This document shows, in pieces, positions 1-64,000 of a stretch of DNA of 64,000 bases. The stretch's first letter is position 1; every line of letters begins with the position of its first letter. Source of the DNA: Geodermatophilus marinus (GTDB lineage Bacteria > Actinomycetota > Actinomycetes > Mycobacteriales > Geodermatophilaceae); assembly GCF_003428645.1 (NCBI RefSeq), contig NZ_QVQH01000002.1, positions 62,997-126,996 of the forward strand. The letters are read 5' to 3'. Both the position numbers and the translations under genes were made by a program. Below the pieces are notes generated by a model. The model saw nothing but the letters and a program-made list of their open reading frames with translations, searched no databases and was not told the origin of the DNA.

Positions 1-2
1 CG

Positions 3-2750
3 CGGCCCTCGCGGTGGTGGGACCTGCCCACGTACGGCTGCGCCGACACCGGGGCCTCCGCAGGGTCGCACCGCTGGCTCGTGGTCGCCAGCGACGCGGC
101 CGGCAACGAGCTGGCCTCCAGCTGGGTCACCGCCACCGTGGGTGCCGCCAACAGCGGCCCCTCCGGGACCTACGGCGACCTCGTCGCCGCCGATGGTGCC
201 AGCGCCCACTGGTCGCTCGGTGAGCTCTCCGGCTCCACGGCCTACGACCGGGTCGGAACCCGGGACATGACCATGAACTCCGGCGTCACCCGCAACCAGG
301 CCGGGGCCCTGGCCGGTGACGGGGGCACGGCGTTCTCCTTCAACGGCACGTCCACCGGTTTCCTGGCCACCACGGCGGCGGCCACCAGTCCGCAGGTCTT
401 CTCGGTCGAGGCGTGGGTCCAGACCACGTCGCGGACCGGCGGGAAGATCGTCGGGTACGGCAACCGCGCGACCGGCACGAGCACCAGCTACGACCGGCAC
501 GTGTTCATGGACGCGGCGGGACGCCTGCACTTCGGCGTCTGGAACGGCGCCCAGCAGCGGGTCGGCACCACCGCGACCTACAACGACGGCCGCTGGCACC
601 ACGTCGTCGCCTCGCTCAGCCACCGGGGCATGGAGCTCTACGTCGACGGCGTCCTCGCGGGGACCCGACCGCAGGTGACCGCCGCCAACCCGTACAGCGG
701 GTTCTGGCGGGTCGGCGGGGACCGCGGCTGGCAGAGCGCCGCGGAGTTCTTCGCCGGGCAGATCGACGAGGTCGCGGTCTACCCGACCGCGTTGTCGGCG
801 CAGCAGGTGGCCGGCCACAACACGACGGGTCGCACCGGTCAGGTGCCGAACACCGCGCCGTCGGCGGTGTTCTCCGCTGCGGTGGCTGATCTGGCGGTGG
901 CGGTGGACGGGTCGGGTTCGGCTGATGCCGATGGTTCGGTGGCCTCCTACGCGTGGGAGTTCGGCGACGGTGGCACCGGTACCGGGGTGACCGCGTCGCA
1001 CGGCTACGCGGCGGCGGGCAGCTACACGGTGCGGTTGACGGTGACCGACGACGACGGGGCGACCGCCTCGACCAGCCGGGTGGTGACGGTGACCGCGCCG
1101 GCCGCCGAGCCGGAGCCGCAGCCCGAGCCGCAGCCGGGTGATGGTGCGCTGGCGGTGGATGCGTTCGACCGTGAGGTGGTCTCCGGTTGGGGGACCGCCG
1201 ATCGGGGCGGCGCCTGGACGGTGGGTGGTTCGGGGAGCACGTCGGTGACCGGTGGCGCCGGTCAGCTCAGCGCCGAGGCCCGGCGGAACGCCTCGGCTCT
1301 GCTGGCGGGGGTCTCCTCGTTGGATGCCGCGGTGCAGGCCGAGCTGGTGGTGCCCGAGCTGGCCACCGGTGGCGGGACCTACGTCAGCGTGGCCACCCGG
1401 CGGGGGGGCACCAGCGACTACCGGTTGCTGCTGCGTTACCGCGGTGACGGCGTGGTCGAGGTCATGCTCGCCCGGCACGTGAACGGGGTGGAGACAATCC
1501 TGACCGGGACGGCGCTGTCCGGCGGGTACTCGCCTGGCCAGTCGGTGACGGTCCGGTTCGAGACCGAGGGCACCGGAACCACGACGCTGCGGGCCAAGGC
1601 CTGGGCGAGCGGGGCCCCGGAGCCGGCGGCCTGGCTGGTGACCGGCACCGACAGCACCGCTGCGCTGCAGCGGGAGGGTGCGGTGTTCCTCTACGAGTAC
1701 GTCTCGGGCAGCGCGACCCGGGCCTCGACTGTGCGGGTGGACGACCTGTGGGTCGGGGCTGCCGGCACCGCTCCGGGCGAGCCGACCGGCACTCCGGTCG
1801 ACCCGGCTCCGGTCAACCAAGCGCCGTCGGCGTCGTTCACGGCGGTACCCACGGAGTTGAGCGCGGCGTTCGACGGGTCGGGTTCGGCTGATGCCGATGG
1901 TTCGGTGGCCTCCTACGCGTGGGAGTTCGGCGACGGTGGCACCGGTACCGGGGTGACCGCGTCGCACGGCTACGCGGCGGCGGGCAGCTACACGGTGCGG
2001 TTGACGGTGACCGACGACGACGGGGCGACCGCCTCGACCAGCCGGGTGGTGACGGTGACCGCGCCGGCCTCCGAGCCGGAGCCGCAACCCGAGCCGCAGC
2101 CGGGTGCCGAGCCGATCGCCGCGGACGCCTTCGGCCGCGAGGTCACCGGCGGCTTCGGCCAGGCGGACCTGGGCGGCAGCTGGACCACCTACGGTGGCGC
2201 GGCCAACGTCGCGGTGACCGACGGCGCGGGGCGGCTGACCGCGAACCCGGGCACCAGCGTCGGCGGCCTGCTGGGTGTCACGGCGGCGGACGTGGCCGTC
2301 CAGGCCGACGTCGTCCTCGAGCGGACGCCCACCGGCGGCGGCATGTGGGTGTCGCTGGGTACCCGTGACGTCGGCGGGACCCGGTACAAGGCCCAGCTGT
2401 GGTTCGCCGCCGACGGCCGCGTGCGGCTGGAGCTGGTCCGGGTGGTCGACTGGGCCGAGACCTTCCTCACGGGGGTCACCCTGCCGGGGACGTACACGCC
2501 CGGCACGGCGCTCACCGTCCGGTACGAGGTCGGCGGCGACGCCCCCGCGGCGCTCCGGGCCAAGGCCTGGACGGCCGGGACGGTGGAGCCGGACTGGCAG
2601 GTGCAGGCGACCGACGGCACGGTGGTGCTGCAGCGGGCCGGCGGCCTGAAGGTGGACGTCTACACCGCCCGGTCGGCCACCGCCGGCAACGCCGTCCGGT
2701 TCGACGACCTGTGGGTCGGACCCGCCGGCCAGGCGCCGCAGGCGCGCTGA
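3..2750 (+). CDS. LamG and PKD repeat surface protein, 5' partial
   Basis: The reading frame is open from the window edge, so the start and any signal peptide lie outside. Visible parts in order: an end of a fibronectin-like segment (VVASDAAGN), a LamG/concanavalin-like jelly-roll domain (about nt 205-805; FSVEAWV, GRWHHVVASL, GQIDEVAVYP), a PKD domain (about nt 850-1100; YAWEFGDG, YTVRLTVTDDDGATAS), a beta-rich module ending DDLWVG (about nt 1140-1760), a second PKD (about nt 1815-2070) and a second copy of the beta-rich module (about nt 2110-2735). The linkers are Pro/Glu/Gln repeats (PEPQPEPQPG). LamG and PKD domains are extracellular carbohydrate- or protein-binding modules, so a secreted or wall-associated adhesin or sugar-binding protein is likely. 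No catalytic domain or C-terminal anchor is visible. It lies just before the polysaccharide locus, which fits a matrix role, but that is inference. Confidence 0.88.
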   Translation, partial: RPSRWWDLPTYGCADTGASAGSHRWLVVASDAAGNELASSWVTATVGAANSGPSGTYGDLVAADGASAHWSLGELSGSTAYDRVGTRDMTMNSGVTRNQAGALAGDGGTAFSFNGTSTGFLATTAAATSPQVFSVEAWVQTTSRTGGKIVGYGNRATGTSTSYDRHVFMDAAGRLHFGVWNGAQQRVGTTATYNDGRWHHVVASLSHRGMELYVDGVLAGTRPQVTAANPYSGFWRVGGDRGWQSAAEFFAGQIDEVAVYPTALSAQQVAGHNTTGRTGQVPNTAPSAVFSAAVADLAVAVDGSGSADADGSVASYAWEFGDGGTGTGVTASHGYAAAGSYTVRLTVTDDDGATASTSRVVTVTAPAAEPEPQPEPQPGDGALAVDAFDREVVSGWGTADRGGAWTVGGSGSTSVTGGAGQLSAEARRNASALLAGVSSLDAAVQAELVVPELATGGGTYVSVATRRGGTSDYRLLLRYRGDGVVEVMLARHVNGVETILTGTALSGGYSPGQSVTVRFETEGTGTTTLRAKAWASGAPEPAAWLVTGTDSTAALQREGAVFLYEYVSGSATRASTVRVDDLWVGAAGTAPGEPTGTPVDPAPVNQAPSASFTAVPTELSAAFDGSGSADADGSVASYAWEFGDGGTGTGVTASHGYAAAGSYTVRLTVTDDDGATASTSRVVTVTAPASEPEPQPEPQPGAEPIAADAFGREVTGGFGQADLGGSWTTYGGAANVAVTDGAGRLTANPGTSVGGLLGVTAADVAVQADVVLERTPTGGGMWVSLGTRDVGGTRYKAQLWFAADGRVRLELVRVVDWAETFLTGVTLPGTYTPGTALTVRYEVGGDAPAALRAKAWTAGTVEPDWQVQATDGTVVLQRAGGLKVDVYTARSATAGNAVRFDDLWVGPAGQAPQAR
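906..1140 (+). repeat. PKD-domain repeat, copy 1
   Basis: This 235-nt segment is repeated 966 nt downstream (1872-2106) with only two base differences (G1104/T2070 and G1121/A2087). It encodes most of the PKD domain and the Pro-Glu-Gln linker. The flanking LamG and beta modules differ far more between copies, which points to recent duplication or gene conversion. Confidence 0.9.
1872..2106 (+). repeat. PKD-domain repeat, copy 2
   Basis: Second copy of the 235-nt PKD and linker segment at 906-1140, in the same frame (offset 966 nt, 322 codons). Confidence 0.9.
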
Positions 2751-2761
2751 CCGCACCTCTC

Positions 2762-2805
2762 GACGACCGCACCCCCGACGGCTCACCGTCGGGGGTGAGG
2801 TCGTC
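2762..2805 (+). terminator. strong hairpin terminator after the LamG/PKD gene
   Basis: An inverted repeat with arms of about 20 nt (one mismatch) and a CTCA loop starts 11 nt after the stop codon. There is no T-tract, as is usual for terminators in very GC-rich actinobacteria. It separates the surface-protein gene from the polysaccharide locus. Confidence 0.75.
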
Positions 2806-2907
2806 CCGGCATCCCCCTGCCGGGGGACGACGACCGGACCCGGGGGCGCGCACCATCGACGCGCCCGGCCGGGCAGACCGGCGTCCGGGCAGCGGGGGAG
2901 GACCACC

Positions 2908-3930
2908 ATGACGCACGTTGCCGCGACGGCAGCTCCAGCCCCGGACCTCCCGGCGGGTGGGGGACCCATCGGGGTCGTCGTCGTCTCGTACGGCTCGGCC
3001 GACCTGCTCCGCCGCACCCTCGGCCGTTCCGGCCTGGGCGGCGACGACGTGTGCGTCGTCGTGGTGGACAACTACTCCACGGCGGCCAACCGCCGGGCCG
3101 TCGCGGAGCTCGGCCAGGCCCACGGCTGGACCGTGGTCTGCCTGCCGGACAACCGAGGCTTCGGCGCGGCCACCAACGTGGGCATCGCACGGGCCCGTGA
3201 GCTGGGCTGCGAGACCTTCTGCTGCCTCAACCCCGATGCCTCGGTGACCCCCGAGGTGGTCGAGCAGCTCCGGGTCGCGAGCCTCGCCGACGCCACCTCG
3301 GTGCTGGCACCGCGCATCGTCGACTCCACCGGCCGGACCGTGTTCGCCGGCTCCACGCTCGGCCTCGCGGACGGCCGCACCGGCGCACCGCACAGCCCGA
3401 CCCGGTCGCGCGGCCCGGTCGAGAACTGGTTGACCGGCGCCTGTCTGGTCCTCTCCGCCGGGATGGTGGACAGCACCGGCGGGTTCGCCGAGGACTACTT
3501 CCTCTACTGGGAGGACGTCGATCTCTGCCACCGCGTGCTCGCGGCCGGCGGCTCGCTGGTGATCCGCACCGACCTGGTCGCCGTCCACGACGAGGGCGGC
3601 ACCCAGGGGGAGCGCCGGGGCAGGGCCAAGTCCGACCTCTACTACCGCTACAACACCCGCAACCGGCTGCTGTTCGCCGCGCGCAACCTGTCCCGTCCGC
3701 AGCTGCTCGGCTGGTTGCTGCGGACCCCGGCGGTCAGCTGGGAGATCCTGCTGCGCGGTGGACGTCGGCAGCTGCTGCACTCCCCGCGCCCCCTGCTGGC
3801 GGCGGTGCGCGGTACCGGGGAGGGCCTGGCGATCGGCATAGCCGCCCTGCTGCTGCGGCGGCGGTCCGGGCCCGGCGGTCGCCATGCGCCGGCCCGCTGT
3901 CGCCGGCACCTGGCCCGGGGAAGAGGGTGA
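2908..3930 (+). CDS. glycosyltransferase family 2 (rhamnosyltransferase-like)
   Basis: A 340-residue GT-A type transferase, expected to move a sugar from a nucleotide donor to the growing repeat unit at the inner membrane. Motifs: nucleotide-binding start GVVVVSYGS (21-30), VVVDNYS, the WbbL-type NRGFGAATNVGIARA (82-95), metal-binding NPD (108-110), and EDVDLCHR near residue 197, the ED motif that usually carries the catalytic base. The C-terminus has a basic, possibly membrane-associated stretch. The ATG has a good ribosome site (GGGGGAGG, 6 nt away). Its stop overlaps the next start (GTGA at 3927), so the two glycosyltransferases are probably translated together. The donor sugar cannot be read from sequence; the WbbL-like layout makes rhamnose one option. 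Confidence 0.88.
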   Translation: MTHVAATAAPAPDLPAGGGPIGVVVVSYGSADLLRRTLGRSGLGGDDVCVVVVDNYSTAANRRAVAELGQAHGWTVVCLPDNRGFGAATNVGIARARELGCETFCCLNPDASVTPEVVEQLRVASLADATSVLAPRIVDSTGRTVFAGSTLGLADGRTGAPHSPTRSRGPVENWLTGACLVLSAGMVDSTGGFAEDYFLYWEDVDLCHRVLAAGGSLVIRTDLVAVHDEGGTQGERRGRAKSDLYYRYNTRNRLLFAARNLSRPQLLGWLLRTPAVSWEILLRGGRRQLLHSPRPLLAAVRGTGEGLAIGIAALLLRRRSGPGGRHAPARCRRHLARGRG

Positions 3931-4940
3931 CGTCGGTGTCCGTCGCCGCCGCGCCGCTGCCCACCGCACCCGTGCCGGTCACCGTCGCCGTGCCCACCTA
4001 CCGGCGACCGGCCGAATTGCGCGCGCTGCTGCCCGAGCTGGTCGTGCAGGCCGCCGAGGTCACGGATGCCTCACGGGGGCGGTACACCGTCGACGTCCTG
4101 GTGGTCGACAACGACCCGGAGGGCAGCGCCGCGGCGGTCGTGACCGCTGTCGCGCTGCCAGGCGTCCGGTACGCGGCCGAGCCCCGTCCCGGGATCGCCG
4201 CCGTCCGCAACCGGGCCCTCGACGAGGCGTCCGGTGCGCGGCTGCTGGCCTTCATCGACGACGACGAGCGTCCGCGGGCGGGCTGGCTGGCGTGCCTGCT
4301 CGACGCCTGGGATACGACCGGAGCTGCGGCGGTGTCGGGCCGGGTGCTGGCCGAGTACGCCGGGGAGCTGGACCCGTGGCTGCGGGCCGGGGACTTCTTC
4401 GTCCGCCGCAGCCTCCCCACCGGCACCGAGATCGACATCGCCGCGACCGGCAACCTGCTGCTCGACCTCGATCAGATCCGCCAGACCGGTACCCGCTTCG
4501 AGGCGGCCCTCGGCATGGCCGGTGGCGAGGACACGCTGTTCAGTCGCTCCCTGGTCCGCGCCGGACGACGGATGGTGTGGTGTGACGAGTCGGCCGTGGT
4601 GGACCAGGTGCCGGCCGAGCGGATGACCCGCGCATGGGTGCTCGCCCGGGCCTGGAGCCACGGGAACGCGGCGCTGCTCACCGAGCTGCGGCTCACCCCC
4701 GCAGCGTTGCCCCGGCTCGCGGTGCGGGCGCGCGGCCTCGGGCGGGGTGCCCTGCGGGTCGCCGGCGGAGGGGTCCGGTGGACGTGGGGTGTGCTGAGCC
4801 GGTCGCACCGCCACCAGGCCCGCGGACTGCGCACGGTCCTCCGCGGGGCGGGCATGGCAGGTGGCGCCGTCGGTGTGGTGTACGAGGAATACGCCCGCGA
4901 CGGCCGCCGCTGGCACCTCGCCCGGGTGGCCGCGCGGTGA
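3927..4940 (+). CDS. glycosyltransferase family 2
   Basis: A 337-residue GT2 enzyme. Motifs: VAVPTYRRP (21-28), VVDNDPEGS (59-67), EPRPGIAAVRNRALD (85-99) and metal-binding IDDDE (110-114), followed by a GGEDTLFSRSLVRAG segment that places the catalytic region near residues 190-205. This layout resembles succinoglycan-type GT2 enzymes. It starts with GTG inside the upstream stop codon and its own stop overlaps the GTG of the next gene (4937), so genes 2908-5692 form one tightly coupled unit. It probably adds a second sugar to the lipid-linked repeat unit. Substrate unknown. Confidence 0.87.
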   Translation: MTSVSVAAAPLPTAPVPVTVAVPTYRRPAELRALLPELVVQAAEVTDASRGRYTVDVLVVDNDPEGSAAAVVTAVALPGVRYAAEPRPGIAAVRNRALDEASGARLLAFIDDDERPRAGWLACLLDAWDTTGAAAVSGRVLAEYAGELDPWLRAGDFFVRRSLPTGTEIDIAATGNLLLDLDQIRQTGTRFEAALGMAGGEDTLFSRSLVRAGRRMVWCDESAVVDQVPAERMTRAWVLARAWSHGNAALLTELRLTPAALPRLAVRARGLGRGALRVAGGGVRWTWGVLSRSHRHQARGLRTVLRGAGMAGGAVGVVYEEYARDGRRWHLARVAAR

Positions 4941-5692
4941 CCGGCCGCACCGCTGCGGTCCGGGTGGCCCGGTCCGGCCGTCGCAGCCTCGTCGGGGCCG
5001 CGCGCCGCGGCGCCGGCCGGCTGGCCGGGTCGGCTGTCGCCGTCCGGACCGCTGAGCGGCACGTCGTCCTCACCTTCGACGACGGCCCGGAGCCGGGCGG
5101 CACCGACCGGGTGCTCGCCGCCCTGGCCGACGCCGGGGCGACTGCCACGTTCTTCGTGCTGCTCAGCCGGGCCCGCCGGTACCCCGGCCTGCTGGCGGAG
5201 GTCGTGGCCGCCGGCCACGAGGTGGCGCTGCACGGGGTCGACCACCGGGCACTGCCCGACCTGCCGCTCGCCGAGGTCGCCCGCCTGGTCCGCACCGGGA
5301 AGGCCGAGCTCGAGGACGCCACCGGGCGCGCCGTCCGCTGGCACCGTCCCCCGTACGGCCGGCAGACCCCGCGGACCTGGCGCGCGGTGGTCCAGGCCGG
5401 TCTGCTGCCGGTGCTCTGGGGACCCACGACCTGGGACTGGCGCGACGTCAGCCACGCCGAGCGGCTGGCCAAGGCGCAGGAGGGGGTGGGACCCGGCGCG
5501 ATCGTGCTGGCGCACGACGGCTTCGCCGGTCCGGAGGACCTCGCCTGGGACGGCCCGGGGCCGGTCCTCGACCGCGGCCGGCTCATCGCCGACGTCCTCG
5601 CCGGGTACGCCGCGCGTGGCCTGGCGACGCGGTCGCTGGCCGAGGCCCTCACGGCGGGCACGCTGATCCGCGAGGCCCGCTTCGTCGGCTGA
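4937..5692 (+). CDS. polysaccharide deacetylase (NodB/CE4 family)
   Basis: A 252-residue CE4 enzyme, expected to remove N- or O-acetyl groups from a polysaccharide with a divalent metal. Motif 1 TFDDGP (46-51) carries the catalytic base and a metal-binding Asp; motif 2 is HGVDH in place of H-S/T-x-x-H-P; motif 3 is RPPYG; motif 4 has WDWRD. The GTG at 4937 overlaps the upstream TGA (GTGA); an in-frame extension further upstream would run through the glycosyltransferase gene and was not used. No signal peptide is obvious, though the start is rich in Arg and small residues, so the site of action (cytoplasmic or outside) is uncertain. It probably edits the repeat unit made by the two coupled transferases. 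A second deacetylase lies at 18910. Confidence 0.85.
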   Translation: MTGRTAAVRVARSGRRSLVGAARRGAGRLAGSAVAVRTAERHVVLTFDDGPEPGGTDRVLAALADAGATATFFVLLSRARRYPGLLAEVVAAGHEVALHGVDHRALPDLPLAEVARLVRTGKAELEDATGRAVRWHRPPYGRQTPRTWRAVVQAGLLPVLWGPTTWDWRDVSHAERLAKAQEGVGPGAIVLAHDGFAGPEDLAWDGPGPVLDRGRLIADVLAGYAARGLATRSLAEALTAGTLIREARFVG

Positions 5693-5703
5693 CCGGGGGT
5701 CAG
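5689..5703. terminator. short palindrome at convergent gene ends
   Basis: CTGACC-GGG-GGTCAG forms 6-bp arms and contains both stop codons of the convergent deacetylase and glycosyltransferase genes. It may act as a weak two-way terminator; the arms are short. Confidence 0.3.
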
Positions 5704-6725
5704 GTCCGCAGCAGGTCCCGCGCCCGGCGGTAGGCCGCCGCGTGCGCGCGCCCGGCCCGGTCCCAGTCCCGGCGGGAGAGCTCCGGGGCGGCCGACGGCG
5801 GGGCCTCCCGCAGCTCCGTCAGTGCGGCCAGCAGGTGGGCGCCGGTGAGCGGGCCGCTGAAGCGGTGGACCCACCCGGGACCGACCTCCTCGGCCAGCTC
5901 CCGGTTGACCGGGTTGTCCGGGACCAGCACCGGCGTCCCCAGGGAGAGGGCGGCGAGCGCGCCTCCCGAGTTGTGCATCTCCCGGTAGGGCAGCACGACC
6001 AGCTCCGCGGCGGACACCTCGGCGACCAGCTCGGCGTCGGTCAGGAAGTCCAGGGCCAGGGAGATCCGCGGGTCCCGACCGGCTGCGGTCTGCAGCCGGT
6101 CGGCCAGGTCGCCGGAGGTCGGTCGGCCCGCGATCCGCAGCGTGAGGTCCGGGGCGTCGATCTCCTGGAACGCCTCGACCAGCCGGTCGACGCCCTTGTA
6201 CCGCCGCACCTGTCCCACGAAGGCCAACCGTCCCGGGCTCCGGTCGCCCCGCGGATGGGCGGCGTACCAGTCGCGGTAGTGACCGTGCAGGACCGTCTCC
6301 ACCGGGGTGCCGGGGTCCAGCTCGGTCCGCTCGTTGATCCGGATGCGCAGCGTGGTCCGGCGTTCGGCCCAGCGCAGCAGCGCCACCTCGCGCCGGGAGA
6401 TGCCCTCGGGCAGGTGCAGGTTGTGCACGGTCCGCACCAAGGGGGTGCGGGTGATCCGCAGCCGCAGCACCAGCAGCCCGAACAGGACCTGGCGGACGAG
6501 CTCCTTCAGCGGGCTGTGTCCCGACACCAGGATCTCCGGCCAGTGCGCGTGGAACACGTCGTAGCGGGCGGTCAGTGCCCGTCGCCAGGAGAAGGTCAGC
6601 ACCCGGACGCCGGGCAGCTCGTCCAGAGCGGTGTGCAGCATGACCACGTAGGGGTTCGTGGTCGCCCGGGGCTCGGGGAACGACTGCAGGACGACCAGCT
6701 GGTCCTCTCGCTGACTGGACCGCAC
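5700..6725 (-). CDS. glycosyltransferase family 4 (GT-B fold)
   Basis: A 341-residue GT-B transferase. Visible: VFHAHWPEIL near residue 55, acceptor-domain RTVHNLHLPEG, the donor-domain start LAFVGQVRRYKGVDRLVEAF (near 175), and the nucleotide-sugar loop ELVVLPYREMHNSGGALAALSLGTPVLV, which matches the GT4 E-x7-E region although Ser/Gly replace part of it. The start is the GTG at 6725 because GGAGGT stands 5 nt before it; a longer in-frame extension to about 7079 has poor coding character. It is transcribed against the flanking sugar genes and has its own promoter region in 6726-6925. Likely adds one sugar of the exopolysaccharide; donor unknown. Confidence 0.85.
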   Translation of the reverse strand: MRSSQREDQLVVLQSFPEPRATTNPYVVMLHTALDELPGVRVLTFSWRRALTARYDVFHAHWPEILVSGHSPLKELVRQVLFGLLVLRLRITRTPLVRTVHNLHLPEGISRREVALLRWAERRTTLRIRINERTELDPGTPVETVLHGHYRDWYAAHPRGDRSPGRLAFVGQVRRYKGVDRLVEAFQEIDAPDLTLRIAGRPTSGDLADRLQTAAGRDPRISLALDFLTDAELVAEVSAAELVVLPYREMHNSGGALAALSLGTPVLVPDNPVNRELAEEVGPGWVHRFSGPLTGAHLLAALTELREAPPSAAPELSRRDWDRAGRAHAAAYRRARDLLRT

Positions 6726-6863
6726 GATCGACCTCCGACCACCCGGGCGAGGCGACGCGGGTGGTCGCCGGGACGTCCCCGATCCTCCCCGGAGCGGGGG
6801 ACGGGAGTCCTCGCCCCATGGGGTGAGCCACCTCCTGCGGAGCCGGTGGGCGGACGCGGGCCC

Positions 6864-6874
6864 GTGCTTGCATC
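6864..6874 (+). promoter_or_regulatory. GTGCTTGCATC element upstream of the FrhB-like gene
   Basis: GTGCTTGCATC lies 62 nt before the ATG at 6926 and recurs 69 nt before the ATG at 8418. In both places it is followed after about 10 nt by CCGGCCG(G)TCC. It may be a shared promoter or operator; no clear -10 box was found. Confidence 0.35.
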
Positions 6875-6925
6875 CGGTGCGTCCCCGGCCGGTCCCGGCG
6901 CGGGGCTCCCGGACGAGAGACGACG

Positions 6926-8311
6926 ATGCGAGCCGACGACCCGTGCGCCCTGCACCCCGGGACCCGGACCAGCCGGGACCCGCTCGCGGTGACCCCGGCA
7001 CCGGCGCGGCCGGCGGGAACGGGGACGACCGCGGGTCCGGGGGACGGGCCTCCCGGGAGCCTCGAGCGCTCGGTCGCACGGGTTGTCGACGCCGGCAACT
7101 GCTCCGGCTGCGGCGCCTGCACGCTGCTCGACCCGGGGCTGACGATGCGGCTGGACCCGGAGGGCTTCATCCGGCCGGTGCCGGTCGGCAGCGGTCCACG
7201 GCCGGTCGCCTCCCGTGCCCAGGAGCGCGCCTTCCGGGCGGCCTGCCCCGGCCGTCGCGTGCGCGCACAACGGCCGGCGGGATCCCGGCGGGATCCGCAG
7301 CTTGGACCGGTCGTCGCCGTCTGGGAGGCCTGGGCCGTCGACCCGGAGATCCGCCATCGCGGCAGCAGCGGTGGCACGCTCACAGCGCTGGCCGCGTGGC
7401 TCGCCGAGACCGGGCAGGCCGCGCAGGTCGTAGGCGCGCGATCCGACGCCGACGAGCCCCGCCGGACGGTCCCGGTCCGCATCACCACCCGGGCCGACGC
7501 GCTGACCTCGGCCGGGTCCCGGTACGCGCCGGTGGCCACCGCCGGCCACCCGGCCGCCACCGACCCGGGGGGTGCCGTCATCGGCCGGCCCTGCGAGGTC
7601 GCCGCCCTGCGGGCGCTCCCCACTGCCGGCCACGGGGGCGCCCGACCCCTGCTGCTGTCCTTCTTCTGCGCCGGGGTGCCGTCCCAGCACGCCACCTCCG
7701 ACCTGCTCACCGCTCTCGGCGTCCCGCAGGGGGAGGAGTTGCAGTCCCTGCGCTACCGCGGGCACGGCTGGCCGGGGGAGTTCACCGCCGTCACCCGGGC
7801 CGGCCGGCAGGTCAGGGCATCCTACGACGAGTCGTGGGGGCGGCACCTCGGCCCGGCCGTGCAGTGGCGGTGCAAGATCTGCCCGGACGGCGTCGGGGAG
7901 AGCGCCGACATCGCCGCCGGTGACTACTGGCGCAGCGACGACCGCGGCTACCCCGACTTCACCGAGGGGAGCGGCGTCAGCGTCCTGGTCGCCCGCACCG
8001 AGCGCGGGCGCGCCACTGTCGAGCGGGCCGTCGCCGCCGGCGTCCTCGAGGTCCGCCCGATCACCGCCGGAAGCGTGGCCGCGGTGCAGCCGTTGCAGGT
8101 CCGGCGCCGGGCGACCCTCCTCGGCCGGCTGCTGGGCGCCCGGCTGGCGGGGCGTCCGGTGCCCTCCGTCCGCGGGTTCGGCCTCCTCCGCCTGGCCTCC
8201 GGTCAGCCGCGCGAGACCGTGCGGACGGCTCGGGGCACGCACCGGCGCAGCCGGGACCGGCGCGACGGCCCGGCGGCCGGCACCGCCGGGCGGCCTCGCC
8301 CGATCGGATGA
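6926..8311 (+). CDS. FrhB/FdhB-like coenzyme F420 hydrogenase beta-subunit family protein
   Basis: A 461-residue protein with the FrhB_FdhB N- and C-terminal domains. The N-terminal CSGCGAC (Cys59, 62, 65) and C-terminal CKICPDGVGESADIAAGDYW region (Cys316, 319) are likely iron-sulfur ligands; RHRGSSGGTLTALAAWL and GRPCEVAALRAL are typical of the family. In methanogens FrhB binds FAD and reduces F420, but homologues often sit in bacterial polysaccharide loci beside pyruvyltransferases, where their reaction is not established. A redox step on a sugar or lipid carrier is a reasonable guess. The first 50 residues are low-complexity, so the true start may be later. The next gene, 106 nt downstream, encodes a pyruvyltransferase and shares an upstream element. 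Confidence 0.83.
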   Translation: MRADDPCALHPGTRTSRDPLAVTPAPARPAGTGTTAGPGDGPPGSLERSVARVVDAGNCSGCGACTLLDPGLTMRLDPEGFIRPVPVGSGPRPVASRAQERAFRAACPGRRVRAQRPAGSRRDPQLGPVVAVWEAWAVDPEIRHRGSSGGTLTALAAWLAETGQAAQVVGARSDADEPRRTVPVRITTRADALTSAGSRYAPVATAGHPAATDPGGAVIGRPCEVAALRALPTAGHGGARPLLLSFFCAGVPSQHATSDLLTALGVPQGEELQSLRYRGHGWPGEFTAVTRAGRQVRASYDESWGRHLGPAVQWRCKICPDGVGESADIAAGDYWRSDDRGYPDFTEGSGVSVLVARTERGRATVERAVAAGVLEVRPITAGSVAAVQPLQVRRRATLLGRLLGARLAGRPVPSVRGFGLLRLASGQPRETVRTARGTHRRSRDRRDGPAAGTAGRPRPIG

Positions 8312-8329
8312 GCCGCCCTCTCCGCAGTC

Positions 8330-8381
8330 GTCGGACGGGTCGTTCCGGGTGCTTGCATCGCTGGGCTCCCGGCCGTCCGAC
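8330..8381 (+). promoter_or_regulatory. inverted repeat and GTGCTTGCATC element before the pyruvyltransferase gene
   Basis: Perfect 9-nt arms GTCGGACGG (8330-8338) and CCGTCCGAC (8373-8381) enclose the GTGCTTGCATC element (8349-8359) also found at 6864. The palindrome could be an operator or a terminator for the FrhB-like gene. The pyruvyltransferase ATG follows 36 nt later with a GGGGGA ribosome site. Confidence 0.4.
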
Positions 8382-8417
8382 CCGACGTCCGCGGACCACG
8401 TCTCGTTGGGGGAACCG

Positions 8418-9497
8418 ATGCGCGTACTGATCCTCTGGGCTGCGCCCGAGGCGCCGAACTACGGCGTGCGGGCCCTCGCCGAGGGCACCGCCGCGCTGGT
8501 CCGCCGCGTGTGGCCGGACGCCGAGTGCTCCTTCCACGACTACGGCGGCACCGCCCCGCCGGTCCGCATCGGGGACCCGCGGGAGCTGGCCCGGGAGTGG
8601 GTGACCGGCACCCGCGGGCTGCGGTCGTGGCTGCGCGAGTTCGACCTGGTGGTCGACACCCGGTCCGGGGACAGCTTCGCCGACATCTACGGGCTCCCGC
8701 GGCTGGCCACCATGTCGGCGGTCGCCGAGTTCGTCCGACGCAGCGGCGTCCCGCTCGTCCTCGGACCGCAGACGATCGGACCCTTCGAGAGCCGCCGCGG
8801 CCGGGTGCTGGGCCGGACCAGCCTGCGAGCGGCCACCCGCACGATGGCCCGCGACCACCGCAGCGCGGCGCTCGCGGCGGACCTGGGCCACCCCGTGGAC
8901 GCCCGCACCACCGACGTCGTCTTCGCCCTGGACACTCCCGCGCGGACGGCCACCCGGGACGTCGTCCTCAACGTCTCCGGGCTGCTGTGGCAGGGGGACC
9001 GGCACGTGGACTCCGCCGCGTACCGGGACACGGTGAGCCGGCTCTACCGCGAGCTCGTGACCCGTGGCCGGGAGGTCACCCTCCTCGCCCACGTGGTCGG
9101 CTGGGCGCGCGGTGACAACGACGTGCCGGCGGTCGAGGAGTTCGCTGCGGCGCACGAGGGACCGGTGGACGTCGTCGTGCCGACCTCCCTCGCGGAGGTC
9201 CGGGAGGTGGTCGCCGGGGCGTCGCTGGTCCTGGGGTCCCGGATGCACGCCTGCCTGAACGCACTGTCGGTGGGGACCCCCGCGGTGCCGCTGGCCTACT
9301 CGCGCAAGTTCGAGCCGCTGCTCCAGGACCTCGGCTGGCGGCACTCGGTCGACCTCCGGGCCGAGCAGGCCCCGCTCGAGGCGGTGCTCCGGGTCCTCGA
9401 CGACGAACCGGAGCTCACCGCGACGGCCGACGACGTCCGCCGGCGTGCCCAGGACCTGCTCGGCGAGGCGGAGAAGTCGCTGCGGACCCTCCGGTGA
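8418..9497 (+). CDS. polysaccharide pyruvyl transferase family protein
   Basis: A 359-residue member of the PS_pyruv_trans family (CsaB/WcaK type), which transfers pyruvate from phosphoenolpyruvate to form ketals on sugars, giving the polymer negative charge. Visible: N-terminal Rossmann-like MRVLILWAAPEAPNYG, LVVDTRSGDSFADIYG, PLVLGPQTIGPFES (near 115-128) and the family's C-terminal GSRMHACLNALSVGTPAVPLAYSRKFEP (near 274-301) with the conserved SRMH. The ATG has a clear Shine-Dalgarno site (TTGGGGGA). The stop overlaps the GTG of the flippase gene (GTGA at 9494). It is probably a decorating enzyme for the repeat unit before export. A few family members do other chemistry, so pyruvylation is likely but not proved. 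Confidence 0.87.
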   Translation: MRVLILWAAPEAPNYGVRALAEGTAALVRRVWPDAECSFHDYGGTAPPVRIGDPRELAREWVTGTRGLRSWLREFDLVVDTRSGDSFADIYGLPRLATMSAVAEFVRRSGVPLVLGPQTIGPFESRRGRVLGRTSLRAATRTMARDHRSAALAADLGHPVDARTTDVVFALDTPARTATRDVVLNVSGLLWQGDRHVDSAAYRDTVSRLYRELVTRGREVTLLAHVVGWARGDNDVPAVEEFAAAHEGPVDVVVPTSLAEVREVVAGASLVLGSRMHACLNALSVGTPAVPLAYSRKFEPLLQDLGWRHSVDLRAEQAPLEAVLRVLDDEPELTATADDVRRRAQDLLGEAEKSLRTLR

Positions 9498-11014
9498 CCG
9501 GACCGGCCGTCCCCCCGGCGGACACCGTCCCGCCCGACGACAGCACCCTGCGCAACCGCGCCGCCCGCGGTGCCGCGGTGACGTTCGCGGCGCAGGGCGG
9601 GCGGATCGCCCTGCAGGTCCTGTCCGTGGTCATCCTCGCCCGGCTGCTGTCACCGCGGGACTACGGGCTCCTGGCGATGGTCATGGTCGTGCTCGGCGTC
9701 GCCGACGTCTTCCGGGATCTCGGGCTGTCGACGGCGGCGATCCAGGCCCGGACCCTGTCCGCGCAGCAGCGGAGCAACCTGTTCTGGCTCAACACCGCGT
9801 TCGGGCTGGTGCTCAGCGTGCTCGCGTGGGCCCTCGCGCCCGCGCTCGCCGGCGTCTACGGCCAGCCGGAGCTGGTCGGCATCACCCAGGCCCTCGCCTG
9901 GACGTTCCTGCTCAACGGCACGGCGACCCAGCACCGGGCCAATCTCACCCGGCGCCTGCAGTTCGGGCGCCTCGCGGTCGCCGACGTCGTGTCGCCGGTC
10001 GCCGGGCTCGCCGCCGCGGTGACGCTCGCACTCGGCGGCGCCGGCTACTGGACCCTCGTCGGCCAGCAGCTGGTCCAGTACGCGGTGATGCTGGTGGTCG
10101 TCCTGGCAGCGGGCCGGTGGGTGCCCGGCCCGCCGGACCGGAGCGTCCCCATGGGCGGGCTGCTGCGGTTCGGGTCCGGCATGGTCGGCACCCAGGTGAT
10201 CGGCTACCTGGGCAACAACATCGACTCCTTGGTCATCGGCGCGCGGTTCGGCGCCGGACCCCTCGGGCTGTACAACCGGGCGTTCCAGCTCCTGATGACG
10301 CCGCTCGGTCAGCTGCGTGGTCCGTCCACCCAGGTCGTGCTGCCGGTCCTCGCGTCCCTGCAGGACGATCCGCGTCGCTTCTCGTCCTTCCTGCAGCGCG
10401 GTCAGCTCGCGCTCGGCTACACCCTCGTCGTCGGACTCGGTCTCGTGCTGGGCGTGGCCGACCCGGCCACGGTGGTCCTCCTCGGCGGCCAGTGGACCGA
10501 CGTCGTCCCGCTGCTGCACTGGCTGGCCCTGGCCGGTGTGTTCCAGACCTTGGCGTTGGTCAACTACTGGGTCTACCTGGCCCGCGGGCTGACCGGACCG
10601 CTGTTCCGCTACTCCCTGGTCCAGGTCGTCATCCGGGTGGTGTGCATCGGTGGCGGCAGCACGTTCGGCGTCGTCGGTGTCGCGGCCGGCTTCGCGCTGG
10701 CGCCGGCCGTCAGCTGGCCGCTGTCCTTCTGGTGGTTGTCCCGCCACACGCCGCTGCCGCGGCGGGAACTGCTCCTCGGGGCGCTGCGGATCCTGGGCCT
10801 CACCTCCGCCACCGCCGGGGGCGCCTGGGCCGGCACGGCGCTGGCCGGGGACCTCCCGGCCGCGGTGTCCCTGGGGTGCGGCGTCCTGACCGGCGTGGCG
10901 GTGACCCTTGCGGTGGTGTCCGCCGTCCCCGCCCTGCGCCGTGACGTCGTCGGTGTGGCGGAGGTCGGCCGCCTGGCGCTGTCCCGGCGCCGAACCGGGC
11001 AGGGGGACCGCTAG
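9494..11014 (+). CDS. Wzx-type lipopolysaccharide/oligosaccharide flippase
   Basis: A 506-residue polytopic membrane protein of the MATE/MOP superfamily (RfbX/Wzx or WzxC-like). The start has the family pattern: RNRAARGAAVTFAAQGGRIALQVLSVVILARLLSPRDYGLLAM, then many hydrophobic helices. GYLGNNIDSLVIGARFGAGPLGLYNRAFQL (near 235-265) is characteristic of WzxC-like exporters. Role: moving the lipid-linked repeat unit across the membrane to the polymerase encoded next. GTG start overlaps the upstream stop; the following gene begins immediately after its TAG. Confidence 0.9.
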   Translation: MTGPAVPPADTVPPDDSTLRNRAARGAAVTFAAQGGRIALQVLSVVILARLLSPRDYGLLAMVMVVLGVADVFRDLGLSTAAIQARTLSAQQRSNLFWLNTAFGLVLSVLAWALAPALAGVYGQPELVGITQALAWTFLLNGTATQHRANLTRRLQFGRLAVADVVSPVAGLAAAVTLALGGAGYWTLVGQQLVQYAVMLVVVLAAGRWVPGPPDRSVPMGGLLRFGSGMVGTQVIGYLGNNIDSLVIGARFGAGPLGLYNRAFQLLMTPLGQLRGPSTQVVLPVLASLQDDPRRFSSFLQRGQLALGYTLVVGLGLVLGVADPATVVLLGGQWTDVVPLLHWLALAGVFQTLALVNYWVYLARGLTGPLFRYSLVQVVIRVVCIGGGSTFGVVGVAAGFALAPAVSWPLSFWWLSRHTPLPRRELLLGALRILGLTSATAGGAWAGTALAGDLPAAVSLGCGVLTGVAVTLAVVSAVPALRRDVVGVAEVGRLALSRRRTGQGDR

Positions 11015-13900
11015 ATGGCCGGCCTCTCCGCGGCGACGGCGGACCAGCTGGTCCGGCTCGGCGGTGCAGCGGCCCTCGGCGTGCTCGCCGTCGTCCTGCT
11101 GCGCCGCTCGCCGCAGCTGGGGGTGGGCGGGTGGTTGGCCGTCGTCTGCCTCGTCCCCGTCTGGGCAGGCGTCGGACTCGGGGCCTACTTCGAGCCGCAG
11201 GTGCTGGCCGGGCTGGCCGCCGTCGGAGCCCTCGTCCTCGTCCGCCGGTGCGTGCCGCTGAGCCCGGTGGGAGCCGACCTGCTCATCGCGGCCTTCGCGC
11301 TGTCCGCGTTGCTGCCCGCCCTCGTCGGCCGTGGCACCGCGAACGGCGTGTTCGTCCTGCTGGCGCACTGGGCGAGCGCCTACCTGCTCGGCCGGCTGGC
11401 CGGTCACCGCCTTCCCCTCGGGCGGGTGTACGCCCTCGTCGCCGTCGCCTTCACGGCGGTTGCGGTCCTCGCCCTGGTGGAGTGGGTCGCCGGATGGAAC
11501 CCGTTCCACCTCGTGCCCGGCTCCGGAGGACTGCGGGAGGTCTGGGCGACCATCCAGGAACGCGGCGGCGTGGCGCGCGCCGAGGGGGCCTTCGGGCACT
11601 CCATCGCACTCGGCGGCAGCCTCGCCCTCGCGCTGCCCCTCACCCTGGCGGCGCCGCTCCGGCCCGCGGTCCGGCTCGGGATGGCCGTGCTGATGGGCGC
11701 GGCCTGCGCGGTGACCTTCAGCCGGATCGGGCTGGGGACGGCGGTCCTGGGTGTGCTGCTGTCCATCGCGTTCCTGCGGACGGGGCTGCCCGGCCGTCTG
11801 CGACTGCTGATCTGCGGTGGCCTCCTCGTGGGCGCGGCGGCCGCCGCCCCCCTGGTGACCCAGGTCTTCGCCGCGGCCGGCGACGAGGCGTCGGGGAGCG
11901 CCGGGTACCGCGCGGACCTGCTGTCCCTGCTGGGGGAAGCGCGACTGCTGGGGCTGTCGCCGAGCTACTGGCGCTCGCCCACCGGCGAGGCGTCCTTCGG
12001 CACGTTCCGCTCCATCGACAGCGCCCTGGTGCTGACCACGCTGACCTACGGCTGGATCCCGCTGGCCTTCCTGGGAGCGGCGGTGCTGTCGGCGGTGGTC
12101 GTGGTCGTCAGGGGACAGGCGACCGCACCGACCGTCGCGCTGGTCGCCCAGCTGCCCGCGTTCGCAACGGTGGCCCTGATCACGCAGTACGCGAGCCTGG
12201 TGTGGTTCGTCGCCGGCCTGGCCGTGGCGGCCCAGGCGCTGGCACCACGCGGGGAGCGAGCCGCCGATCCGCCGGGTCCGGGCGACGCCACCGCCCGGGA
12301 CCCCCACCGTCCTCACTCCTTGTGGGGAACACAGCCGAATCCGAGGAGATCGATGGCTACCGTCGTTGCAGTGGGTGACCGAAGTGGTCACCGCCCGGGG
12401 GGAGACGGAATCGTGGGCGTCGCTGGCTACCTGCAGGTCCTCCGACGGCGGATGTGGGGCGTCGTCGTCTGCGTGGCGCTCGCGGGCGGAGCCGCACTGT
12501 CGGCCAGCCTGCTGGCCACCCCGACCTACACCTCCACGGCCGGGCTGTTCTTCTCGCTGCAGAACGGCAACACGGCCAGCGACCTGGCCCAGGGGGCGAC
12601 GTTCACCCGTGCCCAGATGGCGTCGTACGCCACGCTCACCACGACGCCGGCGGTGCTGGACCCCGTGATCGACCGGCTCGACCTGGAGACGACCGCGGGC
12701 GGCCTCGCCGGTCGCGTGTCGGCCACGGCGCCGAACGACACGGTGCTGCTCCAGGTGTCCGCGTCGGCGACCTCGCCCACCGAGGCCGCGCGGATCGCCG
12801 ACGCCGTCGCCGGCCGGCTCGCCGAGGTGGTCGAGGAGGTGGCCCCCGCCGACACGGAGGGACGGGCCACGGTGCTCGTGACCCCGGTGGCGCCGGCGCA
12901 GGTCCCCACGGGCCCGTCGTCCCCGGACACCACGCTGAACCTGCTCGTCGGCCTGGTCGCCGGTGCGGCGCTCGGCGTGCTGTACGCGATGCTGCGCGAG
13001 TCGCTGGACACGCGCGTCCGGGACGCCGTCCGCGTGCGGGCGCTGACCGACGCCCCGGTCCTGGGCCTGATCGCGGCCCGGACCCAGCGGGCGGGCGAGG
13101 AACTGGTCCTCGCCACAGACCCGCGGTCCGCGCAGGCCGAGCTCTTCCGCCAGCTGCGGACCAACCTCGATTTCCTCCGCCTGGACGGCGAACCGCTCAG
13201 CCTTGCCGTCACCTCGTCGCTGCCCGGCGAGGGCAAGTCGACCGTGGCGCTCGACCTGGCGCTGGCCTTGGCCGAGGTCCACGAGCGCGTGCTGCTGGTC
13301 GACGCCGACATGCGGCGCCCCGCGGTCGCCCACCGGCTGGACCTCGAGGGATCGGCCGGCCTGTCGACCGTGCTCGTCGGACGTGCCGCGGTCGACGACG
13401 TCGTCCAGGAGTGGGGCCCCCACGGGCTGCACGTGCTGACGGCGGGCGCGGTGCCCCCCAACCCGGCCCAGCTCCTGGACAGCCCGCGCATGACGGCCCT
13501 GATGGCCGAGCTGGCGACCCGGTACGATGCGGTGGTGGTGGACTCGCCACCCGTCCTCCCGGTGACCGACGCGCTGCTCCTCTCGCGGTGCACGGGCGGG
13601 ACGCTGGTCGTGGTCGACACCCACCGGGTGCGGCGCAACCAGCTGGCAGAGGCCCTGCGGCAGCTCGGCAACGTGGACACCCGGCCCCTCGGTGTCGTGC
13701 TCAACCGGCTCGTCCGGGAGAAGCAGGTTTACGGCTACGGGGCGTACGGGTCCGACCAGGGCGACGACGTCGACGCAGGCCGGTGGTGGCGCAAGGGCGC
13801 CCGCCCGGCCGCCGTCGGCCGTCAGCACGCCGTGGAGACCCACGACGCGGTCCCCGCCGGGCAGCGGGCGCCGGCGGCCGCCGGCCGGCCGCGTCCGTGA
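11015..13900 (+). CDS. O-antigen polymerase/ligase fused in frame to Wzz/Wzc-like tyrosine autokinase
   Basis: One uninterrupted 961-codon frame. Residues 1 to about 420 are a Wzy/O-antigen-ligase-like membrane protein: about ten hydrophobic helices and a large loop (EWVAGWNPFHLVPGSGG, RAEGAFGHSIALGGSLAL). Residues about 470-650 are a Wzz chain-length domain with two membrane helices, and about 690-940 a BY-kinase: Walker A SLPGEGKST (near 736-744), Walker A' LLVDADMRRP, Walker B VVVDSPP, and a tyrosine cluster YGYGAYG near the end. Together they would polymerise the repeat unit and set chain length by autophosphorylation cycles. Each half has the usual length of a separate protein, and the 45-residue join is low-complexity. 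A ribosome site and GTG at 12413 could start the kinase (495 residues) on its own, so two overlapping products are possible. Confidence 0.85.
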   Translation: MAGLSAATADQLVRLGGAAALGVLAVVLLRRSPQLGVGGWLAVVCLVPVWAGVGLGAYFEPQVLAGLAAVGALVLVRRCVPLSPVGADLLIAAFALSALLPALVGRGTANGVFVLLAHWASAYLLGRLAGHRLPLGRVYALVAVAFTAVAVLALVEWVAGWNPFHLVPGSGGLREVWATIQERGGVARAEGAFGHSIALGGSLALALPLTLAAPLRPAVRLGMAVLMGAACAVTFSRIGLGTAVLGVLLSIAFLRTGLPGRLRLLICGGLLVGAAAAAPLVTQVFAAAGDEASGSAGYRADLLSLLGEARLLGLSPSYWRSPTGEASFGTFRSIDSALVLTTLTYGWIPLAFLGAAVLSAVVVVVRGQATAPTVALVAQLPAFATVALITQYASLVWFVAGLAVAAQALAPRGERAADPPGPGDATARDPHRPHSLWGTQPNPRRSMATVVAVGDRSGHRPGGDGIVGVAGYLQVLRRRMWGVVVCVALAGGAALSASLLATPTYTSTAGLFFSLQNGNTASDLAQGATFTRAQMASYATLTTTPAVLDPVIDRLDLETTAGGLAGRVSATAPNDTVLLQVSASATSPTEAARIADAVAGRLAEVVEEVAPADTEGRATVLVTPVAPAQVPTGPSSPDTTLNLLVGLVAGAALGVLYAMLRESLDTRVRDAVRVRALTDAPVLGLIAARTQRAGEELVLATDPRSAQAELFRQLRTNLDFLRLDGEPLSLAVTSSLPGEGKSTVALDLALALAEVHERVLLVDADMRRPAVAHRLDLEGSAGLSTVLVGRAAVDDVVQEWGPHGLHVLTAGAVPPNPAQLLDSPRMTALMAELATRYDAVVVDSPPVLPVTDALLLSRCTGGTLVVVDTHRVRRNQLAEALRQLGNVDTRPLGVVLNRLVREKQVYGYGAYGSDQGDDVDAGRWWRKGARPAAVGRQHAVETHDAVPAGQRAPAAAGRPRP
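12344..12415 (+). promoter_or_regulatory. internal translation starts and hairpin inside the polymerase-kinase frame
   Basis: Two candidate kinase starts lie in frame: ATG at 12353 with GAGGAG 3 nt before it, and GTG at 12413 with GGGGGGAG 8 nt before it. Between them a perfect 7-bp hairpin GGTGACC-GAAGT-GGTCACC (12374-12392) could control ribosome access. The segment is less GC-rich than its surroundings and looks like a former intergenic region. Confidence 0.5.
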
Positions 13901-13916
13901 CGGCCCACCGCAGACC

Positions 13917-14528
13917 GTGAGCCGGCTCCTCGTCGTCTGCCGCGGGAACGTCTGCCGGTCCCGGGCCGCCGAGCACCTGCTGCGCGCCGGGCTGGCCGGG
14001 ACGGGTATCACGGTCGGCAGCGCCGGCACCCACGCGCTGGCGGGTGCGCCGGCCGATCCCCTGGTGGTCGCGCAGCTGCGGGCCCGGGGTGTCGACGTGC
14101 CTCCTGCGCCGGCCCGGCAGCTGGACCGGGCCGCGCTCCGCGCCGCCGACGTGGTCGTGGTCATGACCGCCGCCCAGCGGTCGGCGGTCGTCGCGGTGGA
14201 CCCGGCGGCGGTCCGCAGGACGTTCCCGCTCCGCCAGCTGGCCCGGCTGCTCGCGACGCCGGGGACGGCCGTACCGGGCGCCGACGCCGCCGAGCGGCTG
14301 CTCACCCTGCCCGCACTCCTGGCCGCCCGCCGCTCCGCGCGGCCCCCGGACGGCGGCGAGGACGTCGAGGACCCCTACGGCCGCGACGCGGCGGTGACCG
14401 GCCGGGTGGTCGCCCAGATCGAGGACGCAGTGCAGGGACTCGTCGGCGCCCTGCTGCAGCCGGCACCACCCGGCGCCCCGGCACCCGGCCGGACGCCGGG
14501 TGACGTGGACGCCCTCCGCGGGGTGTGA
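13917..14528 (+). CDS. low-molecular-weight protein tyrosine phosphatase
   Basis: A 203-residue LMW-PTP. The phosphate loop CRGNVCRS starts at residue 8 (Cys8 nucleophile, Arg14), directly after the first strand, and the general-acid motif DPYG lies near residue 160. It starts at the GTG 16 nt after the kinase stop; no earlier in-frame start is plausible. Wzb-type phosphatases dephosphorylate the tyrosine tail of Wzc-type kinases, so this is very likely the partner of the kinase half of the preceding gene. It is somewhat longer than the usual 145-160 residues because of an insert near 120-150 and a Pro-rich tail after residue 180. Confidence 0.9.
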   Translation: MSRLLVVCRGNVCRSRAAEHLLRAGLAGTGITVGSAGTHALAGAPADPLVVAQLRARGVDVPPAPARQLDRAALRAADVVVVMTAAQRSAVVAVDPAAVRRTFPLRQLARLLATPGTAVPGADAAERLLTLPALLAARRSARPPDGGEDVEDPYGRDAAVTGRVVAQIEDAVQGLVGALLQPAPPGAPAPGRTPGDVDALRGV

Positions 14529-14977
14529 CGGACGATCACCCGAGGAGCGCCGGGAGGACGCCGAAGCCCCACGGCCCGACCCGGCCAGGTCATCCCAGGG
14601 CTGGACGCCCACCGGGTCATCCCAGGGCTGGACGCCCACCAGGGATACGTCCGCCAGGCCAGCGCGGGAACCCGACCGCAGGCCCGGGAACCGACGTCTG
14701 CGACCGCGCCGGCAGTTGCCACGCCCCTGCTCCGGTGCGAGCCGGATCCGACCGCCCGGAGATCCTCCCCGGGGCCGGACATCCCGGTCGTGCGGGACCG
14801 GGAGGGAGGCGGTCCGGGGACCTCCGTCACCGCCGCGACGCGCTCACCGCGCCCTCGTGGCAGGCGCTACCGTCGCGGCGTCAGCTGCCCGGCCACCAGG
14901 TGACGTCCCGCGTGGCCGGCACCGGACGTGGGGCAGCTCGGCCGAGGCGGGCGGGCTCGGTCACGGTGCGGCTGCCC
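14529..14977. other. 449-nt gap at convergent gene ends, no gene seen
   Basis: Between the convergent phosphatase and GT4 genes. It holds a two-copy 27-bp tandem repeat and otherwise no convincing reading frame, RNA gene or strong hairpin. An open frame on the + strand runs through it and the next gene, but it has no family-like sequence and is a product of high GC. Confidence 0.6.
14588..14640. repeat. 27-bp tandem repeat, two copies
   Basis: GGTCATCCCAGGGCTGGACG and the six bases CCCACC after it occur at 14588 and again at 14615 (period 27), with no mismatch over the second copy. Noncoding; function unknown. Confidence 0.85.
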
Positions 14978-16129
14978 TCACGGGCTCCCCGGGGGCCCGA
15001 AGACGGCTTCCGACAGGCGCTCGGAGTACGCCGCCATGGAGAAGCGTGCGCGCGCGTCCTCCCGTCCCGCCCGCCCCATGGCGGCGGCCGCCTCCGGATC
15101 GCCCAGCAGGTCGATGATCGCGTCGGCCAGCGCACGAGGGGCGTCCGGATCGACGAGCAAGCCCGTCTCGCCGGCCCGGATGACCTCCGGCAGGCCCCCG
15201 ACCCGCGTGGCGACGACCGGTCGCCCGAGGAGAAGTGCTTCCACGGCGGCGAGCCCGAACGACTCGATCCGCGACGGCACCAGGACGACGTCGGCAGCCT
15301 CGACGTGGGGCCTCGGGTCCTGGAACCCGGTGAAGACCGTCACGTCATCGACCTGCTCGGCGGCAGCCAGGGTGTGCAGACCGGCCAGGTAGTCCTCGTA
15401 TCCGGGGTAGCTGTCACCGACGAGGCAGAGCGTCACGTCGAACCCGGCTCGTCGGACGAGCGCCGTCGCGGAGATCGCGATGTCCTGGCCCTTGTTCGCG
15501 GACAACCTGCCGACGACGACGAGCCTGCGGCGGGCTCCACTTCGGCTCGGTCGCGGGGCAACGGCAGCGGGTGCCGGGTCCGCGACGCCGTTGTGGATCA
15601 CGCGACTGCGGCGGGCCGCACGATCACCGAGGGAGGACCTGATCCACGCCCGGCAGTTCTCGCTGTTGGCGATGACCAGGTGGGCCGCCACGAGGGGCGA
15701 CAGGAGGAGGGTCCTGGTCGGACGGGACATCGGGACGTCGCTCTCGTGCACGTGGCAGACGACGCGGGCGCCACTCAACCGGCCCGCGAGCAGCCACTCG
15801 GGCGCGGCGATCGTGCTCACGTACACCACCGACGTCCGCTGCGCACGCAGCCACCACGTCAGGCTGACCACCGAGCGGAGCAGCCGGAGGAGGAAGGCCA
15901 GCGCATGGCGCGGTGTCCTGATCTCGACCCTGCGGAGGACCGGGAAGTCCTTGATGACATGAGGGACGTCCCGGTGCCGCAGAGCGTCGATCAGGGGCCC
16001 GTCCTTCGACACGACCGCGAGGACATCCGTCGCCATGGTGGAGACGCTCTCGAGGAACACCCGGTCGCTGCCGTACAGGTCCGCATGAGGGTGCACGGCC
16101 ACGGTGCGGCCGGCCCGTGGGATCACCAC
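14978..16129 (-). CDS. glycosyltransferase family 4
   Basis: A GT-B transferase of about 383 residues. Visible: N-terminal TVAVHPHADLYGSDRVFLES, acceptor-side VVCHVHESDVPMSRPT, hinge VIHNGV, donor-domain LVVVGRLSANKGQDIAI, and the GT4 nucleotide-sugar motif PSRIESFGLAAVEALLLGRPVVATRVGGLPEVI, where the first Glu and the second Glu form the E-x7-E pair. The start is taken as GTG at 16129 (GGGAG 7 nt before it); an ATG at 16297 would add 56 residues without family similarity but would lie just 4 nt after the upstream stop. It follows the oxygenase gene on the same strand and probably acts in the same polymer pathway. Confidence 0.85.
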   Translation of the reverse strand: MVIPRAGRTVAVHPHADLYGSDRVFLESVSTMATDVLAVVSKDGPLIDALRHRDVPHVIKDFPVLRRVEIRTPRHALAFLLRLLRSVVSLTWWLRAQRTSVVYVSTIAAPEWLLAGRLSGARVVCHVHESDVPMSRPTRTLLLSPLVAAHLVIANSENCRAWIRSSLGDRAARRSRVIHNGVADPAPAAVAPRPSRSGARRRLVVVGRLSANKGQDIAISATALVRRAGFDVTLCLVGDSYPGYEDYLAGLHTLAAAEQVDDVTVFTGFQDPRPHVEAADVVLVPSRIESFGLAAVEALLLGRPVVATRVGGLPEVIRAGETGLLVDPDAPRALADAIIDLLGDPEAAAAMGRAGREDARARFSMAAYSERLSEAVFGPPGSP

Positions 16130-16301
16130 AGCGAAACTCCCATCCACCGGGGCTCGGGTGTCCTGGCCGGCGCGGCCGAGGCGTCGTGCGTGGACCGATC
16201 GCGTGATCCGGCATCGAGCGCGGGCCTCGCGCGCGCTCACGGCGGTCCGGCTGTCCGGCCAGTGCAGGCCCTGCACCTGCTGGACAGCCGGACCCATGAG
16301 G

Positions 16302-17105
16302 TCATCTGTTGTGGGCGGTCGCGCTGCCGAACAGCTTCGTCTTGACCTTCACCGCCGCGTCGTAGTGGCGGGCGAAGACGCGCTTGAGAGGTCCGGCGGA
16401 TTCCGGGGACCAACCCGTCGTGCGGGCGACCATGCTCCCCTCAGGGACCAATTCGTAGGCGTAGGTCGCGATGGACTTCCGCGTGACGCCGGGCGGGAGG
16501 CTCATCTTCTTGAACCCGTGGTAGGTGTGGTCGTCGGTCACCATGATGAGCCCGCGGTTGAACAGCGGCTCGATGGCCCTTGGCTCCTCGTCGGCGCTCG
16601 CCTTGATCAGCAGTCGTCCGTCGTAGGACGGCTTCCAGTCCTTGTTGAGGTAGAGCAGGACGTTGAGGGTCCGCCGCCAGTTCGGGTGCAGCGGGTGCAT
16701 GTTGAAGTCGACGTGCGTGTCGAGGAAGCCGCCGTCACCGCTCTGGTGGAAGCCGCCACCGTGGAAATCCGGGTCGACGAAGAGGTCCTTCCCGCTGAGC
16801 GTGCTGATGAACTGCTTGAACTCCTCGCCCATGAGGGCGTCGTAGAACGCCCTGCTCGTGGGCCCCTGCTCCGCGACGCTCGACAGCTCGTGCTTGTTGC
16901 CGAAGACGTAGTCGCGCGACTTCGGCATCGCGTCGGGTGCGGGGAACTCCTCGAGCAGCTGCTCCGCGGTGGACGTGTCGAGGAAGTCGTCGAGGACGAG
17001 CAGCGGGAACGGTCGCGCTGCCCGGAACTCGTGTGCGAGTTCATCTGCCTGGTTGATCCATGCGTTGAACAACGTCTCTCTCCCTGGCGAGGCGGATGTC
17101 TGCAT
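16302..17105 (-). CDS. 2-oxoglutarate/Fe(II) oxygenase (prolyl hydroxylase-like)
   Basis: A 267-residue double-stranded beta-helix dioxygenase. The iron triad is H131-x-D133 (LDTHVDFNMHP) and H196 (DDHTYHGF), and R209 (GVTRKSIATYAYE) is placed to bind 2-oxoglutarate. FPLLVLDDFLD (33-43) and GGGFHQSGDGGFLDTHVDFN resemble the Tpa1/P4Hc group. Such enzymes hydroxylate protein or small-molecule carbons. Its place between glycosyltransferase and lipid-alcohol genes suggests a sugar, lipid or protein substrate linked to the polymer, but this is inference. The ATG at 17105 has a weak ribosome site; TTG at 17072 has GGGAGAGA before it and may be the true start, giving 256 residues. Confidence 0.82.
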   Translation of the reverse strand: MQTSASPGRETLFNAWINQADELAHEFRAARPFPLLVLDDFLDTSTAEQLLEEFPAPDAMPKSRDYVFGNKHELSSVAEQGPTSRAFYDALMGEEFKQFISTLSGKDLFVDPDFHGGGFHQSGDGGFLDTHVDFNMHPLHPNWRRTLNVLLYLNKDWKPSYDGRLLIKASADEEPRAIEPLFNRGLIMVTDDHTYHGFKKMSLPPGVTRKSIATYAYELVPEGSMVARTTGWSPESAGPLKRVFARHYDAAVKVKTKLFGSATAHNR

Positions 17106-17440
17106 TTCCGTCGGCGAGGACACGCCTCGCAGGGGCAGGACGCTAATGAGGCCGGCCACCTCGCTCCACCCGCGGTTACCCCTTTGGGGGGAAGAGGTGT
17201 CCGTGCCATTTCCGGAGTGCCGTGCCAGAGGAGCATTCCGGCCCTCCATCGGGTGAGGGCTCCACTGGTGCAGGGCCGATCGGATCACTTCTTGTGGAGA
17301 CTGCCAGTGCGCTGCGACGGAGGTCGTGCCACCGAGACCCCCGGCAGGCAGCGAGGTCGTGGGATCGCGGGATCGCCGCAAGGGGGAAGCGTGCTGCAGC
17401 GAACTGTCGTCGTGGTGTCGGGACGGGGGGGCGGCGTCCG
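17106..17440. other. 335-nt divergent promoter region
   Basis: Lies between the divergently read oxygenase and phosphatidyltransferase genes and must hold both promoters. It is less GC-rich than coding DNA in places (17160-17230). No certain -35/-10 pair, riboswitch or small gene was found. A small CCCCTTTGGGG palindrome sits at about 17178. Confidence 0.45.
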
Positions 17441-18283
17441 ATGACGTCGCGATCGGTCGAGCCCCCGAGGGGCGCCGTGGCCACGCGTCCGGTCACCGCG
17501 GCACTGGCACCTGCCCCGGGCGAGACGGTGGGGGAGACCGTGCGCCGCCTGGTGGGTGTGCAGAAGGGAGCGCGGGGAGCACCTGCCTACGGTCGCTTCG
17601 TCAACCGACCGATGGGTCGCCTGCTGGCCGCGGCGGCCTTCCACCGGGGGCTCACCCCCGACGCCGTGACCGGCCTGAGTGCCTGCTGCACGGCCGTCGG
17701 CATCGCGGCGATCGCCCTCGCGCCGCACACCTGGGTCGTCGGCATCCTGGTGGCCACGTGCCTCGTGGTGGGCTACGCGCTGGACGCCGCCGACGGGCAG
17801 CTCGCACGGCTCCGGGGCGGAGGCTCGCCGGCTGGGGAGTGGCTCGATCACATGGTCGATGCGGCGAAGTCGGCCAGCCTCCACCAAGCCGTGCTGGTCG
17901 GCCTCTACCGCCGAGAGGACGTCGACCACGCCTGGCTGCTGATACCACTGGCGTTCTGCGTCGTGGACGTCGTGCACTTCTTCGCCACCCTGCTCAACGA
18001 AGCGCTGCGCAGCCAGCACGGAGCGACGACCCGGTCGACGCCGACGGAGGGGCGACCGAGCGTGCTCCGGTCGGTGGTGGTCCTGCCCACCGACTACGGC
18101 GTGCTCTGCCTCGTCTTCGTCCTCCTCGGCTCGCCGGTCGCCTTCCTGTCGGCGTACGGCTTGATGCTCGTGGGCACTGCCGGCTACCTGTTCCTCGCGC
18201 TCCCGCACTGGCGCAGCGAGATGGTCCGGCTCGGCGCCCGAGCGCTGCCCGCCACCGGGACGACGGCGCACCCGATGAGGTGA
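17441..18283 (+). CDS. CDP-alcohol phosphatidyltransferase family membrane protein
   Basis: A 280-residue integral membrane enzyme with the full family signature D115-A-A-D118-G119-Q-L-A122-R123 ... G132 ... D136 ... D140, which binds two metal ions and the CDP-activated donor. Five or six hydrophobic helices follow the 60-residue N-terminal segment. Family members join a CDP-linked alcohol to a second alcohol, releasing CMP. The next gene on the strand is a glycerol-3-phosphate-type cytidylyltransferase, which could make the CDP-alcohol used here. With the sugar genes around, a product such as a phosphodiester-linked lipid or polyol-phosphate modification is plausible rather than ordinary phospholipid. 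The ATG at 17441 is used; an in-frame upstream stretch back to 17222 lacks family sequence. Confidence 0.87.
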   Translation: MTSRSVEPPRGAVATRPVTAALAPAPGETVGETVRRLVGVQKGARGAPAYGRFVNRPMGRLLAAAAFHRGLTPDAVTGLSACCTAVGIAAIALAPHTWVVGILVATCLVVGYALDAADGQLARLRGGGSPAGEWLDHMVDAAKSASLHQAVLVGLYRREDVDHAWLLIPLAFCVVDVVHFFATLLNEALRSQHGATTRSTPTEGRPSVLRSVVVLPTDYGVLCLVFVLLGSPVAFLSAYGLMLVGTAGYLFLALPHWRSEMVRLGARALPATGTTAHPMR

Positions 18284-18360
18284 AGGCCGCCGCCGCCAGT
18301 TACTCAATGTCACCGCCCTGGCTAACGTGAGCCGACGACGGCGAAGATGAGCGTGGACGC

Positions 18361-18374
18361 GAGCGGTTTCGCTC
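18361..18374 (+). promoter_or_regulatory. small hairpin in the leader of the cytidylyltransferase gene
   Basis: GAGCG-GTTT-CGCTC lies about 70 nt before the ATG at 18443, in a locally AT-richer stretch (18300-18440) that probably carries the promoter. A TAACGT box at about 18323 may be the -10. No -35 was recognised. Confidence 0.25.
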
Positions 18375-18442
18375 ACTCTCCGTGGTCGAGTCGGGGATGA
18401 CTCATCGAGCCGGAGCCACCTTCTGAGCAGCACGGGGGAAAC

Positions 18443-18913
18443 ATGATCGGTTATGCGCCGGGCGCCTACGACCTGTTCCACATCGGCCACCTCAACCTGC
18501 TGCGGCAGGCCGCCGAGCAGTGCGACCACCTCATCGCCGGCGTGGTCTCCGACGAGATGCTCGTCCTGACCAAGGGCCGCCCGCCGGTGATCCCGCTGGC
18601 CGAGCGGATGGAGATCGTGCGCAGCCTGCGGATCGTCGATGAGGTCCACGCCGAGGTCGTCCCGGACAAGCTCGACACGTGGCGCCAGGTCGGCTTCGAC
18701 GTCATCTTCAAGGGCGACGACTGGCGCGGCACGGAGAAGGGCCTGCGCCTGGAGCGGGACTTCGCCGCGGTCGGCGTCGAGGTCCGCTACTTCCCGTACA
18801 CGGTGCACACCTCGAGCACGGCCCTGCGCCGGGCCCTGATCGCCCTCGAGGGCGGTGCCGCCCGCGACAGCCGCCTGCCGCGCCCGGCGCTGGCCGCGGA
18901 CGGCCGCCGGTGA
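18443..18913 (+). CDS. glycerol-3-phosphate cytidylyltransferase-like nucleotidyltransferase
   Basis: A 156-residue single-domain nucleotidyltransferase of the TagD/Gct group. The signature HIGH is at residues 13-16 (YDLFHIGHLNLLRQA), and the C-terminal HTSSTALRR (near 122-130) corresponds to the RTEGISTS motif that binds the nucleotide triphosphate. The expected reaction is CTP plus a polyol or glycerol phosphate giving CDP-alcohol and pyrophosphate. Length is a little above TagD (about 130) because of a basic tail. The ATG has a strong GGGGGA site. Position between a CDP-alcohol phosphatidyltransferase and a deacetylase suggests it supplies the CDP-activated donor for the former. It overlaps the next gene by GTGA. 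Confidence 0.85.
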   Translation: MIGYAPGAYDLFHIGHLNLLRQAAEQCDHLIAGVVSDEMLVLTKGRPPVIPLAERMEIVRSLRIVDEVHAEVVPDKLDTWRQVGFDVIFKGDDWRGTEKGLRLERDFAAVGVEVRYFPYTVHTSSTALRRALIALEGGAARDSRLPRPALAADGRR

Positions 18914-19683
18914 GTGGCCGGGCGCCGACGGCCGGGGAACTCGACGCCGCCGGCCGGCGGCGGGTGCGCATCCCGCCCGTGCTCATGTACCACTCGGTGA
19001 GCCCGTCCGCGCAGCCCGACCCCCACCGGGTGCGGGTCTCACCCGACCGGCTGGACCGTCACCTGCGCCTGCTGCGCCGGCTCGGCCTGCGGGGGGTCTC
19101 GCTCGCCGAACTGCTCGCAGCCCGGGAGCGGGGCGCGGCCGCGGGGCTGGTCGCCCTGACCTTCGACGACGGCTACGCCGACTTCGTCGAGCACGCGCTC
19201 CCCGTCCTCGCACGGCACCAGGTGACCGCCACGCTGTACGTCGTCGCCGGGCTGCTCGGCGGCCGGAACGACTGGGACGACGGCCCGCGGCTGGACCTGC
19301 TGGACGCCGCAGGGGTGCGTGCCGTGGCTGCGGCCGGGCACGAGGTCGGCAGCCACACCCTCACCCACGCCGACCTGCGCGGCGCCGATCCGGTGACCCT
19401 GGCGCACGAGGTGGGTGAGAGCCGCCGGGTGCTCCAGGACGTGCTGCAGGCCGAGGTGCCGGGCTTCTGCTACCCGTGGGGTCGCTTCGACGGCGCCGCC
19501 GCAAAGGCGGTGCGGAGGGCCGGGTACGACCATGCCTGCGTCACCGGTGACCACCTGCCCGGGGACCGCTTCACCCTGCCCCGCGCCTACGTGGCCCCCG
19601 GTGACGGGGCGCCGCACCTGCTGGCCAAGCTCGGCCGGTACCGGTGGCGGATGCGCAGCGTGGCCCCTGCCCCGGCCCGGTGA
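18910..19683 (+). CDS. polysaccharide deacetylase (NodB/CE4 family)
   Basis: A 257-residue CE4 deacetylase: PPVLMYHSV (22-30) at the start, motif 1 LTFDDGY (83-89), motif 2 GSHTLTH with the metal-binding His pair, and motif 3-like CYPWGRFDG. This PPVLMYHSV form is typical of the group related to PgaB/IcaB. It removes acetyl groups from amino sugars in other systems. No clear signal peptide is visible. The GTG start overlaps the stop of the cytidylyltransferase, so the two are co-translated. It differs clearly from the deacetylase at 4937 (different motif 1 context), so the two may act on different positions or stages. Confidence 0.85.
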   Translation: MSGRAPTAGELDAAGRRRVRIPPVLMYHSVSPSAQPDPHRVRVSPDRLDRHLRLLRRLGLRGVSLAELLAARERGAAAGLVALTFDDGYADFVEHALPVLARHQVTATLYVVAGLLGGRNDWDDGPRLDLLDAAGVRAVAAAGHEVGSHTLTHADLRGADPVTLAHEVGESRRVLQDVLQAEVPGFCYPWGRFDGAAAKAVRRAGYDHACVTGDHLPGDRFTLPRAYVAPGDGAPHLLAKLGRYRWRMRSVAPAPAR

Positions 19684-19717
19684 CCCGGCCGGGTAGGTCA
19701 CCGCGTCGGGCCGGTCG

Positions 19718-20190
19718 CCCGACGCGGTGGTCCGCCTGCCGGAGCGACCCGACGGCGGGGTGGTCGTCTACGCGCACGGCCTTGACGCCCGGGCCACGGC
19801 CGTGCTCAAGGACGAGGCCTCTGGCGCGCTCGCCGACGGGCTCGTCGGCGCGGGGTACGTGATAGCCCGCCAGTGACGTGGGGGGCGACGCCTGGTGTGA
19901 CGCGGCCAGCGTGGAGTTCCACGTGGCGGTGGCCGCCGCCGTGACCGACCTGTTCGACGCCACGGACGTCTCCCTGGTGGCCGAGTCGATGGGCGACCTG
20001 GCGGGCGCCCCGGCTCGTCGAGGGCAGGCGCACCCCCGGCCTGCGGACCTATGACGGCATCCAACCGCTGTGTGACCTGGGGTCGGTCAACGACGAGTTC
20101 GCCGGGGCGATCGACGCGGCGTACGGCTCGGGGGTGGGTGGGGCCCTGAGCGCGTTGTCCCCGGTCCGCCTGGACGGCGCCGTCCGCGCA
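19718..20190 (+). pseudogene. alpha/beta hydrolase remnant with frameshifts
   Basis: Pieces of an alpha/beta hydrolase follow in order but change frame. Frame A (about 19718-19870) reads PDGGVVVYAHG...GYVIA; at 19872 it shifts to read SDVGGDAWCDAASVEFHVA, with the nucleophile elbow VAESMG; near 20005 it shifts again to TPGLRTYDGIQPLCDLGSVN and ALSALSPVRLDG. The family-like order HG ... GDAW ... ESMG ... SPVCDLG is preserved, so this was once one gene. No single frame covers it and no proper start is seen. Part of the region after the elbow looks deleted. It was probably an accessory enzyme of the adjacent polysaccharide locus. Confidence 0.65.
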
Positions 20191-20349
20191 GTGTGCTGCC
20201 CGTCCGCCTGGCAGTACTTCGTCAGCTCTTGTGCGAGCTGCATTCGCGCGCTGCCATGGGGGCATCACTCCGGGGGAGCTGGCCGCCGACCTGGCGCACC
20301 GGCTGGTGGAGACGCCGTTCGTCCGGCTCGGCCGACGGGCAGCCGCGGC

Positions 20350-20492
20350 CGGAGGTGGGCGTGCCCATCCGCGCCGACGACCTGGCGCACTTCGTGATCC
20401 TCAACCTGGCGGTGTACGCCGGCGAGCAGCCGGAGCCGGGCAGCGCGGTGTTCGTCGACTGGGTCCGGGTGTGGCGGCCGGCGGCCCCCTGA
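20350..20492 (+). pseudogene. C-terminal remnant resembling a family 16 glycoside hydrolase tail
   Basis: A short frame ending at 20492 reads VPIRADDLAHFVILNLAVYAG and then FVDWVRVWRP. The strands FVILNLAV and VDWVRVW match the last strands of GH16-type beta-glucanase or lectin-like folds. Nothing upstream in this frame continues the domain, so only the 3' end remains. The identification rests on two short motifs. Confidence 0.4.
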
Positions 20493-20524
20493 GCCGGGCG
20501 GGCGCGGCACCGGTGGTGCGCGAC

Positions 20525-20530
20525 TAACCT
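20525..20530 (+). promoter_or_regulatory. candidate -10 box for mfd
   Basis: TAACCT lies 63 nt before the mfd GTG, in the only less GC-rich spot of the leader. No matching -35 was seen. Confidence 0.35.
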
Positions 20531-20593
20531 GGGGAGCCGGCCCCCGCCGCACCCGGCGGTCGTGCGCGGCCCCCGGACCCCAGGAGTGCCCCA

Positions 20594-23500
20594 GTGACGT
20601 TGCGCGGCGTGCTCGACGTCGTCCTCACCGACCCCGGCATGGCCCGCGTCGTGGCCGCCACCGGCAGCGCCGAGCTGGCCGTCACCGCCCCGCCGCCGGT
20701 CCAGCCGCTGGTCGCGGCCGCCCTCGCGCGCGGCGCGGACGGCGGTGTCCCCGTCCTGGTGGTCACCGCCGGCGAGCGGGACGCCGACGCCGTCGCAGAA
20801 GGGCTCCGCTGCTTCGTGCCCGAGCGGCGCACCGAGGTGTTCCCGGCCTGGGAGACGCTGCCGCACGAGCGGCTCTCCCCGCGCGCGGACACCGTGGGCC
20901 GCCGGCTGGCGGTGCTCCGCGACCTCACCCACCCCGGGGAGCGGGGCATCGACGTCCTCGTCGCCCCGGTGCGCAGCGTGCTGCAGCCGCTGGCCCCGGG
21001 CCTCGGCGACCTCGTGCCGGTGGAACTGCGCCCCGGTGACGGCGCCGAGCTCGACGACGTCGCCCGGGCCCTGGTCGACGCCGCCTACACCCGGGTGGAG
21101 CTGGTCGAGAAGCGGGGCGAGTTCGCCCTCCGCGGCGGGCTGCTCGACGTCTTCCCGCCCACCGAGCCGCACCCGGTGCGGGTCGAGTTCTGGGGCGACG
21201 AGGTCGACGAGCTGCGCTACTTCTCCGCCGCCGACCAGCGCTCCCTCGACGAGCGGCCCGAGCGGCTGTGGGCGCCGCCGTGCCGGGAGCTGCTGCTCAC
21301 CGACGCCGTCCGGGCGCGGGCCGCCGAGCTGGCGGCCGAGCACCCGGGCCTGGCCGAGCTGCTCGGCAAGCTGGCCGAGGGCATCGCGGTGGAGGGCATG
21401 GAGTCGCTGACGCCGGCGCTGGTGGAGGGGCAGCTGCAGCTGCTCACCGACCTGGTGCCCGCCGGCACGCACGTGCTGGTCTGCGACCCCGAGCGGGTGC
21501 GCGGCCGCGCCGCGGACCTGGTGCGCACCGCCGAGGAGTTCCTCGCCGCCTCCTGGGCCAACGCCGCGGAGGCCGGCGAGGCGCCGCTGGACCTCGGGGC
21601 GTCGTCCTTCCGCGACCTCGCGGACGTCGAGGCCGCCGCCCGCGGCCGCGGCCTGCCCTGGTGGACCACCGGCGCCTTCACGCTCCAGGCAGAGGACGAC
21701 GACACCCACCTCACCCTCGACGCCACCACCGTCGAGCGGTTCCACGGCGACCAGGTCAAGGTGCTGGCGCAGCTGCACGGCTGGCACCGGGCGCGCTGGC
21801 GCACCGTGCTGACCTTCCCCGGCCACGGCCCGGCGGAGCGCGCGGCCGACCGGCTCACCGAGTCCGACCTCGGCGTCCGGCTGGTGCCCGACGTGGCGCA
21901 CGCGCCGGCCCCGGGCCTGGTGCACGTCACCACGGCCACGCTGGAGGCCGGCTTCGCCTTCCCCGGCGTGGGCCTGGCGCTGCTCACCGAGCACGACATC
22001 ACCGGCCAGCGCGGGACGACGATGCGCGACGCGGTGAAGATGCCGGCCCGCCGCCGCAACGCGGTCGACCTGGTGCAGCTGCAGCCGGGCGACCTCGTCG
22101 TCCACGAGCAGCACGGCATCGGCCGGTACGTGGAGATGGTCAGCCGCACGGTCAACGGCGGGCAGCGCGACTACCTCATCGTCGAGTACGCGCCGTCCAA
22201 GCGGAACCAGCCGCCGGACCGGCTGTTCGTGCCCACCGACGCCCTCGACCAGCTCACCCGCTACGTGGGCGGGGAGCAGCCGGCGCTGTCCAAGCTCGGC
22301 GGCGCGGACTGGCAGAAGACCAAGGGGCAGGCGCGCAAGGCGGTCAAGCAGATCGCCGCGGAGCTGATCCGGCTGTACTCCGCGCGGATGGCCACGAAGG
22401 GCCACGCCTACGGCCCGGACACCGTGTGGCAGCGCGAGCTCGAGGACGCCTTCCCGTTCCAGGAGACCCCCGACCAGCTGGCCGCGATCGACGAGGTCAA
22501 GGCCGACATGCAGAGCCCGGTGCCGATGGACCGGATCATCTGCGGCGACGTCGGCTACGGGAAGACCGAGATCGCGGTGCGGGCGGCGTTCAAGGCGGTG
22601 CAGGACGGCAAGCAGGTCGCCGTCCTGGTGCCGACGACGCTGCTGGCCAACCAGCACCACAAGACCTTCTCCGAGCGGATCGCCCAGTTCCCGGTGGAGG
22701 TGCGGGTGCTCTCCCGGTTCCAGTCCGACGCGGAGACCACGCAGATCCTGCGCGAGCTGGCCGACGGCGAGGTCGACATCCTGGTCGGCACCCACCGGCT
22801 GCTGCAGCCGACCACCCGGTTCAAGGACCTCGGGCTGGTCATCGTCGACGAGGAGCAGCGCTTCGGCGTCGAGCACAAGGAGTACCTGAAGACGATGCGG
22901 ACGGCGGTCGACGTCCTGTCGATGTCGGCCACCCCGATCCCGCGCACCCTGGAGATGAGCCTGACCGGCATCCGGGAGATGTCGACGATCCTCACCCCGC
23001 CGGAGGAGCGGCACCCGGTGCTGACCTACGTCGGGGCCTGGGACGACAAGCAGATGGCCGCGGCGGTCCGCCGGGAGCTGCTGCGCGACGGGCAGGTCTT
23101 CGTCATCCACAACCGCGTGCAGTCGATCGACAAGGCCGCGGCGAAGATCCGGGCGCTCGTGCCCGAGGCCCGGGTGGCGGTCGGGCACGGGCAGATGAAG
23201 GAGGCCGAGCTCGAGCGGATCATGGTCGGCTTCTGGGAGAAGGAGTACGACGTCCTGGTCGCCACGACCATCGTCGAGTCCGGCCTGGACATCCCGAACG
23301 CCAACACCCTGATCGTCGACCGGGCCGACACCTTCGGCCTCTCCCAGCTGCACCAGATCCGCGGCCGGGTGGGCCGCGGCCGGGAGCGGGCCTACGCCTA
23401 CTTCACCTACGACCCGTCGCGGCCGCTCACCGAGACCTCGGTGGACCGGCTGACGACCATCGCGCACAACACCGACCTCGGTGCCGGCATGGCCGTGGCG

Positions 23501-24124
23501 ATGAAGGACCTCGAGATCCGCGGGTCGGGCAACCTGCTCGGCGGGGAGCAGTCCGGGCACATCGCCGGGGTCGGGTTCGACCTCTACGTGCGGCTGGTCG
23601 GCGAGGCGGTCGCCGACTACCGCGCCCAGGTCACCGGCGAGCAGGCCCCGGCCGAGCCGGTCGAGGTGCGGGTGGACCTCCCGGTCGACGCGCACCTGCC
23701 GCACGACTACGTGCCCGGCGAGCGGCTGCGGATGGAGGCCTACCGCAAGGTGGCCTCGGTGCAGTCCGACGAGCAGGCGCAGGCGGTCCTGGACGAGCTG
23801 ACCGACCGCTACGGGGCCCCGCCGGCGCCGGTGCTCAACCTGCTGGCCGTCGCCCGCTTCCGGGCGGCGGTGCGGCGCTTCGGCATCACCGAGGTGTCGA
23901 TGCAGGGGCGCACGATCCGGATCAGCCCGGTGCCGCTGCCGGAGTCCAAGCAGATGCGGCTGGCCCGGCTCGCCGACGGCGCCACGTACAAGTCCGCCGT
24001 CGCCACGATCTCGCTCAGGGTGCCCGTCGGCCCGGACCGGCGGACCCCGCTGCGCGACGTGGCGCTGCTGGAGAACCTGCACTCCCTGCTCACGGCCCTC
24101 CTGGACCAGCCGGCCGCCGCGTGA
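20594..24124 (+). CDS. mfd: transcription-repair coupling factor
   Basis: A 1176-residue Mfd of normal length. It recognises RNA polymerase stalled at DNA damage, pushes it off with its translocase and recruits UvrA. In order: UvrB-like N-terminal domains (WETLPHERLSPRADTVGRR near 85-103), the CarD-like polymerase-binding domain (LQPGDLVVHEQHGIGRYVEM near 495-515), superfamily 2 helicase with Walker A GDVGYGKTEIA (near 652) and DEEQ box (IVDEEQRFGVEHKEY near 752), GRVGRGRERAYAYF, and a C-terminal TRCF domain that masks the UvrA-binding surface. GTG start with AGGAG 7 nt before it. It opens the conserved mfd-mazG-eno block, here separated from the rest by the synthetase and phosphopantetheinyl transferase pair. 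Confidence 0.97.
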   Translation: MTLRGVLDVVLTDPGMARVVAATGSAELAVTAPPPVQPLVAAALARGADGGVPVLVVTAGERDADAVAEGLRCFVPERRTEVFPAWETLPHERLSPRADTVGRRLAVLRDLTHPGERGIDVLVAPVRSVLQPLAPGLGDLVPVELRPGDGAELDDVARALVDAAYTRVELVEKRGEFALRGGLLDVFPPTEPHPVRVEFWGDEVDELRYFSAADQRSLDERPERLWAPPCRELLLTDAVRARAAELAAEHPGLAELLGKLAEGIAVEGMESLTPALVEGQLQLLTDLVPAGTHVLVCDPERVRGRAADLVRTAEEFLAASWANAAEAGEAPLDLGASSFRDLADVEAAARGRGLPWWTTGAFTLQAEDDDTHLTLDATTVERFHGDQVKVLAQLHGWHRARWRTVLTFPGHGPAERAADRLTESDLGVRLVPDVAHAPAPGLVHVTTATLEAGFAFPGVGLALLTEHDITGQRGTTMRDAVKMPARRRNAVDLVQLQPGDLVVHEQHGIGRYVEMVSRTVNGGQRDYLIVEYAPSKRNQPPDRLFVPTDALDQLTRYVGGEQPALSKLGGADWQKTKGQARKAVKQIAAELIRLYSARMATKGHAYGPDTVWQRELEDAFPFQETPDQLAAIDEVKADMQSPVPMDRIICGDVGYGKTEIAVRAAFKAVQDGKQVAVLVPTTLLANQHHKTFSERIAQFPVEVRVLSRFQSDAETTQILRELADGEVDILVGTHRLLQPTTRFKDLGLVIVDEEQRFGVEHKEYLKTMRTAVDVLSMSATPIPRTLEMSLTGIREMSTILTPPEERHPVLTYVGAWDDKQMAAAVRRELLRDGQVFVIHNRVQSIDKAAAKIRALVPEARVAVGHGQMKEAELERIMVGFWEKEYDVLVATTIVESGLDIPNANTLIVDRADTFGLSQLHQIRGRVGRGRERAYAYFTYDPSRPLTETSVDRLTTIAHNTDLGAGMAVAMKDLEIRGSGNLLGGEQSGHIAGVGFDLYVRLVGEAVADYRAQVTGEQAPAEPVEVRVDLPVDAHLPHDYVPGERLRMEAYRKVASVQSDEQAQAVLDELTDRYGAPPAPVLNLLAVARFRAAVRRFGITEVSMQGRTIRISPVPLPESKQMRLARLADGATYKSAVATISLRVPVGPDRRTPLRDVALLENLHSLLTALLDQPAAA

Positions 24125-24126
24125 GC

Positions 24127-24176
24127 GGAGTGGATCCGTCGGCGTGACCCCGATGTGACCCCGGCGGATCCACTCC
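24127..24176. terminator. two-way inverted repeat between mfd and the synthetase gene
   Basis: Perfect 12-nt arms GGAGTGGATCCG / CGGATCCACTCC with a 26-nt loop containing two GTGACCCC repeats, lying exactly between convergent stop codons. It would fold in either transcript. No T-tract. Confidence 0.65.
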
Positions 24177-24178
24177 GA

Positions 24179-27112
24179 TCATCGGAGGGTGGCGGAGACC
24201 CGGGCCGCGAGCGTGCCCACGTGCTGCTCGCTGAGCATGCCGACCCGGTCGTCGTCGACGTCGCCGTGGTGCCCGGGAACGTCGACCACCGCCAGCCCCG
24301 GGGCCACCCGGCGCCAGGCGCGCAGCGTTCCGCGCACGGCGTCCCGTGAGCCCTCGGCCAGGTAGTACGTCACCGGCCCGTCGAACCGGCCGGGGCGGAA
24401 GGATTCCCCGACCTCCTCCGATCCGGTGAAGAACGCCAGCTCGGGGTCGGCCGAGGCGGCGGCGACGGCAGGGAGGGTGGTGCGGGCCAGCCGCCCGGCC
24501 AGCGCCCGGCGGGAGGACAGCGTCCGAGCCCGCGCCGTCCAGCGCTGGCGGGCGAGCTCGCCGGGGGTGAGCGCGGCCCGCGGCGGGCGGACGTCGAGCA
24601 GCCCGACCCAGGCCACCTCCGCACCGCCCTCGCCCAGCGACGTCGCCGCCGCCCAGGCGACCAGGCCGCCGAAGGAGTAGCCGAGCAGGCTGACCGGCCC
24701 CTCCGGCTGGTGCCCGCGGATCCGCTCGACGGCCTGCGCGGCGACGTCCGCGACGGGCAGGTGCCCCCCGTCGGTGCCGGTGAGCCGCAGCCGCAGGCCG
24801 AGCAGCGGGCGGTCGGTGGCCAGCCGCTGCACGAGACCGGCGTAGAGGTTGAGCTGGCCCCAGGCGTCCGGGAGCAGCCACACCGGCCGGCCGGTGCCCG
24901 GGCGCAGGACGACGACGTCCTCGGCCGGGGACCCGACCGCCGCCTCGACTGCGGCCGCGAGGCCGCGCGGGGTCGGCGCCTGCGCGAACACCTCGACGGG
25001 CACGTCGGCGCCGAGGTCCAGCCGGACGCGGCGCAGCAGGCTCAGCACCTGGCGCGAGGTGCCGCCGAGGTCGCCGAGGTCGTCGTCCGGGCCGAGGTCC
25101 GCGGTGCCGAGCAGCTCCCCGAACAGCGCGGTGACGGCGGCGAGCACGTCGCTGCCGGGGGTCGGGGCCGCCGTCGGTGCGGTGGTCGCCGCGGCCACCG
25201 CGGCGCGGATCGCATCCAGGCAGCCGGGGGAGCGCAGCGCGCTCGCGTTGGCCACCGGGTCGCCGTTGACGGCGTCGCGCGCCGCCCGCTCCGAGCGCTT
25301 GCCGTTGTGGGTGAGCGGCAGCTCGGGGACGCCGACCACCAGCGCCGGCACGTGCGCGGCCGATGCCCGCTCGCGCAGGGTGCGCCGGATCCGCCGGGCC
25401 AGCTCCCGGTCGACGGCCGCGCCGTCGCGCGGCACCACGAGCAGCACAACGCGCGCCGTGCCCGGCCGCTCGGGGTCGCGCTGCTCCACCGCCATGGCGT
25501 CGGCGACCTCGGGCAGGTCGCGCAGCACGGTGTAGATCTCGCTCGGGCCGATCCGGACGCCGTCGACGTTGAGCACCCCGTCGGAGCGGCCGTGCAGCCG
25601 GGCCGAGCCGTCGGCGTCGAACTCGACGAGGTCGCCGTGGTTCCACGTGCCGGGGTGCTCGGTGAAGTAGGCGGCCCGGAAGCGGGCGCCGTCCGGGTCG
25701 CGCAGGAAGCCGACCGGGCGGGAGGGGAAGGGGTTGCGGCAGACCAGGTCGCCGACCGCGCCGACGACCTCGGTGCCGTCCTCGTCGACCGCGGCGACGT
25801 CCAGGCCCAGGCTGCGGGTCTGGCAGCGGCCGCGGCGGACCGGCGCCTCGGGGTCGCCCAGCACGAAGCAGCCGATGATGTCGGTGCCGCCGGAGATCGA
25901 CTGCAGCGGGACCGGGCCCACCGCGTCGGCCACCCAGTCGAACTGCCAGTCGTGCAGCACCGCGCCGGTGGCCAGGACGGCGCGCAGCCGGGAGAGGTCG
26001 ACCCGGTCGGCCGGCCGGTAGCCGGCGTCCTGGCACAGCTGCAGGTAGGCCGGGCTGGTGCCGAGGACGGTGACGCCGTGCCCGGCGACCAGCTCCCACA
26101 ACGTGCCCGGGCCGCTCACCGGGCCGTCGTAGCTGACCACGTGCGCGCCGACGGCCAGGGCGGAGAGCTGCCAGTTCCACATCATCCAGGCGGTGGTGGT
26201 GTGGAAGTACAGGGTGTCGGCGGGGGAGAGGGCCCCGTGCAGCCGGTGCTCCTTGACGTGCTCGAGCAGCGTGCCGCCGGCGCCGTGCACCATCGCCTTG
26301 GGTGGGCCGGTGGTGCCGGAGGAGAACATGACGAACAGCGGGGTGTCGAACGGCCGGCGTTCCCACGCCGGGGCCGGGCCCGCGCCGGCCACCAGGTCGG
26401 CGAGCCGGTCGGCCGGCAGGTCCGCGGCGGGCAGGGGCAGGTCGTCGAGGACGACCAGGCGCCGCACGGTCGGCAGGCCGGCGAGCAGCGCGTCCGCCGT
26501 CCCCCGCCCGGTGGCGGCCCGGTCGACCACCAGGAAGGCCGGGTCCACCTGGGTGAACCGGCCAAGCAGCGCGGGCACCCCCATGTCCGGGGCGGCGGTG
26601 GCGACGGCGGCGCCGAGCGCGGCCACGGCCAGGGCGACGACGGTGGCCGGCAGGGCGTGCGGGGCGACGAGGACGACGCGGTCGCCCGCGGACAGGCCGG
26701 CCCCGGCCAGCGCGGCGGCGGTGGCCTCGACCTCCGCGCGCAGCTGCCCGCGGGTGCGGTGCTCGGCCGGGCGGTCGGCGTGCACGGCGGTCAGCGCCGG
26801 GGCGTCGTCCCCCGCGTCGGGCAGCGGCCGCAGCAGGGCCTCGGCGTAGTTGAGCGAGACGCCGGGGAAGAAGCGGGCGGTGCGCACGTCGTCCCCGGTG
26901 CGGACGACGTCGGCCGAGCCGGACCAGGGCAGCCCGCTCCACTCCAGCAGCGTCCGCCAGAACGCCTCCGGGGAGCCGACCGACCAGGCGTGCAGGGCGC
27001 CGGGGGCCTCCAGCGGCACGCCGGCCACCTCGGCGCAGCGGGCGCGGAAGCCGGCCAGCTGGGGGCTCGGGCGGCCGGGCACCGCGACGGGGGCGGTGGG
27101 GGCGAGGGTCAT
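24179..27112 (-). CDS. single-module synthetase: acetoacetyl-CoA-synthetase-like adenylation, carrier and thioesterase domains
   Basis: A 977-residue protein. Residues 1 to about 640 match the acetoacetyl-CoA synthetase branch of adenylating enzymes: AWSVGSPEAFWRTLLEW and FFPGVSLNYAEALL at the start, FSSGTTGPPKAMVHG, SISGGTDIIGCF, NHGDLVEFDADG, and the catalytic-lysine region LTHNGKRSE. Residues about 650-740 are a carrier domain with DLGGTSRQVLSLL (Ser686 for phosphopantetheine). Residues about 750-977 are a type I thioesterase: GYSFGG (Ser813), DVRPP, and GHHGDV His near 948. It should activate a short carboxylic (perhaps beta-keto) acid, load it on the carrier and release or self-condense it. 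No condensation domain is present. The phosphopantetheinyl transferase gene precedes it on the same strand. Substrate and product are unknown. Confidence 0.9.
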   Translation of the reverse strand: MTLAPTAPVAVPGRPSPQLAGFRARCAEVAGVPLEAPGALHAWSVGSPEAFWRTLLEWSGLPWSGSADVVRTGDDVRTARFFPGVSLNYAEALLRPLPDAGDDAPALTAVHADRPAEHRTRGQLRAEVEATAAALAGAGLSAGDRVVLVAPHALPATVVALAVAALGAAVATAAPDMGVPALLGRFTQVDPAFLVVDRAATGRGTADALLAGLPTVRRLVVLDDLPLPAADLPADRLADLVAGAGPAPAWERRPFDTPLFVMFSSGTTGPPKAMVHGAGGTLLEHVKEHRLHGALSPADTLYFHTTTAWMMWNWQLSALAVGAHVVSYDGPVSGPGTLWELVAGHGVTVLGTSPAYLQLCQDAGYRPADRVDLSRLRAVLATGAVLHDWQFDWVADAVGPVPLQSISGGTDIIGCFVLGDPEAPVRRGRCQTRSLGLDVAAVDEDGTEVVGAVGDLVCRNPFPSRPVGFLRDPDGARFRAAYFTEHPGTWNHGDLVEFDADGSARLHGRSDGVLNVDGVRIGPSEIYTVLRDLPEVADAMAVEQRDPERPGTARVVLLVVPRDGAAVDRELARRIRRTLRERASAAHVPALVVGVPELPLTHNGKRSERAARDAVNGDPVANASALRSPGCLDAIRAAVAAATTAPTAAPTPGSDVLAAVTALFGELLGTADLGPDDDLGDLGGTSRQVLSLLRRVRLDLGADVPVEVFAQAPTPRGLAAAVEAAVGSPAEDVVVLRPGTGRPVWLLPDAWGQLNLYAGLVQRLATDRPLLGLRLRLTGTDGGHLPVADVAAQAVERIRGHQPEGPVSLLGYSFGGLVAWAAATSLGEGGAEVAWVGLLDVRPPRAALTPGELARQRWTARARTLSSRRALAGRLARTTLPAVAAASADPELAFFTGSEEVGESFRPGRFDGPVTYYLAEGSRDAVRGTLRAWRRVAPGLAVVDVPGHHGDVDDDRVGMLSEQHVGTLAARVSATLR

Positions 27113-27153
27113 GCCCTCGGCTCCTGGGTCGTGCCTTCGGCTCCCTGGGTCAT
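27109..27153 (-). CDS. possible 14-codon coupling micro-ORF
   Basis: ATG at 27153 overlaps the stop of the phosphopantetheinyl transferase gene (ATGA) and the frame MTQGAEGTTQEPRA ends in a TGA overlapping the synthetase ATG (ATGA). It would carry ribosomes from one gene to the next. It also spans the tandem ribosome-site repeat. It may have no role as a peptide. Confidence 0.35.
   Translation of the reverse strand: MTQGAEGTTQEPRA
27112..27151 (-). repeat. tandem duplicated ribosome-binding segment
   Basis: Two adjacent copies (27112-27130, 19 nt; 27132-27151, 20 nt) of GACCCAGG(G)AGCCGA(A/G)GGCA differ at two positions. The proximal copy holds AGGAG, 8 nt from the synthetase ATG. Confidence 0.7.
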
Positions 27154-27818
27154 GACGTGGGCTCCTGCTCCGGTGCGGTGACGAGGCTGGCCACCCAGCC
27201 GTCGGGGACGGGGATCTCCTGCAGCGCCCAGCCGGCGCCCAGCGGGTCGGTGGTGACCACGGAGGCCGGGCCGCCGGCCAGCCCGCTCCCGTGGGTCTTG
27301 AGCACGGCCTCCTTGACCGTCCAAGCGCGGGCGGCGGCCTGCGGTCGCCCGGCCGGGAGCAGCGCCCGCAGCGCCCGCTGCTCGGCCGGTGCCAGCCAGC
27401 CCTCGTCGAGGACGTCGTCGGACCACGGCGCCAGCGCCTCCACGTCGACCCCGATGCGGCAGCCGGCGGCCACGGCGACCAGGCCCACCACCCCGCTCGC
27501 CGAGCAGCTGACGTCGAGACCGGTGCCGGGCAGGTGCGGCCGGCCGGCCGGGGTGCGGTCGAGGGGGACCTCCCGCGGCCGGCAGCCGAGGTGCCGGGCC
27601 GCGGCGCCGCGCAGCGCGGCGCGGAGGAGGACGCGGCGGCGGTGCACCGGGGCCGTGCCCCGGCGGGCGCGCACCAGCTCGGTCGGGGCGAGCACCCGCT
27701 CGGCGGCGGCGAGGTCGGCGGCGCTGCCGAGGTGCACGAGCCGCACGTCGACCCAGCGCACGGCGACCGGGGGCGCGGTGGTCGCGCGACCCGGGGGCGT
27801 GGGGAGCAGGGCGGTCAC
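27150..27818 (-). CDS. Sfp-type 4'-phosphopantetheinyl transferase
   Basis: A 222-residue two-lobed enzyme that moves the phosphopantetheine arm from CoA to a carrier-protein serine. Metal-binding GVDVEAL (near 124) and the signature WTVKEAVLKTHGSGL (near 167) are present; LPGTGLDVSCSASGVVGLVAVA matches the region before the first motif. It starts at GTG 27818. The synthetase gene follows on the same strand, coupled through a micro-ORF, so its carrier domain (Ser686) is the obvious target. Sfp-type enzymes can act on other carriers as well. It is divergent from the lipoprotein gene at 27945. Confidence 0.9.
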   Translation of the reverse strand: MTALLPTPPGRATTAPPVAVRWVDVRLVHLGSAADLAAAERVLAPTELVRARRGTAPVHRRRVLLRAALRGAAARHLGCRPREVPLDRTPAGRPHLPGTGLDVSCSASGVVGLVAVAAGCRIGVDVEALAPWSDDVLDEGWLAPAEQRALRALLPAGRPQAAARAWTVKEAVLKTHGSGLAGGPASVVTTDPLGAGWALQEIPVPDGWVASLVTAPEQEPTS

Positions 27819-27944
27819 GCGCGCATGCTGGCAGCGGCGCCCGCCGCCCGGATCCCCCGTCGGGGGGACGGGCTCCCCAGAACACCCTCACCGGGGGAGG
27901 GCCGCCTGCGTCGCCGGTCACACCGGGTGTGGCACCCTCCGCTG

Positions 27945-28937
27945 GTGCGCACCCGACGCCTGACCGCATCGCTGGCCGCCGGCCTGGTCGCGCTCGCCGG
28001 GCTCTCCGGTTGCCGGACCTCGCCGACCGTCGCCGCCTACGTGGGCGAGGAGACGGTCACCGTCGACGAGCTCGACGCCGCCGTCGAGCAGCGCCTGGAG
28101 GACCCCGCCCTGGCCGAGGCGGTCGCCGGCCGCGAGGACGAGTACACCCGCCTGGTGCTCACCCGGCTCGTGGAGGCCGAGGTCTACGCGGAGGTCGCCG
28201 AGCGGTACGGCGTCGCGCCCACCGACGCCGAGGTGCGCGACCGCCTCGAGCAGCTGCTGGAGGGCCAGGACCCCGAGGCGCTCTACGCGCAGGCCGCCGC
28301 CCAGGGCGTCGGCCGGGCCGACGTCCTGGCGACGGTGCGCCAGCAGCTGGTCCGGCAGCGCATCGCCGAGGAGGAGGGGCTGGTCCAGGGGGCGTCGGAG
28401 GAGGAGCTGCGGGCGGCCTACGAGGAGGCGCTGCCCGGGCTCACGCAGACCGCGCTCGGGTACGTCACCGTGCCCGACCAGGCCACGGCGGACGCCGTCG
28501 TCGCCCAGCTGGAGGCCGACCCGGGCGCCTACCCGGCGGTCGCGGCGCAGTACCCGGGGCCCACGACGCTGCCGGCGGTGGAGCCGCGCGCGGCCGACCA
28601 GGTGCCGAGCGTGCTGGCCGACCAGGTCGCGGCCGCCGCGCCGAACACCGCGTTCACCGTGACCGACCCGGGCATCAGCGGCGTCCTGGTGGTCTTCGTC
28701 GGCGAGCCGGTCGTGCCCACCTTCGAGGAGGTCCGGCCCGACCTCGAGGAGGCGGCGCGGTCCTCCGCCGACGCCGCGGCCCAGGAGGTCGTCGGCGGCG
28801 TGCGCGAGGACGTCGACATCACCGTGAACCCGCGATACGGCACGATCTCCGAGGGCGAGGTCGTGCCGGTCGACCAGGAGGTCGTGGACATCCTCGGGAC
28901 CGGGGACGGGGCCGGCGCGGCGGGTGCCGGAGAATGA
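27945..28937 (+). CDS. SurA/PpiC-like lipoprotein
   Basis: A 330-residue predicted lipoprotein. A signal peptide (RTRRLTASLAAGLVALAG) ends in lipobox LSGC with Cys23. The rest has the SurA N-terminal helical chaperone pattern (residues about 35-160: VGEETVTVDELDAAVEQ, LVLTRLVEAEVYAEVAERYGV) and a shortened region like a peptidyl-prolyl isomerase domain near 165-270. It probably helps fold exported proteins at the membrane outer face. Mycobacteria carry a lipoprotein gene (lpqU) at the corresponding place between mazG and eno, but this protein precedes mazG and looks unrelated. GTG start at 27945 with the lipobox at the proper distance. It overlaps mazG by 14 nt. Confidence 0.83.
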   Translation: MRTRRLTASLAAGLVALAGLSGCRTSPTVAAYVGEETVTVDELDAAVEQRLEDPALAEAVAGREDEYTRLVLTRLVEAEVYAEVAERYGVAPTDAEVRDRLEQLLEGQDPEALYAQAAAQGVGRADVLATVRQQLVRQRIAEEEGLVQGASEEELRAAYEEALPGLTQTALGYVTVPDQATADAVVAQLEADPGAYPAVAAQYPGPTTLPAVEPRAADQVPSVLADQVAAAAPNTAFTVTDPGISGVLVVFVGEPVVPTFEEVRPDLEEAARSSADAAAQEVVGGVREDVDITVNPRYGTISEGEVVPVDQEVVDILGTGDGAGAAGAGE

Positions 28938-29868
28938 CGGCGTGCCCGTCGCCCTCGCCGTCACCGTCAGCCCCCGACTGCCCGGGCTGCTCGGCCCCGC
29001 CGGCTGGCGGGCGCTGACCGGGGAGCGCCCGGTCGTGGCGCTGCCGGGTGCCGCCGCCACGGCCGCCGCCCTGCGGGCCGCCGGCTGGGCGGTGACCGAC
29101 CTCCCGGGCGCCGCCGTCGCCGAGGCCCGGCCCGACGCGGTCGTGGCCCTCGTGGGCGACGAGCGACCCGAGGGCGCCGAGGTCGTCGAGGGTGCGCCCG
29201 AGCCGGTCGGCGCCGGCCTGCTCGACGTGGTGGCCGTGATGGACCGGCTGCGCTCGCCGGGCGGCTGCCCGTGGGACGCCGAGCAGACCCACTCCTCGCT
29301 GCGCGGCTACCTCCTGGAGGAGGCGCACGAGGCCTACGACGCCATCGTGGACGACGACCCGGTCGCCATGCGCGAGGAGCTCGGCGACGTGCTGCTGCAG
29401 GTGGTGTTCCACGCCCGCGTGGCCGCGGAGGCCGCCCCCGGCCGGCGCTTCGACGTCGACGACGTGGCCGGCGAGCTGGTCGGCAAGCTGGTGCGCCGGC
29501 ACCCGCACGTGTTCGGGGACGCCGGTGGCGCGGGGCCACGCCCTGACACGGCCGCGGTCGAGGCCGGCTGGGAGGAGATCAAGAAGGCCGAGAAGCAGCG
29601 CCGGTCGCCGACCGAGGGGGTGTCCCGCTCGCAGCCCGCGGCCTCCTGGGGCGCGGCCCTGGTGCGGCGGGCGGGCCGGGCCGGGCTCCCGGTGCCGGAG
29701 CCGGCCGATCTCGCGGCCCGCAGCCCCGAGGAGCTGGGGGAGCGGCTGCTCGCGGTGGTCAGCGCGGCGGCCGGGCGCGGCTGGGACGTCGAGGACGCCC
29801 TGCGGGAGGCGGTGCGCCGCTACGCCGGCGAGCTGGACGCCGCGGCGCTGGAGCGCCCGGCGGACTGA
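28924..29868 (+). CDS. mazG: MazG nucleoside triphosphate pyrophosphohydrolase
   Basis: A 314-residue MazG. It hydrolyses NTPs and dNTPs to monophosphates and pyrophosphate, cleaning the pool of damaged nucleotides. The catalytic region starts near residue 100: LRSPGGCPWDAEQTHSSLRGYLLEEAHEAYDAI and then EELGDVLLQVVFHARVA, giving the E-x-x-E and E-x-x-x-D metal ligands. A second part GWEEIKKAEKQRR follows. The N-terminal 90 residues are an extension seen in actinobacterial MazG. The start may be GTG 28924, inside the lipoprotein gene, or GTG 28942. Neighbours mfd and eno match the actinobacterial gene order. Confidence 0.93.
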   Translation: MPENDGVPVALAVTVSPRLPGLLGPAGWRALTGERPVVALPGAAATAAALRAAGWAVTDLPGAAVAEARPDAVVALVGDERPEGAEVVEGAPEPVGAGLLDVVAVMDRLRSPGGCPWDAEQTHSSLRGYLLEEAHEAYDAIVDDDPVAMREELGDVLLQVVFHARVAAEAAPGRRFDVDDVAGELVGKLVRRHPHVFGDAGGAGPRPDTAAVEAGWEEIKKAEKQRRSPTEGVSRSQPAASWGAALVRRAGRAGLPVPEPADLAARSPEELGERLLAVVSAAAGRGWDVEDALREAVRRYAGELDAAALERPAD

Positions 29869-31659
<1,791 letters not shown>

Positions 31660-31672
31660 GCCCGGTCCCCCG

Positions 31673-32272
31673 ATGAGCGGTCCGCGCGCCCGCCGCGGCG
31701 GCCGGCGCGCCACCGGGCGGCCGCTGGCCTCCGCGGCCTCCCGCCCGGTCCCGGCCGGGGTTCGCTCCGGTGCGGGCGGCCGGCCGGACCAGCGCCGTCC
31801 CGGCCGCCGCACCGCCCGGGGCGCGACGGCGGTGGGGCAGCCCCGGCGGCCGCTGTTCACCGGCCGGGCGGTGCTGCTGGCCGGCCTGGTGCTGCTCCTG
31901 GCGCTCACCCTCGCCGGCCCGGTGCGGCAGTACCTGTCCGGGCGCGCGGAGCTGGCCCGGCTGGCCGCGGAGGGGGCCGCGCTCGACCAGCGGATCGAGG
32001 ACCTGCAGGACGAGCTGGACCGGCAGTCCGACCCCGGCTGGACCGCCCGGGAGGCCCGGGACCGGCTCCGCTACGTGCTGCCCGGCGACCGGCTGGTCGT
32101 CGTGGTCGACGGCGAGACCGCCGAGGGGGACGCCGGCACCCTGCCCGCGCAACCGGCCGCCGAGGTGCCCTGGTACGACGCGCTGATGGGGTCGCTCGCC
32201 ACGGCGGACGCGGACACCTCCGGCGGGGACACCTCCGGCGGGGACACCGCCGACGGGAGCCCGGGTGGCTGA
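31673..32272 (+). CDS. FtsB/DivIC-type septum formation protein
   Basis: A 199-residue bitopic protein: a basic, disordered N-terminus (1-60), one membrane helix (about 65-83, VLLAGLVLLLALTLAGPV), then a coiled coil (YLSGRAELARLAAEGAALDQRIEDLQDELDRQ) and the conserved WTAREARDRLRYVLPGDR. FtsB/DivIC pairs with FtsL and FtsQ in the division machinery. The acidic tail has three near repeats of DTSGG. Position right after eno is the usual one in actinobacteria. It overlaps the next gene by 8 nt. Confidence 0.87.
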   Translation: MSGPRARRGGRRATGRPLASAASRPVPAGVRSGAGGRPDQRRPGRRTARGATAVGQPRRPLFTGRAVLLAGLVLLLALTLAGPVRQYLSGRAELARLAAEGAALDQRIEDLQDELDRQSDPGWTAREARDRLRYVLPGDRLVVVVDGETAEGDAGTLPAQPAAEVPWYDALMGSLATADADTSGGDTSGGDTADGSPGG

Positions 32273-32789
32273 GCACCCCGGACGGCGGGAGCGCGGCCCC
32301 GTCGGCCCCGACGACCGGCAGGTCGTCGCCCGGCAGCTCGGCCGGCCCCCGCGCGGCCTGCACGCGGTCGCGCACCGCTGCCCCTGCGGCCTCCCCGACG
32401 TGGTGCGGACCGCCCCGCGGCTGGAGGACGGCACCCCCTTCCCGACGCTGTACTACCTGACCTGCCCGCGGGCCGCCGCGGCCGCCAGCCGGCTGGAGTC
32501 GGCCGGCCGGATGCGCGAGTGGCAGGCCGACCTGGCCCGCGACCCCGCCCTGGCCGCCGGCTACCGGGCCGCCAACGAGCAGTACCTCGCCGAGCGCGAC
32601 GCCCTCGGGGAGCTGCCCACCCGCACCACCGCCGGCGGCATGCCCGACCGGGTCAAGTGCCTGCACGCGCTGGCCGGGCACGCGCTGGCCGCCGGTCCCG
32701 GGGCGAACCCGGTCGGCGACCGGGCCGTCGCCGAGATGGGGGAGTGGTGGGCCGCCGGCCCCTGCGTGCTCCCCGAGGAGGACCGATGA
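32265..32789 (+). CDS. DUF501 family protein
   Basis: A 174-residue cytoplasmic protein of the DUF501 family: RQLGRPPRGLHAVAHRCPCGLPDVV (near 24-48), FPTLYYLTCPRAAAAASRLE, and the C-terminal DRVKCLHALAGHALAAGPGANPVGD. Conserved Cys and His residues (HRCPCG, CP, KCLHALAGH) suggest a metal or cluster site, but no activity is known. It is nearly always found between the FtsB-like gene and the Ppx/GppA gene in actinobacteria, as here, with overlaps on both sides (8 nt and ATGA). Confidence 0.87.
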   Translation: MAEHPGRRERGPVGPDDRQVVARQLGRPPRGLHAVAHRCPCGLPDVVRTAPRLEDGTPFPTLYYLTCPRAAAAASRLESAGRMREWQADLARDPALAAGYRAANEQYLAERDALGELPTRTTAGGMPDRVKCLHALAGHALAAGPGANPVGDRAVAEMGEWWAAGPCVLPEEDR

Positions 32790-33736
32790 CCCGGGTGGCC
32801 GCCGTCGACTGCGGCACGAACTCGATCCGGCTGCTGGTGGCCGACGTGCCCCCGGAGGGGCCGCACACCGACCTGCTGCGCCGCATGGAGGTGGTCCGGC
32901 TCGGCGAGGGCGTCGACGCCACCGGCCGGCTGGCCCCGCAGGCCGTCGAGCGCACCCGCCGCGTGCTCGCGGAGTACGCCGCCCAGGCCCGCGACCTCGG
33001 CGTGACGGCGGTCCGGATGGTCGCCACCAGCGCCAGCCGGGACGCCGCCAATCGCGCCGACTTCGAGGACATGGTGCTGGCCACCCTGGGCCAGCCGCCG
33101 GACGTGGTGCCCGGGGACGAGGAGGCGCGGCTGTCCTTCCTCGGCGCCACGGCCTCGCTCGACGCCGCGGTCGCCGCGCACGGGCAGCCCGCGCCGCGGC
33201 CGCCGTACCTGGTGGTCGACATCGGCGGCGGGTCCACCGAGTTCGTGCTCGGCGACGCCGGCGGGGTCCGCGCCGCCCGGTCGGTGGACGTCGGCTGCGT
33301 CCGGCTCACCGAGCGCCACCTGCACGGCGACCCGCCGACCCCCGACGAGATCGGCCGGGCCGAGGCCGACATCCGCGCCGCCCTCGCCGAGGTGGTCACG
33401 GCCGTGCCCGTCGGCGAGGCGGCCACCCTCGTCGGGCTGGCCGGCTCGGTGACCACGGTGGCCGCGCTCGCCCTCCGCCTGCCCGCCTACGACCCGGTCG
33501 CCATCCACGGCTCGCGGATCCCGGTGGCCGCCGTCCGGTCGGTCACCGCCGGCCTGCTGACCGCCACCCGGGCACGGCGGGCCGCGGAGCCGGTCATGCA
33601 CCCGGGGCGGGTCGACGTCATCGGCGCCGGCTCGCTGGTGCTGCGGGTGGTGATGGACGCCCTGGCGCTGGACGACGTGGTCGTCAGCGAGCACGACATC
33701 CTCGACGGCATCGCGCTGCGGCTGGCCGGCCGCTGA
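32786..33736 (+). CDS. Ppx/GppA family exopolyphosphatase
   Basis: A 316-residue member of the actin-like ASKHA superfamily that cleaves terminal phosphates from polyphosphate or pppGpp. Motifs: AVDCGTNSIRLLVAD (5-19, phosphate 1), the second phosphate loop VVDIGGGSTEFVLG (near 141-154), and LAGSVTTVAAL (near 215). It consists of the two-domain core without the C-terminal HD part of E. coli Ppx, as in the short actinobacterial form (about 310-345 residues). The ATG overlaps the DUF501 stop (ATGA). Polyphosphate versus pppGpp as substrate cannot be told apart here. Confidence 0.9.
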   Translation: MTRVAAVDCGTNSIRLLVADVPPEGPHTDLLRRMEVVRLGEGVDATGRLAPQAVERTRRVLAEYAAQARDLGVTAVRMVATSASRDAANRADFEDMVLATLGQPPDVVPGDEEARLSFLGATASLDAAVAAHGQPAPRPPYLVVDIGGGSTEFVLGDAGGVRAARSVDVGCVRLTERHLHGDPPTPDEIGRAEADIRAALAEVVTAVPVGEAATLVGLAGSVTTVAALALRLPAYDPVAIHGSRIPVAAVRSVTAGLLTATRARRAAEPVMHPGRVDVIGAGSLVLRVVMDALALDDVVVSEHDILDGIALRLAGR

Positions 33737-33737
33737 C

Positions 33738-34049
33738 TCAGGTCGTGCCCTGGTTCAGCCCGGGCGGCAGCTTGCCGGTCAGCTTCTCGTAGCTCGCCGC
33801 GGCGCCGCGGGCCGCCAGGAGCCGGCCGGCGGCGACGGCCAGCCCGGACACCGCGGCCCACGCCAGGGCGTCGCCCCAGCTGACCCCCGGCGCGGCGGGG
33901 TTCTTCGGCGGCGTCGTGCCGCGCACGCCGTACCAGGCGGCGTCGGTCAGCTTGCGGACGGCGATCCCGGCGGGCACCGCGAACCCGGCGGAGAGCAGCT
34001 TCCAGGTCATCGGCGCCTTCGGCGGCTTGGTTGTCGTCTTCCTGGCCAC
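33738..34049 (-). CDS. DUF4235 membrane protein
   Basis: A 103-residue protein of the DUF4235 family: WKLLSAGFAVPAGIAVRKLTDAAWYGVRG (about 16-44) and a second helix SWGDALAWAAVSGLAVAAGRLLA, followed by AAASYEKLTGKLP. Two membrane helices are likely, with a Lys-rich N-terminus. Function unknown; widespread small proteins in actinobacteria. The start is the GTG at 34049 without a strong ribosome site. Its stop lies 2 nt from the Ppx stop on the other strand. Confidence 0.75.
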   Translation of the reverse strand: MARKTTTKPPKAPMTWKLLSAGFAVPAGIAVRKLTDAAWYGVRGTTPPKNPAAPGVSWGDALAWAAVSGLAVAAGRLLAARGAAASYEKLTGKLPPGLNQGTT

Positions 34050-34110
34050 GGGGTGATCATGCCCCGGGTCCGTCGCGGGCACCCGGTGGGCGTCTGGTCT
34101 GCTGTCCGCC

Positions 34111-34953
34111 GTGGCTCCCGACCCCGCCGGCTTCCCGAGAGAGGACCCCGATGCCCCCGCGCCTCGCGAGCTCGCCGCGGGCCCCTGCACCAGGGCCGCC
34201 CGCACCCCGGCCGGCGTTCCCCGCGCGGCCCGGGCCGCCCGCGACCTCGCCGCGCTCGACGCCCGCGTCTCCGGGTGCCGCGCCTGCCCCCGGCTGGTCG
34301 CGTGGCGCGAGGAGGTCGCGCGGGTGAAGCGGGCGGCCTTCCGCGACCAGGACTACTGGGGTCGCCCGGTGCCCGGTCTGGGCCCTGCGGATGCGCGCAT
34401 CGCCGTCGTCGGGCTGGCCCCGGCCGCGCACGGCGGCAACCGCACCGGCCGGGTCTTCACCGGCGACCGCAGCGGCGACTGGATCTTCGCGGCGCTGTGG
34501 CGGGCCGGGCTGGCCAACCAGCCGACGTCCACGCACGTGGGGGACGGGCTGCGGCTGCACGACGTCCGCGTGGCCGCGGCCGTCCGGTGCGCGCCGCCGG
34601 GCAACGCGCCGACGCCCGCGGAGCGGGACACCTGCTCGCCGTGGCTGGCGCGCGAGCTGGCCCTGCTGCCGCGGCTGCGGGTCGTCGTCGTCCTCGGCGG
34701 GTTCGGCTGGAGCGCGCTGTGGCCGGTGCTGGCCGGGGCCGGGTACGCGCTGCCGCGGCCGCGGCCGGCGTTCGGGCACGGCGCGGAGGTGGCCCTCGAC
34801 GGCCCCCGCGGGCCGCTGACCCTGCTGGGCAGCTACCACGTCAGCCAGCAGAACACGTTCACCGGCCGGCTCACCGAGCCGATGCTCGACGCCGTCCTGG
34901 CCCGGGCCACCGAGTTGGCCGCGACCGTGCCCGACCCCCACCCGCGCCCCTAG
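34111..34953 (+). CDS. family 5 uracil-DNA glycosylase
   Basis: A 280-residue UDG of family 5 (UdgB). It cuts uracil and related deaminated bases from DNA. Motif 1 is [26 protein letters not shown] (near 109-134; the family has Ala where other UDGs have Asp or Asn), and motif 2 is [16 protein letters not shown] (near 240-255) with the His. Iron-sulfur cysteines are visible in SGCRACPRL (near 54-62) and later (RCAPPGN, DTCSPW). The first 45 residues are Pro/Ala-rich. It starts at GTG 34111. Its stop codon TAG forms the first three bases of the TAGGCT box before the next gene. Confidence 0.9.
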
Positions 34954-34956
34954 GCT
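34951..34956 (+). promoter_or_regulatory. -10 box for leaderless NADH dehydrogenase transcript, overlapping a stop codon
   Basis: TAGGCT ends 7 nt before the ATG at 34964, and its TAG is the stop codon of the glycosylase gene. Confidence 0.5.
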
Positions 34957-34963
34957 CGCAGGC

Positions 34964-36352
34964 ATGGCGCAGCGTCCCGTGGTCCTCGTCGTCGGTGGCG
35001 GCTACGTCGGTCTCTACACCGCCCTGCGGCTGCAGAAGAAGCTCTCCCGCGGGCGGGCGGAGATCGTCGTCGTCGACCCCCAGCCGCACATGACCTACCA
35101 GCCCTTCCTCCCCGAGGCCGCCGCCGGGTCCGTGGAGCCGCGGCACGTGGTGGTGCCGCTGCGGCGCACCCTGCCCCGCTGCCGGGTGATCACCGGCGCG
35201 GTGACCGGGCTGTCGCACGCGGAGAAGCGGGCGACGGTCGCCCCCATCGAGGGCGAGACCTTCGAGCTCTCCTACGACGTCCTCGTCATGGCCGCGGGCT
35301 CGGTCGCCCGCACCCTCCCGATCCCCGGCCTGGCCGAGCACGGCATCGGCTTCAAGAACGTCGGCGAGGCCATCTTCCTGCGCAACCACGTGCTCGCCCG
35401 GCTGGACGCGGCCAGCTCCACCGACGACCCGCAGGTGCGCCGCCGCGCGCTCACGTTCACCTTCGTGGGCGGCGGGTACGCCGGCGTCGAGGCCTTCGCC
35501 GAGCTCGAGGACATGGCCCGCTACGCCATCGAGCACTACTACCCGCGGCTGTCGACCGCCGACATGCACTGGGTGCTGGTCGAGGCGATGGGCCGCATCC
35601 TGCCCGAGGTCGACCTGGACATGGCCGCCTGGACGGTCAAGGAACTCACCGCCCGCGGCATGGACGTCCGGCTCAACACCCGCCTGGAGTCGGTGTCGGG
35701 GGAGTGCGTCGTCCGGCTCTCCGACGGCGACTCCTTCGCCAGCGACACCCTGGTGTGGACGGCGGGGACCAAGCCGAACCCGATGCTGGCGAACACCGAC
35801 CTCCCCCTCGACGAGCGCGGGCGGGTCGTCTGCGAGCCCACGCTGCAGGTGCGCGGGCTGCCCGACGCCTGGGCCGCCGGGGACCTCGCCGCCGTCCCGG
35901 ACCTCACCAAGGGGTCGGACGGCGCGACCACCGCGCCCAACGCCCAGCACGCCGTCCGCCAGGCCAAGCGGCTGGCCGACAACGTCGTGCTGACGCTGCG
36001 CGGCGAGCAGCCGGTGCCCTACCAGCACTCCTACGCCGGCTCGGTCGCCAGCCTCGGGCTCTACAAGGGCGTCGCCCAGGTCTACGGCGTGAAGCTGAAG
36101 GGCTTCCCCGCCTGGTTCATGCACCGCACGTACCACGTGAGCCGGGTGCCGACGTTCAACCGCAAGGCGCGGGTGATCGCCGACTGGACCCAGGCCCTGC
36201 TGTTCCGCCGCGAGGTCATCTCGCTCGGCCAGCTGCAGAACCCGCGGCAGGAGTTCGTGGCCGCGGCGGGCAGCGGGCGCGCCGGGCAGCTGCCGCCGCC
36301 CCCGGCGGAGGACGACGCGCCGTCGGGGGGTGGCGCGGCCAAGGCGGGCTGA
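34964..36352 (+). CDS. type II NADH dehydrogenase (NDH-2) family oxidoreductase
   Basis: A 462-residue FAD enzyme. The first Rossmann motif VVGGGYVGLYTALRLQ (9-24) binds FAD; FTFVGGGYAGVEAFAELEDM (near 164-183) binds NADH; VWTAGTKPNP and DAWAAGDLAAVPD are the family's ATG and GD motifs. The C-terminal region with HRTYHVSRVPTFNRKARVIADWTQALLF is the membrane-associated part. It would pass electrons from NADH to menaquinone without pumping protons. A Pro/Gly-rich tail ends the protein. It probably starts on a leaderless mRNA. A related oxidoreductase role cannot be excluded. Confidence 0.88.
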   Translation: MAQRPVVLVVGGGYVGLYTALRLQKKLSRGRAEIVVVDPQPHMTYQPFLPEAAAGSVEPRHVVVPLRRTLPRCRVITGAVTGLSHAEKRATVAPIEGETFELSYDVLVMAAGSVARTLPIPGLAEHGIGFKNVGEAIFLRNHVLARLDAASSTDDPQVRRRALTFTFVGGGYAGVEAFAELEDMARYAIEHYYPRLSTADMHWVLVEAMGRILPEVDLDMAAWTVKELTARGMDVRLNTRLESVSGECVVRLSDGDSFASDTLVWTAGTKPNPMLANTDLPLDERGRVVCEPTLQVRGLPDAWAAGDLAAVPDLTKGSDGATTAPNAQHAVRQAKRLADNVVLTLRGEQPVPYQHSYAGSVASLGLYKGVAQVYGVKLKGFPAWFMHRTYHVSRVPTFNRKARVIADWTQALLFRREVISLGQLQNPRQEFVAAAGSGRAGQLPPPPAEDDAPSGGGAAKAG

Positions 36353-36381
36353 GCTCCCCTCCGCCCGCCGTCCCGACGACC

Positions 36382-36455
36382 GCCCCCGTAGCCCAACCGG
36401 CAGAGGCAGGCCCCTTAAAAGGGTCCGAGTGTGGGTTCGAACCCCACCGGGGGCA
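36382..36455 (+). tRNA. tRNA with UAA anticodon and short variable loop (Leu?)
   Basis: A 74-nt cloverleaf. The acceptor stem GCCCCCG pairs perfectly with CGGGGGC, the D-arm has stem GCC/GGC with loop CAACCGGCAGA, the anticodon stem is GGCCC/GGGTC (one G-U pair) with loop CTTAAAA, and the T-arm is GTGGG-TTCGAAC-CCCAC. A73 is the discriminator; CCA is not fully encoded (ACCCC follows). The anticodon is TAA (36416-36418), which reads UUA Leu. Unusually for a leucine tRNA the variable loop is only 5 nt (CGAGT) rather than a long arm. The D-arm and A73 are leucine-like. The charged amino acid is therefore uncertain. Confidence 0.85.
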
Positions 36456-36820
36456 CCCCGCGCTGCCCGTGCGGCCGCCACCTGGTGCCCGCGCCGCCCG
36501 TCCCGCCGGCCACCCGGCGTCATCCGTCATCCCCCCTCGTCGAGTCGCGGGAGGGTGCCGCCCGGTGCAGCATGGCCCTGCGGCCCAGGGGCTCTGCTGC
36601 CCCGCGCACCGGCGCCTCCTCGACCGGTCGCCGCCCGGCCGGGACGCTACGCCGGGGCTCGCACGGCCACCACTCGAGGTTCGCACCGGTAACGACTTCC
36701 TCCGGGTCCCTACCTGATGCGCGCGAAGAAATCCAGGGCTTGACGCACCTCGCAACAGGTCCGCAAGGTTCTGTACGGGGCGTCGCAACGGAGTGACGCA
36801 ACGGATCGAGGGGGAAGTCC
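36456..36820. other. 365-nt leader of the M28 peptidase gene
   Basis: No gene is seen between the tRNA and the peptidase. The last 120 nt are less GC-rich. TTGACG at 36740-36745 is the best -35 candidate, about 75 nt before the ATG, with no clear -10 at 17 nt. GGGGGAA stands 5 nt before the ATG at 36821. Confidence 0.4.
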
Positions 36821-38416
36821 ATGACCCATGCCCACCTCCGCCGGTCGCGGTTCGCCGTGGCCGGGACGGCCGGTGTGCTCGCTCTGGCGGGCAGCGTGGT
36901 CACCGCGCTGCCGGCGTCCGCGGCCAACGGCTGCGAGCACCGGAACAACAACACCGTGGCCAAGCTGACCGAGTGCGTCACGGTCGACGGCGTCACCGAG
37001 CACCTCGAGGCGTTCCAGGCGATCGCCGACGCGAACGACGGCAACCGGGCCTCGGGCACCCCGGGCTACGACGCCTCCGTCGACTACGTCGAGCAGCGGC
37101 TGAAGGCGGCCGGCTGGTCGGTCACCCGGCAGCAGTTCGAGTTCCCGTTCTTCGAGCTGCGGAGCAGCTCGTTCAGCCGGGTCGCCCCCACGCCGGCGCC
37201 GTACGAGGCGGACACCGACTACGCGCCGATGACCTACACCGGTTCCGGGACGGTGGACGACGGCGCCGTCACGCCGGTCGACCTCGGCTCGGGGAACAGC
37301 GGCTGCGAGGCCGAGGACTTCGCCGGCTTCGCCGCCGGGACGGTCGCCCTCGTCGAGCGGGGAGCGTGCGCCTTCGCGGTCAAGGCGGCGAACGCCGAGG
37401 CGGCCGAGGCGAGCGCGGTCATCGTCGTCAACAACGTGCCCGGGCTGCTCAACGGCACCCTGGGGGAGCCCGGCACCGGCATCCCGGTCGTCGGCGTGAC
37501 GCCGGAGCTGGGGACCGAGCTCGCCGCCACCGGCACGACCGTCGACCTCGCCGTCGACTCGACCAGCGAGACCCGCACCACCGAGAACGTGCTCGCGGAG
37601 CTGCCCGGCCGCACGTCGGACAACGTCGTCATGGCCGGGGCGCACCTGGACTCCGTGCTCGCCGGCCCGGGCATCAACGACAACGGCTCCGGCAGCGCCG
37701 CCATCCTCGAGGTGGCCGAGAACCTCACCAAGGCCAAGCTGCCCAACACGGTCCGCTTCGCCTGGTGGGGTGCCGAGGAGCTGGGCCTGCTCGGCTCCGA
37801 GCACTACGTCGCGCAGCTGACCGAGGAGCAGCGGGCCGACATCGGGCTGTACCTGAACTTCGACATGGTCGGCTCGCCGAACTTCGCCCGGTTCATCTAC
37901 GACGGCGACCAGTCCGACTTCGAGGCGCCGGTCGAGGTGCCCGCGGGCTCGGACCAGATCGAGTACGTCCTCGAGGACTACTTCGAGGCCAACTCCCTGT
38001 GGTACGAGGGCAGCGAGTTCAGCGGCCGCAGCGACTACCAGGCCTTCATCGAGAACGGCATCCCCTCCGGCGGCCTGTTCACCGGCGCGGAGGTCCTCAA
38101 GGAGGGGTACCAGGTGCCGCTGTACGGCGGTACCGCCGGCGTCGCCTACGACCCGAACTACCACGAGGCCGGGGACACGATCGACAACGTCGACCCGAAG
38201 GCGCTCGACACGAACTCCGACGCCATCGCCTATGCGGTGCTCACCCTGGCCTACGACAGCTCACGGGTGAACGGCGTCCAGGGCCGGCCGGTGCCGGGCG
38301 GCACCTTCCAGGAGGACCCGACCGACCGCCAGTTCCGCGTGACCGCGGAGCAGAAGGCCGGCGGTGGCGGGCTCTCGCCGGACCACGACCACGACCACGG
38401 CGGGGTCGAGGCCTGA
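36821..38416 (+). CDS. secreted M28 family aminopeptidase with PA domain
   Basis: A 531-residue exported zinc peptidase. Signal peptide: RRSRF, hydrophobic core, and cleavage near PASA-AN (about residue 35). A protease-associated (PA) domain lies near 140-240 (VALVERGACAFAVKAANAEAAEASAVIVVNN). The di-zinc M28 core follows: GAHLDS (His near 274), GINDNGSG (Asp near 287), WGAEELGLLGS (catalytic Glu), LNFDMVGSPN (Asp) and PNYHEAGDT (His near 447). It should release N-terminal residues from peptides outside the cell. The tail DHDHDHGGVE is rich in His and Asp and may hold metal. Strong ribosome site; a hairpin terminator follows at 38433. Confidence 0.92.
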   Translation: MTHAHLRRSRFAVAGTAGVLALAGSVVTALPASAANGCEHRNNNTVAKLTECVTVDGVTEHLEAFQAIADANDGNRASGTPGYDASVDYVEQRLKAAGWSVTRQQFEFPFFELRSSSFSRVAPTPAPYEADTDYAPMTYTGSGTVDDGAVTPVDLGSGNSGCEAEDFAGFAAGTVALVERGACAFAVKAANAEAAEASAVIVVNNVPGLLNGTLGEPGTGIPVVGVTPELGTELAATGTTVDLAVDSTSETRTTENVLAELPGRTSDNVVMAGAHLDSVLAGPGINDNGSGSAAILEVAENLTKAKLPNTVRFAWWGAEELGLLGSEHYVAQLTEEQRADIGLYLNFDMVGSPNFARFIYDGDQSDFEAPVEVPAGSDQIEYVLEDYFEANSLWYEGSEFSGRSDYQAFIENGIPSGGLFTGAEVLKEGYQVPLYGGTAGVAYDPNYHEAGDTIDNVDPKALDTNSDAIAYAVLTLAYDSSRVNGVQGRPVPGGTFQEDPTDRQFRVTAEQKAGGGGLSPDHDHDHGGVEA

Positions 38417-38432
38417 CCTCCTGAGCGCACGG

Positions 38433-38470
38433 CCGCGGCGCCGTCCCCGATCCCGGGGGCGGCGCCGCGG
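38433..38470 (+). terminator. hairpin terminator after the M28 peptidase gene
   Basis: A 16-bp stem (arms 38433-38448 and 38455-38470, one G-U pair) with a 6-nt loop, beginning 16 nt after the stop codon; no T-tract. Confidence 0.75.
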
Positions 38471-38635
38471 TCGCGTGCTCGGGGGTCGCGCAGCGTGGTC
38501 GGCACGCCGGGACCCCCCCGTCCGGGTGTCCCGTGGGCGCCCAGGAACGCGCAGGCCACCTCCGGCGTTGACCTCATCGAGTGGGGTGCAGGACCGTAGA
38601 CCCCACGGACCGCCAGTCACCTCGAGGAGATGACG

Positions 38636-39493
38636 ATGCCCAGCAAGAACCCGGCCTTCAGCCGGGCCTTCGGCGACGCCGGCAACGGCCGGCCGCAGGC
38701 CCAGCAGTACGGCCAGTGGGGCGCCCCCCAGTACGGTGCCCCGCAGCACGGCGCCCCCCAGTACGGGGCTCCGCAGCAGTACGGTGCGCCGGCGCCCTAC
38801 CAGCAGGCGCCGTACACGCGCACCACCACCAAGTACATGACGATGGACGACGTCGTCCAGAAGACGGGTCTGTCGTTCCTCGTCACGGTGCTCTCGGCGG
38901 CCGTGACGTGGGCGGTCCTCCCCGAGTCGCTGGCGTGGGGCCTGACCCTGCCGGCCGTGCTCGTGGCGCTGGTCCTCGGCCTGGTGATCGCCTTCAAGCA
39001 GATCGCCAACCCGGTGGCCACGCTGTCCTACGGCGCGCTGTACGGCATCGCCCTCGGTGCCATCAGCGAGGCGTTCAACAGCATCTACCCGGGCATCGTC
39101 GGCCAGGCGCTGATCGGGACCTTCGGCGTCTTCGCCGGGATGCTGGTGATCTACAAGACCGGTGCCATCCGCGTCACCCCGAAGCTGACCCGCTGGATCG
39201 TCGGCGCGCTGTTCGGTGTGCTGGCCCTGGTGCTGGTCAACCTGGTCGCCGGCTTCTTCGTCGACGGTGGCCTGGGCCTGCGCGACGGTGGCCCGCTGGC
39301 GATCGTGTTCAGCCTGGTCGTGATCGGTGTGGCGGCCTTCTCGCTGCTGCTCGACTTCGACATGGCCGACGAGGCGATCCGCCGCGGCGCCCCGGCGAAG
39401 TTCGCCTGGTACATCGCCTTCGGCCTGCTGGTGACGGTCGTCTGGCTGTACCTGGAGATCCTGCGGCTGCTGTCCTACTTCCAGGACAACTGA
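38636..39493 (+). CDS. Bax inhibitor-1/YccA family membrane protein
   Basis: A 285-residue protein with an unusual N-terminus of repeated QYGAP/QHGAP units (residues about 20-58), then the Bax-inhibitor/YccA-like core with seven hydrophobic segments (SFLVTVLSAAVTWAVLPES ... ALYGIALGAISEAFNSIYPGIVGQAL ... LLLDFDMADEAIRRGAPAKFAWYIAFGLLVTVVWLYLEILRLL). DFDMADE is the typical acidic motif of the sixth helix region. Family members are pH- or calcium-linked membrane proteins; the bacterial role is unclear. The ATG at 38636 is preferred because GAGGAG is 6 nt before it; ATG at 38630 would add two residues. Confidence 0.88.
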   Translation: MPSKNPAFSRAFGDAGNGRPQAQQYGQWGAPQYGAPQHGAPQYGAPQQYGAPAPYQQAPYTRTTTKYMTMDDVVQKTGLSFLVTVLSAAVTWAVLPESLAWGLTLPAVLVALVLGLVIAFKQIANPVATLSYGALYGIALGAISEAFNSIYPGIVGQALIGTFGVFAGMLVIYKTGAIRVTPKLTRWIVGALFGVLALVLVNLVAGFFVDGGLGLRDGGPLAIVFSLVVIGVAAFSLLLDFDMADEAIRRGAPAKFAWYIAFGLLVTVVWLYLEILRLLSYFQDN

Positions 39494-39511
39494 CCCGCAG
39501 CGCACCGCAGA

Positions 39512-39549
39512 CCGGTGGCCCGGTCCCCGCGAGGGGGCCGGGCCACCGG
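39512..39549 (+). terminator. hairpin terminator with GCGA tetraloop
   Basis: Arms of 17 nt (39512-39528 and 39533-39549, one mismatch) close a GCGA loop, 19 nt after the Bax-inhibitor-like gene. Confidence 0.8.
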
Positions 39550-39570
39550 CCTGTCCGGGCCCGGTCGCGC

Positions 39571-39642
39571 CGCGATCATGAAGTCCGGGAACGGGCACGC
39601 CGCGGGTCACCGGCGTGCCGCGTCCCGGACCTCATGATCGCG
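39571..39642. repeat. long inverted repeat between convergent genes
   Basis: Arms of 31 nt (39571-39601 and 39612-39642) match at 28 positions around a 10-nt loop. The outer ends read CGCGATCATGA/TCATGATCGCG. It lies 20 nt before the thiolase stop on the opposite strand and could terminate that transcript or be an extragenic palindrome family member. Confidence 0.75.
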
Positions 39643-39660
39643 GGGAGCGCGGGGAGCGGC

Positions 39661-40881
39661 TCAGCTCAGGCGCTCGAGCACCATCGCCATGCCCATGCCG
39701 CCACCGACGCACATGGTCTCCAGGCCGAACGTCTTGTCCTTGGTCTGCAGCCCGTTGAGCAGCGTGCCGGTGATGCGGGCGCCGGTCATGCCGAACGGGT
39801 GCCCGACCGCGATCGCCCCGCCGTGCACGTTGAGCCGGTCGATGTCGATGCCCAGGTCGCGGTAGCTCGGGATGACCTGGGCGGCGAAGGCCTCGTTGAT
39901 CTCGACGAGGTCGATGTCGCCGATGCTCATCCCGGCCCGCTGGAGGGCCAGCTTCGAGGCCTCGACCGGGCCGTACCCCATGATCTCCGGCGACAGGCCG
40001 GTGACCGCGGTCGAGACGATCCGGGCCAGCGGCGTCAGGCCGAGGTCGCGGGCCTTCGCGTCGCTCATGACGACCACCGCGGCCGCGCCGTCGTTGAGCG
40101 GGCAGGCGTTGGCGGCGGTCACCCGCCCGTCGGGGCGGAACACCGGCTTGAGCTGCGAGACGGCCTCGAGGGTGACACCCGGGCGGGGGCCGTCGTCGGT
40201 GCTGACCACGGTGCCGTCCGGCGTGGTCACCGGGGTGATCTCCCGGGCCCAGAACCCGTCGGCGATCGCCTGCTCGGCCAGGTTCTGGCTGCGCACGGCG
40301 AACTCGTCCATGTCCTGGCGGGAGACGTCCTTGAGCAGGGCCAGGTTCTCGGCGGTCTGCCCCATCGCGACGTAGATGTCGGGGATCTCGCCGTTCTCCC
40401 GCGGGTCGGTCCAGGAGTCCGCGCCGCTCTCGGCGGTCTTGGCCACCCGGGCCTGGGCGTCGGCGAACACAGGGTTGTGGGTCTCGGGCAGCGAGTCCGA
40501 GTTGCCCTTGACGAAGCGGGACACCATCTCCACGCCCGCGGAGATGAACACGTCGCCCTCGCCGGCCTTGATGGCGTGCATCGCCATGCGGGTCGTCTGC
40601 AGCGAGGAGGAGCAGTAGCGGGTGATCGTCGTCCCGGGCAGGTGGTCCATGCCGAGCAGCACGCTGACCACCCGGCCCATGTTGTAGCCCTGCTCCCCGC
40701 CGGGCAGGCCGCAGCCGAGGATCAGGTCGTCGATGTCGGTCGGGTCCAGCGCCGGCACCTTGTCCAGCGCGGCGCGCACGATCGTGGCGGTCAGGTCGTC
40801 GGGACGCAGGTCCTTCAGCGACCCCTTGAACGCCCGGCCGATCGGCGAGCGGGCGGTCGAGACGATGACTGCTTCGGGCAT
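39661..40881 (-). CDS. acetyl-CoA acetyltransferase (thiolase)
   Basis: A 406-residue thiolase. Acyl-accepting Cys90 is in TRYCSSSLQTTRMA; the catalytic His is in HGGAIAVGHPFGMTGAR and the second Cys in ETMCVGGGMGMAMVLE at the end. It either cleaves 3-ketoacyl-CoA or condenses two acetyl-CoA to acetoacetyl-CoA. It stands alone, without fatty-acid oxidation partners nearby. The ATG at 40881 has GGAGG 4 nt before it; an upstream in-frame ATG at 40911 lacks such a site. Acetoacetyl-CoA or its acid could in principle feed the acetoacetyl-CoA-synthetase-like module at 24179, but nothing in the sequence links them. Confidence 0.93.
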   Translation of the reverse strand: MPEAVIVSTARSPIGRAFKGSLKDLRPDDLTATIVRAALDKVPALDPTDIDDLILGCGLPGGEQGYNMGRVVSVLLGMDHLPGTTITRYCSSSLQTTRMAMHAIKAGEGDVFISAGVEMVSRFVKGNSDSLPETHNPVFADAQARVAKTAESGADSWTDPRENGEIPDIYVAMGQTAENLALLKDVSRQDMDEFAVRSQNLAEQAIADGFWAREITPVTTPDGTVVSTDDGPRPGVTLEAVSQLKPVFRPDGRVTAANACPLNDGAAAVVVMSDAKARDLGLTPLARIVSTAVTGLSPEIMGYGPVEASKLALQRAGMSIGDIDLVEINEAFAAQVIPSYRDLGIDIDRLNVHGGAIAVGHPFGMTGARITGTLLNGLQTKDKTFGLETMCVGGGMGMAMVLERLS

Positions 40882-40941
40882 GGGTCCTCCACGGCGAGGG
40901 CTGGCCGGCACGGTGGGCCGGGCGGTGCTGTCCCCCTGAAC

Positions 40942-41988
40942 CTACTCCGCGGTAACGCGCGTGGTGCCCGGCGCGGGGGTGGCGTCCTCGGCCTCGCCGG
41001 GGGCCGGCAGGTCCGGCGGCCGCCGGCGGCGCAGCCGCGCCCAGGGGCCGCGCGGGCCGGTCTCCGAGCCGCGCACCGCGGTCGGCTGGACCTCGGTGCC
41101 GGTCCGGCCCGCGGCGCGGACCGCGGCCCGGTCGACGGGGCGGATGGTGTCCCGGCGCAGGTTGCGCAGCCCGCGGTCGGCCGCCGCCGGCCACACGCCG
41201 ATCGCGTCGGCCAGGGAGGGGAGCAGCACCGCGGCCGCCGCGGCGTACCCGGCCGCGCTGGGGTGGAACTCGTCGCCGCTGAACAACCCGCTGTCCTCGG
41301 CGAAGCGCGGGCCGAGCACCGACCCGAGCGAGACGGTGCGCCCGCCCTCCTCCACCACGGCGATCGTCTGGGCGGCGGCCATCTGCCGGCTCCAGCGGCG
41401 GGCCAGCCCCCGCAGCGGCTGGCCGATCGGCCGGACCGTGCCGAGGTCGGGGCAGGTGCCGACGACGACCTCGGCGCCGGACGCGGTGAGGCGGCGCACC
41501 GCGTCCCGCAGGTGCCGCACGGAGACCGCGAGGGCGGTCCGGGAGGTCACGTCGTTGGCCCCGATCATCACCAGGACCAGGTCGGGCCGCTCGGCCAGCG
41601 CCCCGGCGACCTGCCCGCCGAGGTCCGCCGACCTCGCCCCCGACCGCGCCAGGCGGACCAGCCGCACCGGCCGCTCGGCCAGCTCGGCCAGCGCGGCGGC
41701 CAGCAGCACCCCGGGGGTCTCCGCGGCCCGCTGCACACCCAGCCCCACCGCGCTGGAGTCGCCGAGCACGGCGAAGACGATCGGCTTGCCCCGGCCTCGC
41801 CCGGCGGCGTGGCCGTAGACGCCGTCCCCCGCGGGCGGGTCGGCCTCCTTGCGGGCCTCCACGCGGCGGCGCGCCGACCGGGCCTGCTGGCGCAGCAGGG
41901 CGACCATCCCGGCACCGGCCAGGCCCAGGCCCCCGCTGCCGTAGGCGGCCCCGGTGGCCAGCCTGCGTGCCGTGCTCGCCCGCGTCAC
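40942..41988 (-). CDS. SGNH/GDSL hydrolase with N-terminal membrane segment
   Basis: A 348-residue esterase-like protein. Residues about 12-32 (GAAYGSGGLGLAGAGMVALL) may anchor it in the membrane. The SGNH blocks are GDSSAVGLG (Ser near 77), the Gly block in LARSGARSADLGGQVAGAL, IGANDVTSR (Asn) and GDEFHPSAAGYA (Asp/His pair near 265). Such enzymes cut ester bonds in lipids or acetylated sugars. The last 70 residues are basic and Pro-rich. GTG start; the divergent DUF2252 gene begins 62 nt away. Confidence 0.87.
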   Translation of the reverse strand: MTRASTARRLATGAAYGSGGLGLAGAGMVALLRQQARSARRRVEARKEADPPAGDGVYGHAAGRGRGKPIVFAVLGDSSAVGLGVQRAAETPGVLLAAALAELAERPVRLVRLARSGARSADLGGQVAGALAERPDLVLVMIGANDVTSRTALAVSVRHLRDAVRRLTASGAEVVVGTCPDLGTVRPIGQPLRGLARRWSRQMAAAQTIAVVEEGGRTVSLGSVLGPRFAEDSGLFSGDEFHPSAAGYAAAAAVLLPSLADAIGVWPAAADRGLRNLRRDTIRPVDRAAVRAAGRTGTEVQPTAVRGSETGPRGPWARLRRRRPPDLPAPGEAEDATPAPGTTRVTAE

Positions 41989-42038
41989 CGCCGCCCCCGT
42001 CCCGCCGTCCCTCCTGTTCCCCGCAGGCTAACCGCCCC

Positions 42039-42044
42039 TACGGT
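42039..42044 (+). promoter_or_regulatory. -10 box for leaderless DUF2252 transcript
   Basis: TACGGT ends 6 nt before the GTG at 42051; no Shine-Dalgarno site is present. Confidence 0.45.
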
Positions 42045-42050
42045 GCAGCC

Positions 42051-43412
42051 GTGACCGCTTCCCCCGCAGGGGTGCCCCCGGGATCCCCCGACGTCCGCAC
42101 CCGCCAGATCGTCGACGTCCTCGTCGAGGCGTTCTCCGACCTCATGCGGGCCGACGCCGACGCCTTCCGGACCAAGTTCCGCAAGATGGCCGCGGACCCG
42201 TTCGCGTTCTACCGCGGCAGCGCCTGCCTGTTCTACGCCGACATGGCCGGGCTCGAGGACCGCTGGAGCGACGAGCGGACCCGGCGGGTGTGGATCCAGG
42301 GCGACCTGCACGCGGAGAACTTCGGCACCTACATGGACGGCACCGGCCGGATCGTCTTCGACGTCAACGACTTCGACGAGGCCTACCTGGGTCACGTCAG
42401 CTGGGACCTGCGCCGGTTCTGCGCCAGCTTCGCCCTGCTGGCCTGGCGCAAGGCGTTCTCCGACGACGTCATCGCCGACCTGCTCCGCCGCTACCTCGGC
42501 GCCTACCTCGACCAGGTGGCCGCCTTCACGCGCACCGCCGACGACCGCTCGTTCGCGCTGGTCCGCGAGAACACCGAGGGCGCGGTGCACGACGTCATCC
42601 TGCGGACCGCCGCGCGCACCCGCCTCGACCTGCTGGCCCGCTCGACCGTCGTCGAGGACTTCGAGCGCCGCTTCGCCGACGGCCCGCGCACCCGGCGGCT
42701 GGGCGAGGAGGAGCGGGCGCGGGTGCTCGACGCCCTCGAGCGCTGGAGGGGGACGGTCCGCCCGCCGGCCCGCCGCCGGGACGTCGCCTACGACGTGAAG
42801 GACGTCGTGGCCACCGGCGGATTCGGCATCGGCAGCGCCGGCCTGCCGGCCTACAACGTGCTCCTGGAGGGGTACGACCAGGCGCTGGAGAACGACGTCG
42901 TGCTCTCGCTCAAGCAGGGCAACGTGGCCGCGCCGAGCCGCGTGGTCCGGGACCCGGCGATCCGTGCCGCCTTCGAGCACGAGGGGCACCGGACGGCGGT
43001 CTCCGAGCGGGCGCTGCAGGCCAACGCCTCCCAGTTCCTCGGCTGGACCGAGATCGACCGCGTCGGCTTCGTGGTCAAGGAGCTCTCGCCCTACGAGTCC
43101 GACCTGGAGTGGGACGACCTGACCGAGCCCGAGGAGATCGCCCCGGTGATGACCCAGCTGGGGCGGGCCACGGCGAAGATGCACTGCGTCGGGGACGCCG
43201 ACGCCGACCCCGCGCTGGTGCCCTTCCAGACCGAGGAGGCCATCACCGCGATGGTGGGGGACCGGCGCGGCGAGTTCGTCGAGGACCTCGTCGCCTTCGC
43301 CCACGACTACGCCCGGCGGACCCAGGAGGACCACCGGTCGTTCGTCGACGCCTTCCGCGCCGGGCTGATCCCCGGCATCAGCTCGAGCGGGGCGCACCCG
43401 GTTCCCCGGTGA
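42051..43412 (+). CDS. DUF2252 family protein (kinase-like fold)
   Basis: A 453-residue DUF2252 protein. Motifs: FRTKFRKMAADPFAFYRGSACLFYAD (near 39-64), WIQGDLHAENFGTY (near 82-95) and FDVNDFDEAYLGHVSWDLRRF (near 102-122). The GDLHxENF and FDxNDFD blocks resemble the catalytic loop and metal-binding Asp of aminoglycoside-phosphotransferase-type kinases, so a small-molecule kinase role is possible; the substrate is unknown. FGIGSAGLPAYNVLLEG and VVKELSPYESDLEWDDL are further conserved blocks. The GTG at 42051 probably starts a leaderless mRNA. Confidence 0.87.
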   Translation: MTASPAGVPPGSPDVRTRQIVDVLVEAFSDLMRADADAFRTKFRKMAADPFAFYRGSACLFYADMAGLEDRWSDERTRRVWIQGDLHAENFGTYMDGTGRIVFDVNDFDEAYLGHVSWDLRRFCASFALLAWRKAFSDDVIADLLRRYLGAYLDQVAAFTRTADDRSFALVRENTEGAVHDVILRTAARTRLDLLARSTVVEDFERRFADGPRTRRLGEEERARVLDALERWRGTVRPPARRRDVAYDVKDVVATGGFGIGSAGLPAYNVLLEGYDQALENDVVLSLKQGNVAAPSRVVRDPAIRAAFEHEGHRTAVSERALQANASQFLGWTEIDRVGFVVKELSPYESDLEWDDLTEPEEIAPVMTQLGRATAKMHCVGDADADPALVPFQTEEAITAMVGDRRGEFVEDLVAFAHDYARRTQEDHRSFVDAFRAGLIPGISSSGAHPVPR

Positions 43413-43418
43413 CCCCCC

Positions 43419-43477
43419 GGCACAGGAAGCTCTTCCCCCGTCAGGGTGCCGGGAACGCGGGAAGAGCTTCCTGTGCC
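43419..43477. terminator. two-way inverted repeat between DUF2252 and GNAT genes
   Basis: Perfect 19-nt arms GGCACAGGAAGCTCTTCCC (43419-43437) and its complement (43459-43477) around a 21-nt spacer. The right arm lies inside the 3' end of the GNAT gene. It would terminate transcripts from either side. Confidence 0.7.
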
Positions 43478-43938
43478 CTGGCCGGCAGGTCGAGGAGCAT
43501 CCCGACGTGCGGGCCGATGCCGGGCACGTCGAACTCGCCGGTGACGGTCGTGAACCCCATCAGCGCGTAGAAGCCGGCGGCCGGGACCCGGGCGTTGCAC
43601 CACACCAGGTCGCCGCCGCGCCCGGCCACCACCGCCAGCCCGGCCTCGACCAGCGCCCGGCCGGCGCCGCTGCCGCGTACCGCGGGGTCGGTCGCCATGC
43701 CGCGCAGCTGCCAGGGGGCCCGGGCGTGCGGCCGCCAGGGGCAGGCGGCCGGCGCGAGCCGCACGACACCGGTCACCCGGCCGTCGGCGGCGCGCGCGGC
43801 CAGGTGCACGGTGGCCGGGTCGTCGTCCCCCGGGAGGCCGGCCGGCCCACCGCCGCGCAGGACGGCGCTGCGCAGCGGGAGGACGACGTCGACGGGCACC
43901 GGCTCGACGGTCGGGGCGGCGCTCGCGTCGGAGGTCAC
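43441..43938 (-). CDS. GNAT family N-acetyltransferase
   Basis: A 165-residue acetyl-CoA-dependent acetyltransferase. The acetyl-CoA loop is in LRGMATDPAVRGSGAGRALVEAGL (near 78-101; R/Q-x-x-G-x-G/A form V-R-G-S-G-A-G), followed by CNARVPAAGFYALMGFTTVTGEFDVPGIGPH, a common pattern in small-molecule GNATs. The target is unknown. GTG start. The last codons (AQEALPAFPAP) are written by the right arm of the inverted repeat at 43459-43477, so the palindrome has probably set the C-terminal sequence. Confidence 0.85.
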   Translation of the reverse strand: MTSDASAAPTVEPVPVDVVLPLRSAVLRGGGPAGLPGDDDPATVHLAARAADGRVTGVVRLAPAACPWRPHARAPWQLRGMATDPAVRGSGAGRALVEAGLAVVAGRGGDLVWCNARVPAAGFYALMGFTTVTGEFDVPGIGPHVGMLLDLPARAQEALPAFPAP

Positions 43939-43993
43939 CCGCCCAGTCTCCCTCAGCGGGCGCGCCGTCCCCGCCGCGTGCGCAGTGGAAGGA

Positions 43994-44042
43994 CCTGCTC
44001 CTCCCCGGCCCTCGCAAGCTCGGGCCGGGGCCCGGGAGCAGG
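43994..44042 (-). terminator. hairpin terminator after the VWA gene
   Basis: Outer arms CCTGCTC/GAGCAGG and inner arms CCCCGGCCC/GGGCCGGGG enclose a 10-nt loop, 3 nt after the stop of the minus-strand VWA gene. Confidence 0.65.
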
Positions 44043-44044
44043 CC

Positions 44045-46039
44045 TCACCGGCTCCGCCGCCCCCTCCGGGTGCGCAGATAATCTGCGACGACGTACTCGC
44101 CGAGCCGGTTGCTGTCGGGGGTGAACACCCGGCCCCCGGCCCGCTGGGTGATGTCGTGGACGAAGTGCACCAGCCCGGGCTCCGGGTCGAGCGCGAAGAC
44201 GTTCATGGTCGCCCCCGACCGGGCGACCCGCTCCACCTCCGCGACGGTGCGGGCGATGGTCTCCGGCATCGGCGGCCAGCAGAAGAACGGCGTCCCGTCG
44301 TCCTCCAGGTGCGCGGTCGGCTCGCCGTCGGTGACCACCAGCACCACCGGCTCGGCGTCCTTGTGCCTGGCCAGGAACCGCCGGGCCAGGATCAGCCCGT
44401 GCTGCAGGTTGGTGCCCTGCAGCGTGTCCACGCTGAGCTCGGCGAGGGTCTCCGGGCGCAGCACCTGGGCGGTCGAGGAGAAGCCGATGATCTGGATCGC
44501 GTCCTGCGGGAAGCGGGTGGTCACCAGCGAGTGCAGCGCCATCGCCGTGGACTTGGCCGCACCCCACGTACCGCGCAGCGCCATCGAGTAGGAGAGGTCG
44601 ACGAGCAGGGCCACGGCGGCGCCGGTGCGCCGCTCGGTCTCCACGACCTCGAAGTCCTCGACGGCGATGCGGACGCCGCGGTCCGCGTCCAACCGGGGGT
44701 CGCCGGCGGTGCGCAGCACGGCGTTGCGCACCGTGCGGACGACGTCCAGCGGCTGCTCGTCGCCGAAGTGCCACTCCCGCGAGGCGCCGGTCAGCTCCCC
44801 GGCGGCGCCGGCGTCCGCGACGTCGTGCTCCCCGCGGCCGGTCGCGTCGAGCTCGGCGAACACCCGGCGCAGCGCCGTCGCCCCGAGCCGGCGCACCGCC
44901 TTGGGGGAGAGCTCGAGCCGGCCGTCGGTGCGGTTGAGGTACCCCTGCCGCTCCAGCTCGCGCTCCATCTGGCGCAGCGCGGCGAGGTCGTCGACGGCCG
45001 GGCGGCCCAGCGCCCGCTGCAGCAGCTCCTCGTCGACGTCGGCCAGCGAGGCGCCGGCGTAGCCCTGGGAGAGCTGGTTGGACAGCGCCTCGAGGTCGGC
45101 CAGCTCGGCGACCGCGCTGGTCGCGTCGCCGAGGCCGAGGCCCTGCTCGCCGTCGGGCACCTGCCCGCGCTGACCCCACGGCAGGTCGGGGCGGGCCTGG
45201 CGCAGCGCGTCCTGCAGGTGGGCCATCTCGCTGGCCAGCCCCATGTCCTGCATCGTCTGCGCCATCAGGTCGGCCAGCTCGGCCCGCTGCTCGGGGGACA
45301 GGCCGGCTATCATCCGCTCCTGCGCGGCCGCCCGGCGGGCCAGCGAGTCGATCAGCTCGTCGACCGACTGCGGGTCGTCCGGGAAGAACTGGCCGTGCTC
45401 GTCCATGAAGTCGGCGAACTGCTGGTCGGTGTCCTCGCCGCGGTTGTGCGCGTCGAGCAGCGCGGAGAGGTCGGCGACCATGTCCTTGACCTGCTGCATG
45501 GCGGCGGAGTCGCCGTCCTGCATGGCCTGCAACGCCTGCTTCATGCCCTGGAAGGAGCTGTCGAGCACCTCGTGGCGCAGCAGGTCCTGGATCCGGTCGT
45601 AGGCCTGGCGGGCCTCGTCGGACCGCCACGGGTACTCCTTGAGCGCGCGGACCGCGCCGGCGGTGTCGTCGGGCAGCGCGTCGAGCTCGGCCTCCGCCAG
45701 GCGGGCGGCGTCGTCCGGGTCGGGGAACAGCTCCCGCCGCTCGGCCTCCACCGCCCGGTCCAGCAGCTCCCGGACCTCCTCGAGCGTGCCGTCCATGCGC
45801 CCGGCGCTGCGGGCCTGCCGCAACCGCTCGCGGACCGAGCGGCGCAGCTCGTCCAGGCCGCGGCGGCCGTCCATGCCACGGCGGAGCAGCTCGCGCAGCG
45901 CCTCGCGCACGCCGCTGCCGGCCAGCACCGAGTCGCCGATCTCGTCGACGGCCCCGCCCAGGTCGTAGGGCGGGGCCAGCGGGTCGGGCCCGCCCCGCCA
46001 GCGTCCGTACCGGTAGCCCTTCCCGGGCCGCCTCACCAC
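44045..46039 (-). CDS. VWA domain protein (ChlD/CoxE-like)
   Basis: A 664-residue protein. Residues 1 to about 440 are a long helical, acidic region with no named domain (RGMDGRRGLDELRRSVRERLRQARS, KEYPWRSDEARQAYDRIQDLL). Residues about 470-650 are a von Willebrand A domain with MIDAS motif DLSYSMA (near 474), a Thr in LQGTNLQHGL and Asp in VTDGEPTAH, so it should bind Mg2+ and a partner protein. The AAA+ ATPase gene ends 2 nt upstream on the same strand; such AAA/VWA pairs act as chaperones or metal-insertion motors. No pigment or CO dehydrogenase genes are nearby, so the client is unknown. Confidence 0.87.
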   Translation of the reverse strand: MVRRPGKGYRYGRWRGGPDPLAPPYDLGGAVDEIGDSVLAGSGVREALRELLRRGMDGRRGLDELRRSVRERLRQARSAGRMDGTLEEVRELLDRAVEAERRELFPDPDDAARLAEAELDALPDDTAGAVRALKEYPWRSDEARQAYDRIQDLLRHEVLDSSFQGMKQALQAMQDGDSAAMQQVKDMVADLSALLDAHNRGEDTDQQFADFMDEHGQFFPDDPQSVDELIDSLARRAAAQERMIAGLSPEQRAELADLMAQTMQDMGLASEMAHLQDALRQARPDLPWGQRGQVPDGEQGLGLGDATSAVAELADLEALSNQLSQGYAGASLADVDEELLQRALGRPAVDDLAALRQMERELERQGYLNRTDGRLELSPKAVRRLGATALRRVFAELDATGRGEHDVADAGAAGELTGASREWHFGDEQPLDVVRTVRNAVLRTAGDPRLDADRGVRIAVEDFEVVETERRTGAAVALLVDLSYSMALRGTWGAAKSTAMALHSLVTTRFPQDAIQIIGFSSTAQVLRPETLAELSVDTLQGTNLQHGLILARRFLARHKDAEPVVLVVTDGEPTAHLEDDGTPFFCWPPMPETIARTVAEVERVARSGATMNVFALDPEPGLVHFVHDITQRAGGRVFTPDSNRLGEYVVADYLRTRRGRRSR

Positions 46040-46041
46040 GG

Positions 46042-47508
46042 TCAGGCCCCGTACACGGTGCGGCCGCCGTCGGTGTCCTTGGCCAGCCGCCGGGTCAGGT
46101 AGAGGCCCTCGAGCGCGAACTCCACCGCGGCGGCGGCCTGCTCGGCCGACTGCTCGCTCTCGGGGACGCCGAGCCGGCCCAGCAGCTCGGCCAGCCGCGG
46201 GACGGTGCCCAGCTGGCCCAGCAGCGCCGCGGCCGGCACCAGGTCGCCGGACTCCACCGTCTCACCGCCGGTGAAGTGCTCCTGCAGCCCGGTGAGGTCC
46301 AGTCCGGCGCAGCGGGCGCGGAAGGTCTGCGCGGTCGCCTGGCGCAGCAGGTGGTCGAGGACCTCCAGCTCGCGCTCGTCGTCCGGGTCGCTGCCGGCGT
46401 CGGCGAACTCGACCTTGCCGCGGCTGGCGGGCACGACCCCGGCCAGGTCGACCACGCGGGCCACCGGCCGGGTCTCCCCGGCCACCGCGGCCCGGCGGAC
46501 GGCGGAGGCCGCCACGGTCTCCAGCGCGGCGATGGCGAAGCGGGCGCTCACCCCCGAGCGCTGGTCGACGTGGTTGGACTCGCGCACCAGCCGGGTGAAG
46601 CGGGCGACGATCTCGGCCAGGTGCTCGGGGACGATCGGGGCGTCCACCGCGGCCTCGCCGCCGCCGCGGCCCCGCCAGCTGACGTCGGCCTCCTGGTGCA
46701 GCAGGCGGATCTCGTCGGCCAGCTCGATGGGGTAGTGGGTGCGCACCTCGGTGCCGAACCGGTCCTTGAGCGGGGTGATGATCCGGCCCCGGTTGGTGTA
46801 GTCCTCGGGGTTGGCGCTGGCGACCAGGAGCAGGTCCAGCGGCAGCCGCACCCGGTAGCCGCGGATCTGGATGTCGCGCTCCTCGAGCACGTTGAGCAGG
46901 GCGACCTGGATGCGCTCGGCGAGGTCGGGCAGCTCGTTGACGCTGAAGATGCCGCGGTTGGTGCGCGGGACCAGGCCGTAGTGGACGGTCTCCGGGTCGC
47001 CGAGCGTGCGGCCCTCGGCCACCTTGATGGGGTCGACGTCCCCGATGAGGTCGCCGACGGAGGTGTCGGGGGTGGCCAGCTTCTCGCCGAAGCGGTCGCT
47101 GCGGTGCAGCCACCCGACGGGGGTGTCGTCGCCGTGCTCGGCGACCTGCCGGTGCGCCCACACGCTGATCGGGTGCAGGGGGTGCTCGTTGAGCTCGCTG
47201 CCGACCAGCACCGGCGTCCACTCGTCGAGGAGGCCGACGAGGGTGCGGATCAGCCGGGTCTTGCCCTGGCCGCGCTCGCCGAGCAGGACGAGGTCGTGGC
47301 CGGCGATGAGGGCCCGCTCGACCTCGGGGACGACGGTGTCCTCGAAGCCGACGATGCCGGGGAGGGTGGGCTCGCCGTCGGCGAGGCGGGCGAGCAGGTT
47401 GGCGCGGATCTCGGCCTTCACGGGCCGGAAGGCGGCGCCGCCGTCGCGGAGCTCGCCGAGGGTGGTCGGAGGGGGAGGAGCGGAGGCGGTGGTGCCGGGG
47501 TCCGTCAC
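46042..47508 (-). CDS. AAA+ ATPase of the ChlI/MoxR type
   Basis: A 488-residue ATPase. Walker A is GERGQGKTRLIRTL (near 78-91), with the family Phe-rich GIVGFEDTVVPEVERALIAGHDLVLLG before it; Walker B and sensor 1 follow in RGIFSVNELPDLAERIQVALLNVLEERDIQIRGYRVRLPLDLLLVASANPEDYTNRGRIITPLKDRFG, the helix-2-insert pattern of Mg-chelatase ChlI and MoxR-type proteins. The C-terminal third is helical. It works with the VWA protein encoded next (2 nt gap). Although automated tools may call it sigma-54-interacting, it lacks the GAFTGA motif. GTG start at 47508; a longer upstream frame overlaps the divergent ilvA gene and was rejected. Confidence 0.87.
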   Translation of the reverse strand: MTDPGTTASAPPPPTTLGELRDGGAAFRPVKAEIRANLLARLADGEPTLPGIVGFEDTVVPEVERALIAGHDLVLLGERGQGKTRLIRTLVGLLDEWTPVLVGSELNEHPLHPISVWAHRQVAEHGDDTPVGWLHRSDRFGEKLATPDTSVGDLIGDVDPIKVAEGRTLGDPETVHYGLVPRTNRGIFSVNELPDLAERIQVALLNVLEERDIQIRGYRVRLPLDLLLVASANPEDYTNRGRIITPLKDRFGTEVRTHYPIELADEIRLLHQEADVSWRGRGGGEAAVDAPIVPEHLAEIVARFTRLVRESNHVDQRSGVSARFAIAALETVAASAVRRAAVAGETRPVARVVDLAGVVPASRGKVEFADAGSDPDDERELEVLDHLLRQATAQTFRARCAGLDLTGLQEHFTGGETVESGDLVPAAALLGQLGTVPRLAELLGRLGVPESEQSAEQAAAAVEFALEGLYLTRRLAKDTDGGRTVYGA

Positions 47509-47578
47509 CCCCGCCACGGTACGACTCCGGGCGCCCGTCGGGCACCGTCCCCGGTCCGCCGCCTGCGAGGATCCGGCC

Positions 47579-48802
47579 ATGGCCGCTGCCCCGGTGCCCC
47601 TCGTCAGCGCCGCCGACGTGGCGGTGGCCGCCGCGCTGCTCGAGGACGTCGCCCGGCGGACGCCGCTGGAGCACTCGCGGGCCCTGGCCGCGCGGGTCGG
47701 CGGCCCGGTCTGGCTCAAGTGCGAGAACCTGCAGCGCACCGGGTCGTTCAAGTTCCGCGGCGCGTACACCCGGCTCTCCCGGCTGGACCCGGCCGAGCGG
47801 GCCCGGGGCGTGGTCGCGGCCAGCGCGGGCAACCACGCGCAGGGGGTGGCGCTGGCCGCGCAGATGCTCGGGATCCGGGCCACGGTCTTCATGCCCGAGG
47901 CCGCCCCGCTGCCGAAGGTCGCCGCCACCCGCGGGTACGGCGCCGACGCCCGCCTCGGCGGGGCCACGCTCACCGAGGCGCTGGCCGCCGCCGGTGAGCA
48001 CGCCGAGCGCACCGGCGCGGTGTTCATCCACCCCTTCGACCACCCCGACGTCATCGCCGGCCAGGGCTCGGTCGGCATCGAGCTGCTCCACCAGTGCCCG
48101 GACGTCGCCACGGTGGTGGTGTGCACCGGCGGCGGCGGGCTGGTCTCCGGCATCGCGGCCGCCGTCAAGGGCCGCCGTCCCGACGTCCGCGTGGTCGGCG
48201 TGCAGGCCGCCGCGGCCGCCGCGTTCCCCGCCTCGCTGGCCGCCGGGCGCCCGGTGCCGCTGGCGTCGATGGCGACGATGGCCGACGGCATCGCCGTGGG
48301 CGCGCCCGGCGCGCTGACCCTCGCCCACGTGGCGCACCTCGTCGACGAGGTGCGCACCGTCAGCGAGGAGGACCTCTCCCGCGCGCTGCTGTTCTGCCTG
48401 GAGCGCGCCAAGCTGGTCGTCGAGCCGGCCGGCGCGGCCGCCGTCGCGGCGGTGCTGGCCGACCCCGCCGCCTTCCCGCCGCCGGTGGTCGCGGTGGTCT
48501 CCGGCGGCAACGTCGACCCGGTGCTGCTGCTCAAGGTGGTCCAGCACGGCATGGCGGCGGCCGGCCGCTACCTGCGGCTGCGGCTGCGGGTGCCCGACCG
48601 GCCGGGCTCGCTGGTGGCGGTGCTGGCCGAGCTGGCGGCCGTCGGCGCCAACGTCCTGGAGGTCGGGCACGAGCGGACGTCGACCCGACTGGACCTCGGC
48701 GAGGTGGAGGTCCTCGTCGTCGTGGAGACCCGGGGCCCCGACCACGCCGACGACGTCGTCGCCGTCCTCGACCGGGCCGGGTGGCCGGTGACCCGCGGCT
48801 GA
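47579..48802 (+). CDS. ilvA: threonine ammonia-lyase with ACT domain
   Basis: A 407-residue PLP enzyme that deaminates threonine to 2-oxobutyrate, the first step toward isoleucine, or degrades threonine. PLP-binding Lys58 is in TGSFKFRGAYTRLS; SAGNHAQGVALAA and CTGGGGLVSGIAAAVKG are the phosphate-binding loops. A single ACT domain (about 325-405; LRLRVPDRPGSLVAVLAELAAVGANVLEVGHER) fits the shorter form between catabolic TdcB and two-ACT IlvA. It starts with ATG 47579, 70 nt from the divergent AAA gene. Confidence 0.92.
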   Translation: MAAAPVPLVSAADVAVAAALLEDVARRTPLEHSRALAARVGGPVWLKCENLQRTGSFKFRGAYTRLSRLDPAERARGVVAASAGNHAQGVALAAQMLGIRATVFMPEAAPLPKVAATRGYGADARLGGATLTEALAAAGEHAERTGAVFIHPFDHPDVIAGQGSVGIELLHQCPDVATVVVCTGGGGLVSGIAAAVKGRRPDVRVVGVQAAAAAAFPASLAAGRPVPLASMATMADGIAVGAPGALTLAHVAHLVDEVRTVSEEDLSRALLFCLERAKLVVEPAGAAAVAAVLADPAAFPPPVVAVVSGGNVDPVLLLKVVQHGMAAAGRYLRLRLRVPDRPGSLVAVLAELAAVGANVLEVGHERTSTRLDLGEVEVLVVVETRGPDHADDVVAVLDRAGWPVTRG

Positions 48803-48955
48803 GGGCGGACGGCGATCGGTTCCCGGCGCCGCACCGGTCCTACCGCCGGAGCCCCGCACCCGGCGGGGCGTGGTGAGGGAGAACCGTGGGTCAGCTGTGC
48901 GCGAACACCGCGTGGATCGGTCGGAAAGCGGTCGGGAGTTGTCCGCACCGGGTCC

Positions 48956-48961
48956 TAGCGT
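48956..48961 (+). promoter_or_regulatory. -10 box before the ABC transporter operon
   Basis: TAGCGT ends 7 nt before the ATG at 48969, suggesting a leaderless mRNA. The -35 is unclear. Confidence 0.4.
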
Positions 48962-48968
48962 GGTGGTC

Positions 48969-49970
48969 ATGACCGATGCGATAGTCGTCGAGGGGCTGGT
49001 GAAGCGCTTCGGCGCGACCACCGCCCTCGACGGGGTGGACCTGACCGTGGCCGAGGGGACGGTGCTGGGCCTGCTCGGCCCCAACGGGGCGGGCAAGACC
49101 ACCGTGGTGCGGATCCTCACGACCCTGCTGCAGCCGGACGCGGGCCGGGTGCAGGTCGCGGGGGTCGACGTCCTCCGGGACCCGGACGCGGTGCGCTCCT
49201 CGATCGGCCTCACCGGCCAGTACGCCGCCGTCGACGAGTACCTGACCGGCACGGAGAACCTGGAGATGGTCGGCCGGCTGTACCGGCTCGGGAAGCGGGA
49301 GGCGCGGGAGCGGGCCCGCGAGCTGCTCGAGCGGTTCGACCTGACCGCCGCGGCCGACCGGCCGGCGAAGACCTACTCCGGCGGCATGCGCCGCCGGCTC
49401 GACATCGCCGCCTCCCTGATCGCCCGGCCGCGGATCGTCTTCCTCGACGAGCCGACGACCGGGCTGGACCCGCGCAGCCGGCTGGCCATGTGGGAGTTCA
49501 TCGCCGACCTGGCCACCGGTGGGACGACGGTCCTGCTCACCACCCAGTACCTGGAGGAGGCCGACCGCCTCGCCGACCGCATGGTGGTGATCGACCGCGG
49601 CCGGGTGATCGCCCGCGGCACCGCCGACGAGCTCAAGGCGCAGGTCGGCGGCCAGCGGCTGGAGCTGACCCTGGCCAGCGCCGGGGACCTCGTGCCGGCC
49701 GCCGAGCGGCTGCGGCCGCTGGGCACCGACGAGCCGCACCTCGACGACTCGACCCGCCGGCTCAGCCTGCCGGTGAGCGGCGGCATGGACGTGATCGCCG
49801 AGGCGGTGCGGCGGCTCGACGGCACCGGGGTCGAGGTGCTCGACCTGGCCCTGCGCCGGCCCGACCTCGACGACGTCTTCCTCACCCTGACCGGTCACGC
49901 CGCCGAGGAGGAGCCGGCCGGGACCGAGGGCGACCGGACGCCGGCCGCCACGGGAGGTGCGCCGCGATGA
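48969..49970 (+). CDS. DrrA-type ABC exporter ATP-binding protein
   Basis: A 333-residue ATPase. Walker A GLLGPNGAGKTTVVRIL (near 34-50), Q-loop TGQYAAVDEYLTG, signature YSGGMRRRL (near 139), Walker B IVFLDEPTTGLDPRSR and switch His region TTQYLEEADRLAD (Gln-Tyr in place of the usual Thr-His, which is common in this group). The C-terminal 110 residues are the DrrA-type regulatory tail. It powers the permease encoded next (ATGA overlap). Family members export drugs such as daunorubicin or lipids; the cargo is unknown. Confidence 0.92.
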   Translation: MTDAIVVEGLVKRFGATTALDGVDLTVAEGTVLGLLGPNGAGKTTVVRILTTLLQPDAGRVQVAGVDVLRDPDAVRSSIGLTGQYAAVDEYLTGTENLEMVGRLYRLGKREARERARELLERFDLTAAADRPAKTYSGGMRRRLDIAASLIARPRIVFLDEPTTGLDPRSRLAMWEFIADLATGGTTVLLTTQYLEEADRLADRMVVIDRGRVIARGTADELKAQVGGQRLELTLASAGDLVPAAERLRPLGTDEPHLDDSTRRLSLPVSGGMDVIAEAVRRLDGTGVEVLDLALRRPDLDDVFLTLTGHAAEEEPAGTEGDRTPAATGGAPR

Positions 49971-50776
49971 CCACGCTCGCGCAGACGCTGTCCGACAGCG
50001 CCACGGTCACCCGGCGCAACCTGATCAAGGTCAAGCGGGTGCCCGACCTGATCGTCTTCGCGACGCTGTCGCCGATCATGTTCGTGGTGCTGTTCCGCTA
50101 CGTGTTCGGCGGGGCGATCGGCGGGCTGCCGGAGGGCATCAGCTACGCCGAGTTCCTGCTGCCCGGCATCTTCGCCCAGACGGTGGTGTTCGGGAGCACG
50201 ATCACCGGGGCCAGCCTCGCCGACGACCTGCAGAAGGGCCTGATCGACCGGTTCCGCTCGCTGCCGATGTCGCGGTCGGCGGTCCTCATCGGGCGGACGG
50301 TCGCCGACGCGGGGCTCAACGTCATCTCCATCGCGGTGATGGCGCTGACCGGCCTGGTCGTCGGCTGGCGGATCAACTCCTCGATCGGGGAGGCGGTCGC
50401 CGGGTTCCTGGTGCTGCTCGTGTTCGCCTACGCCGTGTCCTGGCTGATGGCGGTCGTCGGGCTGCTGGTCCGCACGCCGGAGGTGGTCAACAACGCCAGC
50501 TTCATCGTGATCTTCCCGCTGACGTTCATCGCCAACACCTTCGTGCCGCTGGAGACCTTCCCGGCGGTGCTGCGGACCTTCGCCGAGTGGAACCCGGTGT
50601 CGGCGGTGGTGCAGGCAGCCCGGGAGCTGTTCGGCAACTGGCCGCCCTCCTACCCGGTGCCCGACGTGTGGGCGCTGCAGAACCCGGTGCTCTACACGCT
50701 GATCTGGTCGGCGATCATCCTCGCGGTGTTCGTCCCGCTGTCGGTGCGGCTCTACCAGCGCACGTCCACCCGGTGA
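49967..50776 (+). CDS. DrrB-type ABC-2 permease
   Basis: A 269-residue ABC-2 membrane protein with six hydrophobic segments: TLSPIMFVVLFRYVFGGAI near 36-54, LPGIFAQTVVFGSTITGASLADDLQKGLIDRFRSLPMSR (the amphipathic coupling helix and EAA-like segment), GLVVGWRI, and SFIVIFPLTFIANTFVPLETFPAVLRTFAEWNPVS, typical of DrrB. Forms the exporter with the ATPase upstream, whose stop it overlaps. GGGAGG precedes its ATG. Confidence 0.92.
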   Translation: MTTLAQTLSDSATVTRRNLIKVKRVPDLIVFATLSPIMFVVLFRYVFGGAIGGLPEGISYAEFLLPGIFAQTVVFGSTITGASLADDLQKGLIDRFRSLPMSRSAVLIGRTVADAGLNVISIAVMALTGLVVGWRINSSIGEAVAGFLVLLVFAYAVSWLMAVVGLLVRTPEVVNNASFIVIFPLTFIANTFVPLETFPAVLRTFAEWNPVSAVVQAARELFGNWPPSYPVPDVWALQNPVLYTLIWSAIILAVFVPLSVRLYQRTSTR

Positions 50777-50849
50777 CCGGGGCACCGGCCGGCGGGTCCC
50801 CGCCGGCCGGGTGCCCCGGGGGTGGCGGGGCAGCGCAGGATGGACGGCG

Positions 50850-52919
50850 ATGAGCGCCGACCTCGCCCCCGCCACCCCCGCCACCCTGCCCGCCGACAAC
50901 CCGCTGGCGCAGCCCTCGGCCCTCCCGCTCGAGCTGCCGCCGTTCGCGGCGATCACCGTCGAGCACTGCCGCGAGGCGCTGCTGGCCGGCATGGCCGAGC
51001 AGCGTGCCGAGGTCGCGGCCGTCGTCGGCTCACCCGAGCCGCCGACGTTCGAGAACACCCTCGTGGCGCTCGAGCGCTCCGGCCGGCTCCACCGCCGCGC
51101 GGCGGCGGTGTTCCACAACCTCGCCTCCTCCCTGGCCACCGACCGGCTGCGGGAGGTCGAGCGCGAGCTCGCCCCGCTGGAGGCGGCGCACGCCGACGCC
51201 CTGCGGCTGGACCCCGCGCTGTTCGCCCGGGTCGACGCGGTGCACGCCGCCCGGCACGACCTGGGCCTCGACGCGGAGTCGGTCCGGCTGGTCGAGCGGT
51301 ACCACACCGACTTCGTGCTCTCCGGCGCCCGGCTCGACGACGACGGGCGCGCCCGGCTGTCGGCGCTGAACCGGGAGCTGTCGGAGCTGTCGACGACGTT
51401 CGGCCAGAACCTGCTGCTGGCCACCGAGGCCGCCGCCGTCCTGGTGACCGACCCGGCCGAGCTCGACGGGCTGGGGGAGGAGGCGGCCGCCGCGGCCGCG
51501 CGGGCCGCCGCCGACCGCGGGCTGACCGGGTACCTGCTCACCCTCGTGCTGCCCACCGGTCAGCCGGTGCTCGCCCGGCTGCGCGACCGGGGCCTCCGGG
51601 AGCGGCTCCACCGGGCCTCGGTGGGCCGGGCCTCCACCGGTGCGCACGACAACGGGCCGGTCGCCGCGCGGATCGCCCGCCTGCGCGCCGAGCGGGCCCG
51701 GTTGCTGGGCTTCGCCACCCACGCCGACCTGGTGCTCGCCGACCAGACCGCGGGAACCACGGCCGCGGTCGACGCCATGCTGCGCCCGATGGTGCCGGCC
51801 GCGGTGGCCAACGCCCGGGCCGAGGCCCGGGTGCTCGCCGAGCACGCGGCACGCGACGGGGTCACCGACCTCGCGCCGTGGGACTGGGCGTACTACGCCG
51901 AGCGGGTCCGGGCCGAGCGCTACGCCGTCGACACCGCGGCGCTGCGGTCGTTCTTCGAGCTGGACCGGGTGCTCGTCGACGGGGTCTTCCGCGCCGCCGA
52001 GCTGCTCTACGGCTACCGGTTCACCCCGCGTCCCGACCTGGTCGGCTACCAGCCCGACGTCCGGGTGTGGGAGGTGACCGACGCCGACGGCGGGACCGTG
52101 GGCCTCTACCTCGGCGACTTCCTCGCCCGCGAGGGCAAGCGCGGCGGGGCGTGGATGAGCTCCTTCGTCACCCAGTCCCGGCTGCTGGGCACCCGGCCGG
52201 TGGTGGTCAACGTCCTCAACGTCACCCCGGGCGGGGACGGGCAGCCGACGCTGCTGACCCTCGACGAGGTGAACACGCTGTTCCACGAGTTCGGGCACAC
52301 CCTGCACGGGCTGAGCTCGGCGGTCACGTACCCACGGTTCGCCGGTACGAGCGTTCCCCGGGACTTCGTCGAGTTCCCCAGCCAGGTCAACGAGATGTGG
52401 GCGCCCTGGCCGGAGGTGCTCGCCGGCTACGCCCGGCACGTCGACACCGGGGAGCCGCTGCCCGAGGCGGCGGTGGCCGCGCTCGAGGCCGCCCGGCTGT
52501 GGGGCGAGGGCTTCGCGACCGTCGAGTACCTCGCGGCCACGCTGCTCGACCAGGCCTGGCACCGGATCACCCCGGACACCGAGGTCGGCGACCCGGCGGA
52601 GTTCGAGCGGGCCGCCCTGGAGGCGGCCGGGATCGCCCTCGACCTGGTGCCCCCGCGCTACCGGACCACGTACTTCCAGCACGTCTTCGCCGGCGGGTAC
52701 GCGGCCGGCTACTACTCCTACATCTGGTCCGAGGTCCTCGACGCGGACACCGTGGAGTGGTTCCGGGAGAACGGCGGCCTGCGGCGGGTCAACGGCGACG
52801 TCTTCCGGGAGCGGCTGCTCTCGGTGGGCGGCTCGGTGGACCCGATGGCGGCCTTCCGCGCGGTCCGGGGCCGGGACGCCGATCCCGGGCCCCTGCTCCG
52901 CCGCCGGGGGCTCTGCTGA
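50850..52919 (+). CDS. M3 family zinc metallopeptidase (peptidyl-dipeptidase/oligopeptidase)
   Basis: A 689-residue cytoplasmic peptidase. Zinc motif LFHEFGHTLHGL (near 476-487; H-E-x-x-H) with the third ligand Glu in FVEFPSQVNEMWAPW. The length and the start FAAITVEHCREAL match Dcp/OpdA-type enzymes that cut short peptides. GGYAAGYYSYIWSEVLDAD near the end carries conserved substrate-binding tyrosines. A CAGGAT box 8 nt before the ATG may be a -10 for a leaderless mRNA. A direct repeat follows the stop. Confidence 0.93.
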   Translation: MSADLAPATPATLPADNPLAQPSALPLELPPFAAITVEHCREALLAGMAEQRAEVAAVVGSPEPPTFENTLVALERSGRLHRRAAAVFHNLASSLATDRLREVERELAPLEAAHADALRLDPALFARVDAVHAARHDLGLDAESVRLVERYHTDFVLSGARLDDDGRARLSALNRELSELSTTFGQNLLLATEAAAVLVTDPAELDGLGEEAAAAAARAAADRGLTGYLLTLVLPTGQPVLARLRDRGLRERLHRASVGRASTGAHDNGPVAARIARLRAERARLLGFATHADLVLADQTAGTTAAVDAMLRPMVPAAVANARAEARVLAEHAARDGVTDLAPWDWAYYAERVRAERYAVDTAALRSFFELDRVLVDGVFRAAELLYGYRFTPRPDLVGYQPDVRVWEVTDADGGTVGLYLGDFLAREGKRGGAWMSSFVTQSRLLGTRPVVVNVLNVTPGGDGQPTLLTLDEVNTLFHEFGHTLHGLSSAVTYPRFAGTSVPRDFVEFPSQVNEMWAPWPEVLAGYARHVDTGEPLPEAAVAALEAARLWGEGFATVEYLAATLLDQAWHRITPDTEVGDPAEFERAALEAAGIALDLVPPRYRTTYFQHVFAGGYAAGYYSYIWSEVLDADTVEWFRENGGLRRVNGDVFRERLLSVGGSVDPMAAFRAVRGRDADPGPLLRRRGLC

Positions 52920-52940
52920 TGGTCGGCCTACCGGCCTCCA

Positions 52941-53110
52941 ACCGCGGCCAGGTGCCGTCCCCGGTGAGGGGAGCCGCTGCGGTCGGGTCGCGCGTCGGGG
53001 GGCCCTCCGGGCCCCCGCTCCGCCCGACCCACCGCGGCCAGGTGCCGTCCCCGGTGAGGGGAGCCGCTGCGGTCGGGTCGCGCGTCGGGGGACCCTCCGG
53101 GCCCCGCTCC
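52941..53110. repeat. 90-bp direct repeat, two tandem copies
   Basis: ACCGCGGCCAGGTGCCGTCC begins copies at 52941 and 53031. The second copy matches for about 80 nt with one or two changes, then diverges into the RNHCP gene end. It fills the gap between convergent genes; each copy also has a GGGxCCCTCCGGGCCCC palindrome near its end. Confidence 0.85.
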
Positions 53111-53124
53111 TGGCCGCCGCCCGG

Positions 53125-53454
53125 TCACAACCAGGGCAGCCGCAGCACCTCGTCGAGGTCGTCGGGGGCCGCGCCCTCGCGCACCAGCCGGTTGGGCTGG
53201 CGGTGGCCGCACGCGGTGCAGCGGTGGACCACCTGCCAGCCCTTGCCCGACTTCTCCACCAGGCCGACCGGCTCCATCGGGGCGCCGCAGTCGCTGGCCC
53301 GGTCGCCGGGCAGGTCGTCGACGTGCAGCGACCACAGGCACACCGGGCAGTGGTTGCGGTAGTGCCCGTCGGTGGTGGCCGGCACCGACGCTGCGCAGTG
53401 CACGCACACGAACGCGGTGTTCTCCGCCCGCCGGGAGCGGGCCGGGCGGCTCAC
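53125..53454 (-). CDS. RNHCP-domain zinc-ribbon protein
   Basis: A 109-residue protein with four Cys pairs: FVCVHCAASV, YRNHCPVCLWSLHVD (the RNHCP signature), SDCGAPMEP and HRCTACGHRQPNRL. These probably bind one or two zinc ions. The function of this family is unknown. GTG start; it sits downstream of greA on the same strand (28-nt gap) and may be co-transcribed with it. Confidence 0.85.
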   Translation of the reverse strand: MSRPARSRRAENTAFVCVHCAASVPATTDGHYRNHCPVCLWSLHVDDLPGDRASDCGAPMEPVGLVEKSGKGWQVVHRCTACGHRQPNRLVREGAAPDDLDEVLRLPWL

Positions 53455-53482
53455 GCCGCCACCCCGACCGGGGCCCCGCCGG

Positions 53483-53986
53483 TCAGGGGGCGAACGGCTC
53501 GACCGCCACGACCTCGACCGTCATCTCCCGGCCGTTGGGCGCCTCGTAGCTGACCGTCGTCCCGGGCGCGGCACCGAGGATCGCCGAGCCGAGCGCGGAC
53601 TCCGGCGAGTAGACCTGCAGGTCCGTGGTGCCGGCGATCTCGCGCGAACCCAGCAGGAACTTCTCGGTCTCGTCGTCGCCGGCGAACTTGATCGTGATGA
53701 CGGTGCCGGTGGCCGCGTGCGTCGCCGTCGTCGGTGCGTCGCCGACCCGGGCCTTGCGCAGCAGGTCCTCCAGCTGCCGGATGCGGGCCTCCTGCTTGCC
53801 CTGCTCGTCCTTGGCGGCGTGGTAGCCGCCGTTCTCGCGGAGGTCGCCCTCCTCGCGGCGGGCGTTGATCTCGGCGGCCATGGCCGGACGGCCCGCCACC
53901 AGCTGGTCGAGCTCGGCCTTCAACCGGTCGTGGGCCTCCTGGGTCAGCCAGACGCCCTGGGGCTGCTCGTCAGTGGGGGTGGACAC
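53483..53986 (-). CDS. greA: transcription elongation factor GreA
   Basis: A 167-residue GreA, which enters the RNA polymerase secondary channel and stimulates cleavage of backtracked RNA. The N-terminal coiled coil runs from about 15 to 85 with the tip EINARREEGDLRENGGYHAAKDEQ, whose acidic pair (Asp-Leu-Arg-Glu) carries the active Mg2+; the C-terminal FKBP-like domain follows (EIAGTTDLQVYSPESALGSAILGAAPGTTVSYEAPNG). GTG start with AGGAG 8 nt before it. A hairpin lies in its leader. It is divergent from mca, an order also seen in mycobacteria. Confidence 0.95.
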   Translation of the reverse strand: MSTPTDEQPQGVWLTQEAHDRLKAELDQLVAGRPAMAAEINARREEGDLRENGGYHAAKDEQGKQEARIRQLEDLLRKARVGDAPTTATHAATGTVITIKFAGDDETEKFLLGSREIAGTTDLQVYSPESALGSAILGAAPGTTVSYEAPNGREMTVEVVAVEPFAP

Positions 53987-54010
53987 GGTGGTTGCTCCTG
54001 AAATGTCGGT

Positions 54011-54037
54011 GGCCGCCCCCCACCGTGGGGGACGGCC
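54011..54037 (-). promoter_or_regulatory. hairpin in the greA leader
   Basis: Arms of 13 nt with one mismatch (GGCCGCCCCCCAC / GTGGGGGACGGCC) almost touch, 25 nt before the greA start. On the minus strand TACGTT (54058-54053) upstream could be the -10, which would put the hairpin in the 5' untranslated leader. Confidence 0.45.
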
Positions 54038-54200
54038 TCGTTCAGAACGGTCAACGTAACACCTCGCGGCGGCCCGGTGTTCCGGCCGAACGGCGGTGGA
54101 GACGGAACGGTACCGGATCGTCGCGTGACCCGCGCCACGTCCACCCGTTCGTGGCCGCCGGCGGCGGCGCGGTGTCCCCACGGCGGGGGATGATGTCCCG

Positions 54201-55088
54201 GTGACCGAAGCAGACCCGTTGCGCCTGCTCGCCGTGCACGCCCACCCCGACGACGAGTCGAGCAAGGGCGCCGCGACGATGGCGAAGTACGTCGCGGAGG
54301 GCGTCCGCGTCATGGTGGCCACCTGCACCGGGGGCGAGCGCGGTTCGGTGCTCAACCCCGCGCTGGACCGTCCCGACGTCTGGGAGCGGCTGCCGCAGAT
54401 CCGGGTCGAGGAGATGGCCCGGGCGCGCGAGATCCTCGGCGTCGAGCAGGAGTTCCTCGGCTTCGTCGACTCCGGCCTGCCCGAGGGCGACCCCCTGCCG
54501 CCGCTGCCCGAGGAGTGCTTCGCGCTCGTGCCCACCGAGGAGGCGGCGGCCCCGCTGGTGGAGCTGATCCGCCGGTTCCGGCCGCACGTGATCACCACCT
54601 ACGACGAGCGCGGCGGCTACCCCCACCCCGACCACATCAAGACCCACGAGGTCTCGGTGCACGCCTTCGAGGCGGCCGGCGACCCCGACCGCTACCCCGG
54701 GCTCGGCGAGCCCTGGCAGCCGCTGAAGCTCTACTACCACATGGGTTTCACCCTGCCCCGCACGCGGGCGCTGCACGAGGCCATCCTGGCCTCCGGCGGG
54801 GAGTCGCCGTACGCCGAGTGGCTGGAGAACTGGGACCCCGACCGGGACCTGTCGCACCGGGTCACGACGAAGGTGCACTGCGCCGACTACTTCGCCGTCC
54901 GCGACGCGGCGCTCATCGCGCACGCCACGCAGATCGACCCCCTCGGCCGGTGGTTCGCCTGCCCCCTGGAGGTCCAGCAGCAGGTGTGGCCGACCGAGGA
55001 CTACGAGCTGGCCCGGTCGGTCGTCGACGCGCCCGTCCCGGAGGACGACCTGTTCGCCGGCGTGCGCAGTGAGGTGGGAGTCCGATGA
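54201..55088 (+). CDS. mca: mycothiol S-conjugate amidase
   Basis: A 295-residue zinc amidase of the LmbE family. It cuts mycothiol conjugates of toxins into a mercapturic acid for export and glucosaminyl-inositol for recycling. The zinc motif AHPDDE is at 14-19, followed by [11 protein letters not shown] and [18 protein letters not shown] with the third ligand. The length and the VLNP...[16 protein letters not shown] segment fit Mca more than the related deacetylase MshB. Its presence shows a mycothiol-making actinobacterium. GTG start with a GATGAT box 6 nt before it. It overlaps the next gene by ATGA. Confidence 0.94.
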
Positions 55089-55408
55089 CCGTGCTGGACG
55101 CCGTCGCCCAGGGGACCGAGCAGCTGCCGGAGGACGTCGGCAAGTCCGGCCCGCTGGGGCTGACGCTCATCCTCGTGCTGCTCATCGCCACGGCGCTGCT
55201 GGTCCGGTCGATGACGGGGCACCTCAAGAAGCTGCCGCGCAGCTTCGACGAGCCCGACGGCCCGGACGTCGTCGTCCCCGACACCCCCGCCGAGCTCGTG
55301 GCGGACCGCCCCGGGCAGGAGCTGCTCGACACCCTCCGCCGCGCGCCGCGGGCCATCGAACCCCCGCGGCCGCGGCCCGAGGGCCGGCCGGACCGCCCGC
55401 AGGGCTGA
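55085..55408 (+). CDS. small single-helix membrane protein linked to mca
   Basis: A 107-residue protein with one membrane helix (about 24-41, [19 protein letters not shown]) and a short basic stretch HLKKLPRSF after it, then a Pro/Asp/Arg-rich cytoplasmic tail. Similar small membrane proteins follow mca in mycobacteria. ATGA overlap with mca. Function unknown; it may place or regulate Mca. Confidence 0.8.
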
Positions 55409-55429
55409 CCGGCCGGCCGCCGCCGGCTG

Positions 55430-55981
55430 CTACCAGCGGTGCGCCACGTCGACCACCAGGCGCTGCCCGTCGCCGGGGCCGTCGAGCACGAACACCCGGA
55501 ACGGCAGCCGCGCCCGGACGCCGAGGCCGATGGTGCTCTGGCCCTCGAAGGAGCCGGCCCACGCGACCTGCCGGAAGGTGTCGTAGCCGGTGACGTCGAG
55601 CACCTCGGCGTCGCGGCGCGGGTCGTAGGTGGGCTCGCCGTCCTCGTCGTGGGCCGGCGCCAGGACGACGACCTGCAGGTCGGCGGCCCCCCGCAGCGGG
55701 ACGGTCGTGCCGGAGCCGTCCTGGACCACGCGGTCGACGTAGCCGACGCGGAATCCCACGCCGCCGTGGCCGTCGCCGACGTCGACCACCAGCCGGTCGA
55801 AGCACGCGTGCTCGCCGCTGCGCAGGCCGGTGACCGGCGCGGAGGTGTGCGTCGCCGACTGCTCGGGCAGCGACCCCCAGGTGACCGAGCAGCCGGTACC
55901 GGCGTTCGCGACGGCGGGAGCGGCCACCCCCAGCGCGGTCAGGGCCGAGGCGAGGGCGACGAGGGAGCGGGTGCGGGTCAT
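55430..55981 (-). CDS. secreted AMIN-like domain protein
   Basis: A 183-residue exported protein: signal peptide MTRTRSLVALASALTALGVAAPAVANA with cleavage near residue 27, two Cys (GCSV, HACFDRLVVDV) that could form a disulfide, and a beta-rich region (RLVVDVGDG, GFRVGYVDRV, LQVVVLAPAHD, FRVFVLDGPGDGQRLVVDV) matching the actinobacterial AMIN-like domain, named for similarity to the amidase N-terminal domain that binds the cell wall. ATG at 55981 with GGGGA 6 nt before it; an upstream extension lacks a signal-like start. Confidence 0.8.
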   Translation of the reverse strand: MTRTRSLVALASALTALGVAAPAVANAGTGCSVTWGSLPEQSATHTSAPVTGLRSGEHACFDRLVVDVGDGHGGVGFRVGYVDRVVQDGSGTTVPLRGAADLQVVVLAPAHDEDGEPTYDPRRDAEVLDVTGYDTFRQVAWAGSFEGQSTIGLGVRARLPFRVFVLDGPGDGQRLVVDVAHRW

Positions 55982-56193
55982 GGCAGATCCCCTTCCTGGC
56001 GGAAGCCGCATCAGTGCGGCGTTCGTCAGGATCCGCCGACGCGCCGGGCGGCCACCAGGGACGATGTGGCGCCGAGTAGACGAAGCCACGCGTTGGTCCG
56101 TGGCAAACCTCGCCTATCCCTCGGCGCGCCTGCCCGGTGCGTCCCGCGGTATGTGCTGTCGGTGACCTGCACCCCGGAGCCCCGAGGAGGCGT

Positions 56194-56219
56194 TGCGCGA
56201 CCGGGTGGCAGGTCGCGCA
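56194..56219 (+). promoter_or_regulatory. operator-like palindrome before the IclR gene
   Basis: Perfect 9-nt arms TGCGCGACC and GGTCGCGCA separated by 8 nt end 9 nt before the regulator's ATG. The size fits an IclR-family operator, and its place suggests autoregulation. CACAAT at its right edge may be the -10. Confidence 0.5.
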
Positions 56220-56228
56220 CAATGGTTC

Positions 56229-56975
56229 ATGGCCCGGCCCGTCCAGTCGATCGAGCGGGCGGCGGCGGTGCTGGAGCTGCTCTCCACCGCCCCGGCCGAG
56301 ATGGGCGTGACGGAGCTGGCCGAGTCGCTGGGGCTGGCCAAGAGCACCACCCACGGCATCGTGCGCACCCTCTGCGAGGTCGGGCTCGTGGAGCAGGACC
56401 CCGGCACCGGCCGCTACCGCGTCGGCCGAGGCCTCGCCGAACTGGGCGGCGCTCCCGTCGACGTCCACCAGCTGCGCAGCCTGGCGGCCAACTGGCTCGA
56501 CGGGCTGGCGGTGCGGGCGGCCGAGTCGGTGCGGCTGGCCGTCCCCGAGGCCGGGCGCGTCGTGGTCGTCCACCACGTCTTCCGTCCCGACGACAGCCGG
56601 CAGGTCCTGGAGGTGGGCACCGAGCGGCCGGCGCACGCCTGCGCCCTGGGCAAGGTGCTGCTGGCCAACGGCGGCCAGCTGGCGTCGGACTTCACCCCCT
56701 TCACCCGCCGCACCGTCACCGACGCCCGGCGGCTGGCCACCGAGCTGACGGCCGTCCGCCACCGGGGGTGGGCGGTCGAGGTCGAAGAGCGCGTCACCGG
56801 GGAGGCGGGGGTGGCCCGCCCGGTGCGCGGCCGGGGCGGCCGGGTGGTGGCGGCAGCGGGCGTCACGGGCACCCCCGAGCGGCTGCTCGGCCGCGACGGC
56901 GCCCCGCACCCCTGGTTGCTGGAGCAGCTCGCCGACGCCGTCCGGGCGGTCTCCGCCGAGCTGGCCCGGATCTGA
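56229..56975 (+). CDS. IclR family regulator (GylR-like) of glycerol genes
   Basis: A 248-residue IclR-type protein. The N-terminal winged helix-turn-helix is MARPVQSIERAAAVLELLSTAPAEMGVTELAESLGLAKSTTHGIVRTLCEVGLVEQD (1-57), and the C-terminal effector domain has GTERPAHACALGKVLLA. In Streptomyces the related GylR represses the glycerol operon and responds to glycerol 3-phosphate. It stands directly before a glycerol kinase with no gap, so it likely controls that gene and the nearby glpFKD. ATG 56229 was chosen for the family start MARPVQSIERA; the palindrome lies just before it. Confidence 0.9.
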   Translation: MARPVQSIERAAAVLELLSTAPAEMGVTELAESLGLAKSTTHGIVRTLCEVGLVEQDPGTGRYRVGRGLAELGGAPVDVHQLRSLAANWLDGLAVRAAESVRLAVPEAGRVVVVHHVFRPDDSRQVLEVGTERPAHACALGKVLLANGGQLASDFTPFTRRTVTDARRLATELTAVRHRGWAVEVEERVTGEAGVARPVRGRGGRVVAAAGVTGTPERLLGRDGAPHPWLLEQLADAVRAVSAELARI

Positions 56976-58490
56976 GTGGCCGGCCGGCACGTCCTGGCGA
57001 TCGACCAGGGCACCACGTCCACCCGCTGCATCGTCTTCGACCGCACCGCACGCTTCGTCTCGGTGGCCCAGGTCGAGCACCGGCAGTTCCACCCGCGGCC
57101 CGGCTGGGTGGAGCACGACCCGGCGGAGATCTGGGCCAACGTGGGCAGGGTCGTGCCCGAGGCGCTGCGCCGGGCCGGGCTGTCCCTGGACGACGTGGCG
57201 GCTCTCGGCATCGCCAACCAGCGGGAGACCGTCGTCGCCTGGCACCGCCGGACCGGGGCGCCCCTCGACCGGGCCGTCGTGTGGCAGGACGTGCGCACCG
57301 CCGACCGGGTCGAGCGGCTGGCCGCCGACGGGCTGGCCGACCGGGTGCGCGAGCGGTGCGGCCTGCCGCTGGCCCCCTACTTCGCCGGGCCCCGCATGTC
57401 CTGGCTGCTCGACGCCCACCCCGGCGCGCGCGCCGCCGCCGCCCGCGGCGAGCTGCTGCTGGGCACGATGGAGTCCTGGCTGGTGTGGAACCTCACCGGT
57501 GGGCCGTCGGGCGGGCGGCACCTCACGGACGTCACCAACGCCAGCCGCACGATGCTCGTGGACCTCGAGACCCTCGACTGGGACGACGAGCTGCTGGCCG
57601 CCCTCGACGTCCCCCGGGCCGCGCTGCCGGAGATCCGGCCGACCATGGACCGGCACGGGACGGCGGTCGCCGTGGCGCCGGGGGTGCCGATCACCGCCGC
57701 CCTCGGCGACCAGCAGGCGGCGCTGTTCGGGCAGACCTGCTTCGCGCCCGGCGAGGCCAAGTGCACCTTCGGCACCGGTGCCTTCCTGCTGCTCACCACG
57801 GGTGAGCGGCCGGCCGCCTCCACCCACGGGCTGATCACCACGCCGGCCTACCAGCTCGCCGGCCGCCCGCCGGTGTACGCGCTGGAGGGGTCGATCGCCG
57901 TGGCCGGGGCGCTGGTGCAGTGGTTCCGCGACAACCTGGGCCTGATCCGCAGCGCGCCGGAGATCGAGACGCTGGCCCGCACCGTCGAGGACAACGGCGG
58001 CTGCTACGTCGTGCCGGCCTTCGCCGGGCTGTTCGCCCCGCACTGGCGCAGCGACGCGCGCGGGGTGGTGGTCGGCCTCACCGGGTACATCACCAAGGGC
58101 CACCTGGCCCGCGCCGTCCTGGAGGCGACCGCCTGGCAGACCCGCGAGGTGGTGGACGCGATGCTGGCCGACTCGGGCCTGGCGCTCGCCGAGCTCAAGG
58201 TCGACGGCGGGATGACCGCCGACCACCTGCTCATGCAGACCGTCGCCGACGTCCTGGGGGTCCCGGTGGCCCGCCCGATGGTCGCCGAGACCGTGTCGCT
58301 GGGCGCCGCCTACGCGGCCGGCCTGGCCGCCGGATTGTGGCCGGACCCCGAGGTGCTGCGCCGGCACTGGCACCGGGCGGGGGAGTGGCTGCCCGCGCGC
58401 AGCCGGGAGTGGCGCGAGGAGGGTTACGCGGACTGGCAGCGCGCGGTCGAGCGCAGCCTGGGCTGGGTCCGGGAGGGGCGGCCGCGCTGA
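56976..58490 (+). CDS. glpK: glycerol kinase, copy 1
   Basis: A 504-residue FGGY kinase that makes glycerol 3-phosphate with ATP. Motifs: [16 protein letters not shown] (6-21), [25 protein letters not shown] with glycerol-contact residues, [23 protein letters not shown], catalytic Asp in [12 protein letters not shown] (near 243), the FGGY signature region [26 protein letters not shown], and [14 protein letters not shown]. It follows the IclR gene with no spacer. A second glycerol kinase lies on the other strand at 60272; conserved blocks are shared but copy 1 has many differences. Confidence 0.93.
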
Positions 58491-58519
58491 CCGCCCCTCC
58501 CGCCCTCACGCGGTGAGCG
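58485..58519. terminator. inverted repeat across convergent stop codons
   Basis: Arms CGCTGACCGC and GCGGTGAGCG (one mismatch) contain the stops of glpK copy 1 and glpD. Weak candidate for a two-way terminator. Confidence 0.35.
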
Positions 58520-60218
58520 AGATGTCGCGGGCGGCCAGCCGCGCCGCGTCCGCGGACTCGTCGTCGGGCAGTTCCTGCGAGGCCCGCTCGGCGGCCACCC
58601 GCTCCCGGTAGTGCTGCACCTCCTGCGCGCGCCGCTCCGGCGGCCACCCGAGCACGGCCCCCATCAGGTCGGCCACCACCGGGGCCGCGGCCAGCCCGCG
58701 GTCCCAGCTCTCGATCGAGATCCGGGTCCGCCGGGTGAGGAAGTCGTCGAGGTGGCGGGCGCCCTCGGCCCGGGCGGAGTACACCGCCTCGGCGCGCAGG
58801 TAGTCGTCGGCCTCGGGCAGCGGGCGGGCCAGCTCCTGGTCTGCCTCCACCAGGGCCAGGACCTCCGGGGTGAGCGCCCCGTAGCGGTGCAGCAGGTGCT
58901 CGACCCGGGCCACGTGCAGCCCCGACCGCTGGGCGAGCACGTGCCGCTGGTTCCACGGTGCCGGCCAGCCGACCGCGCCGAGCAGCGGCACGTTCTCGGT
59001 GACCGACGGCCCGACGGTGCGGTCGAGCCCGTGCACAGCCTCGTCGACGGCGTCGGCGGCCATGACCCGGTAGGTCGTGTACTTGCCGCCGGCCACCACC
59101 ACCAGGCCGGGTGCCGGGTGGGCGACGGTGTGCTCGCGGGAGAGCTTGGAGGTGCTGTCGGACTCGCCCGTCAGCAACGGGCGGAGCCCGGCGTAGACGC
59201 CCTCGACGTCCTCCCGCGTCAGCGGGACGGCGAGCACGCGGTTGACGTGGGACAGCACGTACTCGATGTCGGCGGCGGTCGCCGCCGGGTGCGCCTTGTC
59301 CAGGTCCCACGGGGTGTCGGTGGTGCCGACGATCCAGTGCCGGCCCCACGGGATCACGAACAGCACGCTCTTCTCGGTCCGCAGGATCATCCCCGTCGAG
59401 GAGTGGATCCGGTCGCGGGGGACGACCAGGTGCACGCCCTTGCTGGCCCGCACGCGGATCTGCCCGCGCTCGCCGACCATGCCCTGCGTGTCGTCGGTCC
59501 ACACCCCGGTCGCGTTGATGACCTGGCGGGCCCGGACCCGCAGCTCCCGGCCGGTGTCCATGTCGGTGACCACGGCCCCGACGACCCGCTCGCCCTCCTT
59601 CAGGAACGAGGCCACCCGCGCCCGGTTCGCGGCCAGCGCCCCGTAGGCCGCCGCCGTGCGCACGATCTCCATCGTGTGGCGGGCGTCGTCGATCTGCGCG
59701 TCGTGGTAGCGGATCGCCCCCACCAGCGCCTCCGGCTTCAGCGCCGGGGCCAGCTTCCGGGCGCCCCGCCGGGTCAGGTGGCGGTGGCGGGGCAGCCCCG
59801 CCCGCCGGCCCGACGCCTGCGCGAGGCCGTCGTAGAGGGCGATGCCCGCACCCACGTAGGGCCGCTCCCACACCCGGTGCTGCAGCGGGTACAGGAAGGA
59901 CACCGGCCGGACCAGGTGCGCCGCCAGCCGCTCGAGCAGCAGCCCGCGCTCCCGCAACGCCTCGAAGACCAGGCCGAAGTCGAGCATCTCCAGGTAGCGC
60001 AGGCCGCCGTGCACGAGCTTGCTGGAGCGGCTCGACGTGCCGCTGGCCCAGTCACGGGCCTCCACGATGCCGACCCGGAGGCCGCGGGTGGCGGCGTCCA
60101 GGGCGCAGCCGGCGCCGACCACCCCACCACCCACCACGAGGAGGTCGAGCTCGTCCTCCTCGGCCATGCGGCGCAGCGCCGCGCTGCGGGCGGCGTCGGA
60201 CAGGTCGGCTGCGTTCAC
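58506..60218 (-). CDS. glpD: aerobic glycerol-3-phosphate dehydrogenase
   Basis: A 570-residue FAD enzyme of the membrane face that oxidises glycerol 3-phosphate to dihydroxyacetone phosphate and reduces quinone. LLVVGGGVVGAGCALDAATRGLRVGIVE (26-53) binds FAD, with WASGTSSRSSKLVHGGLRYLE after it; KLVHGGLRYLE is the substrate-side motif. IPWGRHWIVGTTDTPWDLD and VVAGGKYTTYRVMA are further family blocks, and a C-terminal helical cap domain follows (about 430-540). GTG start with AGAGGGA before it. Last gene of the minus-strand glpF-glpK-glpD group. Confidence 0.94.
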   Translation of the reverse strand: MNAADLSDAARSAALRRMAEEDELDLLVVGGGVVGAGCALDAATRGLRVGIVEARDWASGTSSRSSKLVHGGLRYLEMLDFGLVFEALRERGLLLERLAAHLVRPVSFLYPLQHRVWERPYVGAGIALYDGLAQASGRRAGLPRHRHLTRRGARKLAPALKPEALVGAIRYHDAQIDDARHTMEIVRTAAAYGALAANRARVASFLKEGERVVGAVVTDMDTGRELRVRARQVINATGVWTDDTQGMVGERGQIRVRASKGVHLVVPRDRIHSSTGMILRTEKSVLFVIPWGRHWIVGTTDTPWDLDKAHPAATAADIEYVLSHVNRVLAVPLTREDVEGVYAGLRPLLTGESDSTSKLSREHTVAHPAPGLVVVAGGKYTTYRVMAADAVDEAVHGLDRTVGPSVTENVPLLGAVGWPAPWNQRHVLAQRSGLHVARVEHLLHRYGALTPEVLALVEADQELARPLPEADDYLRAEAVYSARAEGARHLDDFLTRRTRISIESWDRGLAAAPVVADLMGAVLGWPPERRAQEVQHYRERVAAERASQELPDDESADAARLAARDISLTA

Positions 60219-60271
60219 GGGTCCCTCTTCTCCACGTCGGTCTCCTCCTCGGTGCTCACCGCGGCCCACGG

Positions 60272-61789
60272 TCAGTCGACCTCGACCCAGTCCAGGGTGC
60301 GCTGCACGGCCTTGCGCCAGCCGGCGTGCCCGGCCGCGCGCTGCTCGTCGTCCCACTGCGGCTCCCAGCGCCGGTCCTCGGCCCAGTTGGCCCGCAGCTG
60401 GTCGGTGTTGGACCAGAAGCCGCAGGCCAGACCGGCGGCGTACGCGGCGCCGAGGGCGGTCGTCTCGGCGACCACCGGCCGGCTCACCGGGACGCCGAGG
60501 ATGTCGGCCTGCATCTGCATGCACAGGGAGTTCGCCGTCACCCCGCCGTCCACCTTGAGCACGTCGAGGTGCACCCCCGAGTCGGCCTCCATGGCCTCGG
60601 CCACGTCGCGGCTCTGGTAGCAGATGGCCTCCAGGGTCGCCCGGGCGAGGTGGGCGTTGCTGTTGAACCGGGACAGGCCGACGATCGCGCCGCGGGCGTC
60701 GGAGCGCCAGTGCGGCGCGAACAGCCCGGAGAAGGCCGGCACGAAGTAGACCCCGCCGTTGTCGGGCACCTCCCCGGCCAGCGCCTCGCTGTGCGCGGCG
60801 TCCCGGATGATGCCCAGCTGGTCGCGCAGCCACTGCACCGCCGAGCCGGTGACGGCGATCGAGCCCTCCAGGGCGTACCGCACGGGCTCGTCGCCGAAGC
60901 GGTAGCAGACCGTGGTGAGCAGGCCGGCCTTCGACCGGACCAGCTCGGTGCCGGTGTTGAGCAGCAGGAAGTTGCCCGTGCCGTAGGTGTTCTTGGCCTC
61001 GCCGACGTCGAAGCAGACCTGGCCGACGGTGGCCGCCTGCTGGTCGCCGAGCGCGGCGCACAGCAGGACCTCGCCGCCCAGCGGCCCGGTCGTGCGGGAG
61101 CTCCCGTACCCCTGCGGGTCGGACGACGGCCGGATCCCGGGCAGCATCGCCCGCGGGATGCCGAAGAAGGACAGCAGCTCGTCGTCCCAGTCCAGCGTCT
61201 CGAGGTCCATGAGCATCGTGCGGGAGGCGTTGGTGACGTCGGTGACGTGGACGCCCCCGTCGGTGCCGCCGGTGAGGTTCCACAGCAGCCAGGTCTCGAT
61301 GGTGCCGAACAGCGCGTCGCCGTTCTCGGCCAGGGCGCGGACCCCGTCGACGTTCTCCAGGATCCACTGCACCTTGCCGGCGGCGAAGTAGGTGGCCGGG
61401 GGCAGCCCGGCCCGCTGCCGGATGACCTCGCCGCGGCCGTCCCGGTCCAGGGCCGAGGCGATCCGGTCGGTGCGGGTGTCCTGCCAGACGATCGCGTTGT
61501 ACAGCGGCCGCCCGGTGCGCCGGTCCCACACCACGGCCGTCTCGCGCTGGTTGGTGATGCCCACCGCGCCGAGGTCGGCCGGGCCGATGCCCATCCGGTT
61601 CATCACGGTGCGGATGACCGTCTCGGTGCGCTCCCAGATCTCGACGGGGTTGTGCTCCACCCAGCCGGCCCGGGGCAGGATCTGCTCGTGCTCGAGCTGG
61701 TACCGGCCGGCCTCGCGCCCGGCGTGGTCGAAGACCATGAACCGGGTGCTGGTGGTGCCCTGGTCGACTGCGCCGATGAAGTCGGTCAT
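60272..61789 (-). CDS. glpK: glycerol kinase, copy 2
   Basis: A 505-residue FGGY glycerol kinase. Same motifs as copy 1: [16 protein letters not shown] (6-21), [64 protein letters not shown] (catalytic Asp near 251), and [25 protein letters not shown]. It is followed by glpD (53-nt gap) and preceded by glpF with an ATGA overlap. This is the copy in the standard uptake and oxidation operon, so it is probably the main one; copy 1 sits with the regulator. Confidence 0.95.
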
Positions 61790-62703
61790 CGGGTGCTCTC
61801 CTCTCGGGTGGCCGGCGCCGCGGAGCCGAGCCCGTCGGCCCGGGCGGCGCCGTCGGACGGGACGGCGACGTTGCGGTCGAAGGTGGTGCGGCGGGTCTCC
61901 GGGTCGCCGACGACCTCCCCGACCTCCTGGAAGTCGGGGTGGGCCGACAGCGGCCGGCCGACGAAGAACTCGTACAGGGCGGCGCCGAGCAGCCCGCCGA
62001 CCAGGGGGGCCGCGATCGGCACCCACCAGTACGGCGTCCCGGTGCTGTCCACCCACGCGGTCTCGTAGCCGGTCAGCCAGGAGGCCAGCCGCGGGCCGAA
62101 GTCCCGGGCCGGGTTGATGGCGTAGCCGGCGTTGGCGCCGTAGGCCAGGCCGATGGCCAGCACCACCCCGCCGATGAGCAGCGGGGCCAGGTTGGACAGC
62201 GGTGGGTTGTTGCGCGCGTCGATCAGCACCAGCACCAGGAAGAGCAGGATGGCCGTGCCGATGACCTGGTCGCGGAAGCCGGCCCACACGTCGAGCCCGT
62301 CGGCGGGCAGCGTGGAGAAGATGGTCTGCGTCGCGGCGGTGGCGCCCGGGTCGGCCGCGGCGATGGCCTCGTGGTAGTTCCAGCGCACCACCAGCGCGGC
62401 GAGGAAGGCCGCGGCGACCTGCACCGCCACGTAGGGGGCCACCTTGGCCCACGAGAAGCCGCGGAAGACGGCCAGGGCCAGGGTCACCGCCGGGTTGAGG
62501 TGGGCGCCGCTGACCCGCGCGGCGGTGTAGACGCCCAGGGTGACGGCGAAGCCCCAGGCGATGGCGATGCTGTTGTAGTCGCCGGTGCCGGAGGCCACCA
62601 CCTGGGCGACCACCCCGAGACCGATGACGATGAGGACGAAGGTGCCGGCGAACTCGGCGAGCAGCTCGCCGACGAACGGCCGGCGTCGCAGCAGTGTGAT
62701 CAT
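61786..62703 (-). CDS. glpF: glycerol uptake facilitator (aquaglyceroporin)
   Basis: A 305-residue MIP channel with six helices and both pore motifs: [16 protein letters not shown] and [13 protein letters not shown]. The Asp after the second NPAR is the mark of glycerol channels rather than water-only aquaporins. The C-terminal 40 residues are a polar tail ([21 protein letters not shown]). It begins at the ATG 62703 and its stop overlaps the glpK ATG (ATGA), so both are co-translated. The 290-nt upstream gap carries phased GAAC repeats and probably the operon promoter. Confidence 0.94.
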
Positions 62704-62835
62704 GTACGTGCTCCGTGGCGGGTGCCGCAGCGGTACGCCCCGACGAGTCCGGTGCGGCCGCCCGCCGTCCAGGGGGGGCGATGCGCCCCAGTCAAGCCGG
62801 GTGAGGCGCAGGTCACCACCCACCGCGTGCGGCAT

Positions 62836-62864
62836 CGCCGAACACGGCGGAACGCGGTGCGAAC
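62836..62864 (-). promoter_or_regulatory. helically phased GAAC/GTTC repeats upstream of glpF
   Basis: On the plus strand GAAC occurs at 62840, 62850 and 62861; on the operon strand these read GTTCGCA, GTTCCGC, GTTCGGC at 10-11-bp spacing, 137-165 nt before the glpF ATG. The phasing fits a regulator binding one face of the helix; the IclR protein at 56229 is a candidate. Confidence 0.4.
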
Positions 62865-62995
62865 CACCACGGGTGGGACCGGCCGCCGCCGGGGGTCGCG
62901 CGGTGGATGGCGGGCACGGGGCCGAGCGGGAGCCGGCCGGCCGGTCCCGAGGCCGGGCCGGTGGACGGCGGCTCCCGTCCCGGCGGCGCTCACAG

Positions 62996-64000
62996 TCAGA
63001 GGCCGGCCGCCAGCCCCTCGACCACGGCGCGCGCCGGCCCGGTGCGGGCGCTGCGGTGGCCGGTGCCCGCCCACAGGTGCAGGCCGTGGGGGTCGCCGGC
63101 CGCGGCGGCGGCCCGGCGCAGGTCGCGGGTCAGGTGGTGGACCGCCGGGTAGCCGGCCGGGGCGGAGGCGTCGTGGCGGTCGGTGAACCGGTTGCGCAGC
63201 GCGCGGGCCGGCCGGCCGGTGAAGGCGCGGGTGACCACGGTGCCCGGGAACGCCGGGTCGGCGAGGGCGTCCTTGTGCGGCGGCGCGGCGCCGCTCTCGT
63301 CGGTGCGCAGCAGCAGCGTGCCGACGGCCACCGCCGACGCTCCCGCGGCCAGCAGCGCCGCCACGGCCCGCGGGCCGTCGACGCCGCCGGTGGCCACGAC
63401 CGGCAGCCGGGTCGCCGCGAGGACGGCGCGGGTGAGCTCCGCGGTCGGGGCCGGCGTGACGGGCCGCAGGGGGTCGTGGGTGCCGCTGTGGCCGCCGGCG
63501 TCGCTGCCCTGCACGACGAGGGCGTCGGCGCCGGCCTCGGTGGCCGCGCGGGCCTCGCCCACCGTCGTCACCGTCACCAGGACCCGGCTCCCGGCCCGGC
63601 GCAGGGCCGCCAGCTCCGCCGGCCAGGGCAGCCCGAAGGTCACCGACACGACCGGCACCGGGTCGGCGAGCAGCAGGTCCAGCTTGTCCCGCCAGCTGTC
63701 GTCGTCCTCGGTCAGCGGGACCGCGGACAGGTCCAGGCCGTGGCGGTCGGCCTCGGGCTGCAGCTCCCGGGCGTACCGCCGGTACTCCGCCGCGCCGATC
63801 GGGCAGGGCGTGGGGACGAACAGGTTCACGCCGAACGCCGCGCCCGTCCGGCGCACCGCCGCGACGTCGGCGGCGAGGGCCTCGGGGGTCCGGTAGCCGC
63901 CGGCCAGGAACGGGAAGGCGCCGGCCGCGGCGACGGCGGCGGCCAGACCGGGGGTGGTCGGGCCGCCCGCCATGGGCGCGGCGGCGAGGGGCAGTGCGCT
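62996..64000 (-). CDS. nitronate monooxygenase family protein, 5' partial
   Basis: A flavin TIM-barrel oxidoreductase cut by the window end; at least 334 codons are present and the frame continues past base 64000, since SALPLAAAPMAGG before the ATG at 63973 matches the usual family start (APMAGG). It oxidises nitronates or acts on similar compounds with FMN. Visible: AFGVNLFVPTP, PVVSVTFGLPWPAELAALRRAGSRVLVTVTTVGEARAATEAGADALVVQGSDAGGHSG (near the middle, with the FMN-binding GSDAGGH) and LPVVATGGVDGPRAVAALLAAGASAVAVGTLLL. Transcribed in the same direction as the glycerol operon, 292 nt upstream of glpF. Confidence 0.88.
   Translation of the reverse strand, partial: SALPLAAAPMAGGPTTPGLAAAVAAAGAFPFLAGGYRTPEALAADVAAVRRTGAAFGVNLFVPTPCPIGAAEYRRYARELQPEADRHGLDLSAVPLTEDDDSWRDKLDLLLADPVPVVSVTFGLPWPAELAALRRAGSRVLVTVTTVGEARAATEAGADALVVQGSDAGGHSGTHDPLRPVTPAPTAELTRAVLAATRLPVVATGGVDGPRAVAALLAAGASAVAVGTLLLRTDESGAAPPHKDALADPAFPGTVVTRAFTGRPARALRNRFTDRHDASAPAGYPAVHHLTRDLRRAAAAAGDPHGLHLWAGTGHRSARTGPARAVVEGLAAGL

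Follow-up and report, generated by a model that had tools for sequence, protein, structure and literature searches.

An adenylation-carrier-thioesterase synthetase beside a polysaccharide locus of Geodermatophilus, and its possible role in carrier-dependent glycan acylation

Synthetases that join an adenylation (A) domain, a carrier (T) and a thioesterase (TE) include the arylpyruvate enzymes of the atromentin, polyporic acid and ralfuranone types. EntF possesses C and Ser-A domains and its product is a cyclic trimer, while in D-alanylation (DltA-DltC-DltB/D) an acid is activated as an AMP ester, loaded onto a carrier and delivered to an envelope glycan. AlfA is described as an A-T-TE arylpyruvate synthetase (PMC12105029), the TE of Pks13 as ligating a beta-ketoacyl chain to trehalose (PMC9900942), and the Pls/PosA poly-amino-acid synthetases as A-T units followed, in the PosA model, by six membrane helices and three left-handed beta-helix (LbH) domains (PMC10522769). 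In this work, we characterized a synthetase with an acetoacetyl-CoA synthetase (AACS)-type A domain, encoded in a 64,000-nucleotide stretch (the window) of a Geodermatophilus-type genome, together with its homologues and their gene neighbourhoods.

Domain layout, partner gene and insertion site

The synthetase gene (24179-27112, minus strand; ATG start) encodes 977 amino acids. Its A domain (residues 18-634; 25211-27061, minus strand) reaches 560.4 bits over this span with NCBIfam TIGR01217 (acetoacetate--CoA ligase; cut-off 520.9), the N-terminus gives a weak ACAS_N match, and an A10-type lysine, K605, was located from the 4wd1 alignment. It is followed by a PP-binding carrier (residues 659-722; 24947-25138, minus strand; Pfam E 2.7e-11), whose LGGTS motif contains Ser686 (codon 25055-25057, minus strand), and by a type I TE (residues 743-977; 24182-24886, minus strand; Pfam match at 743-846, E 3.9e-14), with the triad codons of Ser813 at 24674-24676, Asp840 at 24593-24595 and His949 at 24266-24268 (minus strand). 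Serine occupies carrier position 686 in all 41 of the 41 aligned synthetases, and the triad (S161, D188 and H297 of alignment A1) is invariant across A1 (n=26), which excludes two Gly-nucleophile proteins fetched by that stage. The AF2 model of residues 653-977 has a mean pLDDT of 91.8, and no condensation domain is found among the five Pfam families reported for the protein. These results agree with the first-pass annotation, which had read the order A-carrier-TE without a condensation domain, an A domain of AACS type rather than amino-acid type, and the serines of the carrier (Ser686) and the TE (Ser813).

Ending 37 bp upstream of the synthetase start, a 4'-phosphopantetheinyl transferase (PPTase) gene (27150-27818, minus strand; GTG start, 222 aa; PF01648, E 1.2e-10) encodes a protein with the motifs GVDVE...WTVKEAVLK, which we take to be of the Sfp type. 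As had been proposed, the two genes are paired: of the 42 Geodermatophilaceae loci, 40 have a same-strand PPTase gene no more than 200 bp from the synthetase, and each of the three synthetases of the window genome has one of its five PF01648 proteins beside it. The pairing is less strong outside Geodermatophilaceae (13 of 41 loci), which weighs against the acylation route proposed below.

The pair is encoded on the opposite strand between mfd (20594-24124, plus strand) and a SurA-like lipoprotein gene (27945-28937, plus strand; SurA_N_3, E 2.1e-9; lipobox by eye) followed by mazG (28924-29868, plus strand; PF03819), a location given correctly at first pass. In one homologous region (L068), mfd and the lipoprotein gene directly adjoin without a synthetase (2761-3744 and 3794-7342), and in another (L082) they are separated by a single small ORF, the synthetase being missing; these loci support an insertion of the pair into the mfd-mazG block, as originally suggested. 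On the other side of mfd lies a polysaccharide locus comprising a polysaccharide pyruvyl transferase (8418-9497, plus; PF04230, E 7e-21), a Wzx-type flippase (9494-11014, plus; PF13440, E 6e-73), a Wzz-type chain-length protein with a tyrosine-kinase-like ATPase (11015-13900, plus; PF02706, PF13614), a low-molecular-weight protein tyrosine phosphatase (13917-14528, plus; PF01451), a family 4 glycosyltransferase (14978-16297, minus; PF13692/PF00534), a 2OG-Fe(II) oxygenase (16302-17381, minus; PF13640), a CDP-alcohol phosphotransferase and a cytidylyltransferase (17285-18913, plus; PF01066 scanned over 17285-18280, PF01467 at 18443-18913) and, as the final glycan-type gene ahead of mfd, a polysaccharide deacetylase (18964-19683, plus; PF01522, E 7e-26).

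Distribution of the family and relation to AACS

The window gene is one of three synthetase copies in its genome. We identified 42 synthetase loci in 35 of the 112 Geodermatophilaceae genomes, with 55-79% identity in the matches covering most of the length, a conservation far beyond chance. Members were also found in other Actinobacteria and in Burkholderiales, in a scan of named genomes that used the T-TE part as query. A single chromosomal home was considered and rejected, as at least 13 distinct surroundings occur within Geodermatophilaceae.

By score the synthetase is a TIGR01217 member, yet it carries a carrier and a TE and is hence no stand-alone CoA ligase. It is very improbable that it is a plain acetoacetate-CoA ligase whose C-terminal extension is meaningless, a reading that would fit the above-threshold score and the annotation of the matched feature as acetoacetate--CoA ligase in 2 of 14 plasmid records, but that is at odds with the conserved carrier serine and triad, the PPTase pairing and the phylogeny. 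In a quick tree, which drew its AACS sample solely from relatives of the window genome and carries a long-branch warning, a single branch with an SH-aLRT of 100 divided the 80 synthetases from the 14 AACS-like enzymes, placing the synthetase outside the AACS clade. Moreover, 25 positions common to the 47 actinobacterial and 30 Burkholderiales members occur in at most 1 of the 14 AACS-like enzymes, with which identity is 39-43%, and motifs near the expected acid pocket differ consistently (YFHTTTAWMMWNWQL, STGAVL, SGGTDIIGCFVLG). As judged from this tree and these alignments, including the comparison with AACS that the first-pass annotation had recommended, the synthetases form a separate family. 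The pocket-residue comparison yielded a consistent signature and predicted no acid; the short-chain or beta-keto substrate suggested earlier is rated as no more than plausible, since the motifs depart from those of AACS-like enzymes. Literature searches of open-licence papers showed, among the matches listed, no homologue that had been described and none with an assigned product.

Thioesterase loss and glycan-gene neighbourhoods

The TE is non-functional in 5 of the 42 loci. In two of them, genomes G063 (L042) and G079 (L043), the carrier is followed by an acyltransferase-type LbH domain of about 175 aa instead of a TE; this fused domain, with a Hexapep match in the L042 protein, is homologous to free LbH proteins of genomes G054 and G108. 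The other three carry a Gly nucleophile (GHGLGG in G054, GHGFGG in G108, GWGRAG in G096) and have also lost the TE histidine, G096 having been inspected once the G054/G108 pattern was known and with no prior prediction recorded. The carrier serine is retained in all dead-TE and LbH forms. Relative to their A domains, these three TEs diverge fastest among 39 (mean z -1.80 to -1.86; next -0.67), the carriers of the same proteins having z values of -0.34 to -1.24. The TE serine is in frame in 36 of the 42 loci and in a shifted frame in a 37th (G107, L050); G107 was considered as a TE-less A-T protein and rejected, as its T-TE part is open in another frame, and this frameshift or sequencing error is counted as TE present.

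Across the 112 Geodermatophilaceae genomes, the LbH family (E up to 1e-20) was found in five, with two copies each and 10 of 10 on the contig of a synthetase, and these are exactly the five genomes without a working TE. Two free homologues match EpsC best, at 72.3 and 87.1 bits (cut-off 150), followed by CysE and WcaB; a free copy keeps a histidine aligned with that of serine acetyltransferase, and the fused copies have the same motif. Acetyl-CoA is the donor for the closest named relatives of the LbH, and the fused domain might therefore acetylate without any involvement of the carrier. The switch from TE to LbH takes two changes on the tree, a single clade not being rejected (p-AU 0.287), and may represent only one or two evolutionary events. 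With an LbH-fused query against 101 genomes of the order, G063 was the sole LbH fusion among the matches listed; A-T-LbH fusions elsewhere would be missed by the named-genome scan because of its T-TE query.

In Geodermatophilaceae and Pseudonocardia the synthetase often lies inside or bordering polysaccharide loci, as in the window. Glycan genes were found near it at 6 of 13 location types and in 0 of 15 control regions (Fisher p 0.0046), where the location types and 19 query proteins were hand-picked after the neighbours were known, same-locus matches were excluded, and controls were round-number positions in synthetase-carrying genomes. Pfam tallies at the 13 location types, covering the 25 commonest families among genes called with a simple script of our own and using alignments as mere containers for unrelated proteins, showed glycan families to be frequent, the named ones never occurring two or more times in 105 control genes. 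The G054 locus contains Bac_transf, WecG and GT4 genes plus a weak Wzz match, 6 of the 42 loci adjoin glucosyl-3-phosphoglycerate synthase-type genes (two were scanned, with 409.7 and 432.4 bits; cut-off 262), and the Pseudonocardia oroxyli synthetase has a flippase gene and a Wzy/GT gene after it in the same orientation, with a GT4 gene one position further on. The generalization that all copies accompany polysaccharide genes was rejected: by eye, 4 of the 13 Geodermatophilaceae location types (L033, L037, L050, L067) have no glycan gene near, and among 31 gene-called Burkholderiales loci a glycan-type gene lies within four genes in 12 and none in 19, with no arrangement common to all.

The pair had been first described as a minimal two-gene natural-product system, a label that fits poorly with this recurrent polysaccharide context and with TE loss exactly where an LbH protein is present or fused. 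A free small molecule, formed as the TE dimerises, cyclises or oligomerises the loaded acid and releases it (a pyrone, a lactone or a cyclic oligomer of hydroxy acids, for instance), with the LbH versions as a local side branch, is nevertheless a serious rival owing to the mixed Burkholderiales contexts, and we judge it possible, if on the doubtful side. It would accord with the A-T-TE order, the intact triad, the paired PPTase and the 19 Burkholderiales loci without glycan-type neighbours, where GxSxG is kept, and also with the rank of EntF, whose TE is cyclo-oligomerising, at the head of the T-TE profile matches (EntF 8e-37, AB3403 1.8e-35, cyclising TE 7crn 1.1e-25, Pks13 TE 3.6e-25) and of a Foldseek search with the TE model (EntF, AB3403 and 7crn first), a structure comparison that does not distinguish a hydrolysing TE from a cyclising or a transferring one. 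The glycan-gene enrichment in Geodermatophilaceae and the TE/LbH coincidence weigh against it, as does the neighbourhood survey, in which no tailoring or transport gene common to the loci was seen.

TE-family enzymes often hydrolyse, AACS ancestry suggests acids of central metabolism, and inspection by eye places some Caballeronia copies close to genes of the betaine/carnitine type. The enzyme might thus just hydrolyse its carrier-bound acid or buffer acetoacetate or hydroxybutyrate, with an incidental glycan context; this is unlikely, as it would be a futile cycle at the cost of ATP, the carrier serine persists where the TE is dead or replaced, and the window genome has further AACS-like genes (C10, C8).

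Proposed route and comparison with known systems

The polysaccharide-locus context and the loss of the TE exactly where LbH is present point to acyl transfer onto glycans, and we give an even chance to the proposal that synthetase and PPTase constitute a carrier-dependent acylation machine, with the acyl group moved onto a glycan or sugar precursor by TE or LbH. By family, the PPTase would arm Ser686 with phosphopantetheine; by homology, the A domain would convert a short carboxylic acid, probably a beta-oxo or beta-hydroxy acid of C4 size, into an acyl-adenylate and load the carrier; and the C-terminal domain would transfer, rather than hydrolyse, the acyl group to a hydroxyl of the glycan or precursor. 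The window TE would act as an O-acyltransferase through acyl-Ser813, whereas a fused or free LbH acyltransferase may have taken over the transfer in a small number of relatives, where the TE decayed. For the window copy, the site beside a polysaccharide locus and the relatives suggest a glycan acceptor. More broadly, and somewhat more tentatively, the family may represent previously unrecognised one-chain glycan-acylating synthetases of Actinobacteria and Burkholderiales, annotated as acetoacetate-CoA ligases, in which an AACS-related A-carrier unit with a TE or LbH O-acyltransferase would acylate exopolysaccharide or sugars of the glucosylglycerate type with a short oxo- or hydroxy-acid.

If so, assembly-line chemistry of the NRPS kind would decorate polysaccharides, the annotation "acetoacetate--CoA ligase" could conceal polysaccharide-decorating synthetases, and the natural replacement of TE by LbH, with the dead-TE state surviving in relatives, would give a direct view of offloading-domain exchange in evolution, as well as a ready test of whether the TE of an A-T-TE enzyme can act as a sugar acyltransferase.

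Compared with described systems, the window synthetase lacks the condensation domain of a canonical NRPS module and has the loadable carrier and loading domain expected for glycan acylation (Ser686, A10-type lysine); a sugar-type acyltransferase, either in the same chain or encoded beside it, occurs in 5 of the 112 genomes, and the window copy has the TE alone. It resembles AACS (4wd1, TIGR01217) in A-domain family, the weak ACAS_N match and catalytic motifs, and differs in its added carrier and TE, its own branch and its changed pocket motifs. Arylpyruvate synthetases share the A-T-TE order without a condensation domain, but the window enzyme has an AACS-type A domain, a glycan-locus context and TE/LbH exchange in relatives. 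The T-TE of EntF (2roq, 3tej) is the closest solved one by profile and ranks top in Foldseek, whereas the window synthetase has no C domain and an AACS-type A domain. Pks13 offers a carrier-linked TE of the same superfamily and, as described, an earlier case of a TE joining a beta-ketoacyl group to a sugar (PMC9900942); Pks13 is a condensing PKS, whereas the window enzyme would take a short acid via its A domain. Pls/PosA, as described, resemble the A-T-LbH relatives in having A-T and then LbH (PMC10522769), but these relatives have an AACS-type A domain and a single LbH soon after the carrier; the G063 protein, with 912 aa, a carrier ending at 722 and LbH homology from about 737, leaves no room for six helices and three LbH domains. 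Finally, D-alanylation parallels the proposed route in AMP-ester activation, carrier loading and transfer to an envelope glycan, and differs in using separate proteins, an amino acid and a membrane acyltransferase, where the window synthetase is one chain.

The synthetase family and its phosphopantetheinyl transferase

The first-pass annotation described a synthetase gene and a phosphopantetheinyl transferase (PPTase) gene in the window, and both ORFs are present, at 24179-27112 (minus strand, 977 aa) and 27150-27818 (minus strand, 222 aa), respectively. In the synthetase, the NCBIfam acetoacetate--CoA ligase equivalog covers residues 18-634 above its cut-off, and among solved structures an acetoacetate-CoA ligase (4wd1) matches best by a wide margin; Pfam places PP-binding at residues 659-722 and Thioesterase at 743-846, and no condensation domain was found with it. 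Carrier Ser686 is a serine in 41/41 aligned synthetases, and the thioesterase (TE) triad Ser813, Asp840 and His949 is invariant in the 26 TE-bearing rows of an alignment built without the two Gly-bearing TEs known at that time. The AlphaFold model of the carrier-thioesterase (T-TE) part has a mean pLDDT of 91.8. As judged from its residues, the acid-loading half of the mechanism is well supported.

Three full-length synthetase copies are found in the window genome. Among 112 Geodermatophilaceae genomes, 36 match the synthetase at 1e-120; the G080 match was rejected as acetoacetyl-CoA synthetase-like (AACS-like; 42%, A domain only), and with it set aside 35 genomes hold 42 loci, all of which were inspected individually, including that of G096. 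A named-genome scan with the T-TE alignment gave 134 relatives. Within the best 80 of these, which were taken further, A-domain identity (44-64% outside Geodermatophilaceae, mostly 51-55% in Burkholderiales) extends the family to Pseudonocardia, Amnibacterium, Mangrovihabitans and Acidisphaera, and it also occurs there in one actinobacterial and one delta-proteobacterial MAG; at least 31 Burkholderiales loci were found among the matches listed. The other matches outside Geodermatophilaceae have different A domains or are truncated by contig ends.

A quick tree was calculated from 94 A domains, 80 of them belonging to synthetases and 14 to AACS-like enzymes of relatives, with one partial Burkholderiales row omitted. 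On sequence grounds, the synthetases are a family of their own, apart from the AACS-like enzymes, because one branch (SH-aLRT 100) parts the two sets and because 25 positions common to 47 actinobacterial (≥93%) and 30 Burkholderiales (≥90%) members occur in at most one of the 14 AACS-like enzymes. The 30 Burkholderiales rows form a single clade (support 100). Two of the 14 plasmid records with a match label that feature acetoacetate--CoA ligase.

In 40 of the 42 Geodermatophilaceae loci, a PPTase is encoded on the synthetase strand no more than 200 bp away; none was found in that range and orientation at loci L041 and L066. A PPTase is nearby in 13 of 41 other gene-called loci, among them L118, a further Blastococcus, and L151, with the gene on the opposite strand; none was found near the Pseudonocardia oroxyli synthetase. 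The window genome encodes five PF01648 proteins, one beside each of the three synthetases and two elsewhere, which we infer to be AcpS and a general Sfp type.

Exchange of the thioesterase for a left-handed beta-helix domain

The synthetases of genomes G063 and G079 measure 912 and 924 aa and end, in place of the TE, in a ~175-aa domain of the left-handed beta-helix acyltransferase type (LbH). Two free homologues of this domain score highest with EpsC and next with CysE models, all under the cut-offs; the free LbH of G108 keeps the histidine aligned with serine acetyltransferase, and the fused domains show the same histidine motif. The family (E up to 1e-20) comprises ten copies in 5 of the 112 genomes, each sharing a contig with a synthetase. 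In G054, G108 and G096 both LbH copies are free, and a TE is present with its GxSxG changed to GHGLG, GHGFG and GWGRA, respectively, its terminal His lost as well and the carrier Ser retained. A working TE is absent from all five LbH genomes, and the TE Ser is present in all 37 other loci, in frame in 36 and in a shifted frame in G107, whose synthetase (6900-10177 of its locus, L050) has a frameshift before the carrier, with T-TE open in another frame.

This coincidence would arise by chance once in 850,668 (1/C(42,5)), only if the loci are taken as independent. Two changes suffice on the tree and a single clade is not rejected (p-AU 0.287); the strength of the pattern therefore lies in the coincidence of the events, not in their count. 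With A-domain identity allowed for, none of the 39 TEs has diverged as far as the three dead ones (z -1.80 to -1.86, against -0.67 for the next), and the carriers of the same proteins are less diverged (z -0.34 to -1.24). Since the G054 dead-TE protein is sister to the two fusions (support 100, quick tree), the simplest order there would be a live TE, then a dead TE with LbH in trans, and then LbH in cis.

Genes around the synthetase loci

At the G054 LbH locus, Pfam identified Bac_transf, WecG and GT4, with a Wzz match under cut-off and no match for the flippase-like and polymerase-like ORFs; the other four LbH loci have these genes partly in common (clustering and inspection by eye). The window synthetase adjoins mfd, on whose far side lies a polysaccharide locus encoding a pyruvyl transferase, GT4, 2OG oxygenase, CDP-alcohol and cytidylyl transferases, a deacetylase, a flippase, Wzz and a phosphatase; the 2OG-Fe(II) oxygenase gene is at 16302-17381. 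Fourteen of the 42 loci have mfd on one side and the lipoprotein/mazG genes on the other, and a further five are found at the opposite flank of mfd. In Pseudonocardia oroxyli, flippase and Wzy/GT genes come after the synthetase on the same strand. Elsewhere in the window (56976-61789), two glycerol-kinase-like genes lie on either side of a GlpD-like gene, as judged by eye.

Neighbours were tallied by Pfam over 104 genes from 13 hand-picked location types and include Glycos_transf_2 (six), Glyco_hydro_16 and Acetyltransf_6 (four each), Glycos_transf_1, Polysacc_deac_1 and Wzy_C (three each), and Polysacc_synt_3, Wzz and LMWPc (two each); none of these families occurs as often as twice among 105 control genes, which were taken from 15 arbitrary regions in genomes that carry the synthetase. 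With same-locus matches excluded, 6/13 loci have a glycan-type neighbour versus 0/15 controls (p 0.0046), corresponding to 13/104 neighbours versus 0/120 control genes. The Burkholderiales loci have mixed surroundings, which counts against a general role in glycan chemistry: by eye, a glycan-type gene lies within four genes in 12 of 31 (L143, L145, L149, L150, L152, L154, L159, L167, L168, L170, L176 and L180; L150 resembles a polysaccharide locus) and in none of the other 19. In Caballeronia (L159, L160, L162 and L169), the synthetase is situated amid betaine/carnitine transport and breakdown-like genes, also by eye.

Glucosyl-3-phosphoglycerate synthase-type genes (cluster c18) adjoin 6 of the 42 loci, L036 alone representing them among the 13 types, and the two proteins scanned were both over the cut-off for that enzyme. 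The available text of PMC4555173 describes methylglucose lipopolysaccharide as starting from the product of this enzyme and as bearing short acyl esters on its sugars, the enzymes for which, octanoyltransferase excepted, were not known in 2015. At L040:12160-14261 and L045:6498-12329, two such genes are found next to the synthetase or on either side of it, and the relative positions of the paired genes vary between genomes. Separately, a second AMP-binding protein (one cluster) is encoded next to the synthetase in four loci (L038:12463-15081, L041:11478-13877, L047:4906-7293 and L065:3949-6375), with a GT2-type gene and GH16-type genes; the member scanned, from L065, is an A-T-TE protein with an amino-acid/DltA-like A domain.

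Offloading and comparison with known systems

Named relatives of the LbH domain act on amino-acid or sugar hydroxyls, and the fusion of such a transferase with an acyl-bearing carrier would make most sense if the acyl group is moved to an acceptor. Because LbH takes the place of the TE, the latter is best read as performing the same acyl transfer. The T-TE profile ranks EntF first (8e-37), followed by AB3403 (1.8e-35), 7crn (1.1e-25) and the Pks13 TE (3.6e-25); the likeness to EntF keeps alive the alternative that the TE releases a free, oligomeric or cyclic product. For acyl transfer onto an acceptor, the Pks13 TE provides a precedent, joining a beta-ketoacyl chain to trehalose according to the available text of PMC9900942.

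No description of the synthetase family was found in the open-licence library searched. The A-T-TE order and carrier-dependent envelope acylation are already known elsewhere, and the A-T-LbH order is known from PosA, as given in the available text of PMC10522769; what we rate as new is the combination of these known features in proteins whose A domain is of the AACS type and whose TE and LbH can be exchanged.
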